A DNA stretch of 64,000 bases from Methanofollis tationis. GTDB lineage: Archaea; Halobacteriota; Methanomicrobia; Methanomicrobiales; Methanofollaceae. A model generated the notes under the pieces. That model had not been told where the DNA came from. It made no database searches and was given only the letters and a program-made list of their open reading frames with translations. The DNA lies in the NCBI RefSeq assembly GCF_013377755.1, contig NZ_JABXWR010000001.1, positions 1,189,104 to 1,253,103 on the forward strand. Direction: 5' to 3'. The translations under genes and the position numbers were made by a program. Of the stretch, positions 1 to 64,000 are shown piece by piece (positions within the stretch are counted from its first letter, which is position 1; every line of letters begins with the position of its first letter).

Positions 1-1
1 G

Positions 2-1159
2 GCCGGGGAAAACGACAGCGTGGCCGCCGGAAACAACCGGTTCGCCTTTGACCTGTATCAGCAGTTGAGAAACGATCCCGCGTACACAGAAGAAAACCTC
101 TTCTTCTCGCCGTACAGCATCTCGTCTGCCCTTGCGATCACCTGCGAGGGCGCCCGCAACAGGACCGCCGATGAGATCAGGACGGTCTTCCATCTCCCGG
201 CAGACGCCGATGCTCGCCGGGAAGGGTTTATGGCGATCGATGCGAGGATCAACAGCGCGGATGCCGGATACACCCTGCGGACGGCAAACGCCCTGTGGGC
301 TGAGGAGACCTATTCATTCCTCCCTGACTACATCGAGACCGCCGGGCGTTATTATGGTGCGAACGTCACCAACCTCGATTTCACCACCCAGCCCGAGGCG
401 TCGCGCGCCACGATCAACCGCTGGGTGGAGGATAAGACGAACGACCTGATCAAGAACCTCCTGCCCGAGGGTTCCATCAGTCCGATGACCAGGCTGGTGA
501 TCACCAACGCGATCTATTTCAAGGGGACGTGGGTGAAGCAGTTCGAAAAGAACAACACGGTCGAGGCCCCCTTCTGGAAAGGGCCGGGCGAGAGCGTGCG
601 CGTCCCGATGATGCAGCGGACCGACGAAGAGGCGATCTACGGCTATGCCGAGACCGATGACCTCCAGGTGCTCGAGATGCCCTATGCCCACGAGAGCGGC
701 ACAGGTCTCTCCATGCTCGTCATCCTCCCCCAGGACCTCCAGGCAGCCGAGGCGTCGCTCGACGCACAGAAGATTGCCGACCTGCGGCAATCCCTGACCG
801 AGCAGCGCGTGAACGTATTCTTCCCGAAATTCTCGCTTGGGACGACATACCCGCTGGCCGGGACGCTTGCTGCGATGGGGATGCCGACCGCCTTCACCGA
901 CGCCGCCGACCTCTCGGGAATGGACGGCACACAGAATCTGTTCGTCAGCAGCGTCGTCCACAAGGCGTTTGTGGACGTGAACGAGGAGGGCACCGAGGCA
1001 GCCGCCGCCACCGGGGTGATCATCAACATGAAGACCTCGCTCGGCGGGGATGAGACGCCGGTCTTCAGGGCCGATCATCCGTTCATCTTCTGCATTGTCG
1101 AGAACGATACCGGGGCGATCCTCTTCATGGGGCGGGTCATGGACCCGGTCAGCCCCTGA
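2..1159 (+). CDS. Serpin-family protease inhibitor (5' end outside window)
   Basis: Serpins trap serine or cysteine proteases irreversibly after cleavage of a reactive-centre loop. The frame is open to the left edge, so the true start and probably an export signal lie upstream; the first start codon visible is GTG at 20. About 380 visible residues match the normal serpin core length. Seen: the early helix segment NLFFSPYSISSALA, the mid-protein TNAIYFKGTW motif, the loop hinge EEGTEAAAATG near the C-terminus, and the closing strand DHPFIFCIVENDTGAILFMGR. The alanine-rich hinge is that of inhibitory rather than non-inhibitory serpins. A run of seven T follows the stop. Target protease unknown. 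Confidence 0.93.
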   Translation, partial: AGENDSVAAGNNRFAFDLYQQLRNDPAYTEENLFFSPYSISSALAITCEGARNRTADEIRTVFHLPADADARREGFMAIDARINSADAGYTLRTANALWAEETYSFLPDYIETAGRYYGANVTNLDFTTQPEASRATINRWVEDKTNDLIKNLLPEGSISPMTRLVITNAIYFKGTWVKQFEKNNTVEAPFWKGPGESVRVPMMQRTDEEAIYGYAETDDLQVLEMPYAHESGTGLSMLVILPQDLQAAEASLDAQKIADLRQSLTEQRVNVFFPKFSLGTTYPLAGTLAAMGMPTAFTDAADLSGMDGTQNLFVSSVVHKAFVDVNEEGTEAAAATGVIINMKTSLGGDETPVFRADHPFIFCIVENDTGAILFMGRVMDPVSP

Positions 1160-1180
1160 AGCCCAGGGCAGCGCTCCACC

Positions 1181-1187
1181 TTTTTTT
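1181..1187 (+). terminator. T-rich terminator after serpin
   Basis: Seven consecutive T about 20 nt after the serpin stop codon, the usual form of an archaeal intrinsic terminator. Confidence 0.5.
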
Positions 1188-1312
1188 CGCAGGGTGAGGA
1201 CGGTGACGACCGCTGGCCCTGCCAAAATCCGACTCGTTTATCCCGTTTTCTCATCAACAGATGCTTCGCCTGGCCCGTCCCCGCATATCCAGGGGCAATC
1301 ATGCGCGGGGGT

Positions 1313-1331
1313 CCGGGGGTGCAACCCCCGG
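1313..1331. repeat. GC-rich hairpin between convergent genes
   Basis: CCGGGGGT and ACCCCCGG form a perfect 8-bp stem around a 3-nt loop in the non-coding stretch between the serpin and the convergent peptidase gene. It may be a REP-type palindrome or a terminator for the minus-strand gene. Only one copy was noticed in the window. Confidence 0.4.
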
Positions 1332-1399
1332 GCAGAGGCGACCTTCGCATTTTCTTGTACCATCTCTTCGCACCTGGGGTGAGGGTTCCTGAAACTCGA

Positions 1400-3271
1400 T
1401 CAGACCTCACCGGAAGGGCCTGCTGCCCCACAGACCTGTGATTGAGGCAGGGACAGAGATATCAGTTCCAGGATCTCCTCAAACGAGGCGTTCTCCCGAA
1501 CCCATACACTTCTGCCCGTATAGTTCAGACCTTCGGTGGCGCGGAGGTTCTCGAGGTCATAGACTCGCGGGCCGTACTGGTATCCGGCTGCCTGATACCA
1601 CCATCCCGGATACCCGGGTTCATCCACCGCCCCGGTCCCGGGGTCGGTGATCAGCCCGTTTGCATATTTCACGATCAGCATCCTCGAGAGATCCTGCCAT
1701 TCCTCGATGATCTCGTCTCCCCGTGCAACGGTGACGTTTGTGAGAAGACGCCGTGCAGCGGCCTCGTCCCCCTTTGCGATGAGGGCGGTCGCTTCAGCGT
1801 CGGTCTGGCGCACCCGTTCGATCGATTCTGCTTCAAGTTCGGCCTGCTTTGATCTGATATCCTCGATCATCGCATCGTACCTGAGCATCGCCCAGTTCGT
1901 GACAAAATCAAATGTCCAGTAGGCGGCATCGGGGTCGTATACCGTCCTCGTCCCGGACGTGTATGAGCGCGAGAGATTTTCAGAACCTGCGTAGATCGGG
2001 GCGTACACCGTCTCATATGCGATTGCAGGACCGAACCAGAGCACGCCGCCGACCGGGTCAGGGAGACCGGAGCGCGCCTCTGCAACATAGCTGTAACTGC
2101 AGAATATCGCCGATACCGGCCGCGGATTCGCACCGGCACGCACCTCAATGAACGTCTCGTTCTGGAAATCGGTGTGCGCATCGGCGGGTCCGAGGGAGCG
2201 GTACGGGTTCCCGAACGGCCCTGCGGCGATCCCTCCGGTCAGGTCAAAGGCTGTTCCCTCATAGTGGTCCCTGAAGAGGGAGAGGGCGGTGGTGAGGTTC
2301 ACCTTCCTGTCGGGTGCGACCGTGAACGGCAGCGCGTCCGTATACGAGTCCTGCACGTACGGGTTCAGGTTCAGCGAGGGGGCGAGCCTGTTCTGGATGC
2401 TCCAGACCCGCATCAGCGAATAGTAGGGATGAGAGTATTCACCGTAACTCGTCACCTCAAGCCAGTCGAACGCCCCGTCTGAGGGTGACCAGAGCCCGTA
2501 GTCCTCAGCGATTGCAAAGAGGTCATGCGCATACAGCATGTCAGGGTCGCCCTCCCGGACCGTGCGGATCCGAAACTCGTTGCCCGCGACAAAAACTTCG
2601 CCGTCCGGTATCCTCTCCGCGACCCAGAGACCGCCCGTGCCCGACGGGCTGCAGCACATCTCGATGACCCACGCCTCCTCCGGGTCGGCAAAGATGAGCG
2701 TCTCGCCGGTCCCGTAATAGCCATAGGTCTCGATGAGGGCGCCGGTCAGTTCGATGGCTTCCCGTGCTGTTCGGCAGCGTTCAAGAGCCACATTGGAGAG
2801 CTCCGAGGAGTAAAAGATCCTCCTGCCCTCCTCTGCATCGAGCTGGATCCTGGCATAGTCGGTGCACTCGGCGCTCAGGAGCTGGTGCTCGTTCATCATC
2901 CCGTAGGAGGCGGTGTAGTAGCCATAGGTGTGCGGCACCTGATCGATGGAGCCGAGGATCCACCCAGAAGCGTCTCCGTCTTTGTTTCCAGCGGCGTCTG
3001 ATCCGCTGTCAGGATCGAAGAGGACCGGCCTCTTCGCCCCGGCCGGATGATCGGCCGCGGGGATAGAGGTAACGCTGATGTCGTCGATGTTCCGCCAGTC
3101 GGTTCCGACGCCGTCGTTGGTGTGGCCGAGATACATGGCAGCGTCCTCTGAGGCGCCGGGCGTCACCGCAAAGATCGTGCACGCCGATACGGGTGCAGAT
3201 AAAAGAAAAAGCACGAGTGCGAAGAAAATCGTTACAAGACACAATTGCGATCTGACGAACAATGGATCCAT
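1400..3271 (-). CDS. Secreted C69-family dipeptidase-like peptidase
   Basis: Predicted exported N-terminal-nucleophile hydrolase of peptidase family C69 (PepD-like dipeptidases). Of 623 residues, the first 30 are a hydrophobic signal peptide ending in SAPVSA, directly followed by CTIFAV; that cysteine would become the N-terminal nucleophile after processing. The family core follows (GHTNDGVG, TYGYYGTGETLIFAD, VAGNEFRI). A C-terminal segment of about 170 residues is alpha-helical and Glu/Ala-rich. The start at ATG 3271 gives an intact signal peptide, and a TTTTTAAT TATA-like box lies about 25 nt upstream, suggesting a very short leader. Substrate unknown. Confidence 0.85.
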   Translation of the reverse strand: MDPLFVRSQLCLVTIFFALVLFLLSAPVSACTIFAVTPGASEDAAMYLGHTNDGVGTDWRNIDDISVTSIPAADHPAGAKRPVLFDPDSGSDAAGNKDGDASGWILGSIDQVPHTYGYYTASYGMMNEHQLLSAECTDYARIQLDAEEGRRIFYSSELSNVALERCRTAREAIELTGALIETYGYYGTGETLIFADPEEAWVIEMCCSPSGTGGLWVAERIPDGEVFVAGNEFRIRTVREGDPDMLYAHDLFAIAEDYGLWSPSDGAFDWLEVTSYGEYSHPYYSLMRVWSIQNRLAPSLNLNPYVQDSYTDALPFTVAPDRKVNLTTALSLFRDHYEGTAFDLTGGIAAGPFGNPYRSLGPADAHTDFQNETFIEVRAGANPRPVSAIFCSYSYVAEARSGLPDPVGGVLWFGPAIAYETVYAPIYAGSENLSRSYTSGTRTVYDPDAAYWTFDFVTNWAMLRYDAMIEDIRSKQAELEAESIERVRQTDAEATALIAKGDEAAARRLLTNVTVARGDEIIEEWQDLSRMLIVKYANGLITDPGTGAVDEPGYPGWWYQAAGYQYGPRVYDLENLRATEGLNYTGRSVWVRENASFEEILELISLSLPQSQVCGAAGPSGEV

Positions 3272-3352
3272 ACAAAAATGAGGCGTCCACCGATTAAAAA
3301 GAGTGTTTATTTGACCCTTCGCTCACAGCCCCGGACCGGTACAGGCCATTTT

Positions 3353-3520
3353 TCACTTCCCTACCATCACCGCCCCGCATTTCGGGCACTTCATCTCCCG
3401 GCAGGGAACACCCCTGGTCTTTGACACTTCCTCGCCGCATGACGGGCATATACATGCTTCAGGCGGCACCCCCCGCCGCCCGAGCCCCCGCCCGGGCGGC
3501 CCTCTCTGGCCATCAGTCAT
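3353..3520 (-). CDS. Small zinc-ribbon protein (55 aa)
   Basis: Tiny protein with a basic Gly/Pro/Arg-rich N-terminal half and a C-terminal zinc ribbon: CPSCGEE, then a lone Cys (GVPCREM), then CPKCG. The longer frame upstream is rejected because ATG 3520 has a GGGGTGA ribosome-binding site 8-9 nt ahead. Similar short zinc-ribbon proteins are scattered through methanogens without assigned function. It is divergent from the MarR-MATE operon, and the space between holds the MarR operator, so shared control is possible. Confidence 0.65.
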   Translation of the reverse strand: MTDGQRGPPGRGLGRRGVPPEACICPSCGEEVSKTRGVPCREMKCPKCGAVMVGK

Positions 3521-3559
3521 AGCAGATTCACCCCGGACGGCAGATAGTCGCGGCCGGGA

Positions 3560-3616
3560 GATATATCTGGTGGTCAGGGCAGGCAGGGTTGCACACACAA
3601 CAGTTGCGCGCACAAC
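3560..3616 (+). promoter_or_regulatory. MarR promoter with two tandem palindromic operators
   Basis: A TATA-like ATATATCT at 3561-3568 is followed by two nearly identical 14-bp palindromes, GTTGCACACACAAC (3588-3601) and GTTGCGCGCACAAC (3603-3616). Both have the form GTTG-N6-CAAC and are separated by one base. They sit where transcription should begin, so a dimeric regulator bound here would block RNA polymerase. The adjacent MarR gene is the obvious candidate for autoregulation (inference). Confidence 0.6.
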
Positions 3617-3649
3617 CATTATCCCTCCAGGGCGCCAAACCTGATCTCC

Positions 3650-4135
3650 ATGTACCAGCCGCGCGAGACCGTCCCCCTCGGGGCCCTTGTCTCCATCATC
3701 CACCGGACCCACCACATCGTCATCGACGAGCGGATGAGACAGTTCGGCCTCTCCTCAGGGCAACTCTTCACCCTCCTCCACCTCGCGCACGAACAGGGGA
3801 TCACCCAGGACACCCTGGCCCGCCGCTTCCACGTCGACAAGGCGACCATCGCCAGGGCCGTCCGGAAACTCGAGGACGCCGGATATGTCAGCCGCACCGT
3901 CAACCCCGGAAACCGTCGCGCAGTCCTCGTCGCTCTCACCGATGCAGGAGAGCGGATCGTACCCGAGATCGTCAGGATCGATCGGCAGTGGGAGGAAGAG
4001 ATCTGCGCCGGACTCACCGGAGACGAACGCCTCACAATGCAGACACTCCTCAGGAAAATCGCACGCAACAGCCTCACCATGACCCGGGCAACAGGAGACA
4101 GCGACTATGCAGAACACTGGACAAGAACCCTCTGA
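3650..4135 (+). CDS. MarR-family transcriptional regulator
   Basis: 161-aa winged-helix repressor. Seen: N-terminal dimerisation helix, then HTH and wing at about residues 45-95 (GITQDTLARRFHVDKATIARAVRKLEDAGYVSR, split by the wing NPGNRRAVLVALTDAGE). The last codons overlap the start of the MATE transporter by 29 nt, so the two are translationally coupled. MarR-MATE pairs typically control export of a toxic small molecule that also acts as inducer. Tandem GTTG-N6-CAAC palindromes lie just upstream. Ligand unknown. Confidence 0.93.
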   Translation: MYQPRETVPLGALVSIIHRTHHIVIDERMRQFGLSSGQLFTLLHLAHEQGITQDTLARRFHVDKATIARAVRKLEDAGYVSRTVNPGNRRAVLVALTDAGERIVPEIVRIDRQWEEEICAGLTGDERLTMQTLLRKIARNSLTMTRATGDSDYAEHWTRTL

Positions 4136-5516
4136 GCGGACGGGAACAACAGAGGGCGTCGCCCTCCTCACCGGCGACCCCAAGCGGGCGATCCTCAAAC
4201 TCTCGGTCCCGATGATCGCCGCCATGCTCCTGATGTCGACCTACAACCTGGTCGATGCGATCTGGGTCGCGGGCCTCGGATCCGACGCCCTGGCCGCCGT
4301 CGGGTTCATGACCCCGGTCTTCATGATCCTCATGGGGCTTTCCGTCGGCCTCGGGGCCGGGGTCACCTCCGCGATCGCCCGGCGTATCGGGGCCGGGAAC
4401 AGAGAAGGGGCCGACAACACCGCAGTCCACGCCATCCTCCTCTCTCTGGTGCTCTCCGCGGCCCTCACCCTCCCCCTCATCCTCCTCGCAGGCCCGGTCG
4501 CCGTCCTCCTCGGCGCCGGCGATACGGCCGGGCTTGCAACGGTGTACGGGCAGACCCTCTTCACCGGCACCGTCTTCGTCCTCTTCACCAACATCGCCTA
4601 CGCCATCCTCAGGGCCGAGGGGGACATGACGCGGACGATGTACGCCATGGGCGCCTCATCGATCATCAACATCGTCCTGGACCCGATCCTCATCTACGGG
4701 GCCGGGATGGGGATCGCCGGTGCGGCCCTTGCGACGGTCATCTCAATCGCCCTCGTCTCGGTGGTGATCCTCTTCTGGTTCTTTGTGAGGAAGGACACCT
4801 ATGTCTCCCTCTCACGGCGGGTGTTCTCGCCCGACCTGAGCACCATCATCGACATCCTGAAAGTGGGCCTGCCGGCAAGCCTCGAGTTCTTCCTGATGTC
4901 GGCCCTTGCCATCATCATCAACGCCCTCCTCGTCGGGATCTCAGGGACCGACGCCGTCGCCGTCTACACGACCGGGTGGCGGGTCGTGATGTTTGCGATC
5001 ATCCCCTTCGTCGGCATCAGCACCGCAGTGGTCTCGGTCGGCGGGGCGGCGTACGGCGCCAGAAAATACGAACATCTCAAGACTGTCCATACCTTCTCGG
5101 TCGGGCTCGGCGTGGTGATTGCCATCGCAATGAGCGCCATAACCTGGCTCATCGCCCCGCAGATCGCCCTCATCTTCACCTACTCGCCGGAAAGCGCCCA
5201 CCTCGCCCCGGGGATCGTCGTTTTTCTTCAGATCATGTGTTTCTTCTACCCCTTTGTGCCGCCGGGCATCATGTCGGGCTCGATCTTCCAGGGGACCGGA
5301 AAGGGCACGACCTCGCTTGCGATCAGCGTCCTGCGAAACCTCCTCTTCATCACCCTCTTCACCTGGGCCCTCGCGATCCCGATGGGCATGGGAGAGGCCG
5401 GGGTCTGGTGGGGGATCGTCGCAGGCGATATCCTCGGCGGGATCGTCGGCTACCTCTGGGCGCGGCTTTATATCGCCAGGCTCATCGCCACCGCGAATGG
5501 CCCGCACACCGCATAA
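4107..5516 (+). CDS. MATE-family multidrug/cation efflux transporter
   Basis: 469-aa inner-membrane antiporter of the MATE family with about 12 hydrophobic segments in two halves. The family N-terminus (PKRAILKLSVPMIAAMLLMSTYNLVDAIWVAGLG, in parts) places the first helix after a polar head of about 25 residues. The C-terminal half repeats the pattern (VGLPASLEFFLMSALAI). Start ATG 4107 lies inside the 3' end of the MarR gene, consistent with a two-gene drug-efflux operon. A T7 run follows the stop, directly before the convergent ZIP gene. Confidence 0.93.
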   Translation: MQNTGQEPSERTGTTEGVALLTGDPKRAILKLSVPMIAAMLLMSTYNLVDAIWVAGLGSDALAAVGFMTPVFMILMGLSVGLGAGVTSAIARRIGAGNREGADNTAVHAILLSLVLSAALTLPLILLAGPVAVLLGAGDTAGLATVYGQTLFTGTVFVLFTNIAYAILRAEGDMTRTMYAMGASSIINIVLDPILIYGAGMGIAGAALATVISIALVSVVILFWFFVRKDTYVSLSRRVFSPDLSTIIDILKVGLPASLEFFLMSALAIIINALLVGISGTDAVAVYTTGWRVVMFAIIPFVGISTAVVSVGGAAYGARKYEHLKTVHTFSVGLGVVIAIAMSAITWLIAPQIALIFTYSPESAHLAPGIVVFLQIMCFFYPFVPPGIMSGSIFQGTGKGTTSLAISVLRNLLFITLFTWALAIPMGMGEAGVWWGIVAGDILGGIVGYLWARLYIARLIATANGPHTA

Positions 5517-5518
5517 CC

Positions 5519-5525
5519 TTTTTTT
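5519..5525 (+). terminator. T-run between convergent MATE and ZIP genes
   Basis: Seven T immediately after the MATE stop, in the short gap before the convergent ZIP gene ends. Confidence 0.45.
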
Positions 5526-5529
5526 CCTC

Positions 5530-6342
5530 TCACCCCAGCCCAACGTCCAGCACCATCATCACCACAAACCCCACCAGGGCGCCCATGGTGGCAAGGTCGG
5601 CATTGCCATGCATCTGGGACTCGGGCACGACATCCTGGACGACGACAAAGATCATGGCGCCCGCAGCAAAGGCGAGGGCGTACGGGAGGATCGGGGCGGC
5701 AAAAATAACCGCCACCGCACCGAACAGGGCGGCGACCGGTTCGACAACGCCGGATAACTGCCCGTACCAGAAACTCTTCATCTGCGTGAGCCCCTCCCGC
5801 CGCAACGGGATGGAGACCGCCATCCCTTCAGGGAAGTTCTGGATCCCGATCCCGAGGGCGAGGGCGAAGGCGGCGGCAAGACTTGCCGTCTCGTGACCGG
5901 CCGCCAGCGCCCCGAAGGCGACCCCGACCGCAAGCCCTTCAGGGATGTTGTGGATCGTGACGGCAAGGATCAGGAGGGTGAGCCGGTGCCAGGATGTCGT
6001 CGGCCCTTCAGTCTCCCCTGAGGGCCGACCAGGATGGAGATGGGGCAGGGCCATGCCGATCCCCCTGAGAAACAGACCGCCGGCGAGAAAACCGGCCGCG
6101 GCCGGGATCCACTCGGGGAGCCCGCTCCCCGAGGACATCTCGATCGACGGGAGGAGCAGGGACCAGAACGAGGCGGCGATCATCACCCCGCCGGCAAAGC
6201 CGAGCATCCAGTCGAGCACCTTCCGGTCGATCTCCTGCCTGAGAAAGACCGCCGCCGCTCCGAACGCCGTCATTCCCCAGGTGAAGATGCCCGCAAGAAG
6301 CGCCTGCAGTGCCGGATTGAGGGCCTGAAACGATTCTATCAT
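5530..6342 (-). CDS. ZIP-family divalent metal transporter
   Basis: 270-aa membrane protein with about eight transmembrane segments. The ZIP signature lies in TM4-TM5: ILAVTIHNIPEGLAVGVAFG and GIGIQNFPEGMAVSIPLRR, with the conserved HNxPEG and QNxPEG metal-binding motifs. A short histidine-containing loop (LPHLHPGRPSGE) sits between TM3 and TM4, as in zinc/iron transporters. Likely imports Zn(II) or Fe(II) into the cytoplasm; the substrate cannot be read from sequence. A TTTTTATC TATA-like box lies upstream of the start. Confidence 0.92.
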   Translation of the reverse strand: MIESFQALNPALQALLAGIFTWGMTAFGAAAVFLRQEIDRKVLDWMLGFAGGVMIAASFWSLLLPSIEMSSGSGLPEWIPAAAGFLAGGLFLRGIGMALPHLHPGRPSGETEGPTTSWHRLTLLILAVTIHNIPEGLAVGVAFGALAAGHETASLAAAFALALGIGIQNFPEGMAVSIPLRREGLTQMKSFWYGQLSGVVEPVAALFGAVAVIFAAPILPYALAFAAGAMIFVVVQDVVPESQMHGNADLATMGALVGFVVMMVLDVGLG

Positions 6343-6438
6343 GGATGATGTCCCCGGCGGGCGACCGCCCGGTCACCCTCTGATAGATAAAAAGGCGCAG
6401 GGGACAGGGCGGGGTGCACCCTCACGACCCCCCCCTCT

Positions 6439-6969
6439 TCACCGCAGAAACTTCGAGACGAAGGGCGAGGTCTCCCCTCTCCGCAGGAAATGCCCTGACG
6501 GCCCCTCGCCCATGAACTCAGAGAACCAGGACTCGTGCTCGATCTCCTCATTGAGAATGGAGAGGGCGAGGTCATAGGTCCGGTGGTCCTTGCCGGCCGT
6601 CAGGTTGCAGATATGGGTGTACTGCCTGACCGCACAGCGTTCGGCCTCGGCCAGCACCTTCAGCATCGCCATCGTGTCGGTCGGGTCAGCGGGCAGGCTC
6701 GCCGGCGGGCAGCCCGAGACATTGTGGAAATCCACCATATTCTCTGGAAGGTTGCCGCCGAGTTCGTAGATCCTGGGCACGAGCGCCTCGAAATGGTTCC
6801 GGTCCTCGATCCGTGCGGTCTCTGCGATCTCCTTGACCGTCTCGCCGTCAAGCCCGATCAGGTTCGCCCGCAGGATCGTGTAATAATAATAGGTGGTCAG
6901 TTCGGCCGCGGCGTTCTTCACCAGCAGTTCGATGAGGTGATCGACATCGACCCCTGCGTCCTCCACCAT
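6439..6969 (-). CDS. Ferritin-like Dps-type protein
   Basis: 176-aa four-helix ferritin-like protein. Metal-ligand pattern seen: Glu in NAAAELTTYYYY, ExxH in ARIEDRNHFEAL, Glu in LAEAERCAVRQY, and ExxH in NEEIEHESWF. Two cysteine positions near the active site (VSGCPP, AERCAV) resemble the thiol pair of archaeal DPS-like proteins, which detoxify peroxide by oxidising iron. The start ATG 6969 lies only a few bases from the left end of the TnpB element and has no clear ribosome-binding site, so the original 5' region has probably been displaced. Confidence 0.82.
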   Translation of the reverse strand: MVEDAGVDVDHLIELLVKNAAAELTTYYYYTILRANLIGLDGETVKEIAETARIEDRNHFEALVPRIYELGGNLPENMVDFHNVSGCPPASLPADPTDTMAMLKVLAEAERCAVRQYTHICNLTAGKDHRTYDLALSILNEEIEHESWFSEFMGEGPSGHFLRRGETSPFVSKFLR

Positions 6970-7078
6970 CTGTCGCGTAACTTTAGGATCAAGTCAGGGC
7001 TAATCCCCGCCATTTCAATGGCGGGATACAGCCCGTCCACCGATACCATTATAGTTCAATCTTACCTGCAATGATATT

Positions 7079-8173
7079 GTGCCTAAAGCGTACCGTTACC
7101 GACTCTCTCCCGCAAAGTCTCAGGTTACTCTCCTTGAGCAGACTCTTGAGACATGCCGGTGGGTCTACAACGAGACGCTTGCAATGCGAAAGAACGCATG
7201 GGAGCAGGAGCAGCGTTCTATCTCCTACTATGAGTCAAAACGCCAGATCCCTCTCTGGAAAAAAGAACGTCCTGAACTCTCCACGGTCTATTCTCAGGTC
7301 TTGCAGGATGTTTCCATGCGCGTGGATCTTGCCTTCAAAGCATTCTTCCGGCGCGTAAAAGCAGGAGAAAAAGAACCAGGATTCCCCCGGTTCAAGGGAA
7401 GAGGGCGATACGACAGTTTCACGTATCCACAGTATGGCTTCAAAATCGACGGGAACACCCTCACCCTCTCAAAAATAGGGGATCTCCGGGTCGTCCTCCA
7501 CCGACCTATCGAAGGGACGATCAAGACCCTCACGATCCGGCGGTCAGCAACCAGGAAATGGTATGCCTGCTTTGCGGTCGAGTACGAACCGTCTCCTGTA
7601 CCGCAGAAGGAGACAACAGTCGGGATCGATGTCGGGCTGGAGTCATTTGCCACCTTCTCAAACGGGGAGAAGATCGAGAACCCGCGGTTCTTCCGTACCG
7701 ACGAGAAGGCTCTTGCAAAAGCACAGAGGAAACTCTCGAAAGCAGAGAAGGGCACTCCCGAACGGAAGAAAGCCCGGAAGATCGTCGCGCACATCCACGA
7801 ACGGATCGCCAACAGGCGGCTCAATTTTGCTCATCAGACCTCCCGTCAATTGGTGGATCGGTTCGGTACGATTGTGTTCGAGGATCTAAACGTCAAGAAT
7901 ATGCAGAAGAACCACTATCTGGCAAGAAGCATTGCAGATGTCGCCTGGAATATGTTCATCACGATCACCGGGAGCAAAGCGGAAGAGGCTGGCTCACGCG
8001 TGATCCTGGTGAACCCCAGAAACACGTCTCAAATGTGCTCCAGATGTGGAATGATCGTCGCAAAGACACTTTCTGATCGCGTCCATTCCTGCCCGCATTG
8101 CGGGCTGGTGATGGATCGCGACCAGAACGCGGCGATCAATATTATGAGATTGGGACTGCAATCTCAGGGGTAA
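7079..8173 (+). CDS. tnpB: TnpB RNA-guided endonuclease (IS605 OrfB family)
   Basis: 364-aa TnpB, a compact RuvC nuclease guided by an RNA from the element's 3' end and ancestor of Cas12. Seen: N-terminal OrfB helix-turn-helix region (CRWVYNETLAMRKN), RuvC-I aspartate in VGIDVGLESFATFSNG, RuvC-II glutamate in IVFEDLNVKNM, a four-Cys zinc finger (CSRCGMI and CPHCGLV), and RuvC-III aspartate in MDRDQNAAINI. All catalytic residues are present, so the protein looks active. Start is GTG 7079, which gives the canonical N-terminus KAYRYRLSP. Confidence 0.93.
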   Translation: MPKAYRYRLSPAKSQVTLLEQTLETCRWVYNETLAMRKNAWEQEQRSISYYESKRQIPLWKKERPELSTVYSQVLQDVSMRVDLAFKAFFRRVKAGEKEPGFPRFKGRGRYDSFTYPQYGFKIDGNTLTLSKIGDLRVVLHRPIEGTIKTLTIRRSATRKWYACFAVEYEPSPVPQKETTVGIDVGLESFATFSNGEKIENPRFFRTDEKALAKAQRKLSKAEKGTPERKKARKIVAHIHERIANRRLNFAHQTSRQLVDRFGTIVFEDLNVKNMQKNHYLARSIADVAWNMFITITGSKAEEAGSRVILVNPRNTSQMCSRCGMIVAKTLSDRVHSCPHCGLVMDRDQNAAINIMRLGLQSQG

Positions 8174-8210
8174 CCCGGGATGCCCCCGACTTCAGTCGGG
8201 GGAGCAGTCA
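8060..8210 (+). ncRNA. Candidate omega/reRNA at tnpB 3' end
   Basis: TnpB guide RNAs are known to overlap the tnpB 3' end and terminate at the element's right end, the flank supplying the guide. Here the right-end stem (8183-8202) lies 10 nt after the tnpB stop, in the expected place. Position is inferred from family knowledge; the 5' boundary is not determined. Confidence 0.35.
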
Positions 8211-8470
8211 CCCATCTGTGTTTCCCCCCGAAAACACGTGATACTCACGCACCAGCAAGATAGAGGTTTCGAGAGGGGGAAGGGATCGGCCCGGCGAAAG
8301 ACGCCAGAGCTGCGGGAACGAATGCAAAAAAGGTGGGCCGGGCAGGTGTTCTGAGACCCTCCTGCGACAGGAATAGACGGGACAGAGGAGTGAGATACTG
8401 CCCCGGGCACGAGGGGGTCCGGTCAGAAAACAAAATCCAAAAATGATTAACCCTCAAAAACAGATGATCC

Positions 8471-9304
8471 GTGAACGATACGATGGACACCCTGGAGATA
8501 TTTGCCCGCCACCACGACACCGTCCAGAGGATCTTCAGATCCCGGCTTCTTCTGCAGATCCTGCTCTCACTGGGGAAAGGGAGCAAAACCCTCGCAGATC
8601 TCCGCAGCGTTACCGGAAGCACCTCGCAGTCGATTCTCCCCAGGATCCGGTTCCTGGAGGAGAGACATTATATCGAGAGCCGCAACGACGGCTACGCCCT
8701 GACCCCTCAGGGAAAGGTGCTCTCGTCGCAGATCCAGGATTACCTGAGATCAACGATTCTTTTTGACAAAAACCCAAAATTCTGGTCTTCGCATTATCTT
8801 GAAGCCATACCGGAACCCTTTCTCTGCGACATCGGCGACCTCGCCGATTCAGAGATCGTGGAGAGTTCAGATGCAGATATCTTCTCAGTCATCCAGTATT
8901 TTTTCGAGATGATGAAAGACGCATCGTGGATCCATATCATCTCCTCGTTTATGAGCCATCCCCATGCCGATGCCCTCGGGACAAAGATACAGGCGGGCGT
9001 GCCCGTAGAGATGGTGGTCACCGCCAGAATTGCAGAAGAACTCAGGAACGATCCGTTCCGGAAAAAGATGGAGGCGCTTCTGGAGCACCGGCACTTCAGA
9101 CTCTATGTGGCCCCGGCCCCCCTCCTCATCGGGCTGACGGTGACCGACTCCTTCCTCTCCTTCGGGATGTGCCTGAGGGGGAGCCTGAAATACGACATCT
9201 CAAGCGACCTTTTCAGCACCGACACAAAGGCCCTGGCCTGGGGAGAGCGGCTTTTTTCGTATTATAAAGATATTTCAGAGGAATTTTCGCTCTATCCTGC
9301 CTGA
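8471..9304 (+). CDS. FilR1-type (DUF1724) winged-helix regulator
   Basis: 277-aa transcription factor of the family expanded in methanogens. An N-terminal winged helix (about residues 15-85; TLADLRSVTGSTSQSILPRI, wing YIESRNDGYALTPQGK) is followed by the FilR1/DUF1724 domain (about 105-265; HIISSFMSHPHADAL, APLLIGLTVTDSFLSFGMCL). FilR1 proteins control filament formation and methanogenesis genes in Methanosaeta and relatives; the ligand is thought to be an acyl-homoserine-lactone-like signal in some. GTG 8471 or ATG 8483 could be the start; no strong ribosome-binding site decides it. It is a single gene between two mobile elements. Confidence 0.85.
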   Translation: MNDTMDTLEIFARHHDTVQRIFRSRLLLQILLSLGKGSKTLADLRSVTGSTSQSILPRIRFLEERHYIESRNDGYALTPQGKVLSSQIQDYLRSTILFDKNPKFWSSHYLEAIPEPFLCDIGDLADSEIVESSDADIFSVIQYFFEMMKDASWIHIISSFMSHPHADALGTKIQAGVPVEMVVTARIAEELRNDPFRKKMEALLEHRHFRLYVAPAPLLIGLTVTDSFLSFGMCLRGSLKYDISSDLFSTDTKALAWGERLFSYYKDISEEFSLYPA

Positions 9305-9366
9305 AAATCGACAGATTCGTCAGAAACCCTTTTTATTCATCAGTCCGCTGAATATTCGCCGAGCGT

Positions 9367-11055
9367 CCTGACTTCCCGAAAATTAAGCACATAGTCCCAA
9401 CCTCTCAAGGATCGTCCTCTGCCTCCGCGAGAGCTCCGTCACCATAATCTCACCATTGGCGAGCTTGATCTTCTTGATCTTGGCCAGTTCCAGCAGCATC
9501 CCCTCAAGCGTATAGTCCTCCATCAGCCCCGTTTCCTTCATCCACTTCAACAACCGCATCCTCAGGATCAGGCTGATGAAGGTCACAAACAGAAATCCCT
9601 TCATCGAAGACTCGTTCTTCGCGTTGAGGGGCATCACCTGAATGTCCTGTTTCAACGTTCGGAACGCCTTCTCCACCGCGTCGCGCTCCCGGTACACCGT
9701 GAGACATTCCTGCCAGTCGAGCGAACTGTGGGCGAGGATGATCTGTTTTCCCATTCGGTTTACTCTCTGCGAGACCGCATTCTTCCGGATCTCAACCTGG
9801 AATCGGTTGTCGACCACCTGCCATGAAAAGTAGTTCGCCATCTTTCCCGCCCGCTCCTTGAATACTTCTTCAGGCCTGCGCCACCCGGGAATCCGACTCG
9901 ATTCGAGTTTCGCTTTAAGGTCATGCAGGCGAATGTAGAACAGGTTGCGTTCCGTCTGCTCTCGTTTCAGATCATAATAGCAGAATCCAAAAACCACACT
10001 TCCCTGAATCGTCAGGGTAACGGGTTTCACGAAGATCGGATCCTGCTGATATATCTGCAGGTACTGCGGGCTTTCGAGATCCCGCTGTGCTTCCGTCAGC
10101 ACTTCCTTCACCTGTTTGAGGGTGAGTGGGGCTGGAATGACAAAGGATATCTCTTCCTGAAGGAGTTCCTCCAGGTTTCCCTGGCTGAAAAATCCGCGAT
10201 CCAGGACCATGGTATAATTGTGGATGCCATGCGCGCCGAGCCTGTGGACGGTGTTCTTCAGCGTGACAACGTCGACGATGCTGCCGGGATAGATATCGTA
10301 CATGACCGGAATCGCATGCTCGGTGTCGAAGATGAGTGAGAAGTTGATCTGCGGCAGGTCCAGGCCGTCTCGATTATAGCCGTGTTCGAGGAGCGGGATG
10401 AGCCGGGAGTAACTTGACAGGCTGGTGATGTCGTAGATCAGGGTTGAGTCGGTACCGATGCCCCTGAGGAGGGAGGTCATGAAAGCGTCGGGAACGCCGC
10501 TTTCACCGATTTCGAAGAGGAGTTCGCTGATCCGCTGGCTGGAGAGGGGGAGGTCCGGTTTTGTCAGGAAGAGGGAGGTATCTTCGTACCACGACGCGAC
10601 CAGGTGCATGGCCAGCGGCCGCACGACCCGGTTCATGGAGAGTGCTAAAATGACGTTTGTTTCGATCTCGCTTGTCAATGATGAGAGATAATCGTCCAGG
10701 TGAAGGTCCTTGATGATTGCCAGGAGAGGCAGAAACGGACCGTGAGAATAGGCGTTTGTGGGGACGGAGGCGATGGATGCACCGGCGGTTTCGGTCCGTA
10801 CTTTGACGGGTTTTCCGTCGATGTTTTTCCCGAGATATCGGGATTTGTGCCGGATCTGCTTTGTTTCGGGGTCGTAGTAGGGGGTGTCTTCGTACCAGTA
10901 CTCCTTCCCTTTGATACGTTTGATCCGGGTGAGGGGTTTCATATGCTTAATTAATAAGCGCATTATAGATATTAAAATCTTTTGATTGGTGGGGCGAACG
11001 AAGAATAGAGGAGTTAAAATACAATTATAATGCGCTTAAAAAACGGGAACTCAGG
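9367..11055 (-). mobile_element. IS1634-like insertion sequence
   Basis: The ends form imperfect inverted repeats: left CCTGACTTCCCG-AAAATTAAGC (from 9367) against the reverse complement of the right end CCTGAGTTCCCG-TTTTTTAAGC (to 11055). Identity continues as CACATAGT versus GCATTATA. The element is about 1.69 kb with one transposase. No convincing direct target duplication is seen. The right end abuts a decayed transposase fragment. Confidence 0.7.
9383..10963 (-). CDS. DDE transposase, IS1634-like
   Basis: 526-aa transposase with an insertion-bearing DDE fold of the IS4/IS1634 type. Seen: first aspartate in STLIYDITSLSSY, second in TMVLDRGFFSQGN, and the YREK-like signature YRERDAVEKAFRTLK carrying the catalytic glutamate. 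The frame is intact. ATG 10942 (MKPLTRIKRIKG) is a plausible alternative start to 10963. The stop codon lies inside the left inverted repeat, a compact arrangement usual for insertion sequences. Confidence 0.85.
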   Translation of the reverse strand: MRLLIKHMKPLTRIKRIKGKEYWYEDTPYYDPETKQIRHKSRYLGKNIDGKPVKVRTETAGASIASVPTNAYSHGPFLPLLAIIKDLHLDDYLSSLTSEIETNVILALSMNRVVRPLAMHLVASWYEDTSLFLTKPDLPLSSQRISELLFEIGESGVPDAFMTSLLRGIGTDSTLIYDITSLSSYSRLIPLLEHGYNRDGLDLPQINFSLIFDTEHAIPVMYDIYPGSIVDVVTLKNTVHRLGAHGIHNYTMVLDRGFFSQGNLEELLQEEISFVIPAPLTLKQVKEVLTEAQRDLESPQYLQIYQQDPIFVKPVTLTIQGSVVFGFCYYDLKREQTERNLFYIRLHDLKAKLESSRIPGWRRPEEVFKERAGKMANYFSWQVVDNRFQVEIRKNAVSQRVNRMGKQIILAHSSLDWQECLTVYRERDAVEKAFRTLKQDIQVMPLNAKNESSMKGFLFVTFISLILRMRLLKWMKETGLMEDYTLEGMLLELAKIKKIKLANGEIMVTELSRRQRTILERLGLCA

Positions 11056-11135
11056 GTGGGTGCCCTAGGGCGGTGAGATTCTCGAAGGCACGCCTTCACC
11101 AAGAAGATGTTCTATGGCGATATCCGAGAAGAAGG

Positions 11136-12392
11136 GATAGTGTAACGAATTTTCTGTAAAAATAATTTGGCCCTGAATCCAACCTAGATTTGGACAAAGG
11201 AGAAACAGGGCCATGGATCCCTTAGCGTTAATCGAAGATTATCTTTCCGATAATGAGAATGGCATGAAGACCCTCATCACCTGGTTCCTCAACCAGGTGA
11301 TGCTGCTCGAAGCCCTCCACCAGGCGGGAGCCGAGCAGTATGAACGAACCGATGCGCGGAAGGCTCACCGAAACGGCTACAAGAAGCGCTCTCTAAAAAC
11401 CCGATATGGAGAAACGATCCTCCAGAAACCACAATTCCGAGAGTTCCCCTTCGAAACACAGGTATTTGGACGCTATTCCCGGGTTGAGAAGGCTCTTGAG
11501 AATGCTATCTTTGAATCCTACCTTCAGGGAGTCTCAACCCGCCGGATCCAGGAGATTGTTGCTCATTTTGGCATCGAACAACTCTCTCCTGCTTCAGTAT
11601 CCAGGATAGCAAAGGACCTCGATGAACAGGTCCATGCATTCCTTCAGAGGCCTATTGAACAGGAGATTCCCTATCTCTTTGTGGATGCTTCGTACTACAA
11701 AGTCAGAGAGGGACCACGCTACATCACCAAAGCTCTTCTGGTGATCGCCGGTGTTCGAATGGATGGCTACCGGGAAATCCTGGGAGCTAGAATCACTGAT
11801 TGTGAAAATGAGATGTTCTGGTCGGGATTGTTCGAAGACCTCAAAGAACGAGGATTGGTGGGTGTCAAGATGGTTGTCTCAGATGGTCATGCCGGGATCC
11901 AGAAGGCGGCGGAAGCCGCCTTCCTCGGCGCATCGTGGCAGATGTGCTCGGTCCATTGCACCCGGGCGGTTTTAAAGAATATTCCACGGAAACATCAGAA
12001 AGAAGTTGCTGAGTCCTTGAAGGAGGCATATGGGGACGAGGAAAGACTTCAGCAGCTTGCAGATGATCTGAACGAACGAGGATATCGGAAAGCGGCCAAT
12101 ACGATCGAGAGATTCATCCCGGGACTTATGAGTTACACGGCGTTCCCGAAAGAGCACGCAAAGCGGATCCGAACGACGAACATGATGGAAAGAGTCAACA
12201 AGGAACTGAAACGGAGAACCAAAGTTGTAGGGGCCTTTCCCAATGAAGAGTCACTCCTCAGGCTGGCAGGATCCATCCTGATGGACATCAATGAGGAGTG
12301 GGTGACCGGCAGAAGATATTTGACGATGGAGGGGGAATGATCAAACAAGGAGACAGGGCTCAGACGAATTACAGAAGATCTGAAACACTACC
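11136..12392 (+). mobile_element. IS256-family element, copy A
   Basis: 1257-bp element with 24-bp imperfect terminal inverted repeats: left GATAGTGTAACGAATTTTCT, right (reverse complement) GGTAGTGTTTCAGATCTTCT, both continuing GTAA. It is flanked by the perfect 8-bp duplication GAAGAAGG at 11128-11135 and 12393-12400, which fixes the boundaries and shows a direct transposition event. Confidence 0.95.
11213..12340 (+). CDS. IS256-family (mutator-type) transposase, copy A
   Basis: 375-aa transposase of the IS256/MULE group. Seen: N-terminal region with GAEQYERTDARKAHRNGYK, first catalytic aspartate in IPYLFVDASYYKVREG, second in VGVKMVVSDGHAGIQKA, the CxxH motif in WQMCSVHCTRAVL, and the catalytic glutamate in RTTNMMERVNKELKRR. 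All are intact. AAAGGAGAAA precedes ATG 11213. The protein is identical to copies B and C. Confidence 0.95.
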   Translation: MDPLALIEDYLSDNENGMKTLITWFLNQVMLLEALHQAGAEQYERTDARKAHRNGYKKRSLKTRYGETILQKPQFREFPFETQVFGRYSRVEKALENAIFESYLQGVSTRRIQEIVAHFGIEQLSPASVSRIAKDLDEQVHAFLQRPIEQEIPYLFVDASYYKVREGPRYITKALLVIAGVRMDGYREILGARITDCENEMFWSGLFEDLKERGLVGVKMVVSDGHAGIQKAAEAAFLGASWQMCSVHCTRAVLKNIPRKHQKEVAESLKEAYGDEERLQQLADDLNERGYRKAANTIERFIPGLMSYTAFPKEHAKRIRTTNMMERVNKELKRRTKVVGAFPNEESLLRLAGSILMDINEEWVTGRRYLTMEGE

Positions 12393-12873
12393 GAAGAAGG
12401 CTGGGTAGAGATAGAGACACCGTTCTACAAACCCGGGACCATTGAGCACCATGGCCTTGACTACACTCCATGGGTGAGATGATGCTGCCGCGTTTTGGGG
12501 ATGGCACGGTCGATAACCGGGGCGATGCCGAGGGTGTCGAAGGCACCGGCAACGAGCCCGAGATGGCCGATCGAGATGTTGGAGCCTTCGATGAAGTCAG
12601 GAGAGGATGGCACATCAGAGGTTTTTCCTGAAATTACAAGTATATTGCGGTTTGATAATTCGGGGAAGTAGGGGATTTCCTGCGAAAGATGGGATGGAAG
12701 ACCGACAGAGGCGACCTTCGTCTTCACTTTTGCAGTCGGGTGACCAGAGTTATTCAACACGGCAGTTACATGAAAACAGTTATATAATGTCTAATGAAAT
12801 CGTAATAAAATGATTATATTTACAGCTCATCTTCTATCCACCATCTTTAATCCAGAATGCGGACGACCATTAC

Positions 12874-13044
12874 ATGTATACTGCAGCATTGAATAACTAC
12901 GAGGAGTTTTTACGATCTGTCAGTATGAGGTCCGAAATTAAATATATGGAAGCATCGATTTCTAAGTTTGGTAGTGCTAACAAAGATATAAGAAGTGTGT
13001 CGCTGGTAGCCCCACATCGAATCGAGCTGACGGATGAAACTTGA
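12874..13044 (+). pseudogene. Possible C-terminal coding remnant (56 codons)
   Basis: An open frame beginning at ATG 12874 reads MYTAALNNYEEFLRSVSMRS and ends APHRIELTDET. The same frame is open upstream to a TGA near 12815, reading NADDHY just before the ATG. The ALNNYEEFL pattern resembles helical tails in restriction-type proteins, but no family can be named. It may be what remains of a gene at the left edge of the BREX island. Its end coincides with the first of two direct repeats. Confidence 0.3.
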
Positions 13045-13110
13045 TACCGACGGCGATCCCCCTCTGTTCGAGGAGGTATTCCCACATCGAATTGAGCTGA
13101 GGGACGAAAC
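13005..13110 (+). repeat. Pair of 36-nt direct repeats (CRISPR-like or coding duplication)
   Basis: Units at 13005-13040 and 13075-13110 share GGTA, then CCCACATCGAAT-GAGCTGA-GGA-GAAAC with three point differences over the last 30 nt. They are separated by 34 nt of unrelated sequence, with AT-rich sequence upstream. Repeat length, spacer length and the GAAAC 3' end fit a two-unit CRISPR remnant. Against this, both copies encode PHRIEL(T/R)DE, and two of the three differences are silent in that reading. No cas gene is in the window. Confidence 0.45.
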
Positions 13111-14533
13111 CCTCCATGCATCGTTTTCGCACGTTACCATACTCGAACAGACATTCATCGACAAACTGGTGCAAATCCTTTCAAAGCACTTTGCAAATGG
13201 ACTTCGGATTAACTCACCGATTGAGTTGGCGCGTTTTAGGTCTTTTGCTGCAGAAGATTGGGGCGAGGAAATCTTGCTGCCTGACGAGGAACTGAAAAGT
13301 TATATCGCGGGTTGCGGAACTACCTTCGATGGCAAAGTCTACGCCGTGTCGGCTCAGACAAAAGAACGAATCCGGGAGCTAGTGGAGGAATACTTCGCCG
13401 ACGGCGCACGAGCCATATTCTTTGCTGAGTTTTATGCCAAGAACGAGAACTGGCTGTTCGGGGCAAGCGTGGTCTCCGAAGATATACTTATTAGCATACT
13501 CCGTATGCTGTTCCCAAAACTGTCGTTCACGGAGACCTATTTCGGCTATACAGATGCTTCCGCCTTCGCCGTTCTTGAGAGTGAGATCCTCCGCGTGTGG
13601 GGCGACGATGCACTGCTGACCTATAAGCAACTCGCTGAACGGTTACAGTACATACCTCTTGACCGGATAAAATACGCCCTTGGTCAGAACGGCAACTTCA
13701 TCTGGAGTAGCGTAGAGATCTTCTCGCACGTCAGCCGAATCGACATCACCGACGAGGAACGGGAAGCAATCCGAGAAGCCGCCGCGCGAAAGTGCAACGC
13801 TTGCGGCTATGTTTCAATTACAGACTTGCCTTTCGGAGAAATCGAGGAGCGCAACTACGAACTTTCCATTACGGCGGTTCATAACGCTGTTTACCGCATC
13901 TGCCTGTCGGACAAGTTCGACAAGAAAGGCAAAATCGTCACGCGCAAAGGCGATGTTTTTGACGCGCTGAGCATCATGAGAGAGTACTGCCAAACTATCG
14001 ACAAATGTTCACTTGACGACTTGCTGAACTTCGAGAAGAAACTGACAGGCGAGGTTCGCCGTCGGATACCTATGGAGGCGGGCAACACCATTCTGGTTCG
14101 TATCGATAAAGACACCTATGTTTCAGACAGGCATGTTCACTTTAACGCTGATATGATCGATGAAGCTATCGAGTTGTTTGTTAAGGGAGACTATCTTCCG
14201 CTTAAATCATTCACGACCTTTGGGGCATTCCCCGACTGCGGGCAGGAGTGGAACTTGTTCTTGCTTGAAAGCTACTGTCGACGCTTCAGTCAGAGGTTTC
14301 GCTTCGATACCCCGACAGCCAACTCGCGGAATGCCGGAGCGGTCATCCGCAAAAGTTGCAGGATGAACTACACGGAGATTATGACCGATGCTGTAGCGAA
14401 TGCCGACATCCCATTAAAGAGCACCGTCGTCGGCAAGTTCCTGTACGAGAACGGGTACACGGGCAGAAGCACAACCGCCAAAGTTGGCGAAATCATAGAT
14501 AAGGCGAAAGTCATACGAGAAAGAAGGAATTGA
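13034..14533 (+). CDS. Unknown protein ahead of brxP in BREX-4 island
   Basis: 499-codon frame, family not recognised. The first 25 or so codons lie in the direct-repeat pair, so the native N-terminus has probably been lost or replaced; homologous-looking sequence seems to begin around TILEQTFIDKLVQIL, with GTG 13169 as the next start codon. The body is mainly helical with alternating short winged-helix-like segments (ANGLRINSPIELARFRSF, LLTYKQLAERLQYIPLDRIK, IPLKSTVVGKFLYENGY), one Cys pair (KCNACGY), and no nuclease, ATPase or methylase motif. Its stop overlaps the brxP start region, so it belongs to the BREX transcription unit. A sensing or DNA-binding role is speculation. Confidence 0.6.
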   Translation: MKLDTDGDPPLFEEVFPHRIELRDETLHASFSHVTILEQTFIDKLVQILSKHFANGLRINSPIELARFRSFAAEDWGEEILLPDEELKSYIAGCGTTFDGKVYAVSAQTKERIRELVEEYFADGARAIFFAEFYAKNENWLFGASVVSEDILISILRMLFPKLSFTETYFGYTDASAFAVLESEILRVWGDDALLTYKQLAERLQYIPLDRIKYALGQNGNFIWSSVEIFSHVSRIDITDEEREAIREAAARKCNACGYVSITDLPFGEIEERNYELSITAVHNAVYRICLSDKFDKKGKIVTRKGDVFDALSIMREYCQTIDKCSLDDLLNFEKKLTGEVRRRIPMEAGNTILVRIDKDTYVSDRHVHFNADMIDEAIELFVKGDYLPLKSFTTFGAFPDCGQEWNLFLLESYCRRFSQRFRFDTPTANSRNAGAVIRKSCRMNYTEIMTDAVANADIPLKSTVVGKFLYENGYTGRSTTAKVGEIIDKAKVIRERRN

Positions 14534-14813
14534 AGATGTATTCGTATACTTACGACAAGAAAACGGGCGGAATACTCCTTAATTCCTCGCCGACGGGGTT
14601 CTCAAAAGAGCCCCGCCCTGTTTACGCACCCGAATTGGACGTGCTGGGCTTTGATAAGTATTGGAAGTATGACAAGCAGACCGACTATCCATATCTGTGG
14701 GCGGAGTCTAATTACTACTGGTATCGCGGTAACCTTGTGGCTATGTTAAAGGGCGGTAATCCCTATACTGCACCTGAGATACGCCTTGCTTATGCGTGCA
14801 ACGAGTACAGAGA

Positions 14814-16070
14814 GGTAGTGTTTCAGATCTTCTGTAATTCGTCTGAGCCCTGTCTCCTTGTTTGATCATTCCCCCTCCATCGTCAAATATCTTCTGCCGG
14901 TCACCCACTCCTCATTGATGTCCATCAGGATGGATCCTGCCAGCCTGAGGAGTGACTCTTCATTGGGAAAGGCCCCTACAACTTTGGTTCTCCGTTTCAG
15001 TTCCTTGTTGACTCTTTCCATCATGTTCGTCGTTCGGATCCGCTTTGCGTGCTCTTTCGGGAACGCCGTGTAACTCATAAGTCCCGGGATGAATCTCTCG
15101 ATCGTATTGGCCGCTTTCCGATATCCTCGTTCGTTCAGATCATCTGCAAGCTGCTGAAGTCTTTCCTCGTCCCCATATGCCTCCTTCAAGGACTCAGCAA
15201 CTTCTTTCTGATGTTTCCGTGGAATATTCTTTAAAACCGCCCGGGTGCAATGGACCGAGCACATCTGCCACGATGCGCCGAGGAAGGCGGCTTCCGCCGC
15301 CTTCTGGATCCCGGCATGACCATCTGAGACAACCATCTTGACACCCACCAATCCTCGTTCTTTGAGGTCTTCGAACAATCCCGACCAGAACATCTCATTT
15401 TCACAATCAGTGATTCTAGCTCCCAGGATTTCCCGGTAGCCATCCATTCGAACACCGGCGATCACCAGAAGAGCTTTGGTGATGTAGCGTGGTCCCTCTC
15501 TGACTTTGTAGTACGAAGCATCCACAAAGAGATAGGGAATCTCCTGTTCAATAGGCCTCTGAAGGAATGCATGGACCTGTTCATCGAGGTCCTTTGCTAT
15601 CCTGGATACTGAAGCAGGAGAGAGTTGTTCGATGCCAAAATGAGCAACAATCTCCTGGATCCGGCGGGTTGAGACTCCCTGAAGGTAGGATTCAAAGATA
15701 GCATTCTCAAGAGCCTTCTCAACCCGGGAATAGCGTCCAAATACCTGTGTTTCGAAGGGGAACTCTCGGAATTGTGGTTTCTGGAGGATCGTTTCTCCAT
15801 ATCGGGTTTTTAGAGAGCGCTTCTTGTAGCCGTTTCGGTGAGCCTTCCGCGCATCGGTTCGTTCATACTGCTCGGCTCCCGCCTGGTGGAGGGCTTCGAG
15901 CAGCATCACCTGGTTGAGGAACCAGGTGATGAGGGTCTTCATGCCATTCTCATTATCGGAAAGATAATCTTCGATTAACGCTAAGGGATCCATGGCCCTG
16001 TTTCTCCTTTGTCCAAATCTAGGTTGGATTCAGGGCCAAATTATTTTTACAGAAAATTCGTTACACTATC
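14814..16070 (-). mobile_element. IS256-family element, copy B, inserted in brxP
   Basis: 1257 bp, same ends as copy A in reverse orientation, with the perfect 8-bp duplication TACAGAGA at 14806-14813 and 16071-16078. By eye the sequence matches copy A throughout, so the insertion is recent. It sits antisense to brxP. Confidence 0.95.
14866..15993 (-). CDS. IS256-family transposase, copy B
   Basis: 375-aa intact transposase identical in protein to copies A and C, with the same catalytic aspartates and glutamate. Encoded opposite to the BREX operon it interrupts. An active enzyme in several copies makes both new insertion and excision plausible. Confidence 0.95.
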   Translation of the reverse strand: MDPLALIEDYLSDNENGMKTLITWFLNQVMLLEALHQAGAEQYERTDARKAHRNGYKKRSLKTRYGETILQKPQFREFPFETQVFGRYSRVEKALENAIFESYLQGVSTRRIQEIVAHFGIEQLSPASVSRIAKDLDEQVHAFLQRPIEQEIPYLFVDASYYKVREGPRYITKALLVIAGVRMDGYREILGARITDCENEMFWSGLFEDLKERGLVGVKMVVSDGHAGIQKAAEAAFLGASWQMCSVHCTRAVLKNIPRKHQKEVAESLKEAYGDEERLQQLADDLNERGYRKAANTIERFIPGLMSYTAFPKEHAKRIRTTNMMERVNKELKRRTKVVGAFPNEESLLRLAGSILMDINEEWVTGRRYLTMEGE

Positions 16071-18240
16071 TACAGAGAAACTCCAAACAGCAAGGCAACC
16101 CAGAAGATACTCTGCGAATCACCGGATAAAAATCCGTCCTTTATTGATAAAAAAGGCAATGTGTTCAGCATTGTCAACCCTGAGCCGAACGGTAACTCCC
16201 TGCGTCCTGTTGATGTTGCTGCGATGGTCGAAGCAAACCGTGAAATGCTTGAAATCATCGAGCAGACCACGGTCAAAAAAATCTTGGCCATATATACCAA
16301 ATACAAGAACAAACTCGACTGCTTCCACGTGGCGTTTTCGGGCGGAAAGGACAGTTGTGTCCTACTCGACCTTGTAAAGAAAGCCCTGCCCAAAGGCAGC
16401 TTCGTTGTGGTGTTTGGCGACACTGGCATGGAGTTTCCAGACACCTACGAGGTCATCAGGAAAACAGAAAAGCAGTGTGTTAAGGACGAAATACCGTTTT
16501 ACGTCGCCAAATCCCACCTTAACCCGAAAGAATCGTGGGAACTGTTCGGTCCCCCATCCCGCGCATTACGTTGGTGTTGCTCGGTGCATAAAAGCACCCC
16601 GCAAACGTTGAAACTGAGAGAAGTGACCGGCAAAGAAGATTTTATTGGTCTTGATTTTGTTGGAGTTCGGGCGCAGGAGAGCGTTGCTCGAAGTACATAC
16701 AAGTACGAAAACTATGGGGCAAAGCAAAAGGGTCAGTTTAGCCATAACTCAATACTTGAATGGACATCCGCGGAGGTATGGCTATATATATATGCAAATG
16801 ATTTGTTGATTAACGAGGCCTATAAAAAGGGTAACGGTCGTGCCGGATGTTTGTTTTGCCCTATGTCGGGTGGCACAAGTGACTACTTGCGGCGAGCAAG
16901 TTACCCGAAAGAGATCGACAGCTACATCAATTTGATTAAAAACACCTATGACGAGGACAAGCGAAAGAAAAGCAACACTGAATCGTATATCCTAAACGGC
17001 GGTTGGAACGCAAGAAAGAATGGTCGTGAGTTATCGAACAATACGTTCCGATGTATTGAAAAAACTACAAACGGGATTCTGAAAATAACCATTACAGCCC
17101 CTGATTCCGACTGGCTGGAATGGATAAAAACACTTGGAGATTTACACGGTGAAAACGGTGATTACTACGTCCAATTTGACGGCGAATGCATACGATTTTC
17201 TGTTAAGGCAACAAAGAACGGGTATATTGTAACGATACCCGAAGTTGTACTGAAAGACAGACCTGCATTTGGGAAGATATTCCGGCAAGTATTCCGAAAA
17301 GCATCGTATTGCAAAGGTTGTCGAGTTTGCGAAACGAACTGCCGAAATGGATGTATAAGTTTTGTCAATGGCAAAGTCAGAATAAACAACTGTATTCGGT
17401 GTCACGAATGCCATGCAATCGATAGCGGCTGTCTATTGTTTCATTCGTTACGCCATCCACAGGGAGGAGGAAAACCAATGAAAAGTCTAAATTCATTCGC
17501 CGACCACGCTCCGAAGCCGGAGTGGTTGCGATCATTCTTTGGACTGAAGGATGCGTTCTTTTCGGAACATACTCTGGGACCGATGATGTTCGATATGTTC
17601 AGGCGTTTCCTTCGGGATGCTTCCTTAAATGAGAAGAACCACTTCACGCCGTTTGCAGAGTTCATTTCACAGATCGGCTGGGAAACAGACACTGCACAAG
17701 GTTTGATTCTTATCAACCTTGTCGCCGAAAACCCACAGATGGAGTGGTATGTCATTAATCTTGATGTCGGCAGACCCTATGCACGTCAGGTCGTCGAAGA
17801 CATGCTGACAGCCGTTGATATCAAGCCTAAAGATGCTAAGTCAATCGCCAAATCCTATAAGCGTCTGGTCGAAACACCGCTCGGCACGAGCCTACACTGG
17901 GGATTTGTCACTGAAGACGGCGACCTCGTCCGCACAAAATGCTCGGTGGGCGATCCGCGTGTGGTCCTGTATGGCTTGTTCAAATTTGCGGAGAAGTGCA
18001 ACGACTACAAAGAGTTCACGCTCGCTACACTCCTAAACGACAGCATCGACCGCGACGGAATAAGCCCTACACGCATCTTCGGCCTTGACCGCGACGATAT
18101 GACGCCCATACTTTTAGGGCTGTCAGCAAAATACCCTGAGTTCATCACCGCGTCGTTCACGCATGACCTGGAGAAGATAACACTTGCGAAAGACAAGTCA
18201 TCCCAAGATGTACTGGACTTGTTTAAGGAGGAGGCAGCAA

Positions 18241-21200
18241 ATGGCTAATAGCAATAAATACCGGGAATATTTCGACATTGACGAAGAATATTTTCCTCAG
18301 GTCAATGACTCCGCCATCGCTGCTGCTAGTCCGGACTTCTGGACGCGTACCTACCCACACGACACGTTCATCGAAATGTTGAACAGTATGGAGCGTGTTT
18401 TGGCGCGACAGGAGAAGCGTTCCCTCTGGATTGAGGGTGCATACGGCACGGGCAAGTCCCAGTGTGCTTACACCCTGAAAAAGATTCTCGAAGTGCCGGA
18501 GGATGAACTCCGCGCATATTGGGACAGATATGAGCCGCTGAAAAAGAAAAGCGACCTGCTCGAAAAGTTCATCGGTCACAAACAAAAGGGCATCGTGACC
18601 GCTTATCGCTACGCCTCGGGTATGATCGACTCTCCCCGCGACTTGTTCTTGGCCGTTCAGGAAACCCTGAAGGCTTCGTTGGTCTCTGCGAACCTTTACG
18701 CCGGAGAGAATACACTCAAAGAGAGCGTCATCGCTTGGATTGAAGAACCCTCGCACAAACTGTTCTTTGACGCACTTTTGAAAAAACCGGAATGGGCAGC
18801 TCTGTTTAGTCAATCCTCCACAGACGAGGTGCTGGACGCCCTTCGCAAAGGCGGCGAGGTCAAGACGCTGATGGACAACATTTTCCGGCTTGCTGATAAA
18901 GAGGGTATAACCGCGCTGACCATTGATTCAGACAGACTTATCGCCTGGCTGATCGACATTATTGACCGCAACAATGTAAAAATCATCTTTATTTGGGACG
19001 AATTCTCCGATTATTTCAGGAACAACCGCGAGAGCCTTTCAGAATTCCAGAAACTCGCCGAATTAGTAAATTTGAAGCCGTTTTATTTCATCGTCGTTAC
19101 ACATGAGTCCGGGCATTTGTTCACGACCGCTGACACGACTTGGGCAAAAATACGCGACCGATTTATTACTGTTGATATTAAATTGCCGGACAACATCGCT
19201 TTCGAACTCATCGGACACGCTTTCAATGTGAAGCCCGTTGCTAAGACAGATTGGGATACATTGGTTGATGGCGACTTGGGAAGCCGAACAAATATCTCCC
19301 GTTCTAAAGTTATGGCTGTGGCGAATATTGATAATCCGCAAGTGATGAAGGACATTATGCCGCTCCACCCGATGGCGGCATTGCTCCTCAAAAACATAGC
19401 CTCCGCTTTCAAGTCCAATCAGAGAAGTATGTTTGACTTCATCAAGTCCTCAAACACGGATGATGTGAAGGCGTTCCAATGGTTCATTGAAAATACGGGT
19501 CCTTTTGACGACCATCCACTTCTTACGGTGGATCTGTTGTGGAACTTTTTTTACGAGAAAGGCCGGGATAACCTCACATCAGACATTCGCCTGATACTGG
19601 ATACCTTTCCGCAGCAGCAGAATTTGCGTGAGGATGAGAAAGCGGTTCTGAAAGCTATCCTCATTATGCAGGCGATTGACCAGCGGCTCCGCGGCGAGAT
19701 TGATCTGTTCAAAGCGACCGATCAGAACCTCAGCTATGCCTTTGAGGGCATACCTGACCTGGAGGGAACCAAATCCGCCAATCTTGCGAAAGGGCTTAGG
19801 GAAAAAGGCATCCTCGTTTCCAATCCGATAGGCGGCGGACGATATGTTTATGCGGCTGCCGTGCTTGCGGGAGACCAAGCCAAAATCGACGAACACAAGA
19901 AAAACGTACGACAAAACAGTACAACCTCGAAATTGGTGACCGAGGGTGGACTTTCTACCGTTTTATCACTTTCTCCCGCTCTTCGTCTGCGATTTGAGTC
20001 GGAGCCGGGTACAGGTAAAATCACCCCCGTGACTGCCGCAGATTTTACACGTAATATCAATATCCTCCGCGATAAAACCACGGGGTGGAATTTCCACGCC
20101 GTTATCGCCTTTGCCAAGGATGAGGCAGAGGCGGCTACCTTCCGAAAGACTCTTAGAGCAGCGGTCGCCGATAAGCAATACGAAAAGATCGTGTTCATCG
20201 ATGCGCTTTCCACGCCACTCGGCTCCGAAGCGTTTGAACAATACGTGGACTTTACTGCAATGGCGATGTACTACCAGGGAAGCCTCAACACCCCGTCGAG
20301 GGATAATTCAGATAAGGCAAAGCGCGTTTTAGACCCGGACTGGAGAAACCGTATCTACAACGGTCAGTTTATCGTATATACCCATGCCAATCAGGAAGGC
20401 GAGAAACTCGGAAACGGTCCAGGCGTGGCAAGCGTTCTTCAGACGATTGTTACGACAAAATTCCCGTATGCATTCGACTTTGCGAGGGGACTCACGGAAA
20501 GCCAGTTGAAGATAACTCCGGCTATGAAACAGTCGACAAAAGCAGGTATTACGCAAGTCGCCAGTGGTGTTGTTGGCGGCGTTGAAAAACATGTTTTGCC
20601 GACTGTATGGAAGATTGATAATTATTGGGAAAGCCCGACAACTTCTTCCTTACCGATCTCGAAAATTAAGGTTGAAGTCGACAAACACATTAAAAGCGCG
20701 TTTGATCGCGACGGGCAAATTTCAATCGGCGAAATCTATGACTTCCTTGAGGATACCTACGGTTTTGCTCCTTGCAATCTCTCGGCGTTCATTGCAGGCT
20801 TTTTATTGAAAGAGTACGGCAGCGAACCATATCGTTACAGCGATTCATCCGGCGGCCACGAGCAGATGACGCAGGACAAACTTGCAGAGATGTTGGGTAA
20901 CTACATCGGCAAATCCCCGAAACCAACCTACATCGTAAAAATGACTGCCGACGAAATGGCGTTTTACGAACTCACCGAAAAGGCGTGGGGTGTTCAGCCT
21001 AATTCGTGTTCATCTGCGGGCCAGGCAGCTATTGCGGTAACTGCCAAAATGCGCGGACTGAATTTGCCTGTATGGTGTCTTGAAGAAGTGGATACAGTCG
21101 GCATCTTCGATGTGGTTCAGAAGTACAGTGAACTTGTTCAAAAGGAAGGCAACGAGGCTCACAAAAAAGCAGTCGAGATCGGAAAGATTGCGTCTGCAAA

Positions 21201-22395
21201 ACCATCCCTCGCCGATAACTTGTTTGCATTGCTCACAGGTGAAAATTGCCAGGAAGGTATGCGCAAATATCTCCGTTCCTTTGAAGGGGGTAAGGTCCTA
21301 GAACTTGCCACGGCAATTGGTGCTGAGGACAATATACTCACCGATATTTCCCGCCTGTTCGGAGTGAAGCACTCGTGCCTGTGGGATAAACAGACCGGCG
21401 AGGACGAAATCCGTAAATTGCTGACCGAATATAGCGTAGTCAAAGAGAGCAACGCCATCCTGAACGTTTCGGCCCATTCCTTGACGGAAGCGTTCAAAGA
21501 GTGGCGCGAACGGTTGAAGTTCATCGGCATCTCATGCGATGCTTTACGGGCAAAGTACCCTGCTTTGGCAAAATCCCTCGACACGCTCTTGAAAATCTGC
21601 AAGCAAGAGGACATATTGCCCGAACAGTTAAAGGCATTCCATTCAGAACTTGTGGCGCACGGTGCGGAAATCAGGGAGTTGTTGAGCAACGACAGGCGCG
21701 TCTTTGCTGAGGTTTATGAGCCGTACCTTGAAGACCTGAGTGATGACGATATTGCCGATATTAAATGCAAGTTGCAAACAGGCTTGTTTGAATTGCCGAA
21801 AACCGACTGTAACGTCAAAGTGAAAGAGGCTGCCGAAGAATTCCGAAAGAACCAGTTGAAGTCGCAACTCTTCCGCTTGTGGAAAGACAAGACGGGAACG
21901 AAAAATCCGCTCGAATGGTCGAGCCGCTACAGGACGCCCATCCTATGCTGTGTCTCCGAGGCTGAGTATGAGAAGGCTAAAAAGGCATTTGAAACCCTTA
22001 ACCGCAATGGGGGAACAGATGCCGAAATAAAAGCTTCTCTCGCTTTCTTGGAATCCACTACGCTGTTTGATGTCCTTTCGGATGATGACAAGCGGAACAC
22101 AGCATTCAACCGGGATATCGTTGGCGAATACAGTGCGTTGCTTCCAGACCTCGATAAGGTAAGGGATACCCTAGATCATCTTTCTGTCGATACTTACGAT
22201 TGGCGTGATAATCCGAGCGTTAAGAGCAAGGTGAAGCGACTTGCCGAAGCCGAGTACAACGCGGGCGGCAGCGACAGGGTCCTCCTGAAAATCGATGAGA
22301 TGGACGATGCCCAGTTAAAGCAATATCTCAAACGGCTTGTCAAGGACAGCATTACGGTCGGCATTGAAATACTGGCGAATGAAAGCAGGAAATAG
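18241..22395 (+). CDS. brxC: BrxC-like large ATPase (BREX type 4)
   Basis: 1384-aa P-loop protein, the large ATPase of BREX systems (BrxC/PglY group). Walker A is WIEGAYGTGKSQCAYTLKK at about residues 60-78; a Walker B-like segment is NVKIIFIWDEFSDYFRNN near residue 250. Helical C-terminal two thirds carry no other recognised motif. ATG 18241 was chosen over the longer upstream frame because AAGGAGGAGG lies just ahead, and it overlaps the brxP stop (18246-18248) by 8 nt. Next to pglZ with a 1-nt gap. Lower GC than the flanking chromosome and many A/T-ending codons suggest transfer. Confidence 0.85.
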   Translation: MANSNKYREYFDIDEEYFPQVNDSAIAAASPDFWTRTYPHDTFIEMLNSMERVLARQEKRSLWIEGAYGTGKSQCAYTLKKILEVPEDELRAYWDRYEPLKKKSDLLEKFIGHKQKGIVTAYRYASGMIDSPRDLFLAVQETLKASLVSANLYAGENTLKESVIAWIEEPSHKLFFDALLKKPEWAALFSQSSTDEVLDALRKGGEVKTLMDNIFRLADKEGITALTIDSDRLIAWLIDIIDRNNVKIIFIWDEFSDYFRNNRESLSEFQKLAELVNLKPFYFIVVTHESGHLFTTADTTWAKIRDRFITVDIKLPDNIAFELIGHAFNVKPVAKTDWDTLVDGDLGSRTNISRSKVMAVANIDNPQVMKDIMPLHPMAALLLKNIASAFKSNQRSMFDFIKSSNTDDVKAFQWFIENTGPFDDHPLLTVDLLWNFFYEKGRDNLTSDIRLILDTFPQQQNLREDEKAVLKAILIMQAIDQRLRGEIDLFKATDQNLSYAFEGIPDLEGTKSANLAKGLREKGILVSNPIGGGRYVYAAAVLAGDQAKIDEHKKNVRQNSTTSKLVTEGGLSTVLSLSPALRLRFESEPGTGKITPVTAADFTRNINILRDKTTGWNFHAVIAFAKDEAEAATFRKTLRAAVADKQYEKIVFIDALSTPLGSEAFEQYVDFTAMAMYYQGSLNTPSRDNSDKAKRVLDPDWRNRIYNGQFIVYTHANQEGEKLGNGPGVASVLQTIVTTKFPYAFDFARGLTESQLKITPAMKQSTKAGITQVASGVVGGVEKHVLPTVWKIDNYWESPTTSSLPISKIKVEVDKHIKSAFDRDGQISIGEIYDFLEDTYGFAPCNLSAFIAGFLLKEYGSEPYRYSDSSGGHEQMTQDKLAEMLGNYIGKSPKPTYIVKMTADEMAFYELTEKAWGVQPNSCSSAGQAAIAVTAKMRGLNLPVWCLEEVDTVGIFDVVQKYSELVQKEGNEAHKKAVEIGKIASAKPSLADNLFALLTGENCQEGMRKYLRSFEGGKVLELATAIGAEDNILTDISRLFGVKHSCLWDKQTGEDEIRKLLTEYSVVKESNAILNVSAHSLTEAFKEWRERLKFIGISCDALRAKYPALAKSLDTLLKICKQEDILPEQLKAFHSELVAHGAEIRELLSNDRRVFAEVYEPYLEDLSDDDIADIKCKLQTGLFELPKTDCNVKVKEAAEEFRKNQLKSQLFRLWKDKTGTKNPLEWSSRYRTPILCCVSEAEYEKAKKAFETLNRNGGTDAEIKASLAFLESTTLFDVLSDDDKRNTAFNRDIVGEYSALLPDLDKVRDTLDHLSVDTYDWRDNPSVKSKVKRLAEAEYNAGGSDRVLLKIDEMDDAQLKQYLKRLVKDSITVGIEILANESRK

Positions 22396-22396
22396 A

Positions 22397-24637
22397 ATGC
22401 AAATCGATTCGGTAAAGAAATACCTGACATCTTCCGTTAAGACGCCATATTTCCTGTTTATCAGCGACGGTCAGTACAAGGTCGTCATTGACGAATTGTC
22501 GATGTTGGGTCTTGATATTGTACAGATGAGCAGTTTCTGCGGTAGCGATGATAAATTGCCGGATATCGACGGTCTGCTCACTTATATCGAAGCGGCTGAT
22601 GTAAACGCAAGAAGCAAGAAGTTTGTTGTGACGGGGCTTGGTGAATACCTCGCACTCCGCGGGCCTGATGAAGCTTCTCGTACTCTGTCGCGATTGAAAG
22701 ACCTGAATGTCGGCGGTGCAAAAGTTGTGTTGCTCCTGCGAGGGCTTGCCTCACAGATTGCCGCGTTACAGGCCGACCCTCGCTTTGATAGCCGTCGGTT
22801 CAACGTCGTTAATAATGCGGAGTGTGACTTATCAATTACCCTTGCCGCCCCATCTGTCGGATTGCCGGCTTTATCGGGTTTCAAAGCATTACTTGCGGAA
22901 CTTGAAGATGGTCGGTGCGGAAGTGTTGTCGTGAATACAGCAGTCAATCTCGAGAAGGCAATATTCACCGTACACCAAATCAGCAATGCGTATGATGGCA
23001 TTAAATTCTCCACAAGGGGTTTTGCTTTGGCGCGTTCCTGCGGGAGCGACGCTCGTTGGGCGGAGTTGCTGGCAGAACTCAACCAGAGCAACAGTTCACT
23101 CGACGAGGTGTTCGAGAAACATGGTCTTGGCAATAATCTGGAGTCCGATTTCTACGCTCGCATTGCAGGAAGCGATTACTGCAACTGGCTCTATTTTATC
23201 TGTTTGAAGAGTAAGGCTGACATATTGCAAAACGGATACCTTCAATTCGTTCTGGATAAGACGAATCGCTTTGAGGATTTCGTTTCAAACATTCTCAACG
23301 CAATTATCGAAATCCCGCATACCGACAAACGGTTTTCATCGTATTATCGGGAGCGTAAAGCCCTAGTTGAAAAGTTCCCTGAGTCGGATATCGCAGACTT
23401 CGTAGTGAACAATCGGCAAGTAGTGTCTGAAAGCATTTATAAGCTGACTGACGGCACAAGGGTCGAGCGCGAAGAAATTATCGCTTGGCTTTCACAAAAC
23501 GGCTTAATCCCGGGACTTGAGGGCATTTATCCCGCATTGGCGGCTTATCTTAAGAAATATGTTTTTAAATGTCCGCAAATGGCGGACTTGCTAACTGAGT
23601 ATTTCGAGGCGTACAAACGGCAAAAGATGTCTAACGAGCTTGAAAATGACTTTTTGGAAAAAGTCGATCAACTTGCCCTCGCACGACAATTCAACCGACT
23701 GCCTACGCGGAACGAAATTATAGACAGCGTGGATAAGAGTGACACTTTCCTGTATTGGCTCGATGCACTCGGCGTTGAATACTTAGGCTTAATTGAAGCT
23801 CTAGTTCAAAAACGTGGCCTATCGGTTCGGGTTCATATCGCCCGTGCGGAACTGCCGACAATAACATCTATCAACCGCGACTTTTTCAATGCGTGGCAAG
23901 GCCGTAAGGAAAAGAACGATGAACTTGATGATACTAAACACAGCGACGCGGGCGGTTATAACTTCACCAACAATGAGCTGCCTATCCACCTTGCTAAAGA
24001 GTTGGATATAATAGCGGCGATGATTGACAAAGCGGCTACGGAACTTGCGCTTAGGCATTGTACACGCTTCCTGATTGTAAGCGACCACGGCGCATCACGG
24101 CTTGCTGTTCTGCGGCGTAAAGAAGAAAAGTACGATACCGATACCATAGGCGAACATTCGGGGCGCTGCTGTGAGATTTTCAAGCCTTATGACCTTCCGT
24201 TTGCCGCAGAGGGGAACGGATATCTCGTGCTTGCCGATTACGGTCGCTTCAAGGGAGGTCGCGCTGCGAATGTGGAAGTTCACGGCGGGGCGTCATTAGA
24301 AGAGGTTGTCGTTCCTATCATTGAATTGTCGTTGAAAGACGGAAGCGTAACGGTCAAACTGGTCGATGAGGTCGTGACCGTAGATTATCGCACCGGCACG
24401 GAGATTAATCTGTTCTTTAACTCGCCGGTACAGGATGTTTCCGTTGTTTTAAATGGGAAGCCCTATTCGGCTTCGCAGATAGATGCAAATCACTACTCCA
24501 TAAAGCTGCCCGACACAAAACGGGCGGGCGAATATCCGGCGGACGTTTACGCAGGCGATAACCTGGTTGGCAAAGTTATGATTAAGGCGCAAGGCAAGAG
24601 CGGCAAAGTCAATGACGCTTTTGATGACTTGTTTTAG
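22397..24637 (+). CDS. pglZ: PglZ-domain protein (BREX core)
   Basis: 746-aa protein with the alkaline-phosphatase-superfamily PglZ domain, the one gene common to all BREX types. Seen: TPYFLFISDGQYKVVIDEL near the N-terminus, supplying the metal-binding aspartate region, and RFLIVSDHGASRLAVLRR near residue 575, the conserved SDHG metal-ligand motif. FKGGRAANVEVHGGASLEEVVVPIIEL follows (given in parts here: VEVHGGASLEEVVVPI), typical of PglZ C-terminal cores. ATG 22397 begins 1 nt after the brxC stop; the longer frame upstream overlaps brxC and is rejected. Exact biochemical role is unsettled in all BREX systems. Confidence 0.85.
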   Translation: MQIDSVKKYLTSSVKTPYFLFISDGQYKVVIDELSMLGLDIVQMSSFCGSDDKLPDIDGLLTYIEAADVNARSKKFVVTGLGEYLALRGPDEASRTLSRLKDLNVGGAKVVLLLRGLASQIAALQADPRFDSRRFNVVNNAECDLSITLAAPSVGLPALSGFKALLAELEDGRCGSVVVNTAVNLEKAIFTVHQISNAYDGIKFSTRGFALARSCGSDARWAELLAELNQSNSSLDEVFEKHGLGNNLESDFYARIAGSDYCNWLYFICLKSKADILQNGYLQFVLDKTNRFEDFVSNILNAIIEIPHTDKRFSSYYRERKALVEKFPESDIADFVVNNRQVVSESIYKLTDGTRVEREEIIAWLSQNGLIPGLEGIYPALAAYLKKYVFKCPQMADLLTEYFEAYKRQKMSNELENDFLEKVDQLALARQFNRLPTRNEIIDSVDKSDTFLYWLDALGVEYLGLIEALVQKRGLSVRVHIARAELPTITSINRDFFNAWQGRKEKNDELDDTKHSDAGGYNFTNNELPIHLAKELDIIAAMIDKAATELALRHCTRFLIVSDHGASRLAVLRRKEEKYDTDTIGEHSGRCCEIFKPYDLPFAAEGNGYLVLADYGRFKGGRAANVEVHGGASLEEVVVPIIELSLKDGSVTVKLVDEVVTVDYRTGTEINLFFNSPVQDVSVVLNGKPYSASQIDANHYSIKLPDTKRAGEYPADVYAGDNLVGKVMIKAQGKSGKVNDAFDDLF

Positions 24638-24649
24638 GAGGTGCTATTG

Positions 24650-26137
24650 ATGGTTGAGAAACTGAGAAATTGCTTTGACGAGATGGTCGTGTATAAGGAT
24701 CTTAAAAAAAGCAACTTCTTCTCCGCTCTGAGCCTGCCTTCTTTTATGCGTGACTGGCTCTTAAAGAAATTCGAGGACGAGAACGGCCACTTCGACTCCG
24801 ACGAGTTGGTTCGCTTTGTGCGGACTTACTTACCGCGCAAAGATGACTGGACTGCTATAAAGAATCAGGTGGTAATTGAACACGAGCGGGTGAAGTTCCT
24901 TGCCAAGGTGTCGGTTGATATCGACATCAAAACAGGGGAGGTGTCGTTTACTTTGCCCGATTTCGGGCTGACGAGTAAAGACACCATCATCGAGGACTCC
25001 GTTTGGCAAACCTGTAAGGATGACCTGGTGCGCAGCCGCGAGACTTGGGGAATGGTCGAAATCGGCTATCGTCCACCCGATGACTACGACATGGAGTTTT
25101 CAAAAAACAAGGCAAAGGGCGCAAACAGGGGCAAAATCAAGTTGACGAGTTTTAAGACCTTCTGCCCCTACACGATTGATATCGACTACTACAAGGACGC
25201 GCGACGTGAGTTTACCACGGCGGAGTGGATTGATGTCCTGCTTGGCGCAGTAGACTACAATGCAAGTGGTTATCTTGGCGATGAAGAAAAGAAACTCACG
25301 ATGCTTACCCGTTTGTTGCCATTCATTGAAAAAAGGCTGAACCTCATCGAACTTGCCCCGAAAGGAACCGGTAAGTCATATCTGTTCGGTCGCGTTAGCC
25401 GGTTCGGGTGGCTTTCGAGCGGTGGGGTTATGAGCCGCGCGAAAATGTTCTACGACCAGAATAAGCGTGCTGAGGGCTTGGTGTTCGGTAACGACTTCAT
25501 AACACTTGACGAAGTGCAAACCATTTCATTCACAAATGTGGATGAAATGCGCGCGGCTTTGAAGGGTTACCTTGAATCAGGGATTTTCACCGTCGGGAAC
25601 TATGAGGGGACTGCTGAGGCGGGCGTAATCCTCTGCGGCAACATCAAAAAAGAAACGATGGATGAGGACGGCTTCGGCAATATGTTTAAGGAACTGCCGT
25701 CTGTTTTCCACGAATCAGCTTTAATAGAGCGTTTCCATGGCTTTATTAAGGGTTGGAATATTCCACGAATGAACGACGACCTCAAGATTGCTGGGTGGGC
25801 GTTGAATTCCGAATACTTCTGCTCGATTATGCACGAACTGCGGGATGATATGAGTTATCGCGCCATCGTAGATGAACTCATCGAAGTTCCTGAAGCGGCA
25901 GATACCCGCGATACTGAGGCGGTCAAGCGCATTGCCACGGCATATTTAAAATTGCTGTTCCCGCATGTCCGTAGCGCAAACGACATAACTGCCCGCGAAT
26001 TCAAGCGTTATTGTCTCGACAGAGCGCGAAAGATGCGGAATACGATTAAATACCAATTGGGAAAGCTTGATGTTGAGTATCGCGGGAAAGACATTCCTGC
26101 GTTCAGCGTCAGACCTGACCCTGAAGAAGTGGAGTAA
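24650..26137 (+). CDS. brxL: BrxL-like AAA+ ATPase, short form
   Basis: 495-aa BREX ATPase. Walker A is APKGTGKSYLFGRVSRF, Walker B-like FGNDFITLDEVQTISF, followed by an arginine-bearing ESALIERFHGFIKGW typical of BrxL. In type 1 BREX, BrxL is nearer 680 residues and ends in a Lon-protease-like domain; this protein stops after the ATPase and a short helical tail, so the protease-like part is absent. TTAGGAGGTG lies 5-9 nt before ATG 24650, which decides the start. It is 12 nt downstream of pglZ and so in the same operon. Confidence 0.85.
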   Translation: MVEKLRNCFDEMVVYKDLKKSNFFSALSLPSFMRDWLLKKFEDENGHFDSDELVRFVRTYLPRKDDWTAIKNQVVIEHERVKFLAKVSVDIDIKTGEVSFTLPDFGLTSKDTIIEDSVWQTCKDDLVRSRETWGMVEIGYRPPDDYDMEFSKNKAKGANRGKIKLTSFKTFCPYTIDIDYYKDARREFTTAEWIDVLLGAVDYNASGYLGDEEKKLTMLTRLLPFIEKRLNLIELAPKGTGKSYLFGRVSRFGWLSSGGVMSRAKMFYDQNKRAEGLVFGNDFITLDEVQTISFTNVDEMRAALKGYLESGIFTVGNYEGTAEAGVILCGNIKKETMDEDGFGNMFKELPSVFHESALIERFHGFIKGWNIPRMNDDLKIAGWALNSEYFCSIMHELRDDMSYRAIVDELIEVPEAADTRDTEAVKRIATAYLKLLFPHVRSANDITAREFKRYCLDRARKMRNTIKYQLGKLDVEYRGKDIPAFSVRPDPEEVE

Positions 26138-26141
26138 TTGT

Positions 26142-26339
26142 GTGGAAAAGAAATGCTGTTATGTATGCGGAAAAAAAGCCCTGAGCAAAAACGAAATCGG
26201 GCTAACCAAAAAATTGCTCGATATGAACTCCAAGCGATTCTATTGCCTTGACTGCCTTGCTGAGTATTTGGAAGTAGACACTGAGTTCTTGCTCGCCAAG
26301 GTTGAGGAATTTAAGGAGCAAGGTTGCAAACAATTCTGA
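26142..26339 (+). CDS. 65-aa zinc-ribbon protein of the BREX island
   Basis: Small protein with a CYVCGKKALS knuckle near the N-terminus and FYCLDCLAEYLE about 30 residues later, giving a four-Cys zinc site, then an acidic helix (VEEFKEQGCKQF). GTG 26142 is 4 nt after the brxL stop, preceded by a GTGGAG stretch; no longer start is available without overlapping brxL. It lies 12 nt before the cysteine desulfurase. Not a classical BREX component as far as I know; it may act as an adaptor or sulfur-relay partner, but this is only positional inference. Confidence 0.7.
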   Translation: MEKKCCYVCGKKALSKNEIGLTKKLLDMNSKRFYCLDCLAEYLEVDTEFLLAKVEEFKEQGCKQF

Positions 26340-26351
26340 GGTGATGATACC

Positions 26352-27491
26352 GTGATTTACGCTGATAATGCCGCGACAACTCGGATTTCCGACCGAGCAT
26401 TTGAGCAGATGCTTCCGTTTTTACGCGAGCAATACGGAAACGCATCCAGCCAGTATTCGCTTGGAGTAAAAGCCAAACGCGCCGTAGAACATGCTCGGAA
26501 ACAAGTTGCGGCGGCCATCGGCGCAGAGCCGTCAGAAATCACATTTACCTCCGGGGGGTCGGAAGCGAACAGTTGGGTACTTCGCTGTGTTGCAGAAACT
26601 TACCACAACGAGTCGATTCACATCATAACCTCAACCATTGAACATCACTCTGTCCTGAACGCTTGCCGTGCGCTTGAACAGAGTGGCGTCGAGGTCACTT
26701 TCCTACCCGTCGATAATACGGGACGAGTTTTGGTTGAGGATGTTAAGGCGGCAATAAAGCATAACACAAAACTGGTATCGATTATGCTTGCCAATAACGA
26801 AATCGGAACAATTCAACCGATTACTCAGATTGGTGCCTTCCTTAAAGGACAAGATATCCTGTTCCATACCGATGCGGTGCAAGCCGTCGGTCACATTCCT
26901 GTCGATGTTGATGACCTACGAGTCGACTTCTTAACCGCTTCTGCCCATAAGTTCAACGGGGCTAAAGGAACGGGAATCCTGTACAAGCGATCAGGCTTAA
27001 ACTTGCCACCGTTGTTATTCGGTGGTGAACAAGAGCGAGGGCTTCGCGCCGGAACAGAAAATGTTGCTGGAATAGTGTCGGCGGGTTTCGCCATCGAGGA
27101 AAGCATTAGCGAAATGGCTGAGGAGGCAAAGCGATTAAGATCAATGGTTGAAGTTACAGTAGAAGGTATAAAAGAAAAGATACCCTCTGTTAGGGTCAAT
27201 GGAGATACCAAATCCTGTCTACCCGGCACCGTCAATCTTGGTTTTAATGGCATTTCAGGTGAATCGCTCATGCATCTACTCGATTTGAAAGGTATTTGCG
27301 TGTCTACGAGTTCAGCTTGTACCTCTGGCAAAGACGAGCCGTCACATGTGCTTCTTGCGTTAGGGCTATCCGAACAGCAGGCAAAGTCGGCCATCCGCAT
27401 CTCATATGGTAGATATAACACCGCAGATGAGGCGAAGGTCATTGTAAAGGCTGTTTGCGATGCCTACGCAAAAATAATAGATAACCTTTAG
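26352..27491 (+). CDS. Cysteine desulfurase (NifS/IscS/DndA type)
   Basis: 379-aa PLP enzyme that removes sulfur from L-cysteine and passes it on as persulfide. Seen: MIYADNAATTRIS N-terminus, TSTIEHHSVLNACRALE histidine, DAVQAVGHIPVDV aspartate, PLP-binding lysine in LTASAHKFNGAKG, and the catalytic cysteine in STSSACTSGKDEPSHVL. GTG 26352 starts 12 nt after the zinc-protein stop. Its codon use matches the BREX genes, and it ends the run of lower-GC genes. Location strongly suggests it feeds sulfur to BrxP, parallel to DndA with DndC. Confidence 0.92.
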   Translation: MIYADNAATTRISDRAFEQMLPFLREQYGNASSQYSLGVKAKRAVEHARKQVAAAIGAEPSEITFTSGGSEANSWVLRCVAETYHNESIHIITSTIEHHSVLNACRALEQSGVEVTFLPVDNTGRVLVEDVKAAIKHNTKLVSIMLANNEIGTIQPITQIGAFLKGQDILFHTDAVQAVGHIPVDVDDLRVDFLTASAHKFNGAKGTGILYKRSGLNLPPLLFGGEQERGLRAGTENVAGIVSAGFAIEESISEMAEEAKRLRSMVEVTVEGIKEKIPSVRVNGDTKSCLPGTVNLGFNGISGESLMHLLDLKGICVSTSSACTSGKDEPSHVLLALGLSEQQAKSAIRISYGRYNTADEAKVIVKAVCDAYAKIIDNL

Positions 27492-27805
27492 TCTATAGAT
27501 CGCTCTGGGAAACCCAATTTCCCCAGATGGAGACGGTGGCGGGTAACGTTTCATATCTTCGGTATGAATCCTACCATCCGCAGTATAGAACCCCCGTTTC
27601 CTGAATTCTCAAAACCGGGTTCTGTTGAAATGCTTCCCACAACCCCCGGATGTTGCCCGATTATCGTTCGAGAAAAATGGTATGACCCTAATAGGAGGTT
27701 TACCATGGAAAACATTTCATGGAGTATGCTCGAGTCCTCTTCCCGGACCCATGTGCAATTCAACAGAACCCACATGGGCAATATCTGGATTGCGCTGCCG
27801 CCCCT
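27492..27805. other. Right border of BREX island, no clear gene
   Basis: About 310 nt with mixed composition. One short frame starts at ATG 27705 behind a strong TAGGAGG (MENISWSMLESSSRTHVQFN), but it runs into the antisense of the neighbouring pseudogene after about 28 codons, where the sequence turns GC-rich near 27790. It may be the 5' stump of a lost gene. No terminator or inverted end was recognised. Confidence 0.4.
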
Positions 27806-28345
27806 TCACCGCCTCTCCCTCTCATCCAGCCAGGCACGCCCCCTCGCCGTCGCCCGGTATCTCTGTTTGCTGCTTCTCGGCTTCTCCGGGACGGTCATTT
27901 CAATAAAACCGGCATCGAGCAGTGGTTTGATAACCTGCTCCCTGAACTTCGTGCGGTTCGTCCTGCCGGCAACCGCCAGGAGTTCGACCATGGACCGCTC
28001 GGCCACGCACGCACGCAGAACCTTGACACTCTCCTGATCCAGGTCCATCTTGGTCCCGACTTGGTCCCGACTTGGTTATGTCCAGAGATGATTTCGGCCT
28101 CCACAGCACCTGGACAAACTGCCCGCCCTCCTGCCTGAACGTCGGCGACGGGAGACCCGCCCGCTCACAGAGGTCGATCATATCGAGGGTGCCGGTGCCG
28201 GCCTTCTCGATATAGCGGGCCAGAAACAGCGGTTCTGCAAGGAGGGGATTGTGCGGGATCGACGCATGCGGGACACGGAGCCCCTCGGGCGTGAGCGGGG
28301 GCGGCAGCTGCCCCGGATTCCACACCTCAAGAGTCTGCGGCAGAA
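27806..28345 (-). pseudogene. C-terminal remnant of AlbA_2/HATPase-type regulator, frameshifted
   Basis: The minus strand from 28345 encodes LEVWNPGQLPPPLTPEGL and PLLAEPLFLARYIEKAGTGT, the HATPase_c_4 region of putative AlbA_2 ATP-binding regulators. The closing winged helix (TNRTKFREQVIKPLLDAGFI, then MTVPEKPRSSKQRYRATARG) follows in another frame. The shift lies at a tandem 11-bp repeat, AAGTCGGGACC, present twice (about 28050-28075); zero or three copies would keep the frame. The N-terminal AlbA_2 half is missing entirely. Confidence 0.75.
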
Positions 28346-28357
28346 CAAAAAAAGGAA

Positions 28358-28777
28358 TTACAGTTTCAAAAGCCCCTTCTCACGCAGGTAATTCCCCGGC
28401 CCGGTCGTTGCATACATCGCCGCCAGGATCTGCTCCAGAGAAAGGAGGATTGAATCGCCGGATTCAAACGCATCTGCAAGCATCTTCAGGCCGTCCTGGA
28501 TGCGTTCAAAATGAATCGGCTGAAGTTCGACCGTTGCATCTCCCGAGCGGATGCGTTTGTAGCGTTCCATCAGTCCGTTATAGGAGGTATTCAGAACAAA
28601 ATCCGCCAGCAGATAGTCTTCCGTAAATGCATACCTGAGTGTGCGGCTGGTGATCCCGTATGCTGCGGAAAGATAGTAGATCTTTTTCTCGACCTTCTCC
28701 TCCCTTCTCATAGATAATTCTACACGCCGCAACTCTGCGACCAGTTCTTTTCTGAAGAAATCATCCCGTGACATCAT
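28358..28777 (-). CDS. Unknown helical protein paired with winged-helix regulator
   Basis: 139 aa, family not recognised. Mostly helical and charged, with MMSRDDFFRKELVAELRRVE at the N-terminus, YYLSAAYGITSRTLRYAF as a possible helix-turn-helix, and a C-terminal YATTGPGNYLREKGLL. It starts 8 nt after the upstream winged-helix gene ends, so the two form a small operon. Pairs of this size and order often are regulator/antitoxin modules, but nothing in the sequence proves it. Confidence 0.65.
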   Translation of the reverse strand: MMSRDDFFRKELVAELRRVELSMRREEKVEKKIYYLSAAYGITSRTLRYAFTEDYLLADFVLNTSYNGLMERYKRIRSGDATVELQPIHFERIQDGLKMLADAFESGDSILLSLEQILAAMYATTGPGNYLREKGLLKL

Positions 28778-28785
28778 TTAACCGC

Positions 28786-29304
28786 CTATTGGATATATCC
28801 TGGAAATTCGTTATTGTAGTCATCTGCCGTTGCAGGTGGAGAGATGGGGTAGAGAGGGCCGGAGCCGCTGGCGCCGCACGGGTCTCCCGCTCCCCACCCG
28901 ATACCGGGCTCTGGCATCTCCGGGCAGTACGGCCATGCAGGGTCGTTTGAGGTATCCATTTCCAGAGCGCTGGCCGCAGGGGTGTGCTCACGGATATAGT
29001 CCCGGATCTCCTGGACCTTTTCGTCACCAAGCATCCGACCGATCAACGAATTGTTCATGATCTCAAGTGACCGGACGATCGGCGACGCCGGATTAATGGA
29101 GTACTGGGGGATACGGTCGTTGGTGGCGGTGAGGATGCCCCATTCAACAAACTTCTTCACCACCCTCCCGACCGTGACCCGGCTTACGCCTGCTTCTTCC
29201 GAGAGTTCGGTGATGTTGAACGCCATGCCATCGAGTGGCAACAGGAATTCGAGAAGTCTTAATTCACAGGTGTTCCCGAACACCCCTTCAAAGGGACGAG
29301 TCAT
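28786..29304 (-). CDS. Winged-helix regulator with proline-rich tail
   Basis: 172 aa. An N-terminal winged helix at residues 10-75 (RLLEFLLPLDGMAFNITELS, VSRVTVGRVVKKFVEWGIL) resembles archaeal MarR/ArsR-like regulators of the FNTCELRLLEFLL type. A helical linker (LGDEKVQEIRDYIREHTP) leads to a disordered Pro/Gly-rich tail of about 55 residues. It is the first gene of a two-gene unit. Target unknown. Confidence 0.7.
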   Translation of the reverse strand: MTRPFEGVFGNTCELRLLEFLLPLDGMAFNITELSEEAGVSRVTVGRVVKKFVEWGILTATNDRIPQYSINPASPIVRSLEIMNNSLIGRMLGDEKVQEIRDYIREHTPAASALEMDTSNDPAWPYCPEMPEPGIGWGAGDPCGASGSGPLYPISPPATADDYNNEFPGYIQ

Positions 29305-29451
29305 ATCTATCTCAATGTTAGATTTTGATCAATCGGTCCATTCAGTCACCCTGCAATGGTGACGATGCAGACAGATGCATACATACTGTGTGGTGATAAC
29401 TCATATTATCACATCTGATAAAAATATTTTGCATTGTTCCCATGGTCACTG

Positions 29452-29739
29452 TTACAGGCCCTGGAGGGTAGTAAATCCATGGTTATGCAGTGCTAATTTC
29501 GCGTTATTGATGTCAGAAATATAGTATTTGTCTTCCTTTTTCTTGATTTTTGTAATGTATCCTTCTTTCAGAAGTATTTTTATTGCATCTTTAAAAGACA
29601 GGCAGTCGGGGCCTGGAAATTTTCTAATATACAAATGTTTCAATTTTTCTGAATGATATCCACTAGCTGACTTAAAATTTCTGTTTTTATCGAGGATATT
29701 AAGAATAAAGAGGGTTTCTTCGGTGAGTCCGCACGACAT
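29452..29739 (-). CDS. Small winged-helix-like hypothetical protein
   Basis: 95 aa, AT-rich coding, no named family. It begins MSCGLTEETLFILNILDKNR; the middle FKDAIKILLKEGYITKIKKK followed by KYYISDINNAKLAL looks like a compact winged helix with a beta wing. About 150 nt of AT-rich DNA separates it from the regulator pair. Composition unlike its GC-rich neighbours suggests acquisition. Confidence 0.55.
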   Translation of the reverse strand: MSCGLTEETLFILNILDKNRNFKSASGYHSEKLKHLYIRKFPGPDCLSFKDAIKILLKEGYITKIKKKEDKYYISDINNAKLALHNHGFTTLQGL

Positions 29740-30000
29740 GGAGGTCTTTGAGAAATAAGAATTCCATATTATTTATATTTGACCCCGCTATCGAAATTCA
29801 ACAATTAATTGCCGCCATGATACTTGATTCCAAGCCCCCAACAGCCGGAACACACTTTCATCTATAGTTGTCTAAAGGGGCGACATATGGTGAGTCCACC
29901 TGATTTAAAACTAGAAGACCATTATCCAGACCATTCCCCCCCTTTCCCCGCATTCACCGCCCTCACCACCCTCGGCGCCTGCCAGGGATCGCCCAGTGGA

Positions 30001-32724
30001 TCACCCCACCCCCCTCCCCTCATTCCACGCCCTCACCACCCGCGCATAACACCTCTCGCACAACAGCACCCGCCCGTCCCCCGACCGGTACACCGCCCGC
30101 CCCTCATTACACACGCAGCACCGGCCAAGATCGGTCTTCACCCGCGCAAACTCCGTGTGGTCCAGCACGCCGGGGAGGGGCAGCACACCTGACCGCAGTT
30201 TCACCTTTTCACCTCCCTTCGACACCTTTCGACCGGCGTCGGAAACGGATCCGGGCCCATCCCTTGCGCACATCGACGTTTCGCCATCGCTCCGCCGTTT
30301 TGAAAAACTACTTTCACCAGACCGTGAACCACAGGCACCCGCACCCATACCTCCGCCCTCGCCACCCGTTCTCTGTGCTTCTTCAGAATGGTGAAAAGAG
30401 GTAGTTATGTACGTACATTGATCATCTGATCCGTCTGCAATTCCTGATCCGGCATCATCACGCCCCTCCCGCTCTTTTCGACCGGAGGTGATAACCCGTC
30501 GAAAACCGTCGAAAGTGTCGTCATCAGGATCGTCGTCCAGCCAGACCCCGGTATTTGCCGTCCACTGCCGGTAGCGCACCGGATCGAAGAGGAAGTGCAG
30601 CTCGTGCCGTTTCACCGGAACCCCGCAGTCGCCCTCGCTCACCGTCGTCCTGACCACGCTCACCGCCGGACACTTCTCCAGCAGCCCGGCGTAGGTCCGT
30701 CCCCTCCTCTCGTGCCCCTGCAGCACCCTGTAGGCCTGCTGGTAGGTCACACCGAGCGCCTCCTGCACCTGCCTGATCGTAAACACCCGGAGGCCCATCG
30801 CCGCCACCGTCTCCAGCGCCGCCGCCTCGTTCTTCGTCAGCTTCGTCTCCTGCCCGCCGGCCGTCCCGTTCAGGCTGCCATAGAGCCGGGCCGCCGCGGC
30901 GAAATCCTCCGGGGACGCGAGCACCCGGCCCTCCCCGTCGCGCTCCCGCTGCAGGAAGAAGAGGCGGGCGCGGGCCTTGATCAGGTCGAAGAGCATGCCG
31001 GGGTTCCGGCGGTTCTGCGCCGCCGAGAAGTGGATGGCCCTCGCAAACGGGATGCGGACCGGCAGGACCTCTTCCCTGACCGCCTCCCAGAGCGCCCGGG
31101 CGGTGAGCACGTCCTCGTCCTCCCCCATCGACGGCCCGACCGCCTCCGCCTCCTTCATGTGCTGGAGCACCCGCTCGTCCTGCTCTCTCGAATCGTCGAT
31201 CCAGACGGTGAGCATCCGGTTCATCACCTGGTCGTCGCCCGGGTCCTCGACCTTCGCGAGCCACCAGACGCAGCGTTCCGGGATCCGGCAGACCTGGAGT
31301 TTGCGGTCGGCGGTGACGGTGCGGTGCTCGATCGGCTCCCTGAAGTTCGCCGTCGCAGACTTGAGGACCTCCTGCAGGTCGTCGGAGAGGGAGACGTCGT
31401 CGAAGAGGAGGACGGTGCCGGGCTGCAGGCTGTCGTGGTAGTAGAGCGCCTTGTTCGAGACGGTGCCCGTGAGCCTGGCCGTCTCCGGGAGGAGGTTGAT
31501 CATCGCCGTGCAGGCGTGGCTCTTCCCCTTCCCCGAGTTGCCCGAGATGGCGACGTGCAGCCCGTTCGTGTTCTCCACCGACTGCGAGGCGACCGAGATC
31601 GCCAGGCACTCGGCGACGGTGCGGTCGCCCACGTGCTCCCGATTGAAGGTGTCCAGGAGGAAGGCGAGGGGATCGCCGTCCCTGAGAATGGCGAGGGCTT
31701 TCTCCCTGAATGCCGGCGCCGGGGGCGGGGGGGGAGGCGTGGGCGGCGCCTCCTTCTTCTTCTCGTGCCGCGCCCGCAGCTCGGGCCACCGCTGCACCCC
31801 GCCGCCGCAGGAGGCGTGGTGGCACCCGGCGTAGACCGCTCCCGAGGGGAACTGGATCGCAAAGGCGCCGTCGTGATGGGCGGCGGAGAACGGGCAGTCC
31901 TCCAGCACATAGAGGGTGCCGCCCTGCCAGGGTTTACTGCTCCGCACGCCGATCCCGTGCTCACGGAGCCATGCCGCAAGGTCGGTCCCGGCCCCCTTCG
32001 AGGGCGCCGGGGCCTCGGCCGGGAGGAGGGCGGCGATCCGGCCGAGGAGATCGACCGGCACCGTCTTCACCTCTCCGGGCGCCGGGAGCATCGCTGATCG
32101 CCGGTGCGGCCGCTCCGGCGTGTGGTCCCCTTTCCGGGAGACGGTGCCGTAGAGTTTCCAGATCCGGGCGGCGTTCGAGTTGGCGGTGTCGACCGTCACG
32201 GTCTCGTCCGAGAACAGGGCGTCCAGGGTGGCGAGCACGCCCTTCACCAGGGCCGTCGCATCATTCGGGAGGTCGATCCGGTAGAGCAGGTGCGCCCCGT
32301 TCCCCGAGTCGGCCCGGATCGGCGCGGGGAAGCCCTGCTCCGCGAGCCAGAGGGCGATCTCGTCGGCCTTCGCGAGCGCCGCCTCGTGCTCCGCCCCGGT
32401 GGACGACACCCCGCTCGGCCGCACCGGGTCGAGGTCGACGGGCAGCCAGCGCCGGCGCACGATGTCGGCGTCGGCCGTGGTGGGATCGCTCCTGGTCAGC
32501 CGCATCTTCACCCGGTTCGCCCGCCGGGCGAGCAGGGCCGGGTTCACTTCATTGAGGGTGACGTAGATCCCCCGCACCTCGGGGTCGGCGTCCAGGGCCT
32601 CGGCGGCCTCGGCGCACTTCGCCAGATCGTCGAAGTAGCCCGAGTGCGTGAACCGGTCCGCGAGCGCCCTGACCTCCACGACGCCGCCCGCGGGAAACAG
32701 GGCGGCGAGGGCCTGCCTGATCAC
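30001..32724 (-). CDS. Primase-helicase of an integrated element
   Basis: 907 aa. N-terminal region (about 1-230) has AEP primase/polymerase features: WLPVDLDPVRPSG metal-binding aspartates, RADSGNGAHLLYRIDLP, and SNAARIWKLYGTVSRKGDH. A CHC2-like zinc segment follows (EDCPFSAAHHDG, AGCHHASCGGG). The central ATPase has Walker A SGNSGKGKSHACTAMI and Walker B GTVLLFDDVSLSDDL. A low-complexity linker ends in a four-Cys finger (CCVCNEGRA, LLCERCYARVV). This layout is typical of replication proteins of archaeal plasmids and integrated elements. It overlaps the downstream-numbered 99-aa gene by 4 nt, so a replication operon. Confidence 0.8.
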   Translation of the reverse strand: MIRQALAALFPAGGVVEVRALADRFTHSGYFDDLAKCAEAAEALDADPEVRGIYVTLNEVNPALLARRANRVKMRLTRSDPTTADADIVRRRWLPVDLDPVRPSGVSSTGAEHEAALAKADEIALWLAEQGFPAPIRADSGNGAHLLYRIDLPNDATALVKGVLATLDALFSDETVTVDTANSNAARIWKLYGTVSRKGDHTPERPHRRSAMLPAPGEVKTVPVDLLGRIAALLPAEAPAPSKGAGTDLAAWLREHGIGVRSSKPWQGGTLYVLEDCPFSAAHHDGAFAIQFPSGAVYAGCHHASCGGGVQRWPELRARHEKKKEAPPTPPPPPPAPAFREKALAILRDGDPLAFLLDTFNREHVGDRTVAECLAISVASQSVENTNGLHVAISGNSGKGKSHACTAMINLLPETARLTGTVSNKALYYHDSLQPGTVLLFDDVSLSDDLQEVLKSATANFREPIEHRTVTADRKLQVCRIPERCVWWLAKVEDPGDDQVMNRMLTVWIDDSREQDERVLQHMKEAEAVGPSMGEDEDVLTARALWEAVREEVLPVRIPFARAIHFSAAQNRRNPGMLFDLIKARARLFFLQRERDGEGRVLASPEDFAAAARLYGSLNGTAGGQETKLTKNEAAALETVAAMGLRVFTIRQVQEALGVTYQQAYRVLQGHERRGRTYAGLLEKCPAVSVVRTTVSEGDCGVPVKRHELHFLFDPVRYRQWTANTGVWLDDDPDDDTFDGFRRVITSGRKEREGRDDAGSGIADGSDDQCTYITTSFHHSEEAQRTGGEGGGMGAGACGSRSGESSFSKRRSDGETSMCARDGPGSVSDAGRKVSKGGEKVKLRSGVLPLPGVLDHTEFARVKTDLGRCCVCNEGRAVYRSGDGRVLLCERCYARVVRAWNEGRGVG

Positions 32725-33020
32725 AGGAACCCCCCGGGCACGAGCGGAAACAGCGGCGCCGAGGCCGCCTCCCCGGTGACGACCCGGCGGAAACTCACCA
32801 GGGGCACGATGAAGGGGCCCCTGACCGTGAACACCCGCACCGCCCGGCCGCCCGGGCTCACCGCCGCGTGCCCGGCGATCGCCGTCCCCTCCCCGGTCAC
32901 CGGGACGGCCCGGCCATAGAAGAGGAGGGCCCGCAGGTCCTCGGCGGCAATCCGGTAGCGCATCGACCCGATGAGCAGATACAGGGCATCGTCCGAGCCC
33001 AGGCGGAGGGTGGCGTTCAT
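32721..33020 (-). CDS. Hypothetical 99-aa protein in primase operon
   Basis: No family recognised. Beta-rich small protein (MNATLRLGSDDALYLLIGSM, then VRVFTVRGPFIVPLVSFRRV). ATG 33020 overlaps the stop of the preceding 50-aa gene (ATGA), and its own end overlaps the primase start (ATGA), so all three are translationally coupled. The longer upstream frame is an overlap artefact. An accessory replication or copy-control role is only positional inference. Confidence 0.65.
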   Translation of the reverse strand: MNATLRLGSDDALYLLIGSMRYRIAAEDLRALLFYGRAVPVTGEGTAIAGHAAVSPGGRAVRVFTVRGPFIVPLVSFRRVVTGEAASAPLFPLVPGGFL

Positions 33021-33169
33021 GCCCCCTCCCGCGTCACCACGGCGATCGCATAGCAGTGCCGCCCGGTCCGGCGGACATATATCTCGGAGATCACGCCGCC
33101 GAAGCGGCGGATCTCCCCGGCGATCGCGATCGGCACCAGGTACAGGGGCACCGGCTCCGCGGTGTTCAT
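33017..33169 (-). CDS. Hypothetical 50-aa protein, first gene of primase operon
   Basis: Short beta-rich protein (MNTAEPVPLYLVPIAIAGEI, ending HCYAIAVVTREGA). ATG 33169 is preceded by GGAAGGAGAG, the best ribosome-binding site of this operon, which decides against the longer frame. Function unknown. Confidence 0.6.
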   Translation of the reverse strand: MNTAEPVPLYLVPIAIAGEIRRFGGVISEIYVRRTGRHCYAIAVVTREGA

Positions 33170-33580
33170 CGCTCTCCTTCCGGCGGTCCTCCCTGAACAT
33201 GTGTTGGCGCACGATTCGGTCCGGGGGCTGCCGCCTCTCTCCTTCTCAACCCATCCCCGCTCCGTGGCCGGGGGTTCTGCATGGTTCTCTCTCATGGTTT
33301 TTTTCTCCGGTGCGAAACCGCCGCAGCGGGCGGCCCGCATCAAGAGATTGATCGGCGGGAACCGGCATAAATGAAAGCAACGGAGGGTGAAAGAGAAAAA
33401 TCATTGTATTTATGCGCTTCTTTTGACGGGGCGGGGTGAATGTGTCTGCGGCGGCGGGGGCTGAACGGCCGTGGAGGGCTTCATGGCGCATATCGAGGTC
33501 GAAAGAAGAAACAGGCGGCGCATAGTGGCATGGCGAGGGCCTGCGCGCCGGCAGACCTTACCCGGGAAAAAAGGAGCCCT
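33170..33580. other. Non-coding stretch ahead of primase operon
   Basis: About 410 nt. An AT-richer patch at 33370-33425 (AAAATCATTGTATTTATG) could be the promoter of the minus-strand primase operon or an origin for the element. No tRNA, attachment site or iteron was recognised. Confidence 0.4.
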
Positions 33581-34504
33581 TCACCTGCCCGGATAGTTCG
33601 TGACGACGATCTCGGTGATCTCCCCCCGCCCCCTCGCGTCCGAGTTGATCATCCGCCGTGCAGGCACCCGCTCGATCGTGAACTTCGCGTAGAGGCGGTC
33701 GAAGAAATCGTCCTCCGGGTCGATATTTTTCGGGTCCGAGTTGCTCAGCATCGCCTTCGCCCCCCGCCGGTCGCACCGTGCGAAAAATGCGGCGAGCCTC
33801 TCCTGCCCGGCGTCGTCGAACCCGCCCCTCGCATACCCGGTGAACGAGGCGGTGGCGCTCAGGGGCCGATAGGGCGGGTCGAAGTAGACGAAGGATTTTT
33901 TATTGATGTACCGGAACGACCGCTCGAAGTCGCCGTGATGGACCTCCGTGTTCTCCAGCGCCGCGGCGCAGGCCCGCAGCACCTCCGGGTACACGATCCG
34001 CGGGTTTTTGTAGCGCCCGAAGGGGGCGTTGAACGCCCCCCGGGAGTTCACCCGGAAGAGGCCGTTGTAGCAGGTCCGATTCAGGAAGATCAGCCGGGCC
34101 GCCCGTGAGATCCACGCCTTCCCGTAGCGTTTGAAGGTGATATCCTGTTTCGTCCGGTTGAACTCGGTGCGGACGGCATAAAAATAATCCCGCCGCCCCT
34201 CGTCGTCTTTCGCCAGGAACGCTTCGGTGATGCCGGAGAGGTCCTCGATGAGGGCGTCCACGTCCCTCTTGACGACGCTGTAGGCGAGCACCAGCTCCTC
34301 GTTGACGTCGAAGATATGGCATTTCTCAAAGGGGAAGAGGGTATTGAAGTGAAAAAACACCGCACCCCCGCCGACAAACGGCTCCACGAAGGTGGTGATT
34401 TCACCGTCGGCCAGTCCCTCCGGGATCCGTTCGGTGAAGGCGTCGAGGAGCTGGGTCTTTCCGCCTGCCCACTTGAGAAACGGTCGTGCGTCAGCCTTCG
34501 GCAT
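33581..34504 (-). CDS. dam: Dam-type DNA adenine methyltransferase (D12 class)
   Basis: Adenine-N6 methylase of the D12/Dam family, 307 aa from ATG 34504. Seen: N-terminal PFLKWAGGKTQLLDAF, SAM-binding TFVEPFVGGGAVFF, RLIFLNRTCYNGLFRVN, and the catalytic motif SFVYFDPPYRPLSATASF. The last three motifs are characteristic of EcoDam/DpnM enzymes that recognise GATC, though specificity cannot be proven by eye. ATG 34567 is an alternative start adding 21 residues. No restriction nuclease is adjacent, so it looks solitary. It lies at the edge of the integrated element. Confidence 0.9.
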   Translation of the reverse strand: MPKADARPFLKWAGGKTQLLDAFTERIPEGLADGEITTFVEPFVGGGAVFFHFNTLFPFEKCHIFDVNEELVLAYSVVKRDVDALIEDLSGITEAFLAKDDEGRRDYFYAVRTEFNRTKQDITFKRYGKAWISRAARLIFLNRTCYNGLFRVNSRGAFNAPFGRYKNPRIVYPEVLRACAAALENTEVHHGDFERSFRYINKKSFVYFDPPYRPLSATASFTGYARGGFDDAGQERLAAFFARCDRRGAKAMLSNSDPKNIDPEDDFFDRLYAKFTIERVPARRMINSDARGRGEITEIVVTNYPGR

Positions 34505-34627
34505 GGTAAATCTGCGCTCTGCTGGTTTTTTGAACCCATGATAGTTTGGTTTGAGAGAATTTAGCATTAGCGAAGGGGGCCGGGATGACCGCCGGCGCAC
34601 CCCGTGCCCGCGTCTAAAAACAGCCCT

Positions 34628-35404
34628 TCACCGCGACCCGTACGACCGCACGTGCCCGGCCGCCCGCTCCAGGGCGGCGGCGTCCCGTCTGCCGTAGAGG
34701 TCGATATCCTCCCCGACCGGGCAGACCTTCACGCAGATCCCGCACGGCGAGAGGGAGCGTTTGCTCAGGCGGGCGCTGTTCTCGGCGCAGGCGCGCTTGT
34801 CGGTCAGCCCGGCCGGATAATCCTCCCCGCCCAGGGCCCGGACCGGGCACCCCTGCACGCAGGCCATGCACCGGGTGCAGAGGTCCTCCTCGATCAGGGG
34901 ATCGGGCGGGATCGCGGCGGTGGTGATCACCGAGCCGAAGCGGACCCGCGGGCCGTATTTCCGGGTCAGGAGCATGTTGTTCACCCCGAAGGTCCCGAGC
35001 CCGGCGAGGAGGGCGGCGTGGCGGTGGGAGAAGAAGGCGACCGGGCGGTCGAGGAGGACGTCGATCCCGCCGTAGCCGTCCCGCGGCACAGAAACCGAGG
35101 GGTAGCCCTCTTCGTTGAGGAACTCGGCGATCCGGTAGGTGTAGCCGTCCAGGAGGGTGTTCACCGTCCGGTAGAGCTCGTGGTACCAGATCGACGGCGT
35201 CGTCTCGATCACCGGCAGGTGGATGGGCAGCCCGATCACGATCACCGACCGGGCGCCGGGGACGATCGACTGCGGGAAGAAGGCTTCCGGCATCCAGGGT
35301 AAAAACGGCGGGTGCTCCCACCGCCGCACATCGGCCACCCCGACGAGGGGGATCTCCATCGCCCTGCACCTCTCGATGAGGGCCGCTTTCAGGTCACCGC
35401 TCAT
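34628..35404 (-). CDS. QueG-like 4Fe-4S protein
   Basis: 258-aa protein with a C-terminal bis-4Fe-4S ferredoxin fold: CTRCMACVQGCPVRALGG and CGICVKVCPVGED, with RACAEN between. The N-terminal region (VVIGLPIHLP-like SVIVIGLPIHLPVIETTPS, GLGTFGVNNMLLTRKYGPRV) matches the QueG/epoxyqueuosine-reductase-like superfamily without its cobalamin-binding completeness. Archaea use archaeosine and not epoxyqueuosine in the same way, so the substrate is probably different. Single gene; function uncertain. Confidence 0.75.
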   Translation of the reverse strand: MSGDLKAALIERCRAMEIPLVGVADVRRWEHPPFLPWMPEAFFPQSIVPGARSVIVIGLPIHLPVIETTPSIWYHELYRTVNTLLDGYTYRIAEFLNEEGYPSVSVPRDGYGGIDVLLDRPVAFFSHRHAALLAGLGTFGVNNMLLTRKYGPRVRFGSVITTAAIPPDPLIEEDLCTRCMACVQGCPVRALGGEDYPAGLTDKRACAENSARLSKRSLSPCGICVKVCPVGEDIDLYGRRDAAALERAAGHVRSYGSR

Positions 35405-35443
35405 ACGCGATCCCCTCGACGGCCTCCCGGATATAACGCGCCC

Positions 35444-36736
35444 TCAGTCGTCCTCTCCGGCGAGCCCCTGCTCCCGCATCACGTACAGGAAGAGCATCAG
35501 CCCGCAGGAGTTCGTCACGATCATCGGGAGAAGGGTCGTCCTGACGGTGGCGATCAGCACGTCGGGCGGCGCCTGCGTCAGGAGCGGGACGAGGACCACG
35601 ATATGGACGACCTCCACGACGATCGAGAGAGCGACCATCCTGAGGTAGGTCGGCCGCCCCTTCCACCGCCGCGAGGCATACCCGGCGATGATCCCGGCGG
35701 CGATCGGGGCCAGCGAGCACGGGAGGGCCGTCCACCCGCCCAGGCCGTAGCGGTAGAAGCCGCCGATCGCCCCGGCGCACGCCCCGACCAGGGGCCCGCC
35801 CAGGAGACCGGCGATCAGCGGCCCGAGGTCGCGGAAGTTGACGAGGTAGCCGCCGGCATCGATCCCCCGGAAGGTGCCGTAGACCGAGAGCATGCCGAAG
35901 ATCACGACGAGCCACACCCGGTCGGTGAGGGTGGCGCGCCACCGGATCACGTCCCGCATCGTCTTCGACTGGGCGACAAGATAGATGACGAGCGTCACCA
36001 CGGCGATCCGCTCCATGAGGGGGATGCCGTATTCGAGGATCGTCTCCTCCCGCAGCAGGGCCACGAGCAGAAAGAGCAGGCTCCCGGCCGCCATCACGAC
36101 GAGCCAGAGGTTCGAACCGCGGGCATAGGCCGGAAGCCTGCCGTCCACGTAGATCAGGAGGAACCCCATCACGCCGAACATGATCGAGGAGGCGGACGAG
36201 ACCGCCCTGATCACCGCCGCCGGGTCGTCGATGCGGGTGGCGATGAGGATCAGCGCCGCAAAGACGAGGACGATACCGCGGTAGACCGTCTTCTCGGAAA
36301 GACCGGTCAGGACGGTGGAGCGGAGGATCGAGGTGATCGCCCCGGCCCGGCCCTGTATCCCGGCGGCGATCCCGCCGAAGAGGGTGAAGTAGCCGGTGAC
36401 CAGGAAGACGACCATCGCGAAGGGCACGCCTTCGAGGACCGGGGCGAGGCTTTCCAGGAGATCCTCGCTGACGGCGTCGGGCACCGCCGCCGCGGCGCTG
36501 CCCAGGGCGAAGAACCCGAAGGCCGCAAGCCCGATCAGCACGAAGGCGAGGACGAGGTCGAGGTTGATGCTCTGCATGTGCGCCTTAAAATACGCCTCGC
36601 CGTGGCGGTCGCCGACTTTTCTGTGGAGCCAGACCGAGTAGAGGAGGAGGTTGAGGCCCGAGCCGACCGCGCCCATCAGGGCCATCGTCTCCGGGAGGAG
36701 GTGGTCGTGGATCGCCGGGACGAACCCGGCCGCCAC
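35444..36736 (-). CDS. Nramp-like transporter fragment fused to a 5TMR (LytS-type) domain
   Basis: 430 codons from GTG 36736, but the same frame is coding back to the TAA at 36890 (DLFAICTLALVFCLLLSG, YALFERLTAAFALALF), so the listed start is not natural. The first 250 residues or so look like Nramp transmembrane helices 4-11 (LLPETMALMGAVGSGLNLLL). From about 265 a five-helix sensor domain of the 5TM-5TMR_LYT family follows (ERIAVVTLVIYLVAQSKTM, NFRDLGPLIAGLLGGPLVGA). The N-terminal Nramp helices with the DPGN motif are missing. Probably non-functional as a transporter. Confidence 0.6.
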   Translation of the reverse strand: MAAGFVPAIHDHLLPETMALMGAVGSGLNLLLYSVWLHRKVGDRHGEAYFKAHMQSINLDLVLAFVLIGLAAFGFFALGSAAAAVPDAVSEDLLESLAPVLEGVPFAMVVFLVTGYFTLFGGIAAGIQGRAGAITSILRSTVLTGLSEKTVYRGIVLVFAALILIATRIDDPAAVIRAVSSASSIMFGVMGFLLIYVDGRLPAYARGSNLWLVVMAAGSLLFLLVALLREETILEYGIPLMERIAVVTLVIYLVAQSKTMRDVIRWRATLTDRVWLVVIFGMLSVYGTFRGIDAGGYLVNFRDLGPLIAGLLGGPLVGACAGAIGGFYRYGLGGWTALPCSLAPIAAGIIAGYASRRWKGRPTYLRMVALSIVVEVVHIVVLVPLLTQAPPDVLIATVRTTLLPMIVTNSCGLMLFLYVMREQGLAGEDD

Positions 36737-36889
36737 CTCCCCGAACGGGAGCGGGACGGCGACGAGGGTGTAGACGATCCCGGCGAAGAGGGCGAGGGCA
36801 AAGGCGGCGGTGAGGCGCTCGAAAAGGGCGTACGAGCCCGAGAGGAGGAGGCAAAAGACCAGGGCCAGGGTGCAGATCGCAAAGAGGTC

Positions 36890-37432
36890 TTAGGAGAGGG
36901 CCGCCGGAAAGAGGGTGGAGAGGTAGATCCCGGCGATGAACAGGGCCGTCTCTGCCGGGACGACCTGCAGCCCGCCTGACCGCCCGAGCGCCATGCCCAC
37001 CGCACTCGGGGCGAGGGAGAGGCCGATGACGCAGATCACCGGGCCGACCACGACCGGCGGGAAGAGCCTGGTGACGACCCCGCTGCCGAACACCCTGACG
37101 ACAAAACTCAGGGCCACGTAGAGCAGACCCGAGGCGGCGAGGCCGCAGAGGGTGCCGGGCACGCCCCATGCCGCAACGCCGCAGGTGATCGCCGGGACGA
37201 AGGCGAACGAGGAGGCGAGAAAGACCGGCACCTTCATCCCGGTCACCGCCTGGAAGATCAGCGTCCCGATGCCGGCGGTACAGAGGGCGACGCCCGGGTC
37301 CAGCCCCGTAAGGAGGGGGACGAGGACGAGCGCACCGAATGCGACGAAAAGGATCTGGACGCCCTGAAATAGAGTCTTAAAACCAGCAAAAACGTCTCCG
37401 GCGTCCATGAACCTCTCCCGGTGCTTATTCAC
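36890..37432 (-). pseudogene. UraA-like nucleobase permease, N-terminal fragment
   Basis: 180 codons read as the N-terminal third of a uracil/xanthine permease (FQGVQILFVAFGALVLVPLL, FLASSFAFVPAITC, RLFPPVVVGPVICVIGLSLA). The normal length is over 400. After about residue 155 the sequence changes to Nramp-like and is stopped by TAA at 36890-36892; the same frame then continues into the Nramp/5TMR gene. This looks like an in-frame deletion fusion of two transporter genes followed or accompanied by a nonsense change. Confidence 0.65.
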
Positions 37433-37455
37433 GGGACGTTGCGCGTGCGCCGGAG

Positions 37456-38046
37456 TTATACCTGCTCATTTTGTTCGCGGGGGCGGACCACCAGGTCTCT
37501 CCGGTAGATCGCCCTGAAGAGGTCGCCCTTCTTCTCAGCCGCCCGCACCTCGGCGTCCACGGGTCCGCAGGGGGTCAGGGCGACCGTCACCGCCTCCTCC
37601 CCGACGGTGCAGGCGAGGTCGGCGACGGCGCCCGCGTGGCCGACGTCGAGGCCGTCGGCGACCCTGAGGATCGCCGCGAGGGCGGAGACCCTCGCCCGGT
37701 CCTCCGGGGAGAGAGCGGCAAAGAGGGGGTGCTTTCTCGCGGGCAGGGCGCGGCGGTGGTACCGGGCGACCAGGGCGACGAGGGTGCGCTCCTCTCTGCC
37801 GAAGGGGAGGGCGGTGTCCTCCATGACCATCTGGCAGGAGCGTTTATGGTGCCCCTGCACCCCGCCGACCCACCCGATGTCGTGGAGGAGGGCGGCGGAG
37901 GAGAGGACCGCCCGCGCCCCCTCGCCCAGGGCGTGCAGGGGGGCGAGGGCGTCGAAGAGGAGCAGAGATAAACGCTCCACCTGGCGGGAATGGGGCGGGT
38001 CGGGATCGTACCGGGCCGCGAAGGCGGCGACCTCATCCCTCTTCAT
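37456..38046 (-). CDS. HD-domain phosphohydrolase (Ppx C-terminal-like)
   Basis: 196 aa with an HD metal site: H in PPHSRQVERLSLLLFDALA, HD in SAALLHDIGWVGG, then QGHHKRSCQMV and the late aspartate in ILRVADGLDVGHAG. It resembles the HD domain found after exopolyphosphatase/GppA domains. It overlaps the CHAD-phosphoesterase gene by 14 nt, in an operon with ppk, so a role in polyphosphate or (p)ppGpp-like nucleotide turnover is likely. Confidence 0.8.
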   Translation of the reverse strand: MKRDEVAAFAARYDPDPPHSRQVERLSLLLFDALAPLHALGEGARAVLSSAALLHDIGWVGGVQGHHKRSCQMVMEDTALPFGREERTLVALVARYHRRALPARKHPLFAALSPEDRARVSALAAILRVADGLDVGHAGAVADLACTVGEEAVTVALTPCGPVDAEVRAAEKKGDLFRAIYRRDLVVRPREQNEQV

Positions 38047-39826
38047 CGTCCTCCTCGACCGTGCAGGAGACCGAGACCTCCCCGCGGTCCAGGGCGTCGA
38101 GGGACCGCCCCTCCAGAAAGATCCGGGCGAACGAGGGCGGGAGGCCCCCCTCGAGGACGGCGGCGACCGTGCGGTCGACGTCGTAGGGCACCCGGAGGTG
38201 GCAGACCGAGAAGGGCTCGGTCTGGAGGAGGGCGTAGCACGCCCGCGGGTCGCCGTCGTCAGGGCGGCCCACGCTCCCGGTGTTCACGAACCAGACCCCG
38301 CCGACCTCCCGCGCCGAGGGGCGGTGGGCATGGCCCGAGACGACGATGTCCGCCCCGGCGGTCCGGGCGATCTCTGCCAGGCGGGAGGCCGGGGTGTCGC
38401 CGTCGAGGTACTCGTCGATCGCATCCGGACTGCCGTGGCAGAGGAGGATGCGCCGGCCGCCCGGGGCGAGGCGGCGGTGCTCGGGCAGGGAGGCGAGGGA
38501 GGAGCGCCCCTCCTTCGAGAGGTGCTCGTACGCCCAGAGAACGGCGAGCCGTTTCTCCGGGTCCTTCGGGAGGCCCTTCTTCTTCCCGCGGGAGGCGAGC
38601 ACCTGCCGGTCGTAGTTGCCGATCACCGAGAGCACCCGCTGCCTGCGGAGGTGCTCGACGGTCTCCTCCGGGAACGGGCCGTAGCCGACGGCGTCCCCGG
38701 CGTCCAGGACGGCGATCGCCCCGCGCTCGTGGGCGTCCCTGAGCACCGCCTGGAGAGCCGGGAGGTTGGCGTGGACGTCGCCGATCAGGGCGATCTTCAC
38801 CGGGCCGCAGATCCCCCGCCAGGAGCCGCTCTTCCCGAGTTCAGCCCAGTAGACGGCGAAATCGTCGAAGAGCGCCCGGCGCCGCGCCACCCGCTCCTCT
38901 CCAAGGTGGAGGATGCCGGGCTCGATTGCGGCCATCACCCCGTCGTGCCCGAAATAGGTGCGGCACCGCTCCCGCTCCTCCTCCAGAAAGACGGGGAGGA
39001 ACGCCGCCCAGACGTCGCAGTCGTGGATGTCGCCGAGATAGTCCTGCAGTTTTTTGAGGGCGGCGATCTCGCTCTTCAACTCCCCCGGGTAGAGGGGGGC
39101 GAAGGTCTCCATCGTATAGCGGAGGCGCTTTGCGGCGATCCGCATCGCGTGGTGCTCTTCCTTTGCCGCCGGGTCGGCGACGGAGGCGGCGTGCGAGAAG
39201 AGGTCGTCCAGGCAGAGGGAGATGTGGATGAACGCCTGCTCGAAGGCATAGGCTGAATGGACGCCGGTGCCCGCCATCCCCTCCCGGCAGGCCGCCGCGA
39301 TCTCGCCGACCGTCCCGGCCGCCTCGAGGTCGTCCATCGCCGCCGCCACGGCCGGCTGGAGGGCCGCCCGCCTCTGCGAGAGCCGCAGGAGGAGGCACTC
39401 GACGCCGGTGCGGAGGGGCGGGGGGGACGGCCGGTGCATCCGCACCATGGCGCCGGGGACGAGGCGCCCGTGCGGCGGCTGGGCGAGTGCGGGAGCGCCT
39501 TCCGTAGAGAATGGGGTGGCGGCGGGCGGAAGGCTCTCCAGGTACGAGCGCAGAAACTCGATCTGGACGTCGGCGTCCCGCGCCGCCCCCAGAGCGCGGG
39601 TCACCTCCCTGATCTCCCGCCGCCAGCGCCGGTACGTCGCCTTCCCGAAACATTCGGCAAAGATCGGGAGGGCCGCCCGCAGCCGCCTGGAAGCGACCCG
39701 CATCCGGTGGATGTGCTCGATATCGGCGGCGGTGCGGACGCCCTCGGCCTCGGCGGCAAGGTGTTCGGCGTATTTCCCCAGGACCCCCGAGCCGAAGAGG
39801 CAGTAGCCGGGGTCAGGTCCTGCCAT
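38033..39826 (-). CDS. CHAD domain fused to calcineurin-like phosphoesterase
   Basis: 597 aa. CHAD domain in residues 1-330: two helical repeats with the basic His/Arg faces (EHIHRMRVASRRLRAALPIF and HHAMRIAAKRLRYTMETF) that bind polyphosphate. A metallophosphoesterase follows from about 345: KIALIGDVHANLPALQ, LDAGDAVGYGPFP, VIGNYDRQV, LLCHGSPDAI, VVSGHAHRPS. The order ppk, CHAD-phosphoesterase, HD gene with overlapping ends argues for a polyphosphate unit in which CHAD holds the polymer. The joining of CHAD to a phosphoesterase in one chain is unusual; the junction (SGSWRGICGPVKIAL) shows no internal start or frame break. Confidence 0.88.
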   Translation of the reverse strand: MAGPDPGYCLFGSGVLGKYAEHLAAEAEGVRTAADIEHIHRMRVASRRLRAALPIFAECFGKATYRRWRREIREVTRALGAARDADVQIEFLRSYLESLPPAATPFSTEGAPALAQPPHGRLVPGAMVRMHRPSPPPLRTGVECLLLRLSQRRAALQPAVAAAMDDLEAAGTVGEIAAACREGMAGTGVHSAYAFEQAFIHISLCLDDLFSHAASVADPAAKEEHHAMRIAAKRLRYTMETFAPLYPGELKSEIAALKKLQDYLGDIHDCDVWAAFLPVFLEEERERCRTYFGHDGVMAAIEPGILHLGEERVARRRALFDDFAVYWAELGKSGSWRGICGPVKIALIGDVHANLPALQAVLRDAHERGAIAVLDAGDAVGYGPFPEETVEHLRRQRVLSVIGNYDRQVLASRGKKKGLPKDPEKRLAVLWAYEHLSKEGRSSLASLPEHRRLAPGGRRILLCHGSPDAIDEYLDGDTPASRLAEIARTAGADIVVSGHAHRPSAREVGGVWFVNTGSVGRPDDGDPRACYALLQTEPFSVCHLRVPYDVDRTVAAVLEGGLPPSFARIFLEGRSLDALDRGEVSVSCTVEEDDEEG

Positions 39827-41921
39827 GCCAGACCCCCCTGTTCGTGATCAGCCAGTCCTGCGAGGAGAGGGGTTCGGTCTCGCCTTCTGGCCGGGCGCGG
39901 AGATAGGTCCCGTCGGGGCAGAGCCACCGCCCCTTCACCGTGTCCGCGAAATGGATATCGAAGATCCGCTTCACCTCCAGGGCGATCGCCGGGTCGGGCA
40001 CCGGGAAGAGCACCTCGACCCGCCGGTTCAGGTTCCTGGGCATCATGTCGGCGCTGCCCAGGAGCACCTCGGGCTCGCCGCCGTTGTGGAAGTAATAGAT
40101 CCGGGCGTGCTCCAGGAACCGCCCGACGATCGAGAGGACGCGGATATTCTCCGAGACGCCGGGGACGCCGGGACGCAGGGCGCAGAGCCCCCGCACCTGC
40201 AGGTCCACCTGCACGCCGGCGCGGGAGGCGCGGTAGAGCGCCCTGATCACGTCCCCGTCCAGGAGGCCGTTCATCTTCCAGGCGATAGAGCCGTCGCCGT
40301 GCGTCTGGTGCCGCTCGATCTCCCGGTTGATCCGGGCGACGATCCCGTTCCTGAGGTGGTCGGGGGCGACCAGGAGCCGTTTGTAGCCGGGCGGCCGGGC
40401 GTAGCCGGTGAGGGCGTTGAAGAGGTGGCCCACGTCCTCGGCGATCGCGGGATCGGCCGTCATATACGAGAGGTCGCCGTAGATGCGGGTCGTCACCGGG
40501 TTGTAGTTGCCCGAGCCGAGATGGACGATCCGCAGGATCCCGCTGTCGTGGCGCATCACGATCAGGCAGACCTTCGCGTGCACCTTCAGGCGCGGGTGGC
40601 CCAGGACGACGTGGACCCCGGCCCGCTCCAGGGTCCGGGCCCAGGAGATGTTCTCGGTCTCGTCGAACTTCGCCTTCAGTTCGACGAGGACCGTCACCTG
40701 TTTGCCGTTCTTCCGGGCGGCGAGAAGGGCGTCGAGCACCGGCGAGTCCGCCCCGATCCGGTAGAGGGTGATCTTGATCGCCAGCACCGCCGGGTCGTCT
40801 GCGGCGTGGGAGAGGAACCTGACGAAGGCGGCGAAGCTGTCGTAGGGGTGGTAGAGGAGGAGGTCTTCCCGGCGCAGCCGTTCGGCCGCCGCCTCCGGGG
40901 GGTCGAGGAGGGGCGGGACGGCCGGCAGGAAGGGGGCGTCCCTGAGGTCGGGGCGGTCGAGGGCGTGGAGGCTCCAGAGGTCGGAGAGGGCGAGCGGGGC
41001 CGGGGAGCCATAGACCTGTTCGGGGAGGAGCCCGATGTGCCCGGCAAGGAAGGAGACGAGATCGGAAGGCATATCGGCGGCGACCTCCAGGCGGACGGCG
41101 TCGGCCGTGCGGCGGTGGGCGACGCCCTCCTCGACGGCGGTGAGGAGGTCTGAGCCCTCCTCGATCTGAACCTCGATCTCGGCGTCGCGCGTCACCCTGA
41201 AGGCCCAGGCCCCGGCGATCGCCATCCCGGGAAAGAGGAGGTCGAGGTTCGCCGCCACCAGATCCTCGAGGAGGACGAAGGAGCGGGCGTCCACCGGGGA
41301 GAACCGGCCGAAGAGCCCGACCGGCACCTTCACCCTGGCGAAGCGGGAGGAGCCGTCGCCGTCCCTGACGACGACCGCGAGGGAGAGGGCCAGGCTCGAG
41401 ATGAAGGGGAAAGGTCGGGCGGCGTCGAAGGCCATCGGGGTGAGGGTGGGGAGGATGGAGGTCTCGAAGGTCTCCCGCAGGGCCGCCCGCAGAGAGGGGT
41501 CGAGATCGGCCACCCGGGCGATCGCGATCCCGGCGGCCCCCAGGGCCGGGAGGAGGTCGTCCTCCCAGCAGTGCGCATAGGCCGGGTAGAGGGAGCGGAC
41601 GGCGGTGCGGATGGCGGCGAGCTGCTCCCCCGGCGTCATCCCGTCGGGCGGGGTCTCGAGGGCCCCCTCCTCGACCTGCCGCAAAAGCCCGGAGACCCGG
41701 GCCATGAAGAACTCGTCGAGGTTGCTCCCGCAGATGGCGAGGAACTTCAGCCGCTCGAGGAGGGGGTGGGCGGGGTCCTGCGCCTCCTCGAGCACCCGGC
41801 GGTTGAACGAGAGCCAGGAGAGTTCCCGGTTGATATAGAGCCCTGGAGCGTCGAGGTCCAGGAGATCGCACCCCTCCTTCCCGTCATGCACGGCGTGTGC
41901 ATCCTCCGGCCCGATCATCAC
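39813..41921 (-). CDS. ppk1: Polyphosphate kinase 1
   Basis: 702 aa, normal length for Ppk1, which makes polyphosphate from ATP reversibly. Domains in order: N domain (YINRELSWLSFNRRVLEEA), head domain, then two PLD-like catalytic domains with the autophosphorylated histidine region (LKVHAKVCLIVMRH), IVHLGSGNYNPVTTRIYGD, and the second conserved segment NLNRRVEVLFPVPDPAI. It leads the polyphosphate operon and overlaps the CHAD gene by 14 nt. The TTAAAAAATATT at 41943-41954 is a plausible TATA region. Confidence 0.95.
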   Translation of the reverse strand: MMIGPEDAHAVHDGKEGCDLLDLDAPGLYINRELSWLSFNRRVLEEAQDPAHPLLERLKFLAICGSNLDEFFMARVSGLLRQVEEGALETPPDGMTPGEQLAAIRTAVRSLYPAYAHCWEDDLLPALGAAGIAIARVADLDPSLRAALRETFETSILPTLTPMAFDAARPFPFISSLALSLAVVVRDGDGSSRFARVKVPVGLFGRFSPVDARSFVLLEDLVAANLDLLFPGMAIAGAWAFRVTRDAEIEVQIEEGSDLLTAVEEGVAHRRTADAVRLEVAADMPSDLVSFLAGHIGLLPEQVYGSPAPLALSDLWSLHALDRPDLRDAPFLPAVPPLLDPPEAAAERLRREDLLLYHPYDSFAAFVRFLSHAADDPAVLAIKITLYRIGADSPVLDALLAARKNGKQVTVLVELKAKFDETENISWARTLERAGVHVVLGHPRLKVHAKVCLIVMRHDSGILRIVHLGSGNYNPVTTRIYGDLSYMTADPAIAEDVGHLFNALTGYARPPGYKRLLVAPDHLRNGIVARINREIERHQTHGDGSIAWKMNGLLDGDVIRALYRASRAGVQVDLQVRGLCALRPGVPGVSENIRVLSIVGRFLEHARIYYFHNGGEPEVLLGSADMMPRNLNRRVEVLFPVPDPAIALEVKRIFDIHFADTVKGRWLCPDGTYLRARPEGETEPLSSQDWLITNRGVWHGRT

Positions 41922-42000
41922 GGTAGGATCACGGCATCCTCCTTAAAAAATATTCCCGCCGATATATACTATTGAGACGCTATAGACTCGATATACGCCC

Positions 42001-43032
42001 TCAGTCCGGGGAGAGAAGCGCCGATCGCACCGATTTGAGATCCACCTGCTTGAGCCCGAGCGCCCGCTTCTCGATGAGGTTCCAGGAGAGATAGGCGAAG
42101 GGGAAGGTGATCCCGATCGAGAGGAGGCAGAAAGTCCAGAGGGGCAGAGAGGGCCCGAGGAAGAGGACGATCGTCTGCTGGACCGGGTAGGCGTAGATGT
42201 ACACCCCGTAGCTGAAGTCCCCGTGCGTCCCGAAACGGTTGAGGGCCGGCACCGGGAGACCGGCGAACCAGAGGACGATGTACGGGATGGCGACCAGGGC
42301 GAGGAACGAGCAGAGAGGCGTGCCGGCGGCGGCGACCAGGGCCAGGGCGAGGAAGAAGGCGGTCATGCCGTCGTAGCGGAGGTGCGGGTGGTGGATCGAG
42401 AGGTACGCCCCGATCAGGAAGTAGAGGGCAAAGCGCACCTTCGAGAGGGCGGGGTCGTGGTACACGGCGAGCCAGAGGATGAGGTTGGCGGCGATCAGGA
42501 CCAGGAGGGCGGATTTTTTCCTGAGCACCCCGAGGAGGCCGAGGACGACCACCAGGACGTACATCGTGCACTCCACCGGGATCGTCCAGAGGGATGCGTT
42601 CACGAACGAGACCGGGTTTGCGACGAAGAGCCCGAGCGTCGAACCGTCCTCGAAGAAGGGGAGGGTGGCGACCGCCCCTGAGAACAGGGCGGAGAAATAT
42701 CCTTCAGGGGAGAAGGTGGTGGTGAGCGGGCCGATGAGAAAGAGGGTGAAGAGGACGGCGCCGACCAGGCCGGGAAGCACCCGGAGAGAGCGTTTCCAGA
42801 AGAACCGGGAGGCGTCGGGCTGAGCGAGCCAGCTCAACGGGATCAAATGGCCGCTGATCGTAAAGAGGGCGGCAAGGGCGGCGTAGCCGACCAGGAGGAG
42901 GGGGGCCGTGGCCGGCATCGCGGCGTAGCCGATCTGCAGGACATACGCATGGGAGACCACGATCACCAGGGCCGCTGCAAGGCGGATGATGTCGAAGTTG
43001 TTTCCATGCCGCGGGGGAGTCTGCATCGTCAT
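42001..43032 (-). CDS. Acyltransferase-3 family membrane protein
   Basis: 343 aa from ATG 43032, about ten transmembrane helices. Family features: NNFDIIRLAAALVIVVSHAY (RxxAAxxVxxSH with the catalytic His), FTISGHLIPLSW, FFWKRSLRVLPGL, and the late FSYGVYIYAYPVQQTIV. These enzymes O-acylate sugars or lipids of the cell envelope. TCTATATT at about 43054-43061 lies some 26 nt before 43032, pointing to a leaderless message; GTG 43065 is the longer alternative. Divergent from GAPDH. Confidence 0.85.
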   Translation of the reverse strand: MTMQTPPRHGNNFDIIRLAAALVIVVSHAYVLQIGYAAMPATAPLLLVGYAALAALFTISGHLIPLSWLAQPDASRFFWKRSLRVLPGLVGAVLFTLFLIGPLTTTFSPEGYFSALFSGAVATLPFFEDGSTLGLFVANPVSFVNASLWTIPVECTMYVLVVVLGLLGVLRKKSALLVLIAANLILWLAVYHDPALSKVRFALYFLIGAYLSIHHPHLRYDGMTAFFLALALVAAAGTPLCSFLALVAIPYIVLWFAGLPVPALNRFGTHGDFSYGVYIYAYPVQQTIVLFLGPSLPLWTFCLLSIGITFPFAYLSWNLIEKRALGLKQVDLKSVRSALLSPD

Positions 43033-43053
43033 CAGGGGATGGACGGCAGGGAA

Positions 43054-43086
43054 TATAGACCTCACCGTCAGGAACCTTTATCTATT
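43054..43086. promoter_or_regulatory. Back-to-back TATA boxes for acyltransferase and GAPDH
   Basis: On the minus strand a TATATT box at 43054-43061 serves the acyltransferase; on the plus strand CTTTATCTATTT at 43076-43087 lies about 27 nt before the GAPDH ATG. Both genes appear leaderless. Confidence 0.5.
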
Positions 43087-43108
43087 TCTGTTCTTACTGA
43101 AGCTCTGC

Positions 43109-44128
43109 ATGATCAAGGTAGCAATCAACGGATACGGCACCATCGGCAAGCGTGTCGCCGATGCGGTCGCTGCTCAGCCTGATATGGAAGTTGTCGGCGT
43201 CTCCAAGACCAAGCCGAGCGCCGAGGCCTACGTCGCCAGGCAACGCGGCTACCCGCTCTACATCGCCGAGATGAGCAAACGCCAGGCCTTCGAGGACGCC
43301 GGCCTCGAGATCGCCGGCGACGTCACCGATATGATCAAGCACGCCGACGTGGTGGTGGACGCCACGCCCGGCGGTATCGGGGAGAAGAACAAGAAACTCT
43401 ACGAACTCTACGGCGTGAAGGCGATCTGGCAGGGCGGCGAGGACCACGAGGTCGCCGGGTTCTCGTTCTGCTCGTCCTGCAACTACAACGAGGCAAAGAA
43501 CCGGCAGTTCGTCAGGGTCGTCTCCTGCAACACCACCGGGCTGTGCCGGATCATCCAGGCGATGGACGAGCGCTACGGCGTCGGGCGGGTGCGGGCGACG
43601 ATGGTCCGCCGCGGCTCCGACCCCGGCGAGATCAAGAAGGGGCCGGTCGATGCGATCGTCCTCAACCCGGTGAAGGTGCCGAGCCACCACGGCCCTGACG
43701 TCCAGACCGTCCTGCCGCAGATCGACATCACCACGATGGCGATGATCGTCCCGACGACCTTCATGCACATGCACGCCCTCCAGATGGACCTGAAGTCCGA
43801 CGCCACGAAGGAGGAGATCCTGGCGATCATCGAGAAACACCCGAGAATGGGGCTGGTGCGGGCCAGCACCGGGATCACGAGCACCGCCGAACTCCGGGAG
43901 TACGCCCAGGACCTCGGGCGGCCGCGCGCCGACCTCTACGAGAGCGCCATCTTCGCCGACTCGATCGGCCTGGTCGGCCGGGAGCTCTTCCTCTTCCAGG
44001 CGATCCACCAGGAGGCAGACGTCGTCGTCGAGAACGTGGATGCGATCAGGGCGATGATGAACGTCGTCGACGAGGCCGCCGTATCGATCGAGATGACGAA
44101 CCGGGCGCTCGGATTTACCGCCCTCTAA
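43109..44128 (+). CDS. gap: Archaeal (type II) glyceraldehyde-3-phosphate dehydrogenase
   Basis: 339-aa NAD(P)-dependent phosphorylating GAPDH of the archaeal class, acting in gluconeogenesis in methanogens. Seen: Rossmann start MIKVAINGYGTIGKRVADAV and catalytic cysteine in VVSCNTTGLCR at about residue 140, followed by VRRGSDPGEIKKGPVDAIV. ATG 43109 fits the family N-terminus exactly and a TATA box 27 nt upstream; the longer frame upstream is discarded. Confidence 0.96.
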   Translation: MIKVAINGYGTIGKRVADAVAAQPDMEVVGVSKTKPSAEAYVARQRGYPLYIAEMSKRQAFEDAGLEIAGDVTDMIKHADVVVDATPGGIGEKNKKLYELYGVKAIWQGGEDHEVAGFSFCSSCNYNEAKNRQFVRVVSCNTTGLCRIIQAMDERYGVGRVRATMVRRGSDPGEIKKGPVDAIVLNPVKVPSHHGPDVQTVLPQIDITTMAMIVPTTFMHMHALQMDLKSDATKEEILAIIEKHPRMGLVRASTGITSTAELREYAQDLGRPRADLYESAIFADSIGLVGRELFLFQAIHQEADVVVENVDAIRAMMNVVDEAAVSIEMTNRALGFTAL

Positions 44129-44164
44129 GAAGGATTAATCCTGACCGCCACCCAACTCTCTTTT

Positions 44165-45106
44165 ATGGATCCATACTCCCTTGCCACGCGCAACACGGTA
44201 GAGATCGTCACCGACGAGGAGCTGCGGGCTCTCCTCGACCAGCCCGCCAGATCGGTCTATGCGGGCTACGAGCCCTCAGGAGAGATCCATCTCGGCCACC
44301 TGGTGACCGTGAACAAACTCATGGACCTGCAGAAGGCCGGGTTCGAGGTGACCGTCCTGCTTGCCGACCTCCACGCCTTCTTAAACCACAAGGGCACCCT
44401 CGACGAGGTCAGGGAGACCGCCGAGTACAACCGCCGCTGCTTCGAGGCGCTCGGCCTCAAGGGCGCAAAATACGTGATGGGCACCGACCTCCAGCTCCAC
44501 CCGGACTATGAACTCCTCGTCCTGCAGCTCTCGCAGGAGGTGACCGTGAACCGGGCGAAGCGTTCGATGGACGAGGTCGGACGGGGAATGGACCACCCGG
44601 CCGTCTCGCAGATGGTCTACCCGATCATGCAGATGGCCGATATCGCCATGCTCGGCGTCGACGCCGCCGTCGGCGGGATCGACCAGAGGAAGATCCACAT
44701 GCTCGCCCGCGAGCACCTCCCGGCGATGGGCTACCCCTCCCCGGTCTGCATCCACACCCCGATCCTCAACGGCCTGGACGGGAAGAAGATGTCCTCGTCG
44801 GCGGGCAACCTGATCTCGGTCGCCGATTCCGAGGACGATATCAGGGCGAAGATGAAGAAGGCCTTCTGCCCGCCTGAAATCGAGGAGAACCCGGTGCTCC
44901 AGGTGCTGAAGTACCACATCTTCCCCCGCTTCGAGACGGTGAACCTCAGCCGGCCAGAGAAGTTCGGCGGCGACCTCGCCTTCACCTCGTACGAGGCCGT
45001 CGAGGCCGCCTACGGCGCCGGCCAGGTGCACCCCCTCGACCTGAAGAAGATGACCGCAGACTATCTCGTCGAGATGCTCGCCGGCGTGCACGACGCCGTG
45101 GCGTGA
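44165..45106 (+). CDS. tyrS: Tyrosyl-tRNA synthetase (archaeal)
   Basis: 313 aa, the archaeal/eukaryal short TyrRS. Class I signatures: HIGH-like EIHLGHLVTVNKL near residue 40 and KMSKS-like DGKKMSSSAGNLIS near 205. Tyrosine site YAGYEPSG and QMADIAMLGVDAAVGGIDQR present. The stop overlaps the GTG just upstream of rio1, so it heads a conserved archaeal cluster tyrS-rio1-KH. Confidence 0.96.
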   Translation: MDPYSLATRNTVEIVTDEELRALLDQPARSVYAGYEPSGEIHLGHLVTVNKLMDLQKAGFEVTVLLADLHAFLNHKGTLDEVRETAEYNRRCFEALGLKGAKYVMGTDLQLHPDYELLVLQLSQEVTVNRAKRSMDEVGRGMDHPAVSQMVYPIMQMADIAMLGVDAAVGGIDQRKIHMLAREHLPAMGYPSPVCIHTPILNGLDGKKMSSSAGNLISVADSEDDIRAKMKKAFCPPEIEENPVLQVLKYHIFPRFETVNLSRPEKFGGDLAFTSYEAVEAAYGAGQVHPLDLKKMTADYLVEMLAGVHDAVA

Positions 45107-45114
45107 GGACGATC

Positions 45115-45906
45115 ATGGCAAAGGACAGGGAAGGTAAGGATTTCGACCGGAAGCTCGAGGAGATGGGCATCCGGATCAAAGACGAGAACACCCGCAAGGT
45201 GCGCGGGGAGGTCTTCGACGAGGAGACCCTCCTCGCCCTGTACCGCCTTGTCCACCGGAAGAAGATATCGGCTGTCGGCGGCTCGATCTCCACCGGAAAA
45301 GAGGCGAACGTCTTTATCGGGGAGCGCGAGGGTGCGCCGGTGGCGATCAAGATCTACCGGATACGCAACGCCAACTTCAAGGCGATGGCCGAGTACATCC
45401 TCGGCGATCCGCGCTTCGCCTCGGTGCGCCGGAGCCGCAAGGAGATCGTCTTCACCTGGACGAAAAAGGAGTTCGCAAACCTCAGGCGCGCCCGGGAGGC
45501 CGGCGTCCCGGTCCCCGAACCCTATGCCTTCGAGCGGAACATCCTGATCATGGAGTTCATCGGGGAAGGCGACGTCCCTGCCCCGCAGATCCGCTCGGTG
45601 GGCCTTTCCGACCCGGCGACGGCCTACCGTGCGGTGGTCGACGAGATCAAACGTCTCTACCAGGAGGCGCGGCTCGTCCACGGTGACCTGAGTGAATACA
45701 ATATACTCTGGCAGGACAAACCCTATATCATCGATATGGGCCAGGCGGTCACCCGCGATCACCCGAACGCCGGCACCTTTCTGATCAGGGATATCAGGAA
45801 CGTCAACCGGTTTTTCTCCGCCCTCTGCGAGGTCGAGGACGAGGAGGCGCTGATGCGCGAGGTAACCGGCGGGGCGATCAAACGGCTCGGGGATAGGGAT
45901 CGGTGA
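45115..45906 (+). CDS. rio1: RIO1-family serine protein kinase
   Basis: 263-aa atypical kinase needed for small-subunit maturation. Seen: flexible P-loop STGKEANVFIGERE, VAIKIYRI lysine, catalytic loop VHGDLSEYNILW, and metal-binding IIDMGQAVTRDHP. ATG 45115 preceded by GAGGA; GTG 45103 is the alternative and overlaps the tyrS stop. The next gene (KH protein) begins 6 nt later, consistent with its partner role in ribosome biogenesis. Confidence 0.96.
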   Translation: MAKDREGKDFDRKLEEMGIRIKDENTRKVRGEVFDEETLLALYRLVHRKKISAVGGSISTGKEANVFIGEREGAPVAIKIYRIRNANFKAMAEYILGDPRFASVRRSRKEIVFTWTKKEFANLRRAREAGVPVPEPYAFERNILIMEFIGEGDVPAPQIRSVGLSDPATAYRAVVDEIKRLYQEARLVHGDLSEYNILWQDKPYIIDMGQAVTRDHPNAGTFLIRDIRNVNRFFSALCEVEDEEALMREVTGGAIKRLGDRDR

Positions 45907-45912
45907 AGAGAG

Positions 45913-46455
45913 ATGATACAGGAAATCAGGATCGGGACAAACAGAGTGGGCTCCCTCATCGGAAAAGGCGGGCTTACCAAGAGGAAACTCGAAGAGAAGA
46001 CCGGCGCCGCCATCACCATCGACAGCGAGGAAGGGCTGGTGAAGGTCGAGGGCGAGGACCCGGTGGGAGCGCTGCGGGCGGCAGAGGTCGTCACCGCAAT
46101 CGGCCGGGGGTTCTCGCCGGAACGGGCCTTCATCCTCCTTGAGGATGACGACCTGGTCCTGGACGTGATCGACCTCTCCGGGATCGAGCCCTCGCCGCAG
46201 CAGCAGGAGCGCCTCCGCGGGCGGATCATCGGCAAGGCCGGACGGGCGCGCGAGCAGATCGAGAACATGGCCGGGATCGAGCTCTCGGTGCAGGGCAAGA
46301 CCGTGGCGATGATCGGGCTGCCTGATCAGCTCAAGAACGCCCGCACCGCCATCGACATGCTGATCAACGGCGTTCCTCACGAGGCAGTATTCTCCTTCCT
46401 GGAGAAGAAGCGGCGCGAAGAGAAGGAAAAAAATATCCTGGACTACTACTACTAG
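45913..46455 (+). CDS. KH-domain RNA-binding protein (Pno1/Dim2-like)
   Basis: 180 aa with two KH domains: GSLIGKGGLTKRKLEEKTG and GRIIGKAGRAREQIENMAG, with the GxxG loops intact. This is the archaeal homologue of Pno1/Dim2, which binds the 3' end of small-subunit rRNA and works with Rio1. GGTGAAGAG precedes ATG 45913. A charged tail (KKRREEKEKNILDYYY) ends the protein. Confidence 0.92.
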   Translation: MIQEIRIGTNRVGSLIGKGGLTKRKLEEKTGAAITIDSEEGLVKVEGEDPVGALRAAEVVTAIGRGFSPERAFILLEDDDLVLDVIDLSGIEPSPQQQERLRGRIIGKAGRAREQIENMAGIELSVQGKTVAMIGLPDQLKNARTAIDMLINGVPHEAVFSFLEKKRREEKEKNILDYYY

Positions 46456-46502
46456 GGCGTGCGCCGCACCGTTTCCGGTGGAACAGGATATCCACTAAAA
46501 AC

Positions 46503-46560
46503 TATATTTTGAGAGATTTATGGGTGCTAGCCGGATTTTCGAGTGGAAACAAAGGGGTTC
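46503..46560 (+). promoter_or_regulatory. hel308 promoter and origin recognition box in leader
   Basis: TATATTTT at 46504-46510 predicts a start near 46530. The ORB-like CGAGTGGAAACAAAGGGG follows at 46540-46557, then TTCATATG with the hel308 ATG. Sixteen bases (TGGAAACAAAGGGGTT) are identical to the box in front of orc1. Orc1 bound here would sit on the hel308 leader. Confidence 0.65.
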
Positions 46561-46562
46561 AT

Positions 46563-48743
46563 ATGAAGGTAGCTGACCTTCCCCTCCCACAAACCCTTAA
46601 AACGCGCTATGCGGAGCGTGGGATCGAAAACCTCTACCCGCCCCAGGAGGCCTGCGTGGCGGCCGGGATCTTCGAGGGCAAAAACCTCCTCTGCGCCATC
46701 CCGACGGCGAGCGGCAAGACGATCGTCGCCGAGATGGTGATGCACCGCCATATCGCCGACGGCGGGAAGTGCCTGTACATCGTCCCGCTCAGGGCCCTTG
46801 CATCCGAGAAGTTCGAGGACTTCTCGGGAAAGGGGGCAAAGGTCGGGGTGGCGACCGGCGACCTCGACCGGCCCGACGCCTACCTGGGGAGAAACGATAT
46901 CGTCGTCGCCACCTCGGAGAAAGTCGATTCGCTCCTGCGAAACGGCGCCCCCTGGCTCTCGGAGATCACGCTTCTCGTCGTGGACGAGTGCCACCTGATA
47001 GGCTCGCCCGACCGCGGGGCGACCCTGGAGATGGTGATCGCCAAACTCCTGATGAAAAACCCCGGCATGCAGGTGATCGCCCTCTCGGCGACGGTGGGCA
47101 ACCCCGGCGCCCTTGCCGGGTGGCTGAACGCAGCACTCGTCACGAGCGAGTGGCGCCCGGTGGACCTGCGGGAGGGCGTCTATTTCGAGGGTGCGATCCA
47201 TTTTGCCGAGCGGGAGGACCGCACCGTGGCCGGGAAGTCCCGCTACGACGACCTCAACCTGGTGCTGGACACCGTCGCCGAGGGCGGGCAGTGCCTGGTC
47301 TTCGTCTCCTCCCGGCGGAACGCCGAGGCGTTTGCGAAGCGGGCGGCCGGGGGGCTCAAACTCTCCGAGCCCGCCCTCGATACGGCGGCGGCGGCGATCG
47401 AGCACGAAGCCCAGACCGATCTCGGCCGCACCCTCGCCCTCTGCGTCAGGAACGGGGCGGCCTTCCACCACGCCGGCCTCTCCTCGGCAGAGCGCCATAT
47501 CGTCGAGGAGGGGTTTAGAAAAGGGTCGATCCGGGTGATCTCCTCCACGCCGACCCTCGCCGCCGGCCTCAACCTCCCGGCGCGAAGGGTGGTGATCCGC
47601 GACTACCTCCGCTTCGGCGACGGCGGGATGGCCCCGATCCCGGTGGGGGAGTACAAGCAGATGGCCGGGCGGGCCGGCCGACCGCACCTCGACCCGTACG
47701 GCGAGGCGGTGCTCATCGCGAAGAGCGCCGATGGCGCAAACGACCTGTTTGAAAATTATATCGACGCCCCGCCCGAGGAGATCGCCTCGCAGTGCAATGC
47801 GGAGAACGCCCTGCGCTCCCACGTCCTCTCCCTCATCGCCACCGGGTTCTCCCGCTCCCGCCCGGATGTGCTCGCCTTCATGGACCGGACCTTCTACGCC
47901 TACGAGCACCAGGGGCGCCGGTCCACGATCCACGAGACGATCGAGCGGGTGATCGACTGGCTCTGCGATAAGGAGATGGTCACGGCCCTCGGCGACCGGC
48001 TTGAGGCGACCGAGTACGGGACCCTGGTCTCCAGGCTCTATATCGACCCGCGGAGCGCCGAGACGATCGTCGACGCCCTCGCAAAGGCCCCGGACTTCGC
48101 CGACCTCGGGCTGCTCGAGACCCTCGCCAGAACGCCGGACATGCTCACCCTCTACCTGCGCAAGGACGACTACGAGGTCGTCTACCGCTTCATCGACGAG
48201 CACATCGACGAACTCTGGACCGGGCTGCCCTATGGCGACGACGAGATGCAGGCCTTCTTCTGCAGCGTCAAGACGGCGATGCTCCTCCTGAACTGGTCGG
48301 AGGAGGTGACCGAGGCGATGATCTGCGAGCGCTTCAACGTCGGCCCCGGCGACATCCACAACAAGGTCGAGACGGCGGTCTGGCTGATCCACGCCGCCTC
48401 CCGCCTGGCCTCCCTCTTCAAACGGCCGTTCGCGCAACCGATCGCCGACCTGGAGATCAGGGTGAAGCACGGGATCAAAAAGGAGCTCCTCCCGCTCATC
48501 AAACTCCGCGGCATCGGCCGGGTCCGCGCTCGCCGCCTCTTCAACGCCGGCCTGACCACACCCGAAGAGATCAGGGCCGCCGGTATCGGGGCGCTCGTCC
48601 CCGTGCTCGGGGAGCGGACGGCCGCCTCGGTCCTCGCCCAGGTCCAGGGAAAGGGCGGCGGGAAGACCGCACCGGCGGAGAAGGACGAGGCCCCGCGGAG
48701 CCGCCAGGCGTTTCTCAGCGCCTTTTGCGGCGACGAGGAGTGA
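46563..48743 (+). CDS. hel308: Hel308 (Ski2-like) DNA helicase
   Basis: 726-aa superfamily 2 helicase that unwinds lagging strands at stalled forks. Motif I AIPTASGKTIVAEM (about residue 46), motif Ia PLRALASEK, motif II VVDECHLIGSPDRG, motif III LSATVGN, motif VI EYKQMAGRAGRPHLD. A C-terminal helix-hairpin-helix (LRGIGRVRARRLFNAGL) gives DNA binding and the final RQAFLSAF is the RPA/PCNA-type tail seen in archaeal homologues. ATG 46563 was chosen over the earlier frame because it fits the family N-terminus and the TATA box. Confidence 0.95.
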   Translation: MKVADLPLPQTLKTRYAERGIENLYPPQEACVAAGIFEGKNLLCAIPTASGKTIVAEMVMHRHIADGGKCLYIVPLRALASEKFEDFSGKGAKVGVATGDLDRPDAYLGRNDIVVATSEKVDSLLRNGAPWLSEITLLVVDECHLIGSPDRGATLEMVIAKLLMKNPGMQVIALSATVGNPGALAGWLNAALVTSEWRPVDLREGVYFEGAIHFAEREDRTVAGKSRYDDLNLVLDTVAEGGQCLVFVSSRRNAEAFAKRAAGGLKLSEPALDTAAAAIEHEAQTDLGRTLALCVRNGAAFHHAGLSSAERHIVEEGFRKGSIRVISSTPTLAAGLNLPARRVVIRDYLRFGDGGMAPIPVGEYKQMAGRAGRPHLDPYGEAVLIAKSADGANDLFENYIDAPPEEIASQCNAENALRSHVLSLIATGFSRSRPDVLAFMDRTFYAYEHQGRRSTIHETIERVIDWLCDKEMVTALGDRLEATEYGTLVSRLYIDPRSAETIVDALAKAPDFADLGLLETLARTPDMLTLYLRKDDYEVVYRFIDEHIDELWTGLPYGDDEMQAFFCSVKTAMLLLNWSEEVTEAMICERFNVGPGDIHNKVETAVWLIHAASRLASLFKRPFAQPIADLEIRVKHGIKKELLPLIKLRGIGRVRARRLFNAGLTTPEEIRAAGIGALVPVLGERTAASVLAQVQGKGGGKTAPAEKDEAPRSRQAFLSAFCGDEE

Positions 48744-48858
48744 GAGGGGTCTTCAGGGAGCCCGCCGCCCCCTGCCAAAAAGCATAAATACACCTACCCG
48801 GAGCTGGTGTGCAGGAGGCCGGGAGAGGGATCCAGGCGGCACCTTTTTCTGACGAGGG

Positions 48859-50346
48859 ATGGGAGGAGAGAGACCGAACCAGGAGGCGAAAAAATTTGTA
48901 TTCGACGTCAGCTGGACGTTTTCCGGCCAGATCGCCGCCCTCGGTCTCGGTTTTCTCCTCACGGTGATCCTGGGCCGCTGGCTCGGCGTCGCCGAGTACG
49001 GGCTCTACGCCCTCGCCCTCATCCTCACCACGCTCGTCTCAATGGTCGCCTGCCTGGGCATCCCCGAGGCGATGGTCAGGTATGTCGCCGGTTCCGGCGG
49101 CGACCGGGAAGCTGTGAACGCATTTGTCACGGCCGGGCTGATCAACGGCGCCGCACTCGGGGTTTTGTTTGCGGTCGCCCTCTTCGTCTCCTCGGATCTC
49201 CTGGCCGCCCTCTTCTCGATGCCGGGTCTTGCCGGCGTGATCAGGATCATCTCCCTTTCGGTCCCGCTCTTCGTCGTCAACAACACCCTGCTCGGCGTCC
49301 TCAACGGCATGCGCGAGATGAAGGCTTACTCCCTCCGCTCTCTCCTCAGGTCCCTGCTCCTGGTCGGCATGAACGTCCTCTTCCTCAGTGCGGGATGGGG
49401 CGTGAACGGGGCCGCCCTCTCGGTGGTGGTCGCCGAGGCCGGGATCCTCCTCCTGATGGCCTCGGTCGCCGCCGGGCGCCTGGAGGTGAGCACCCGGGAC
49501 TACGGTGCGGTCAGCAGGCGCCTGCTGGCGTTCGGGGCCCAGGTCTTCCTGGCCAGCATCCTCTACTCGGTGATGACCTACACCGACACCCTGATGGTGG
49601 GCTATTATCTCGACGACGCCGACGTCGGCGTCTATGCGATGGCAATCGCCCTGTCGCGGTCGATCCTCCTCGCTCTCCCGATGGCCGTCTCGGCCGTCAC
49701 CTTCCCGGCGATCGCCGAATACAAAAGCCTGGGGCGGACCGATGCGATCGAGACCCTGATGAACAGGACCGTCAAATACACCCTGATGATCCTCTCGGTC
49801 GCCGGGGTCCTGATGATCTGCCTTGCCGGCGAGGTCATACCGGTGCTGATCGGCCCCGCATTTCTCCCGGCCGTCCCGCCCCTCACGGTCCTCGCCCTCG
49901 GGATGATCGCCTTCGGGCCGATGGCGGCGATCGGGGCCGCCGTCACGGCGATGGACCGCCCGGACATCTCGTCAAAGATCAACCTGGCGGTCACCGGGAC
50001 GAACATCGCCGCAAACGCCGCCCTGATCCCGGTCTTCGGCGTCATGGGAGCGGCGATCGGGACGGCGGGCTCCTTCGTCCTTCTCGGCGGGATGCTCATC
50101 GTCATCCTCCGGCGGGTCTTCGGGGTGGGGATCGACCTTGCGCCCTACCGCCAGGTCCTCCCGGCCGTGCTCGTCCTGCTGGGCGCCTTCTTCCTGCTCA
50201 GGGCCCTGGTCCACCCGGTGCCGCTGACCGCCCTCCTCGTCGGGCTCTATTGCTGCTTCCTCTACACCGCCGTCCTGACCGGAGAGGAGCGGGGCACGCT
50301 CAGGAGGGTGGGGGCGCTCGTCGCAGCCCGGGTGCCCGGGCACTAA
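48859..50346 (+). CDS. Polysaccharide flippase (Wzx/MOP superfamily)
   Basis: 495 aa with about 14 transmembrane segments; N-terminal VSWTFSGQIAALGLGFLLTV, GRWLGVAEYGLYALALIL and SLSVPLFVVNNTLLGVLNGM are typical of O-antigen/lipid-linked sugar flippases. It would move lipid-linked oligosaccharides across the membrane for S-layer or surface glycosylation. A GCATAAATA box lies about 75 nt upstream. It converges with the FemAB gene, and the sugar genes follow on the other strand. Confidence 0.9.
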   Translation: MGGERPNQEAKKFVFDVSWTFSGQIAALGLGFLLTVILGRWLGVAEYGLYALALILTTLVSMVACLGIPEAMVRYVAGSGGDREAVNAFVTAGLINGAALGVLFAVALFVSSDLLAALFSMPGLAGVIRIISLSVPLFVVNNTLLGVLNGMREMKAYSLRSLLRSLLLVGMNVLFLSAGWGVNGAALSVVVAEAGILLLMASVAAGRLEVSTRDYGAVSRRLLAFGAQVFLASILYSVMTYTDTLMVGYYLDDADVGVYAMAIALSRSILLALPMAVSAVTFPAIAEYKSLGRTDAIETLMNRTVKYTLMILSVAGVLMICLAGEVIPVLIGPAFLPAVPPLTVLALGMIAFGPMAAIGAAVTAMDRPDISSKINLAVTGTNIAANAALIPVFGVMGAAIGTAGSFVLLGGMLIVILRRVFGVGIDLAPYRQVLPAVLVLLGAFFLLRALVHPVPLTALLVGLYCCFLYTAVLTGEERGTLRRVGALVAARVPGH

Positions 50347-50352
50347 AAACGG

Positions 50353-51330
50353 TTAGAGAAACGGGGATAGGGGATAGCCCCTGAGATGCCACCAGAGATC
50401 CCCGATACCGGAGAGGACGCAGTAATCCTCTGTCGGTATCTCCCGCGCCCCGAAACGCTCCTTGAAGTTCCGTACGCCGGCGAGCGGACCGCTCGCCCCG
50501 AAGTTGATGCAGGAGAAACCCCGCTCGCAGGCGTCCTCGATCAGGTCGAAAAACATCAGGTGGGTGGGGTAGAGATGCCGGGAGGCCATGGGCACGGCAA
50601 GACCCCAGCAAAAGACCGTATCGCCGTACTCGAAGGTGATCAGCCCGCCGACGGGCGTGCCCTCCCGCTCCGCGATCCGCAGGCGGACGTGCGGTGCACC
50701 GCACCGGCAGAGGTGCTCAAAAAGCGTCCAGGGGTACTCGGGGACCCGGTAGCCCCACTCCTTCGACCGCTGCTCGTAGAGCGAGTAATAGGAGCGATAT
50801 CCCTCGATCCCGTCGGGGTGCTCGACGACGACCGAACGCCTCTCGCCGGTCCTGACCTGGCGCCTGATCTCCCGGTGGACGCCGGCGTGGAGGTCCTCGC
50901 ATGGGCGGTCGAGAGAAAGCAGATGCGCCGAGGTCCAGGCGTTCCTGCACCGCCGGATCATGCGATCGCCGTTCACCGGGATCGTCGCCCCCGGCGGGAG
51001 GTGCAGGGTGAAGCCGACCGAGCGCCCGCCGACCATGCTCCGGAAGATCCGGGAGAGGGCCCCGGGCGAGAGGTTTTCGGCCCCGAATACCCCGCCATAG
51101 CCGTGCGGCATCGAGGCGTACGCCCGGAAGGGGGCCGTCCTCTTCTCGACCATCGGGATGAGCACCTCGATGCCGTCCACCTCGTAGAGCCGCGTGGCGA
51201 TCCGGTGGCCGAAGGTCCCCTGCAGGATCTCGGCCCATTCGGGGGTGTGGAAGAAATAGGTGTGCTCCGAGGAGCCGACAATCGAGGTCCATCTCTTCTT
51301 CGAGATCTGATCGTCCCATGCGACCTGCAT
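50353..51330 (-). CDS. FemAB/GNAT-type acyltransferase
   Basis: 325 aa with a double GNAT fold like FemX/BioF2-type transferases. Seen: HTYFFHTPEWAEILQGTFG at the N-terminus, HREIRRQVRTGERRSV, SLYEQRSKEWGYRVPEYPW, and CINFGASGPLAGVRNFKERF near the end. Relatives attach aminoacyl or acyl groups to cell-envelope precursors. It starts 2 nt after the DegT gene stops, so it ends a five-gene glycan operon or one closely linked to it. Substrate unknown. Confidence 0.8.
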   Translation of the reverse strand: MQVAWDDQISKKRWTSIVGSSEHTYFFHTPEWAEILQGTFGHRIATRLYEVDGIEVLIPMVEKRTAPFRAYASMPHGYGGVFGAENLSPGALSRIFRSMVGGRSVGFTLHLPPGATIPVNGDRMIRRCRNAWTSAHLLSLDRPCEDLHAGVHREIRRQVRTGERRSVVVEHPDGIEGYRSYYSLYEQRSKEWGYRVPEYPWTLFEHLCRCGAPHVRLRIAEREGTPVGGLITFEYGDTVFCWGLAVPMASRHLYPTHLMFFDLIEDACERGFSCINFGASGPLAGVRNFKERFGAREIPTEDYCVLSGIGDLWWHLRGYPLSPFL

Positions 51331-51332
51331 GC

Positions 51333-52475
51333 CTACCGCCGTCCCACCGCCGCCGCCAGGGCGTCCATCACGTACTCTGCCGTGGGATCGTCCATGCCCG
51401 GGTACAGGGGGAGCGTGATCTCGCGGTCCCCGACATCCTCGGTCACCGGGAGCATGCCTCTCTTTCCGCCGAACCGCTGCCGGTAATAGGAGAAGAGGTG
51501 GACGGGCCGGTAATGAACGCTCGTCTGGACGCCCGCCTCCTGCATCGCCGCCGCTACTCCCTCCCGCGGTATTTCCGGGGGGAGGAGGACCGGGAAGAGG
51601 TGGCAGGCAGACCGGCCCGGCGCCCCTTCAAACGGGGACGAAAGCCCGGGCATCTCCTGCAGGCGCCGGCGGTAGCGCTCCACGATCTTCTCCCTGCGAG
51701 CGTTCGCCCGGTCCAGGTTCGCAAGCCCGGCAAGCCCGAGGGCCGATGCGACCTCGCCGATCCGGTAGTTGTAGCCGAGGTCCACGACATCGTACGCCCG
51801 GGCATGGCCGCGGTGGCGGTCCCAGGTGAGGGTGGTCATCCCGTGGGAGCGCATCGCCCTGATCCGCTCTGCATACGCCTCGTTGTCGGTCACGATCATC
51901 CCGCCTTCCCCGGTGGGGAGGTTCTTGTTCGCAAAAAAACTGAAGCAGCCGATATCCCCGATGGTGCCGCACCGCCTGCCGGCATATGACGCTCCGACGG
52001 CGTGGGCGGCGTCCTCGATCACCGGGATGCCGCGCTCCGCCGCGATCTCCAGGACCGGCGCCATATCGCAGGGGTATCCGCCGTAATGCACCACGGTGAT
52101 CGCCCGCGTCGCACCGGAGAGGGCCGGGACGATGGTGTCGGCAGAGAGGTTGAAATCGTCGGTCCCGGCGATATCGGCAAAGACCGGGGTCGCCCCGCAG
52201 TAGACGGCGGCGTTTGCGGTGGCGACGAAGGTGAGCGAGGGGGCGACCACCTCGTCGCCCGGACCGACCCCGGCGGCCAGGTGGGCCAGGTGCAGGGCGG
52301 CGGTCCCGCTGGATACGGCAAACGCATACGTCACCCCGAGGTAGTCGGCAAACGCCCGCTCGAACGCCTCGGTCACCGGCCCCATGGAGAGCCAGCCCGA
52401 GGCAAGGACGGCGGTTGCGGCCCTGATCTCCTCCGCGGAAAGTGAGACGTCTGAGAGCGGAACCGTCCACCCCAT
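51333..52475 (-). CDS. DegT/DnrJ/EryC1-family sugar aminotransferase
   Basis: 380-aa PLP aminotransferase making amino-sugars on nucleotide carriers. Seen: MGWTVPLSDVSLSAEEIRAA, AVSSGTAALHLAHLAAGVGP, VIEDAAHAVGASYAGRRCG, PLP lysine in CFSFFANKNLPTGEGG, and NYRIGEVASALGLAGL. ATG 52475 begins 4 nt after the nucleotidyltransferase stop. With the adjacent dehydratase it matches the LegB-LegC pairing, converting a 4-keto sugar to a 4-amino sugar (inference). Confidence 0.9.
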   Translation of the reverse strand: MGWTVPLSDVSLSAEEIRAATAVLASGWLSMGPVTEAFERAFADYLGVTYAFAVSSGTAALHLAHLAAGVGPGDEVVAPSLTFVATANAAVYCGATPVFADIAGTDDFNLSADTIVPALSGATRAITVVHYGGYPCDMAPVLEIAAERGIPVIEDAAHAVGASYAGRRCGTIGDIGCFSFFANKNLPTGEGGMIVTDNEAYAERIRAMRSHGMTTLTWDRHRGHARAYDVVDLGYNYRIGEVASALGLAGLANLDRANARREKIVERYRRRLQEMPGLSSPFEGAPGRSACHLFPVLLPPEIPREGVAAAMQEAGVQTSVHYRPVHLFSYYRQRFGGKRGMLPVTEDVGDREITLPLYPGMDDPTAEYVMDALAAAVGRR

Positions 52476-52479
52476 GCGA

Positions 52480-53190
52480 TCAGATCCCAAGACGCGGAGC
52501 GATCACGTCGAAATCCGCCTTCGCCTGCTCATAATCGTCCACCCGGCCGATATCGAGCCAGTAGCCGTCATAGACGTAGCCGACCACCTCCTCTCCCTCT
52601 GCGATCAGGCTCTTTATCAGGTCGGGAAAATCGAGGTAGGCCTCAGGCTCGATATAGTCCAGCACACGGGGCTCGAAGGCGTAGACCCCCATGCTCACCA
52701 GGTGCGAGAGCGTCGGTTTTTCAGTGTACTCAGTGATCCGGTGCTGCCCATTTATCCCGACCACCCCGAAGTCGATCGGGATCTCCCGCCGGTGGAGGGC
52801 GATGGTGGCGATCCCGCCGTGGCTCCGGTGATACTCCAGGAAGGCGGCATAATCGAGGGTCGTGAGCACGTCGCCGTTCATCATCAGGAACGTCTCGAGC
52901 AGCCGCTCCTTCAGCTGCCCCAGACACCCGGCCGTCCCGAGAGGTTTCTCCTCCCGCGAATAGGTGACGGGACAGCCAAAGCGCGACCCGTCGCCGCAAT
53001 AGGTCATGACCAGCTCGGCAAGATAGCCGACGGCGATCACCGCCTCGTCAATGCCGGTGGTGTGGAGCTGCCGCAGGATGATCTCCAGGATCGGCCTCTC
53101 CCTGATGGGCATCAGGGGTTTTGGGAAGACCGTCGTATAGGGCTTGAGCCTGGTGCCGCTCCCGCCCGCAAGGATCACCGCCTTCACCAT
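52480..53190 (-). CDS. Sugar-phosphate nucleotidyltransferase
   Basis: 236 aa; AVILAGGSGTRLKPYTTVFP signature loop, PKPLMPIRERPILE, LMMNGDVLTTLD metal-binding aspartate, and YWLDIGRVDDYEQAK. It joins a sugar phosphate to NTP. ATG 53190 has AGGTGAT ahead and overlaps the end of the dehydratase gene; 53211 is a longer alternative. No CBS domain, unlike PtmE-type enzymes. Nucleotide and sugar cannot be told from sequence. Confidence 0.9.
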   Translation of the reverse strand: MVKAVILAGGSGTRLKPYTTVFPKPLMPIRERPILEIILRQLHTTGIDEAVIAVGYLAELVMTYCGDGSRFGCPVTYSREEKPLGTAGCLGQLKERLLETFLMMNGDVLTTLDYAAFLEYHRSHGGIATIALHRREIPIDFGVVGINGQHRITEYTEKPTLSHLVSMGVYAFEPRVLDYIEPEAYLDFPDLIKSLIAEGEEVVGYVYDGYWLDIGRVDDYEQAKADFDVIAPRLGI

Positions 53191-53194
53191 CGCA

Positions 53195-54184
53195 TCACCT
53201 GACATAGACACCCGGCCGATACATCTCGATGTTCCCGGCGATCCATGCGATCGTCGCCTTCAGGCCGTCGTCGAGCGAGGTCTGCGGGGCCCAGCCGAGC
53301 AGGTCGCGGGCGCGGGTGTTGTCGCACCACAGCCGCGCCACCTCGCTCTTTTCCGGGCGCCGGCGGACGGGCTCGGTGACGATCGCCGCATCGCTCCCGC
53401 AGAGGGAGAGGATCCGTTCCGCCAGATCCCGGACAGAGATCTCGAAGTTCGAGCCGACGTTGATCGTCTCGCCCACCACGCCGGGAGCGGCGAGGGCGAG
53501 GGCGAAGGCGCGGACCAGGTCACCCACATAGGTGAAGTCCCGCGTCGAGCCGAGGGCGCCCAGGCGCACCTCCTTCCCGGTCAGGGCCTGGGTGACGATC
53601 GTCGGGATCACCGCCCGCGCCGACTGCCGCGGTCCGTAGGTGTTGAACGGGCGTATGGTTACGACCGGGAGGTCGAAAGAGCAGAAAAAACTCTCGGCGA
53701 TCTTGTCCGCCCCGATCTTGCTCGCCGAGTACGGCGACTGCCCCTGGAGGGGATGGCGCTCGTCGATCGGGACCGAGCGGGCGGTGCCGTAGACCTCGCT
53801 CGTCGAGGTGTGGACGACCCGCCCGACGCCGTTCTCCCTGGCCGCAGAGAGGACGTTTAACGTGCCGAGGATATTGGTCTCGATCGTCTCCCTGGGGCTG
53901 AGATAGGAATAGGGCACCGAGATGATCGAGCCGAGGTGGACGATGGCGTCCACATCCCTGGTGGCCCGCCTGATGGCGTCCCCGTCCTTCAGGTCGCCGG
54001 GGATCACCTCGACCGATCGCATCGTCTCCGCAGGGAGGAGTTCGAGCATCCCCCGGTCAGATCGCGAGGTGTATTTCACCAGCGCCTTTACGGTGGCGTT
54101 CTGTTCGACGAGATATTCGGTGAGATGGCTGCCGATAAAACCGCCGGCTCCGGTGAGAAAAATTGTGCTGCTGCCCACGTCCAT
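53195..54184 (-). CDS. SDR sugar-nucleotide dehydratase/epimerase (LegB-like)
   Basis: 329-aa extended short-chain dehydrogenase. NAD site IFLTGAGGFIGSHLTEYL, VIHLGSIISVPYSY-type substrate region (HLGSIISVPYSYLSPRE), catalytic YSASKIGADKIAESF, then NTYGPRQSARAVIPTIV and VGSNFEISVRDLAERI. The N-terminal pattern (SHLTEYLVEQNATVKALVKY) favours UDP-GlcNAc 4,6-dehydratases of the LegB group over GalE. It is the first gene of the minus-strand sugar operon. Confidence 0.88.
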   Translation of the reverse strand: MDVGSSTIFLTGAGGFIGSHLTEYLVEQNATVKALVKYTSRSDRGMLELLPAETMRSVEVIPGDLKDGDAIRRATRDVDAIVHLGSIISVPYSYLSPRETIETNILGTLNVLSAARENGVGRVVHTSTSEVYGTARSVPIDERHPLQGQSPYSASKIGADKIAESFFCSFDLPVVTIRPFNTYGPRQSARAVIPTIVTQALTGKEVRLGALGSTRDFTYVGDLVRAFALALAAPGVVGETINVGSNFEISVRDLAERILSLCGSDAAIVTEPVRRRPEKSEVARLWCDNTRARDLLGWAPQTSLDDGLKATIAWIAGNIEMYRPGVYVR

Positions 54185-54427
54185 ATGACCCCCCTTCTGA
54201 TTGTAGTTTTCACGATTACCAGGCGCATTCGGGCGCTGTATCAGGCAGATAACGCCGTTACGTGAGAAATCCCATCTCTCCCCCTCAGGTCTGTCTGGAA
54301 ATCTCCGGGATAATGAGTATCAAACGCTCTTTTCATCATTTATAGACGAATGAAAGGCAAATTCATCTGACAGTGGCAGAGATATCAACAATAATATAAA
54401 AATATATCTTTCGCAGCCCGGGGATGA

Positions 54428-55540
54428 TCAGCGACCGTTCAGGGAGGTGTAGATCCCGGCGACAAGATCGGAGCGATCGGCCCACCCGAACCGTTCCAGG
54501 GAAGTCTCCCGTGCATGCCTCCCCAGGGCCTCTGCAAGCGCCGGATCAGAGAGCACCCGCCTGATCCCCGCCGCGATCGCCTCGGCACGCGGTTCGACGA
54601 GCAGACCGTCCTCGCCGTCGGCGATCGCCTCGGGTATGCCCCCGGTGCGCGACGCAACGATCGGTTTTGCCATCGCCATCGCCTCGAGCAGGGCGATCGG
54701 AAGGCCGTCGGCCAGGGTGATATGGCAGTAGAGATCGGCGCGGGCGAGCGGGACAAAGGGGTCGTCGACGTCCCCGGTGAAGACCACGGCGTCCGCGACC
54801 CCGATCGCCCGGGCATATCTCTCGAGATCTGGCCTGAACCTCCCGTCCCTGGTCAGAACGAGTTTTATGCCGGGATATTCCCCTCTCAGGAGAGCGACGG
54901 CGGCGATCACCTCCTCGGTCCCTTTCGCCTTGAACCGGTTGACGGTGACCCCCTGGGAGAGGAGGACGATATCGCCGTCGGCGATCCCGAACCGCTCCTG
55001 GAACTCCAGGATCTTCCCGGGGAGGACAGGCCGCGCCTCCACGCCCGGGTAGGTGATCGCCGTCGGCTGCGCAATCGGGATCGCATAGACGGCGGCGATC
55101 TTCGTCTGGAGATCCTGGCTCACGAAGGTCACGCACGCACACCGGCCAATCCCCCAGCAGTACAGGTGCCTCCCGAAAAGGCGGAGGAGACGGTCCTGTA
55201 TCTGGGTGGGGCGTTTCACCTCGGTGAGAAAGGTGTAGACCACCGCCCCTCTGCCCAGGACCGAGCGGTAGAGGGCCGCCCCCAGGAGAAGCCCGATGCT
55301 GTCGTGGACATGGATCACGTCAGGGGAGAGGCGGTGGAGGTGCAGGGCGGTCCCGACGATCTCCCCCAGGGCGCCGGGCCTGACCCTCCCTGCGGGATCG
55401 CCCTCCCCCTCCACGAAGAGGACGTCCACCGAGTTGTCAGGATGGCGGTTCCGCAGCATCGTCACCAGCCCCATGACATAGGCATTGATCCCCCCGCCCC
55501 GCGGCTCGTTCCAGTACATCGAGAGGACGGAGATCTTCAT
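54428..55540 (-). CDS. GT4-type glycosyltransferase
   Basis: 370 aa, GT-B fold. N-terminal MKISVLSMYWNEPRGGGINA with a glycine-rich loop; C-terminal donor site LARADLYCHITLADGLPIAL, ALLEAMAMAKPIVASRTGG-type ExG motif (EAMAMAKPIVASRTGGIPEA), ending SLERFGWADRSDLVAGIY. ATG 55540 was chosen because TATATAAA at 55564-55571 lies about 26 nt ahead, giving a leaderless message; ATG 55549 is possible. Transcribed alone, with about 240 nt of AT-rich non-coding DNA between it and the sugar operon. Confidence 0.9.
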   Translation of the reverse strand: MKISVLSMYWNEPRGGGINAYVMGLVTMLRNRHPDNSVDVLFVEGEGDPAGRVRPGALGEIVGTALHLHRLSPDVIHVHDSIGLLLGAALYRSVLGRGAVVYTFLTEVKRPTQIQDRLLRLFGRHLYCWGIGRCACVTFVSQDLQTKIAAVYAIPIAQPTAITYPGVEARPVLPGKILEFQERFGIADGDIVLLSQGVTVNRFKAKGTEEVIAAVALLRGEYPGIKLVLTRDGRFRPDLERYARAIGVADAVVFTGDVDDPFVPLARADLYCHITLADGLPIALLEAMAMAKPIVASRTGGIPEAIADGEDGLLVEPRAEAIAAGIRRVLSDPALAEALGRHARETSLERFGWADRSDLVAGIYTSLNGR

Positions 55541-55668
55541 CGTGGCCATCTCGCAGCATCCGGTATATAAATGATGCGGTGCCTGGAGAAGGGGCCGCCC
55601 CGGATCCCGGTACGGAGGTGCCGGAAAAATCCCCTTATACCCTTCAGGCACACATAGAGGAGAGATCA

Positions 55669-56178
55669 ATGGAGCACGAGTGTGAGATCAGGCAGGGGAT
55701 CGTCGATATCCCCTCGCTCCCCGCCTTTTTAGAGAGCGTCAGGGAGATCGCCGGGGCGACCGGGACGCATATCATCTTCTTCGACGCCGAAAAAATCGCC
55801 GGAAAGGGGCATGCCAGGAAGGCGGTCGGCCATGCGGTCCGTTCCTGGCGCGAGGGCCGGGCGATCGCAAACAGCCTCGAGATGGAGGCCCTGCTCTATG
55901 CGGCTGGGACCAGGCAGTGCCGGGTGGCGATGGACCTCGGCCTCCACGAGGGGGAGAACCGCTGTTATGTCTGCATCTGCCCCCCCGCACCCGCGGCCGC
56001 GGAGGCCCTTGAGAGGACCGTCCACTGGGACGAAGGGGACTGGGAGGAGATCGACGGGGCAAAAAAAATGCGGCTGATGGAGCGCTATGCGATCACCGCG
56101 GAGGAACTCGCCGCCGCAGGCGGGCGGATCAGGCCCCTGGTCTTTGAGCGGATCGCCCTCCTCGAAGTGAACCGTTAA
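55669..56178 (+). CDS. cgi121: KEOPS complex subunit Cgi121
   Basis: 169 aa from ATG 55669, with AGGAGAGATCA directly ahead. KEOPS makes the t6A37 modification of ANN-decoding tRNAs, and Cgi121 binds the tRNA 3' end. Family features: THIIFFDAEKIAGKGHARKA, SLEMEALLYAAGTRQCRVAM, and the C-terminal MERYAITAEELAAAGG. Convergent with moaB. Confidence 0.9.
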   Translation: MEHECEIRQGIVDIPSLPAFLESVREIAGATGTHIIFFDAEKIAGKGHARKAVGHAVRSWREGRAIANSLEMEALLYAAGTRQCRVAMDLGLHEGENRCYVCICPPAPAAAEALERTVHWDEGDWEEIDGAKKMRLMERYAITAEELAAAGGRIRPLVFERIALLEVNR

Positions 56179-56183
56179 AGTGC

Positions 56184-56672
56184 TTATCCCCGCGCGTGCG
56201 AGATGATGTGCCGCAGCTCGGGCAGGATGATCTGTTCGGTGGCGAGTTTTACCGCCCCGGTCGATCCCGGGATGCAGAAGATCGCTTTTCCACCGGCAAT
56301 CCCCGCGGCCGCGCGCGAGAGCAGGGCCGAGGTCCCGATCTCCCCGTACGAGAGCATCCTGAAGAGCTCGCCAAACCCCTCCATCTTCTTTTCGAAGAAG
56401 GGCTCGATCGCCTCGATGGTGCAGTCGTCAGGGGTGAGACCGGTCCCTCCGTTGAAGATCACCGCATCCGCCTCGGGCAGAGTCCGCGCGAGAATCGAGC
56501 GGATCGCCCCGATATCATCCTTCACGATCGCCGAAACGCTCACCTGGTACCCGGCCCCGGCGAGCAGGTCGCGGATTGCCCGCCCGCTCGTATCGGTCTC
56601 CTCGGTACGCGTGGTGGAGACGGTGATCACCGCCGTCCTGATCGGGATCTCCTTGAGATGCTCCTGTTTCAT
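56184..56672 (-). CDS. moaB: Molybdenum cofactor biosynthesis protein B
   Basis: 162 aa of the MoaB/MogA family, which adenylylates molybdopterin. Seen: AVITVSTTRTEETDTSGRAI, VSVSAIVKDDIGAIRSIL, DAVIFNGGTGLTPDDCTIEA and GKAIFCIPGSTGAVKLATEQ. Methanogens need the cofactor for formylmethanofuran and formate dehydrogenases. It ends 5 nt from cgi121 and its start faces the origin region. Confidence 0.93.
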   Translation of the reverse strand: MKQEHLKEIPIRTAVITVSTTRTEETDTSGRAIRDLLAGAGYQVSVSAIVKDDIGAIRSILARTLPEADAVIFNGGTGLTPDDCTIEAIEPFFEKKMEGFGELFRMLSYGEIGTSALLSRAAAGIAGGKAIFCIPGSTGAVKLATEQIILPELRHIISHARG

Positions 56673-56751
56673 GATATCTCCTTCTTCCTGTGTTGATCCT
56701 CCCGTATGATACCTCTTGCGCCGCGGGGGTGGTGGGAGGGCGCGATCCCCG

Positions 56752-56775
56752 ACCCCTTTGTTTCGACTGGAACGG
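56752..56775 (-). promoter_or_regulatory. Origin recognition box 1
   Basis: ACCCCTTTGTTTCGACTGGA on the plus strand, i.e. TTCCAGTCGAAACAAAGGGG on the minus strand: the archaeal ORB core with its G-string. Confidence 0.8.
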
Positions 56776-56857
56776 GTGGAGAGGAGGAGGGGGATTGGAG
56801 GTGGGGATCATAGGGGGATCTCCCGGTGATCCTGATCCGGGGATCGCGATCCGCCCT

Positions 56858-56977
56858 GATCGTTCTGACCTGGATCGTTCTGACCTGGATCGTTCTGACC
56901 TGGATCGTTCTGACCTGGATCACTCTGATCCAGATCGCTCTGATCCAGATCGCTCTGATCCAGATCGCTCTGATCCC
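56858..56977 (+). repeat. Eight tandem 15-bp GATC iterons at the origin
   Basis: Exactly 120 bp: four identical GATCGTTCTGACCTG units (56858-56917) followed by four GATC(A/G)CTCTGATCC(A/C) units (56918-56977). The second set carries two GATC each. Continuing GATC palindromes bring the total to about 30 GATC between 56806 and 57078. Confidence 0.95.
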
Positions 56978-57165
56978 TGATCCGCGCTCTCCCCTGATCC
57001 GGGGATCGCGATCGATCGCGATCTGGCCTTATTGCTCTGATCGGGATCCGCGATCGATCGCGATCTCTGTCCTGAGATCAGAGAAGATTTATAGTATCAG
57101 TGGATAAACCTACAACAAGCTGTTTTCACTGTGGTAAAGAAAAACAGGTCACCTGTTTTCCACAT

Positions 57166-57190
57166 GCTCCAGTCGAAATAAAGGGGTCCC
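57166..57190 (+). promoter_or_regulatory. Origin recognition box 2
   Basis: CTCCAGTCGAAATAAAGGGG: ORB dyad followed by the GGGG string, plus orientation. Confidence 0.75.
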
Positions 57191-57246
57191 GGATCGCGGC
57201 ACCGATCTCGAAGAATTTCCCGTTTTTTTGCGCCCTTCTGATCACC

Positions 57247-57282
57247 TTTATAAGCAGGTTCCAATGGAAACAAAGGGGTTAT
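57247..57282 (+). promoter_or_regulatory. orc1 promoter overlapped by origin recognition box 3
   Basis: TTTATAAG at 57247-57254 is a TATA box that predicts a start near 57275-57280. The ORB TTCCAATGGAAACAAAGGGG at 57259-57278 covers that start, so Orc1 binding should repress its own gene (inference). Confidence 0.75.
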
Positions 57283-57348
57283 ATCTCCACACCCCACATG
57301 ATCTCTATTCCTGCCCACCCGACCCCCTCAACACCCGCGGCTGATACC

Positions 57349-58632
57349 ATGTCTGAGAATGAAACTCCGTCCTTTGGCCTCTTCCAGAAGTTCCTTTCGA
57401 ACAACCGGATCTTCAAAAACCGGGAGGTTCTCCGCCACTCGTACCGTCCCCAGATCCTCCCTCACCGTCGTCCCCAGATCGATGCGATCGCATCGATCCT
57501 CGCCCCGGCGCTGAAGAACGAGACCCCCTCGAACATCCTGATCTACGGGAAGACCGGGACCGGCAAGACCGCGAGCGTCAGGTATGTCGGGGCAGAACTC
57601 GAGAAGGTGGCCGCGAGCATGTCCACCGGGTGCAAGGTCGTCCACCTCAACTGCGAGGTGATCGATACCCAGTACCGGGTGCTCGCCCAGATCGCCAAAG
57701 GGCTCGAGGACCTCGACGCGACCCCGAGCGACAAGGCGCGTGCGCACATACCGATGACCGGGTGGCCGACCGATCAGGTCTACACCGAACTGAAAAACCA
57801 GCTCGAAGCAGCTGGAGGGGTGCTGGTCATCGTCCTCGACGAGATCGACAAACTGGTGAAGAAGAGCGGGGACGAGACCCTGTACAACCTCACCAGGATC
57901 AACTCAGACCTCAGGTCGTCGAAGGTCTCGATGATCGGGATCTCCAATGACCTGCGGTTCACCGATTTCCTCGACCCCCGCGTCCTCTCCTCCCTTTCAG
58001 AGGAGGAGATCGTCTTCCCGCCGTACAACGCCCCGCAACTCTGCGACATCCTCACCCAGCGCGCCCAGATGGCCTTCATGGCGGGCGGGCTCGACGAGGG
58101 CGTCATCCCGCTCTGCGCCGCCTTCGCCGCGCAGGAGCATGGCGACGCCAGGCGTGCTCTCGACCTCCTGCGGGTCTCGGGCGAACTTGCCGATAGGGAG
58201 AACGGCGAGCGCGTCGGGGAGAAGCACGTCCGCATGGCCCTCGAAAAGATCGAGACCGACTCGATGATCGAGTGCATCTCCACCCTGCCCACCCAGAGCA
58301 AGGTCGTACTCTACTCGATGCTCCTGCTCGAAGAGATGGACAAGAAGATCTTCACCTCAGGCGAGGTGACCCGGGTCTACCGGGACGTCAGCCGGATCGT
58401 TGACATCGATCCCCTCACCCACCGCCGGATCACCGACCTCATCTCCGAACTGAACATGCTCGGGGTGATCAACACCCGGGTCGTCTCCAAAGGGCGGTAC
58501 GGAAGGACAAAAGAGATGTGGTTTGACACCAACACCAAAAAGATACAGGAAGTACTCGCGAAGGATCCCAGACTCTCTGAGGACCGCCTTGCCCAGGTCG
58601 ACCTCAACCGCCTGAGGGCCTCGTTCCGGTGA
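57349..58632 (+). CDS. orc1: Orc1/Cdc6 replication initiator
   Basis: 427-aa origin-binding AAA+ protein. Walker A YGKTGTGKTASVRYV near residue 65, Walker B VLVIVLDEIDKL, sensor 1 MIGISNDLRF, arginine-finger region LDPRVLSSLSEEEIVFPPYN, then a C-terminal winged helix (about 330-420; LPTQSKVVLYSMLLLEEMD, RRITDLISELNMLGVINTR). ATG 57349 matches the family N-terminus; the frame extending upstream crosses the ORBs and is discarded. It sits beside its own origin and overlaps nothing; the Lrp gene follows 5 nt later. Confidence 0.96.
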   Translation: MSENETPSFGLFQKFLSNNRIFKNREVLRHSYRPQILPHRRPQIDAIASILAPALKNETPSNILIYGKTGTGKTASVRYVGAELEKVAASMSTGCKVVHLNCEVIDTQYRVLAQIAKGLEDLDATPSDKARAHIPMTGWPTDQVYTELKNQLEAAGGVLVIVLDEIDKLVKKSGDETLYNLTRINSDLRSSKVSMIGISNDLRFTDFLDPRVLSSLSEEEIVFPPYNAPQLCDILTQRAQMAFMAGGLDEGVIPLCAAFAAQEHGDARRALDLLRVSGELADRENGERVGEKHVRMALEKIETDSMIECISTLPTQSKVVLYSMLLLEEMDKKIFTSGEVTRVYRDVSRIVDIDPLTHRRITDLISELNMLGVINTRVVSKGRYGRTKEMWFDTNTKKIQEVLAKDPRLSEDRLAQVDLNRLRASFR

Positions 58633-58637
58633 TAACA

Positions 58638-59129
58638 ATGGACGAAAAAGATCTCTTAATCCTCCATCTCCTGGAGGAAAACAGCCAGGTGCCTCCCGGC
58701 GAACTGGCGACGATGGTAGAGCTCACGGTCGAAGACGTAGAACGGCGGATCCGCGCGATGGAAGAGGCCAGGATCATCAGGAAGTACGCCGCCGTCGTCG
58801 ACTGGGAGCGCGCCGGCAGGGACGAGGTGAGCTCGATCATCGCCCTCAAGGTCTCGCCCGAGCGGGACTTCGGCTACGACAAGATCGCCGAGCGGATCGC
58901 GCGCTTCAGGGAGGTCAGGGCCCTTCGCCTGGTCTCGGGCCGGTACGATTTCATCCTCCTGGTCAAGGGGAAGAACATGCAGGAGATCGCCCGTTTCGTC
59001 TCCGAGCATATCGCCCCGATGGACCGGATCAGGGAGACGACGACCCAGTTCGTGATGAAGACCTACAAGGAGAACGGCACCCCGTACGACGAGCGCGAGG
59101 CGGGGGAGCGTCTGCCGTACTCCTTCTGA
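58638..59129 (+). CDS. Lrp/AsnC-family regulator
   Basis: 163 aa: N-terminal winged helix (LLILHLLEENSQVPPGELAT, VELTVEDVERRIRAMEEARI) and C-terminal RAM/ligand domain (EVSSIIALKVSPERDFGYDK, LVSGRYDFILLVKGKNMQEI). GGTGA precedes ATG 58638. The aminotransferase follows 8 nt later; Lrp-aminotransferase pairs are common in Methanomicrobiales, so the regulator probably senses an amino acid handled by that enzyme. Confidence 0.93.
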   Translation: MDEKDLLILHLLEENSQVPPGELATMVELTVEDVERRIRAMEEARIIRKYAAVVDWERAGRDEVSSIIALKVSPERDFGYDKIAERIARFREVRALRLVSGRYDFILLVKGKNMQEIARFVSEHIAPMDRIRETTTQFVMKTYKENGTPYDEREAGERLPYSF

Positions 59130-59137
59130 GGTGAACG

Positions 59138-60298
59138 ATGCGGGACTTCGTATCAGAGCGGGCGCGGGTGATCCCCCCTTCGGGGATCAGAAAATTTTTC
59201 GATCTCTGCATGGGTATGCAGGACGTCGTCTCCCTGGGCGTCGGCGAACCTGACTTCGTGACCCCCTGGAATGTCTGCGAGGCAGGCATCTACTCGATCG
59301 AGCAGGGCGTCACCTCGTACACCTCGAACCGGGGATACCCGCCCCTGCTGGCGGCGCTCGCCCTCGACCTGGAGCAGAAGTACAGCCTCTCCTACTCTCC
59401 GGGAGAGGAGATCATCGTCACGACCGGCGTCTCCGAAGCGGCCGACATCGCCATCAGGGCCGTCACCGATCCGGGCGACGAGGTGATCGTCCTGGACCCG
59501 GCCTATGTCAGCTACGCTCCCTGCGTCACACTGGCCGGCGGCGTGCCGGTGCCCCTGCCCTGCCTGGAGAAGGACCGCTTCAGGGTGACACCCGACGCCC
59601 TGATGGAGCGCGTCACACAAAAGACCAAATCCCTGGTGCTCAATTTCCCGAACAACCCGACCGGCGGGGTGATGGGGAGGGACGACTACCGCGCCATCGC
59701 CGACATCATCGTCGACCACGACCTCCTCCTGATCTCTGACGAGGTCTACTCCGAGCTCACCTACGACGGCACCCACTGCTCGCCGGCCTCGATGGACGAC
59801 CTGCGCGACCGGACGATCACGCTCAACGGTTTCTCCAAGGCCTATGCGATGACCGGGTGGCGGATCGGCTACCTCTGCGCCCCCAGGCCGATCTGCGACG
59901 CCGCCCTGAAGATCCACCAGTACGTGATGCTCTGCGCCCCGGTGATGGGGCAGATCGCCGCCCATGCGGCGCTCAGGCAGGCCGAAGAGAACAAAAACGA
60001 GATGGTGCGGGAGTACCGCCTCCGCCGGAACCTCTTCGTGGAGGGTCTCAACCGGATCGGTCTCGCCTGCCACCTGCCGCAGGGCGCCTTCTACGCCTTC
60101 CCATCGATCGAGACGACCGGCCTTTCGGACGAGGAGTTTGCCGAGCGCCTCCTCAAGGAGCAGAAGGTCGCCGTTGTTCCCGGCAGCGCCTTCGGCGCCT
60201 CGGGGAAGGGGCATATCCGCTGCTCCTATGCGACGAGCCGCCAGAACCTCTCCCTGGCCGTCGAGCGGATGGGGGCGTTCATCGCCGGTCTGCCGTGA
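59138..60298 (+). CDS. Class I/II PLP-dependent aminotransferase (AspC-like)
   Basis: 386 aa, fold-type I. Seen: SLGVGEPDFVTPWNV, TTGVSEAADIAIRAV, LNFPNNPTGGVMGRDDY, LISDEVYSELTYDG, PLP lysine in LNGFSKAYAMTGWRIGYLC, and the closing RCSYATSRQNLSLAVERM arginine region. Annotated relatives act on aspartate or aromatic amino acids. GAGGTGA lies ahead of ATG 59138. Third gene of the orc1-lrp-aminotransferase run. Confidence 0.93.
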   Translation: MRDFVSERARVIPPSGIRKFFDLCMGMQDVVSLGVGEPDFVTPWNVCEAGIYSIEQGVTSYTSNRGYPPLLAALALDLEQKYSLSYSPGEEIIVTTGVSEAADIAIRAVTDPGDEVIVLDPAYVSYAPCVTLAGGVPVPLPCLEKDRFRVTPDALMERVTQKTKSLVLNFPNNPTGGVMGRDDYRAIADIIVDHDLLLISDEVYSELTYDGTHCSPASMDDLRDRTITLNGFSKAYAMTGWRIGYLCAPRPICDAALKIHQYVMLCAPVMGQIAAHAALRQAEENKNEMVREYRLRRNLFVEGLNRIGLACHLPQGAFYAFPSIETTGLSDEEFAERLLKEQKVAVVPGSAFGASGKGHIRCSYATSRQNLSLAVERMGAFIAGLP

Positions 60299-60325
60299 TC
60301 CCCTCTTTCTCATTTTCCCGGAAAC

Positions 60326-60334
60326 AATTTTTTT
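60326..60334 (+). terminator. T-run after aminotransferase
   Basis: An A-rich stretch then seven T about 30 nt after the stop codon. Confidence 0.45.
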
Positions 60335-60384
60335 GATCCCGGCAGGGCCGGATGTGCCTGTTGTCTGACAATCGGCAGCCAGAT

Positions 60385-60409
60385 AACCCCTTTATTTCCA
60401 CTGGAACTC
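60385..60409 (-). promoter_or_regulatory. Origin recognition box 4
   Basis: CCCCTTTATTTCCACTGGAA: a full ORB in minus orientation, facing the origin-side boxes across the orc1-lrp-aminotransferase genes. Confidence 0.75.
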
Positions 60410-60440
60410 TGGAGATATTCGCGGGATCGGATCGCGCGCG

Positions 60441-60465
60441 AATCCTCCCCTGTGGAGGGAGGATT
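60441..60465. repeat. Perfect inverted repeat between ORBs
   Basis: AATCCTCCC and GGGAGGATT flank a 7-nt loop. It may be a protein-binding site of the second ORB cluster or a terminator hairpin. Confidence 0.45.
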
Positions 60466-60480
60466 TGCCGTAGGTTTCAT

Positions 60481-60504
60481 TACCCTTTCATTTCATCTGG
60501 AACA
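60481..60504 (-). promoter_or_regulatory. Origin recognition box 5 (degenerate)
   Basis: CCCTTTCATTTCATCTGGAA: keeps the spacing and GGAA half but has a weaker dyad than the other boxes. Confidence 0.5.
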
Positions 60505-60578
60505 CTTCCACCGGCGGACCGTTTGCATTTCTGGATAAGGGCGAATGGTATAATATCGCGGTGCGCCCTCTCCTCCCC

Positions 60579-60899
60579 ATGCAGAAGAGACAGGTGAATG
60601 CGATCGTCGACCTTGCGATGCTCGTCACATTCGTTATCGTCGCCCTATCGTCCCTGGTTCTATTTTTCGTCCTCCCCTCGGGGGGCCCCGGATGGCGCGG
60701 CGGCACCGGCAGCGCCGCCCTGAATGTTTTTCTCGGCGTCGCCCGGTCAGACTGGGTGGACTTCCACGAGATCACCGGCATGGCCTTCCTCGCCCTGATG
60801 GCCGTCCACACCCTGCTCCATATCCCGTATTTCAGGAATATCGGACGCTGCCTTTTCCCGGGAAAAAGTGATAGAGGTAGTGTTTCAGATCTTCTGTAA
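60579..60899 (+). CDS. DUF4405 membrane protein, C-terminus altered by IS256 copy C
   Basis: 106 aa with a first transmembrane helix (LVTFVIVALSSLVLFFVLPS) and the DUF4405 core WVDFHEITGMAFLALMAVHTLLHIPYF, whose histidines resemble cytochrome b-type heme ligands. GGTATAATAT at about 60547 suggests a leaderless ATG 60579. Copy C entered eight codons from the end: the native CENE-stop is replaced by GSVSDLL-stop encoded in the IS end, so the fold is likely unharmed. Confidence 0.8.
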   Translation: MQKRQVNAIVDLAMLVTFVIVALSSLVLFFVLPSGGPGWRGGTGSAALNVFLGVARSDWVDFHEITGMAFLALMAVHTLLHIPYFRNIGRCLFPGKSDRGSVSDLL

Positions 60900-62132
60900 T
60901 TCGTCTGAGCCCTGTCTCCTTGTTTGATCATTCCCCCTCCATCGTCAAATATCTTCTGCCGGTCACCCACTCCTCATTGATGTCCATCAGGATGGATCCT
61001 GCCAGCCTGAGGAGTGACTCTTCATTGGGAAAGGCCCCTACAACTTTGGTTCTCCGTTTCAGTTCCTTGTTGACTCTTTCCATCATGTTCGTCGTTCGGA
61101 TCCGCTTTGCGTGCTCTTTCGGGAACGCCGTGTAACTCATAAGTCCCGGGATGAATCTCTCGATCGTATTGGCCGCTTTCCGATATCCTCGTTCGTTCAG
61201 ATCATCTGCAAGCTGCTGAAGTCTTTCCTCGTCCCCATATGCCTCCTTCAAGGACTCAGCAACTTCTTTCTGATGTTTCCGTGGAATATTCTTTAAAACC
61301 GCCCGGGTGCAATGGACCGAGCACATCTGCCACGATGCGCCGAGGAAGGCGGCTTCCGCCGCCTTCTGGATCCCGGCATGACCATCTGAGACAACCATCT
61401 TGACACCCACCAATCCTCGTTCTTTGAGGTCTTCGAACAATCCCGACCAGAACATCTCATTTTCACAATCAGTGATTCTGGCTCCCAGGATTTCCCGGTA
61501 GCCATCCATTCGAACACCGGCGATCACCAGAAGAGCTTTGGTGATGTACCGTGGTCCCTCTCTGACTTTGTAGTACGAAGCATCCACAAAGAGATAGGGA
61601 ATCTCCTGTTCAATCGGCCTCTGAAGGAATGCATGGACCTGTTCATCGAGGTCCTTTGCTATCCTGGATACTGAAGCAGGAGAGAGTTGTTCGATGCCAA
61701 AATGAGCAACAATCTCCTGGATCCGGCGGGTTGAGACTCCCTGAAGGTAGGATTCAAAGATAGCATTCTCAAGAGCCTTCTCAACCCGGGAATAGCGTCC
61801 AAATACCTGTGTTTCGAAGGGAAATTCTCGGAACTGCGGTTTCTGGAGGATCGTTTCTCCATATCGGGTTTTCAGAGATCGCTTCTTGTAGCCGTTTCGG
61901 TGAGCCTTCCGCGCATCGGTTCGTTCATACTGCTCGGCTCCCGCCTGGTGGAGGGCTTCGAGCAGCATCACCTGGTTGAGGAACCAGGTGATGAGGGTCT
62001 TCATGCCATTCTCATTATCGGAAAGATAATCTTCGATTAACGCTAAGGGATCCATGGCCCTGTTTCTCCTTTGTCCAAATCTAGGTTGGATTCAGGGCCA
62101 AATTATTTTTACAGAAGATTCGTTACACTGTC
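60876..62132 (-). mobile_element. IS256-family element, copy C
   Basis: 1257 bp, flanked by the perfect 8-bp duplication GTGATAGA at 60868-60875 and 62133-62140. Against copy B about eleven base differences were seen by eye: nine within the gene, all silent and between about 61480 and 61880, and two near the right end (GACAGTG instead of GATAGTG in the terminal repeat). Confidence 0.95.
60928..62055 (-). CDS. IS256-family transposase, copy C
   Basis: 375 aa, identical in protein to copies A and B despite nine nucleotide differences, which is purifying selection on an active transposase. Same catalytic residues as copy A. Confidence 0.95.
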   Translation of the reverse strand: MDPLALIEDYLSDNENGMKTLITWFLNQVMLLEALHQAGAEQYERTDARKAHRNGYKKRSLKTRYGETILQKPQFREFPFETQVFGRYSRVEKALENAIFESYLQGVSTRRIQEIVAHFGIEQLSPASVSRIAKDLDEQVHAFLQRPIEQEIPYLFVDASYYKVREGPRYITKALLVIAGVRMDGYREILGARITDCENEMFWSGLFEDLKERGLVGVKMVVSDGHAGIQKAAEAAFLGASWQMCSVHCTRAVLKNIPRKHQKEVAESLKEAYGDEERLQQLADDLNERGYRKAANTIERFIPGLMSYTAFPKEHAKRIRTTNMMERVNKELKRRTKVVGAFPNEESLLRLAGSILMDINEEWVTGRRYLTMEGE

Positions 62133-62169
62133 GTGATAGATGCGAGAATGAGTGAGGGGAGCAAACCCC

Positions 62170-62189
62170 GATGATATACTTTTATCATC
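62170..62189. promoter_or_regulatory. Inverted repeat in purA promoter
   Basis: GATGATA and TATCATC flank TACTTT about 30-50 nt before the purA start. The repeat embraces the TATA-like TATACTTTTAT, so a bound dimer would compete with TBP. Confidence 0.45.
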
Positions 62190-62219
62190 AAGTATCACCC
62201 CAAATTACATGATATAGCA

Positions 62220-63230
62220 ATGGCGTGTACGATTATTGTCGGCGGATTTTTCGGGGATGAGGGAAAAGGCAAGATTGTGGCCCATATTGCCCACCAGGAC
62301 CACACATCGATCATCTCCCGGGGCGGCGTGGGCCCGAACGCCGGACACACGGTGATGGTCGGCGACAAAAACTATGGCGTGCGGATGATCCCGTCCGGGT
62401 TCGTCTACCCGGATGCGCGACTCTGCATCGGCAGCGGCGTCCTGGTGGACCCGCGGGTCTTCCTCCGCGAGGTCGAACTCCTGGACGTCGGCGGCAGGAT
62501 CTTTGTGGACGGGCGCTGCGGCGTGATCGAGGAGGAGCATATCGCCCGTGACAAGGCGAGCGACCACCTCTCGAAGAAGATCGGGTCCACCGGGACCGGG
62601 TGCGGCCCGGCGAACTCAGACCGCGTCCTCCGCACCTCCAGGCAGGCAAAGGACGTCCCTGAACTCGCCCCCTACATCATCGACGTCGCCGCCGAAGTGA
62701 ACGCGGCGATCGACCGCGGCGAGAACGTCCTCCTCGAGGGGACGCAGGGTTTCGGGATCTCTCTGTATTACGGGACCTATCCCTTCGTGACGAGCAAGGA
62801 CACCTCGGCCTCGCAGATCGCCGCGGACAACGGCGTGGGCCCGACCAGGATCGACGACGTCGTCGTCGTCTTCAAGGCATACCCGACCAGGGTCGGCGAG
62901 GGACCGTTCCAGACCGAGATGAATGCCGAGGCCTCCGACGCCCTCGGGTTCAAGGAGTTCGGCACCGTCACCCACCGCCAGCGGCGGATCGGCGGCTGGG
63001 ACGGCAAGATGGCCCGGTACTCGGCGATGATCAACGGCTGCACGATCGCGGCGATCACCGGGATCGACCACGTGGACCCGGCCTGTTTCGGCGCCACCTC
63101 GTACGACGGCCTGACCGAGAAGGCGATCGCCTTCCTCGAACAGGCCGAGAAGGACATCGGCGCCCCGATCGGTCTGATCTCCACGGGCCCCGAGCTCACC
63201 CAGATCATCGACCTGAGGGATGAACTGTGA
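62220..63230 (+). CDS. purA: Adenylosuccinate synthetase (archaeal short form)
   Basis: 336 aa. Joins aspartate to IMP with GTP, the first step from IMP to AMP. Seen: GTP loop GGFFGDEGKGKIVAHIA, IMP site GGVGPNAGHTVMVGDK, STGTGCGPANSDRVLRTS, GTQGFGISLYYGTYPFVTSK and the C-terminal STGPELTQII. It is about 100 residues shorter than bacterial PurA, normal for this archaeal branch. Its stop overlaps the GTG of the Trm112-like gene, starting an operon with it. Confidence 0.96.
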   Translation: MACTIIVGGFFGDEGKGKIVAHIAHQDHTSIISRGGVGPNAGHTVMVGDKNYGVRMIPSGFVYPDARLCIGSGVLVDPRVFLREVELLDVGGRIFVDGRCGVIEEEHIARDKASDHLSKKIGSTGTGCGPANSDRVLRTSRQAKDVPELAPYIIDVAAEVNAAIDRGENVLLEGTQGFGISLYYGTYPFVTSKDTSASQIAADNGVGPTRIDDVVVVFKAYPTRVGEGPFQTEMNAEASDALGFKEFGTVTHRQRRIGGWDGKMARYSAMINGCTIAAITGIDHVDPACFGATSYDGLTEKAIAFLEQAEKDIGAPIGLISTGPELTQIIDLRDEL

Positions 63231-63409
63231 GGCGTTCGCTCCTCGACATCCTCTGCTGTCCGGTCTGCAAGGGCGACCTCGACCTGCGCGTCGACGAGGA
63301 GACCGGCGACGATATCGTCGAGGGCTCGCTCTGGTGCGCCGCCTGCGGCGTCGCATACCCCATCAAGGAGGGCATACCAAACCTCCTCCCCCAGACCGAC
63401 AAGGACTAA
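63227..63409 (+). CDS. Trm112-like methyltransferase-activating zinc protein
   Basis: 60 aa: LLDILCCPVCKGDLDLRVDE then LWCAACGVAYPIKEGIPNLL, the four-Cys zinc-binding fold of Trm112/UPF0434. Archaeal Trm112 activates several RNA and protein methyltransferases. GTG 63227 overlaps the purA stop. Confidence 0.88.
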   Translation: MRRSLLDILCCPVCKGDLDLRVDEETGDDIVEGSLWCAACGVAYPIKEGIPNLLPQTDKD

Positions 63410-63413
63410 TACT

Positions 63414-63920
63414 ATGGATGTTCCCTGTGAGATCCGGTTCAATACACGCTCAATAAATTCGATCGACCTGCCCGAATCGGTCGAGGTCCATGCCGGGGAC
63501 ACCCTGGTCCTCAAACTGAAAAACGAGGGCTCGCCCCTCCATCTCACCCTTTCCACCGCCGACGCCGCGCGGTTCACCGATTTTTTCCATGAAAATCTCT
63601 ATCTTGAGCGTCTGGCAGACGTGCCGGTTGTCATCAGGGACGACGTCTTTCCGGGAATGTTTGCGATCACGGTGATCACCGGCTACGGCACGAACCGTTC
63701 GGGCCTGAAGGTCGCCGTCAGGGAGCGCCCGGCCCCGGTGGAAGAACCGCCGCAGCCGCTCCCCCCGCCCCCGCAGCTCCCGGTGGTGCCCTTCGCCATC
63801 GTCATCGTCGCCGCCCTCCTCTTTATCATCTACGTCGGCACCGGGGTCCTCCTCTTCGAGGCCGCAGCATTCGTCGTACTGATCCTCGGGGTGATTGCCG
63901 CATGGTTTTTGCGGCGCTGA
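63414..63920 (+). CDS. Membrane-anchored protein (DUF7524-like)
   Basis: 168 aa. N-terminal beta-sandwich-like domain (INSIDLPESVEVHAGDTLVL, HLTLSTADAARFTDFFHENL), a Pro-rich linker (about residues 105-122), then two C-terminal transmembrane segments (VPFAIVIVAALLFIIYVGTG, FEAAAFVVLILGVIAAWFL). The methanogen family is of unknown function. It overlaps the cbiB start by 19 nt. Confidence 0.7.
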   Translation: MDVPCEIRFNTRSINSIDLPESVEVHAGDTLVLKLKNEGSPLHLTLSTADAARFTDFFHENLYLERLADVPVVIRDDVFPGMFAITVITGYGTNRSGLKVAVRERPAPVEEPPQPLPPPPQLPVVPFAIVIVAALLFIIYVGTGVLLFEAAAFVVLILGVIAAWFLRR

Positions 63921-64000
63921 CCCTCGCCCTGGCGCTCGTCGTTGACCGGCTCTTCGGCGACCCGCGCACGCCCCTCCACCCGGTCGCCCTCTTCGGCAGG
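63902..64000 (+). CDS. cbiB: Adenosylcobinamide-phosphate synthase (3' end outside window)
   Basis: The first 33 codons, MVFAALTLALALVVDRLFGD then PRTPLHPVALFGR, are the hallmark N-terminus of CbiB/CobD, which attaches the aminopropanol arm in cobamide synthesis. The frame is open at the window edge. Confidence 0.85.
   Translation, partial: MVFAALTLALALVVDRLFGDPRTPLHPVALFGR

What the first reader, a model, noticed from the sequence alone, without database searches (positions are those of the whole stretch)
13034..27491. Type 4 BREX island with dedicated sulfur-supply gene in a methanogen
Seen: brxP (PAPS-reductase PP-loop plus DUF4007), brxC, pglZ and brxL in order, nearly gapless, followed by a zinc protein and a cysteine desulfurase with matching lower-GC coding. 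Known: type 4 is a rare BREX class defined by brxP with no PglX methylase. Inference: the desulfurase-PP-loop pairing mirrors DndA-DndC, so this BREX may mark host DNA with sulfur rather than a methyl group. It is the best candidate here for an under-described system.
Basis: partly seen in the sequence, partly recalled or inferred. Interest (0 to 1): 0.85.

Follow-up and report, generated by a model that had tools for sequence, protein, structure and literature searches.

The report
Type 4 BREX with unnamed DNA-binder
An archaeal genome carries a bacterial-type virus-defence operon thought to mark DNA with sulfur; its sulfur-transfer gene is broken by a jumping gene, and two companion genes, one of them without a name in the libraries searched, turn out to be near-constant parts of this branch of the system.

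Summary
The type 4 BREX operon is real (window 13034-27491), with three corrections. (1) The start given belongs to a separate 499-aa gene, 'ORF0'. (2) brxP is split by an IS256-family element (8-bp target duplication; 28 full copies in the genome). (3) The sulfur reading is already in print: phosphorothioation by brxPCZL, and the cysteine desulfurase plus small zinc protein (desulfurase in 255 of 457 taxa). The new part is the architecture. ORF0, whose window copy has no hit in Pfam, NCBIfam, PADLOC or PHROGs, lies directly upstream of brxP in 77 of 77 relatives with room. The zinc protein follows brxL in 73 of 74 such loci, with or without the desulfurase, and ends in an invariant fifth cysteine. 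ORF0-bearing loci form one BrxP clade with long BrxC; sampled type 4 loci outside it lack ORF0 (0 of 10), the zinc protein (0 of 8) and the desulfurase (0 of 6 with room). ORF0 is predicted to be a winged-helix array; long versions add integrase-type and SeqA-like modules. Best reading: a phosphorothioating BREX subtype in which ORF0 reads DNA and the desulfurase, perhaps through the zinc protein, supplies sulfur. This copy is probably inactive for modification.

The parts
13034..14533 (+). ORF0: 499-aa protein, predicted array of winged-helix domains; unnamed near-constant component of this BREX-4 subtype
   Evidence: No Pfam, PADLOC, NCBIfam or PHROGs hit for the window copy; upstream of brxP in 77 of 77 genome-contig loci with room; AlphaFold2 mean pLDDT 92
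14536..14813 (+). brxP, 5' piece, ending in the first copy of the target duplication
   Evidence: PADLOC BrxP 4.4e-33, model positions 1-87; ATG by comparison with homologues
14814..16070 (-). IS256-family insertion element inside brxP (transposase 14866-15993)
   Evidence: NCBIfam transpos_IS256 1.9e-106; TACAGAGA at 14806-14813 and 16071-16078; 28 full copies in the genome, 4 of them (this one included) with the top, identical score
16071..18248 (+). brxP, 3' piece: PP-loop SGGKDS, CC...CxxC, eight-cysteine ferredoxin-like region, C-terminal domain; longest open frame from GTG 16161
   Evidence: PADLOC BrxP 1.2e-227, model positions 85-777; PF01507 3.6e-30; motifs conserved in A1
18238..22395 (+). 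brxC, 1385 aa (long form)
   Evidence: PADLOC BrxC 2302 bits; weaker SspC matches
22397..24637 (+). pglZ
   Evidence: NCBIfam BREX_PglZ_4 1.3e-175
24641..26137 (+). brxL
   Evidence: PF13337 1.6e-111, PF20442 2.2e-31
26142..26339 (+). small zinc-ribbon-like protein (about 65 aa) with an invariant fifth Cys near the C-terminus
   Evidence: Alignments A5, A6; found in 73 of 74 ORF0-type loci with brxL of 400 aa or more, the one miss being cut by its contig end (L126)
26352..27491 (+). cysteine desulfurase, DndA/SspA/NifS-like
   Evidence: PF00266 2.1e-86; PADLOC DndA 468 bits, SspA 463 bits; NifS 462 bits, below its NCBIfam cut-off
11136..12391 (+). second, identical IS256-family copy upstream of the operon (context only)
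   Evidence: genome coordinates converted; transposase 11213-12340

Best explanation
This is a horizontally acquired operon of a distinct branch of type 4 BREX: ORF0-brxP-brxC-pglZ-brxL-znP-desulfurase. Shown: gene content and order, conservation, clade, IS insertion. Inferred: (1) the desulfurase takes sulfur from cysteine, and BrxP (PP-loop ATP pyrophosphatase with an APS-reductase-like CC...CxxC pattern and a ferredoxin-like region) places it on the DNA backbone; (2) the zinc protein's C-terminal cysteine may hand sulfur from the desulfurase to BrxP; (3) ORF0, a winged-helix array with interchangeable N-terminal DNA-binding-type modules, tells the BrxC/BrxP complex where, or in what modification state, to act; (4) PglZ and BrxL act on unmodified invaders. 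In this genome the IS insertion has split brxP, recently by the identity of the copies, so modification is probably off unless a protein lacking the N-terminus works.
For: BREX-4 identity. PT chemistry of the type in print. ORF0: 77 of 77 loci with room; 40 gaps of 1-11 bases, 23 overlaps, 14 gaps of 15-193; 5 of 5 IMG/VR loci. One clade, SH-aLRT 100, branch 0.82. Zinc protein 73 of 74 against 0 of 8 loci; 27 of 27 against 0 of 7 genomes, all chosen for their BREX locus. Desulfurase 47 of 57 against 0 of 6 with room; Fisher p 1e-4, not corrected for shared ancestry. ORF0 structure: winged-helix matches; long ORF0s carry an integrase SAM-like domain (L102: PF02899, 6.7e-7, above cut-off; Xer and integron integrase chains Z 8.4 and 8.3) and a SeqA-like fold (Z 9.8, rmsd 2.5, 98 aligned, target 118 residues). 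N-terminal extensions differ between loci with similar cores. Intact relative G290 at 91-93% nucleotide identity; dN/dS 0.08-0.25.
Against: No modification was measured, and I could not see which subtype was used in the published phosphorothioate work (Yuan et al. not held). ORF0's role rests on predicted folds: its core matches many winged-helix proteins at middling Z (best 7.2 at rmsd 11.7), including RNA- and protein-binding ones; its pI is 5.3, not basic. SeqA is not among the 50 Foldseek rows shown for the long model, a SeqA-like profile found no SeqA by sequence, and the integrase-type profile found no solved chain at E<=0.01. The window's ORF0 has none of the extra modules. PMC12839542 already proposes another DNA-scanning unit, DUF4007, which ORF0-less systems would use too. 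ORF0 is not related by sequence to the BrxP C-terminal domain (hhalign probability 2%). The desulfurase is missing in 10 of 57 loci with room. The fifth cysteine may be structural.
Confidence: 0.65

Rival explanations
1. Ordinary type 4 BREX: ORF0 and the zinc protein are accessory genes (regulator, scaffold or anti-anti-defence) that are not needed for modification or its specificity; target recognition lies in the DUF4007 part of BrxP.
For: Other type 4 loci do without both (0 of 10 with ORF0; 0 of 8 with the zinc protein), and the published name is brxPCZL. PMC12839542 proposes DUF4007 as the scanning unit (passages) and likens the zinc protein to HTH regulators; weak Pfam matches of the zinc family include a siroheme decarboxylase HTH domain.
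Against: Near-complete conservation in operon order (77 of 77; 73 of 74) across archaea and several bacterial phyla (record titles) is unusual for dispensable accessories; both are mostly single-copy and tied to this operon.
Confidence: 0.3
2. ORF0 is the sensor or effector of infection (for example reading a phage product or replication intermediate) and not the specificity factor for modification.
For: ORF0 is the most divergent of the five genes compared: mean pairwise identity 26% against 35-66%, with different N-termini, as arms-race sensors are; winged-helix, SeqA-like and Xer-type modules could sense replication forks or hemi-modified DNA.
Against: No nuclease, NTPase or other effector domain above cut-off in the 18 long ORF0s scanned; position next to brxP rather than pglZ.
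Confidence: 0.25
3. The desulfurase serves Fe-S cluster assembly of BrxP only; any sulfur on DNA comes through housekeeping desulfurases or free sulfide.
For: BrxP has many conserved cysteines; this genome has other desulfurase homologues (49% and 38% identity); PMC12839542 says that housekeeping homologues substitute; some loci lack the gene.
Against: It follows the ORF0/zinc-protein branch rather than being scattered over all type 4 loci; PADLOC scores it best as DndA/SspA.
Confidence: 0.3
4. In this strain the locus is a decaying remnant with no present function (compatible with the best explanation for the family).
For: brxP is split by an IS256 element with an intact 8-bp duplication and identical copies elsewhere; a same-genus relative has it intact.
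Against: The other genes are open and full length; dN/dS is low in the genes compared, but that mostly reflects time before the insertion; a 695-aa BrxP piece remains open.
Confidence: 0.6

Closest known systems
Type 4 BREX (brxPCZL) as described in PMC12839542 (section 34 read) and in passages of PMC11931770
   Same: BrxP with PAPS-reductase and ferredoxin-like regions, BrxC, PglZ, BrxL, no methylase; a desulfurase and small zinc protein in part of the loci
   Different: ORF0 is not among the components in the text I read (figures and supplements not seen); the zinc protein proves nearly constant in this branch, and desulfurase presence follows a clade; BrxC is about 250 aa longer than in the ORF0-less branch
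SspABCD phosphorothioation system
   Same: Desulfurase (SspA-like), PP-loop protein (SspD-like, 47 bits) and BrxC/SspC-type ATPase; PMC12839542 section 34 draws the same parallels
   Different: Carries PglZ and BrxL; the BrxP model scores 756 bits against 47 for SspD; no SspB or SspE hit among the 8 operon proteins scanned
Dnd (DndABCDE)
   Same: Desulfurase close to DndA, PP-loop region related to DndC (35 bits)
   Different: No DndD or DndE hit among the 8 operon proteins scanned; PMC12839542 notes that BrxP lacks the DndC cysteine dyad
ORF0-less type 4 BREX (L036, L162-L165, L167 = Methanosphaera plasmid, L182)
   Same: brxP-brxC-pglZ-brxL in the same order
   Different: BrxC 1133-1189 aa where unbroken, no ORF0, no zinc protein, no adjacent desulfurase where there is room

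Membership tests
BREX type 4 | BrxP with PAPS-reductase PP-loop domain | tested here: met
   Both pieces match PADLOC BrxP, model positions 1-87 and 85-777; PF01507 3.6e-30; gene split by IS256
BREX type 4 | BrxC, PglZ and BrxL in one operon with BrxP | tested here: met
BREX type 4 | No PglX-type methylase in the operon | tested here: met
   No methylase hit among the operon proteins of 13034-27491; a D12 methylase lies outside, at 33581-34600
BREX type 4 | DUF4007 (BrxA-like) domain, fused or separate | tested here: inconclusive
   PF13182 not matched (the control did not ring); PADLOC PDLC02511 'BrxP' 2.8e-7 over residues 449-685 of the C-terminal fragment
BREX type 4 | DNA phosphorothioation | not testable with these tools
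   needs LC-MS or PT-seq; published for the type
Ssp | SspD as best match of the PP-loop protein | tested here: not met
   BrxP 755.9 bits against SspD 47
Dnd | DndC as best match of the PP-loop protein; DndD and DndE beside it | tested here: not met
   DndC 34.6 bits against BrxP 755.9; no DndD/DndE hit among the 8 operon proteins
Tyrosine-recombinase core-binding (SAM-like) domain, in long ORF0s | Pfam match above cut-off | tested here: met
   1 of 18 long ORF0s: L102, PF02899 29.9 bits, cut-off 22.3; L112 and L063 match PF13102 just below its cut-off
SeqA | Sequence or fold match of the ORF0 module | tested here: inconclusive
   Fold Z 9.8, rmsd 2.5, 98 aligned; not among Foldseek's 50 rows shown; no sequence match among solved chains or in Pfam for L102

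The most novel reading that the evidence does not exclude
ORF0 is the guide of a phosphorothioating BREX: a modular DNA reader whose winged-helix core docks on BrxP/BrxC while exchangeable Xer-type and SeqA-like modules choose the site or recognise hemi-modified DNA at the replication fork. The 65-aa zinc protein is a dedicated sulfur relay: its C-terminal cysteine carries persulfide from the desulfurase (dedicated or housekeeping) to BrxP. Type 4 BREX then consists of at least two mechanistically different subtypes.
Probability: 0.25. Interest if true: 0.75.

Novelty: new variant of a known kind. Interest (0 to 1): 0.5.

Why it matters
The only proposal I saw for target recognition in type 4 BREX is the DUF4007 unit (PMC12839542 passages). 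A conserved, modular putative DNA-binder encoded directly before the sulfur-transfer gene is a second concrete candidate, and the zinc protein a candidate sulfur carrier; both can be tested by single-gene deletions plus LC-MS or PT-seq. It also offers an alternative to the published explanation for the patchy desulfurase: it follows one clade. The natural brxP disruption in an otherwise intact operon suggests that restriction without modification is not lethal here (inference).

Tried and rejected
Tried without result: DUF4007 search of the own genome (control silent); PDB sequence searches with ORF0 (only dynein light chains at E 0.2-0.5), the zinc protein, the SeqA-like module and the integrase-type module; ORF0 in plasmids (none); Pfam/NCBIfam for the zinc family (only weak, scattered matches). 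The VIA rows shown contain no BrxA, SspB or FokI chain; that excludes nothing.

Considered and rejected: ORF0 as a diverged relative of the BrxP C-terminal (DUF4007-like) domain by sequence (probability 2%); ORF0 as the N-terminus of brxP (separate gene in the 77 loci); a desulfurase scattered over all type 4 loci; a frameshift or rearrangement in brxP beside the IS: the odd linker matches that of L053 and L054. A 'specificity swap' signal in ORF0 was not clear: ORF0 identity tracks that of the other genes (Spearman 0.73-0.81), although some N-terminal extensions are unrelated between close loci.

Mistakes and weak spots: one search timed out. In one search the BrxP_C comparison used a wrong frame and is void, and its BrxP_N value included a non-homologous linker; both were redone. 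One search failed and was redone. The Fisher value 3e-5 counted 7 ORF0-less loci; L040 has only 896 bases after brxL, so redid it with 6 (1e-4). In one search locus L087 was not counted, because my ORF picker missed its brxP; it has an ORF0 just upstream. BrxC lengths: 75 of 80 ORF0-type loci with pglZ give 1370-1444 aa, five are shorter (920-1244), at least four of them because BrxC is broken into two ORFs. The zinc-protein profile was built from 12 members, 11 of them in the counted loci; the 74 loci include near-duplicates (L055/L059, L100/L101, L104/L185, L106/L186). The fifth cysteine was counted in 71 of 71 members processed; the other two (L038, L039) show it by eye. The tree is a quick LG+G4 tree of part of the 98 BrxP sequences plus the window's (57 rows); its program warns of long branches for L040 and L168; L062 appears as ORF0-less only because its contig starts 154 bases before brxP. 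The 89 sequences also hold near-duplicates. Some ORF0-less loci are cut by contig ends (L041, L166, L183, L190). In one search I treated the rows down to E 1.9e-161 as BrxP and left the weaker ones aside. Group names for searches are inferred from record titles of L066, L054 and L045.
Full report
WHAT IS THERE. The window holds, on the + strand, seven genes in one operon-like run: ORF0 (13034-14533), brxP (from about 14536), brxC (18238-22395), pglZ (22397-24637), brxL (24641-26137), a small zinc-ribbon-like gene (about 26142-26339) and a cysteine desulfurase (26352-27491). Pfam, PADLOC and NCBIfam agree on a type 4 BREX. GC per kilobase over 13-28 kb is 46-51%, against 57-73% over 30-61 kb.

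brxP IS INTERRUPTED. The 5' piece matches PADLOC BrxP positions 1-87 and the 3' piece positions 85-777. Between them lies an IS256-family element in opposite orientation, bordered by the 8-bp repeat TACAGAGA at 14806-14813 and 16071-16078. The genome has 28 full and 4 partial matches of this element; four (this one included) share the top, identical score, one of them at window 11136-12391 just upstream of the operon. The sequence on both sides of the element matches the linker type of two intact homologues, L053 and L054, so the gene was probably whole before the insertion. A same-genus genome (G290, L035) carries the same operon with an intact brxP at 91-93% nucleotide identity. dN/dS against it is 0.08-0.25 for the genes compared, which mostly reports selection before the insertion. 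ORF0 was found in 1 of 11 other same-genus genomes. The BrxP of G290 has its best full-length matches outside the group in bacteria (Synergistaceae 86%, Spirochaetota 84%, Desulfofustis 83% identity; genomes very near the window's may be left out there): the operon looks horizontally acquired.

WHAT IS ALREADY KNOWN. PMC11931770 (passages seen) names brxPCZL (BREX type 4) as one of three gene families known to make phosphorothioates and cites Yuan et al. 2024; that paper itself is not held. PMC12839542 (sections 34 and 35 read; [quoted passage not shown] What I read of it names no gene like ORF0; its figures and supplements were not seen. I ran searches with BREX, brxP, phosphorothioate, type 4 names, cysteine desulfurase, winged helix and methanogen; of the papers listed I opened passages of PMC12707154, PMC11437467 and, cited elsewhere, PMC10853773, and none of these passages describes such a gene. 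The remaining listed papers were not opened.

ORF0 IS A NEAR-CONSTANT PART OF ONE BRANCH OF TYPE 4 BREX. In 77 of 77 loci with at least 900 bases upstream of brxP an ORF0 homologue precedes it: 40 gaps of 1-11 bases, 23 overlaps, 14 gaps of 15-193 bases. Two loci had no room and one (L087) was missed by my ORF caller but has it. All 5 IMG/VR contigs found with ORF0 have brxP next to it. In 42 genomes, all chosen because they carry it, ORF0 is mostly single-copy; 5 show a second or split match. Of the extra copies followed up, one belongs to a rearranged second BREX locus (L154), one stands without brx genes (L155) and one lies on a short contig (L153). The window copy has no match in Pfam, PADLOC, NCBIfam or PHROGs, and 73 family members give only isolated weak matches in PADLOC and NCBIfam.

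TWO SUBTYPES. BrxP searches of genomes drawn evenly from four groups (392 genomes of the own phylum; 393 of the order of a Tannerella MAG; 391 of the class of Lachnotalea; 247 of the phylum of a Spirochaetota MAG) gave both ORF0-bearing and ORF0-less loci. Ten loci without ORF0 despite room upstream (L036, L040, L041, L164, L165, L166, L167, L182, L183, L190; L167 comes from the plasmid search) give 0 of 10. In a BrxP tree of 57 rows all ORF0-bearing loci fall in one clade (SH-aLRT 100, branch 0.82); the one exception inside it, L062, starts 154 bases before brxP. BrxC is 1370-1444 aa in 75 of 80 ORF0-type loci with pglZ, the others being shorter, at least four because broken into pieces, against 1133-1189 aa in six ORF0-less loci (and 1535 in L040). 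The desulfurase follows brxL in 47 of 57 ORF0-type loci with room and in 0 of 6 loci of the other branch with room (L036, L163, L164, L165, L167, L182; L040 and L162 have too little room); Fisher p = 1e-4, not corrected for ancestry. The early branch L038/L039 has ORF0 and the zinc protein but no desulfurase found next to brxL. So desulfurase presence follows the clade, with absences inside it.

THE ZINC PROTEIN. A profile of the small protein finds it directly after brxL in 73 of 74 ORF0-type loci with brxL of 400 aa or more, 57 with and 16 without the desulfurase found; the one miss, L126, ends inside brxL. It is found in 0 of 8 ORF0-less-branch loci. In whole genomes chosen for their BREX locus it occurs in 27 of 27 ORF0-type and 0 of 7 of the other branch; two genomes have extra matches, of which one lies in a rearranged type 4 locus (L203), one in a fused ORF on a short contig (L204) and one outside BREX (L205). 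Beyond the four zinc-type cysteines it has a fifth, invariant in the 51-row alignment (G-C-x-x-F, three or four residues before the end in most). I propose that this is a sulfur-carrying tail; this is inference by analogy with small sulfur carriers (recalled, not tested).

WHAT ORF0 LOOKS LIKE. AlphaFold2 with 73 sequences gives mean pLDDT 92 and a run of winged-helix-like units. Foldseek and VIA-align match UFL1, SelB C-terminal domains, LOTUS and Z-alpha domains, at values that allow no more than 'tandem winged helix'. The best-conserved stretch is residues 401-425, and the C-terminal third as a whole is more conserved than most of the rest. The family is the most divergent of five operon genes compared over 64 loci (mean pairwise identity 26% against 35% PglZ, 39% BrxC, 52% BrxP, 66% BrxL), and lengths run from 456 to 1418 aa in 80 sequences of 440 aa or more. 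The extra length is N-terminal and made of repeated modules: an integrase-type SAM-like domain in 38 or 40 of 89 sequences (69 or 71 copies, by the profile used), and another domain in 23 of 89 (25 copies). The first is supported by Pfam PF02899 above its cut-off in L102 and by Xer and integron-integrase core-binding domains (Z 8.4 and 8.3), although Z values of this size are common for helical bundles. The second matches the DNA-binding domain of SeqA, bound to hemimethylated DNA in that entry, at Z 9.8 over 98 residues, the top VIA match for that model, but SeqA is not among the 50 Foldseek rows shown and has no support by sequence. Extensions are unrelated between some loci whose ORF0 cores are 60-72% identical, for example L049 with L065 and L061. 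I read ORF0 as a modular DNA reader; whether it sets the modified site, reads modification state or senses infection is open.

MECHANISM AND STATUS HERE. Most likely the desulfurase, perhaps through the zinc protein, feeds BrxP. Conserved in BrxP are the PP-loop SGGKDS, a CC...CxxC pattern like that of APS reductases (motif recalled; the second C of CC is not invariant in A1), and eight cysteines in a ferredoxin-like region. BrxC and ORF0 would place BrxP on DNA; PglZ and BrxL would act on invaders. In this strain the split brxP makes modification unlikely, while the remaining genes stay open. The genome keeps other desulfurase homologues (5 matches in all, the next best 49% and 38% identical), so the operon's copy is dedicated but not the only one.

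LIMITS.

Noticed in passing
window 11136-12391, 14814-16070, 60877-62132: Three copies of one IS256-family element in the window; 28 full and 4 partial matches in the genome, a recent expansion.
   Followed up: yes
window 2-1159: Serpin (PF00079, 1.7e-120) in an archaeal genome, cut by the window's start.
   Followed up: no
window 7079-8173: IS605-type TnpB with Cas12f1-like domain.
   Followed up: no
window 33581-34600: D12-class adenine DNA methyltransferase (PF02086, 7e-64), outside the BREX operon.
   Followed up: no
window 30001-32724: 907-aa protein without a Pfam hit at 1e-5, in a 64-73% GC stretch beyond the low-GC BREX island.
   Followed up: no
window 12461-12760 and L035 6486-6977: Related short ORFs (...NNSGHPTAKVK...) upstream of the operon in both genomes; DNA similarity runs from window 12393 into ORF0, so part of the left flank is shared.
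   Followed up: partly
window 13010-13110: Near-repeat of about 30 bases (CCCACATCGAAT.GAGCTGA.GGA.GAAAC) around the start of ORF0 and about 70 bases on.
   Followed up: no
   Followed up: partly
L168 (Treponema saccharophilum plasmid) 11689-23546: Ssp-like operon with BrxP-like PP-loop protein, separate DUF4007 protein, BrxC-like ATPase, desulfurase-type enzyme, helicase, ATP-binding and phospholipase D genes.
   Followed up: no
   Followed up: partly

Follow-up and report, generated by a model that had tools for sequence, protein, structure and literature searches.

In several prokaryotes the recognition motif of an orphan DNA methyltransferase is clustered at the putative replication origin. 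Blow et al. (PMC4752239) reported in 2016 motif clusters of four orphan methyltransferases, all at putative origins, including clusters of CTAG (m4C) upstream of orc1/cdc6 in haloarchaea, and in the cases described the clusters track the presence of the enzyme. In enterobacteria, oriC carries a cluster of GATC sites (11 in about 245 bp in E. coli), which are substrates of the Dam methyltransferase and are read by SeqA. GATC methyltransferases are also part of DpnII/LlaDCHI-type restriction-modification systems, e.g. on plasmid pSRQ700, where a GATC-specific operon (LlaDCHI) contains two types of methyltransferase and an endonuclease. Finally, a 2023 survey of archaea (PMC10609329) lists a Dam-like GATC orphan methyltransferase group, HG3, as persistent in Methanomicrobiales (15/19) and suggests a common epigenetic function that has not yet been identified.

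Here we report that the presumed orc1-linked replication origin in the genus Methanofollis carries a dense GATC array. The analysis started from a 64,000-nucleotide stretch of the Methanofollis tationis genome (assembly GCF_013377755.1, contig NZ_JABXWR010000001.1, positions 1,189,104 to 1,253,103), referred to as the window, and from a first-pass annotation stating that about 30 GATC sites fall in some 270 bp between Origin Recognition Boxes (ORBs) beside orc1/cdc6. This observation is correct: 30 GATC sites start within window positions 56806-57078 (the last one, 57076-57079, ends one base beyond that interval) and constitute 42% of the bases, while the number expected by chance is about 3 and not one or two as proposed, since the genome is GATC-rich (10.1 per kb in the window and 11.4 per kb in 399 kb of sampled genome). 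The next densest 273-bp stretch has 10 sites in the window and 12 in the sample. The Poisson probability is about 1e-19, although tandem copies are not independent events, and against dinucleotide shuffles of the arrays z is 6.3 for this genome and 3.7-10.3 across the genus. The setting was also as described, with the array positioned between an outer, inverted ORB and two inner ORBs upstream of orc1 (Table 1). No known RNA or tRNA gene was detected in the window.

Table 1. Features of the orc1-linked region, the methyltransferase loci and neighbouring genes (window positions unless stated otherwise)
Feature	Position	Strand	Remarks
GATC array	56806-57079	.	30 GATC sites
Tandem 15-bp units (eight; 4 + 4 of two types)	56858-56977	+	Four copies of GATCGTTCTGACCTG starting at 56858, 56873, 56888 and 56903; four copies of GATC(A/G)CTCTGATCC(A/C) starting at 56918, 56933, 56948 and 56963
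GATCGCGATC palindromes	56842, 57004, 57014, 57056		
Outer ORB	56752-56772	-	Consensus score 18/19; inverted relative to the inner ORBs
Conserved ATTTATAGTA element ending the array	57087-57096	+	Possible unwinding or TATA-box element (function inferred); its TATAGTA present in 11/11 genomes
Inverted repeat AAAACAGGTCACCTGTTTT	57139-57160	.	Left arm conserved across the genus, spacer not
Inner ORB 1	57167-57187	+	Score 17/19
Inner ORB 2	57259-57279	+	Score 19/19; beside a TATA-like box (TTTATAAG) of orc1
orc1/cdc6 initiator gene	57349-58632	+	427 aa; NF001625 equivalog, 604 bits (cut-off 501); orthologs in 206/232 genomes of the order
Lrp/AsnC-family regulator gene	58629-59129	+	Directly follows orc1; candidate array-binding protein
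IS256-family transposase gene	60928-62055	-	A few kilobases downstream of the origin
Dam-family (M.DpnII-like) adenine methyltransferase gene	33581-34510	-	Predicted GATC specificity; TIGR00571, 281 bits; PDB 2dpm (M.DpnII), 2e-52; about 22 kb from the array
Genes for a 907-aa protein and a 163-aa neighbour, beside the Dam gene	30001-33212	-	Neither matches a Pfam family, the 907-aa protein no NCBIfam family either; both conserved next to Dam in G005
Broken DpnA-like gene of G010	Contig C13 (L182:3696-4133)		At its conserved locus; truncated 146-aa frame
Partial GATC array of G066	L092, about 500-900 bp upstream of orc1		GATCCGATCC pairs

To follow the array in related genomes we compared the regions upstream of orc1 in 12 Methanofollis genomes (G000, the genome of the window, and G001 to G011), of which 11 had a readable upstream region, with those of 60 genomes from the five other families of the order. 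In all 11 genomes the same interval is GATC-saturated, with 13-38 sites per 300 bp and arrays of 163-625 bp; the contig of G011 ends inside the array and G009 has a run of N in it. The inner ORBs are present in 11/11 genomes and the outer inverted ORB in 10/11 (in G011 the contig ends first). In the 60 other genomes the highest value is 16 per 300 bp, in the Methanoculleus-like genome G066, and the next is 11. G066 has three Dam homologs, and its partial array has a different repeat unit at the same place in the origin, possibly an independent start of the same thing. A further 68 named non-Methanofollis loci, many of which overlap the 60 genomes, gave at most 11 per 300 bp. GATC is the only palindromic tetramer that is saturated, and no other saturated tetramer was found at the corresponding origins of the other families. 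With respect to other origins of the same cells, the upstream regions of 17 orc paralogs have at most 7 sites per 300 bp. No second array was found in the genome of the window, neither among 42 strict triple-GATC hits (5 in this array, the rest isolated or overlapping pairs) nor in the 399 kb sampled. Hence, of the two conditions that had been named in advance as refuting the proposal, absence in close relatives and equal density at non-origin sites, neither was fulfilled.

The repeat units, in contrast, differ from genome to genome: the 15-bp units occur only in G000, G011 has GATGGAGATCG units, G001 and G009 have longer units, and the other Methanofollis genomes have different units or none. 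In aligned parts of seven pairs from two clades (B and C) GATC is kept in 177 of 200 cases (about 89%) compared to 159 of 359 (44%) for control tetramers, while the spacers diverge freely; the pairs share genomes and are therefore not independent. For the pair G000/G005 the contrast is weak (19/25 against 108/178) and the GATC columns are not better conserved per base than others (0.197 against 0.194), although the number of sites is held at 30 and 28. Distinct spacers avoid 4 and 5 bp (4 seen, 44 expected under a geometric model), as if each GATC needs room of its own, and favour 7, 10, 14 and 16 bp. In every genome the last GATC starts 7-14 bp before the TATAGTA of the ATTTATAGTA element (14 bp in G000), and between the array and the inner ORB this element is followed by a conserved ACAACAAGCTGTTTT stretch and the AAAACAG/CTGTTTT inverted repeat; this region (57087-57160) could be an unwinding element or the promoter and start of a small transcript.

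With respect to the METHYLTRANSFERASES, the Dam-family enzyme encoded in the window is the only strong PF02086 match in this genome, and no restriction-enzyme gene was recognised beside it (neighbouring genes in Table 1); it may have arrived with a mobile or viral segment. Within the genus, strong PF02086 matches occur in only 4 of 12 genomes, the Dam-family enzyme occurs only in G000, G005 and G003 plus a more distant form in G002, and the densest arrays are in genomes with no Dam homolog. For this reason a simple reading in which the Dam enzyme explains the array was rejected; it was revived in changed form since those genomes (G001, G002, G004, G006-G009 and G011) carry a different, beta-class enzyme of an unrelated family, DpnA-like and with predicted GATC specificity, which is present in seven of the ten array genomes other than G000. 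This enzyme is 49% identical to the second methyltransferase of the pSRQ700 operon, groups with DpnA proteins of GATC restriction operons and not with CcrM, and lacks the CcrM C-terminal domain. It sits in conserved synteny that reaches another family (genome G156) and, where inspected, has no LlaDCHI-like restriction-enzyme neighbour, and so looks vertically inherited and orphan. The flanking genes of the DpnA locus were not found in the stretches of the G000 genome that we sampled. In G010 the middle of the DpnA-like protein (about residues 107-236) is missing and the rest is out of frame; this genome has no Dam match and the smallest array (11 GATC in 163 bp), but it is a draft metagenome genome, 88% complete, and represents one suggestive case only.

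Among 135 good genomes of the order, 102 have a Dam-type match and 27 a DpnA-like match, while only four have both (20.4 expected; hypergeometric 2e-14, phylogeny ignored), as expected if either can supply the same mark. About 125 of the 135 have at least one of the two, yet only Methanofollis, and partly G066, has the array. The predicted capacity for GATC methylation is thus near-universal in the order, supplied by either of two unrelated families, and the array is a later addition in Methanofollis.

Compared to the clusters reported by Blow et al., the locus shares a motif cluster in non-coding DNA at the orthologous origin place in many relatives and, in 10 of 11 array genomes, a conserved orphan methyltransferase for that motif, with specificity predicted from homology. 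It differs in that the motif is GATC (predicted m6A) instead of CTAG, in the density of up to 38 sites per 300 bp, in that the array is in one genus only while the enzyme is in most of the order, with cluster and enzyme tracking each other at best weakly, and in that two unrelated enzyme families alternate. With enterobacterial oriC it shares a GATC cluster within the origin and, in this genome, a Dam-family orphan methyltransferase; however, Orc1 and ORBs replace DnaA boxes, the GATC density is well above that of E. coli oriC, most of the genus uses the DpnA-like enzyme, and a profile search for SeqA (PF03925) gave a match in 0/12 genus genomes with a positive E. coli control. The pSRQ700 operon contains both methyltransferase types found here (38% and 49% identity), but in Methanofollis the two are separate, at different loci, and no LlaDCHI-endonuclease homolog was found among the genes around either, which leaves room for a distant or unrelated GATC nuclease elsewhere. 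The enzyme of the window is most likely of the HG3 group, and in the survey of that group we found no mention of a GATC cluster at an origin or of a DpnA-like substitute in genomes lacking HG3. Among the open-licence papers searched, which included searches for methanogen methylomes with GATC, we found no report of a GATC array at an archaeal origin. New compared to the known clusters are GATC at an archaeal origin, the extreme density, the exchange of enzyme families under a constant motif, and one genome with a wrecked enzyme.

The interpretation in the first-pass annotation is only partly supported by these data. A real, origin-linked and GATC-specific element that recalls Dam-type origins is supported, and a GATC-type orphan methyltransferase gene lies in the same window; the suggestion that the array is an iteron for an unknown initiator is not, since no repeat unit longer than GATC itself is shared between the genomes. 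The statement that such clustering is not known at archaeal origins needs to be amended in view of the haloarchaeal CTAG clusters.

We consider it somewhat more likely than not that the array is a functional, methylation-responsive element of the orc1-linked chromosomal origin of Methanofollis. In this view selection keeps the GATC tetramer itself at very high density between the outer and inner ORBs, next to the presumed unwinding site, and the sites are most likely substrates of an orphan GATC adenine methyltransferase, Dam-type in this genome and DpnA-type in most of the genus. Passage of the fork would turn 30-60 adjacent sites from fully methylated to hemimethylated, re-methylation would be slow or graded, and that state, or a protein that senses it, would delay or license reloading of Orc1 and MCM (the replicative helicase), or affect transcription at the origin, giving a replication-coupled timer. 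Our data show the array, its location, the conservation of GATC, its restriction to this one origin and the methyltransferase genes in 10 of 11 array genomes; that the enzymes methylate GATC is inferred from homology, while methylation of the array in vivo, a reader protein and an effect of methylation state on initiation are inferred by analogy only. Origin activity itself is likewise only inferred: GC skew in the sampled stretches is noisy. More tentatively, Methanofollis may have evolved on its own a SeqA-free, methylation-timed initiation control, in which an Orc1-type origin measures time since replication by the re-methylation of its array, the mark rather than the enzyme is selected so that unrelated GATC methyltransferases replace one another, loss of the enzyme lets the array shrink, and some unknown archaeal protein reads the methylation state.

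The main difficulty is that most of the order has a GATC-type methyltransferase without an array, so the enzyme alone does not predict it, and a methylation-blind platform for a sequence-specific GATC-binding protein (initiator accessory, nucleoid protein or titrator), with incidental methyltransferases, remains a serious although less likely rival. The free spacers, the avoidance of close packing as for occupied sites, and the persistence of an array in G010 without an intact methyltransferase gene agree with such a platform, whereas the motif is exactly the predicted recognition site of a near-universal orphan enzyme, a bare 4-bp site is short for a dedicated protein, the spacing shows no single helical phase and no candidate protein was found. 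We regard it as unlikely that the array regulates transcription, of orc1 or of an untranslated RNA starting at the ATTTATAGTA element, and not origin firing as such. That in every genome the array stops 7-14 bp before a conserved TATA-like element, followed by a conserved stretch and an inverted repeat, is in keeping with this, but the array lies 270-540 bp upstream of orc1, which has its own TATA-like box and ORB nearby, no transcript is known, and the array sits between ORBs, where the unwinding site is expected from the established archaeal origin layout.

A neutral origin, by slippage of a GATC-rich tandem repeat in a GATC-rich genome, or maintenance for hairpin formation by self-complementary words, appears very unlikely. 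The tandem units clearly turn over, the background is high and the single strand folds better than shuffles (z = -3.1); however, the array is present in 11/11 genomes with unrelated units and at no other sampled place, GATC resists substitution while the spacers do not, other palindromic tetramers are not enriched, and GATCGATC, the simplest expansion, is avoided.

How archaea restrict each origin to one firing per cycle is largely open, as is the role of orphan methyltransferases in archaea. Here an extreme, genus-wide, single-locus signal ties a predicted methylation motif to the main origin, and it comes with natural contrasts: two enzyme types, one wrecked enzyme, and relatives with the enzyme but no array. 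In Methanofollis a chemical mark may thus control when the chromosome is copied, as in E. coli but without the E. coli reader protein.
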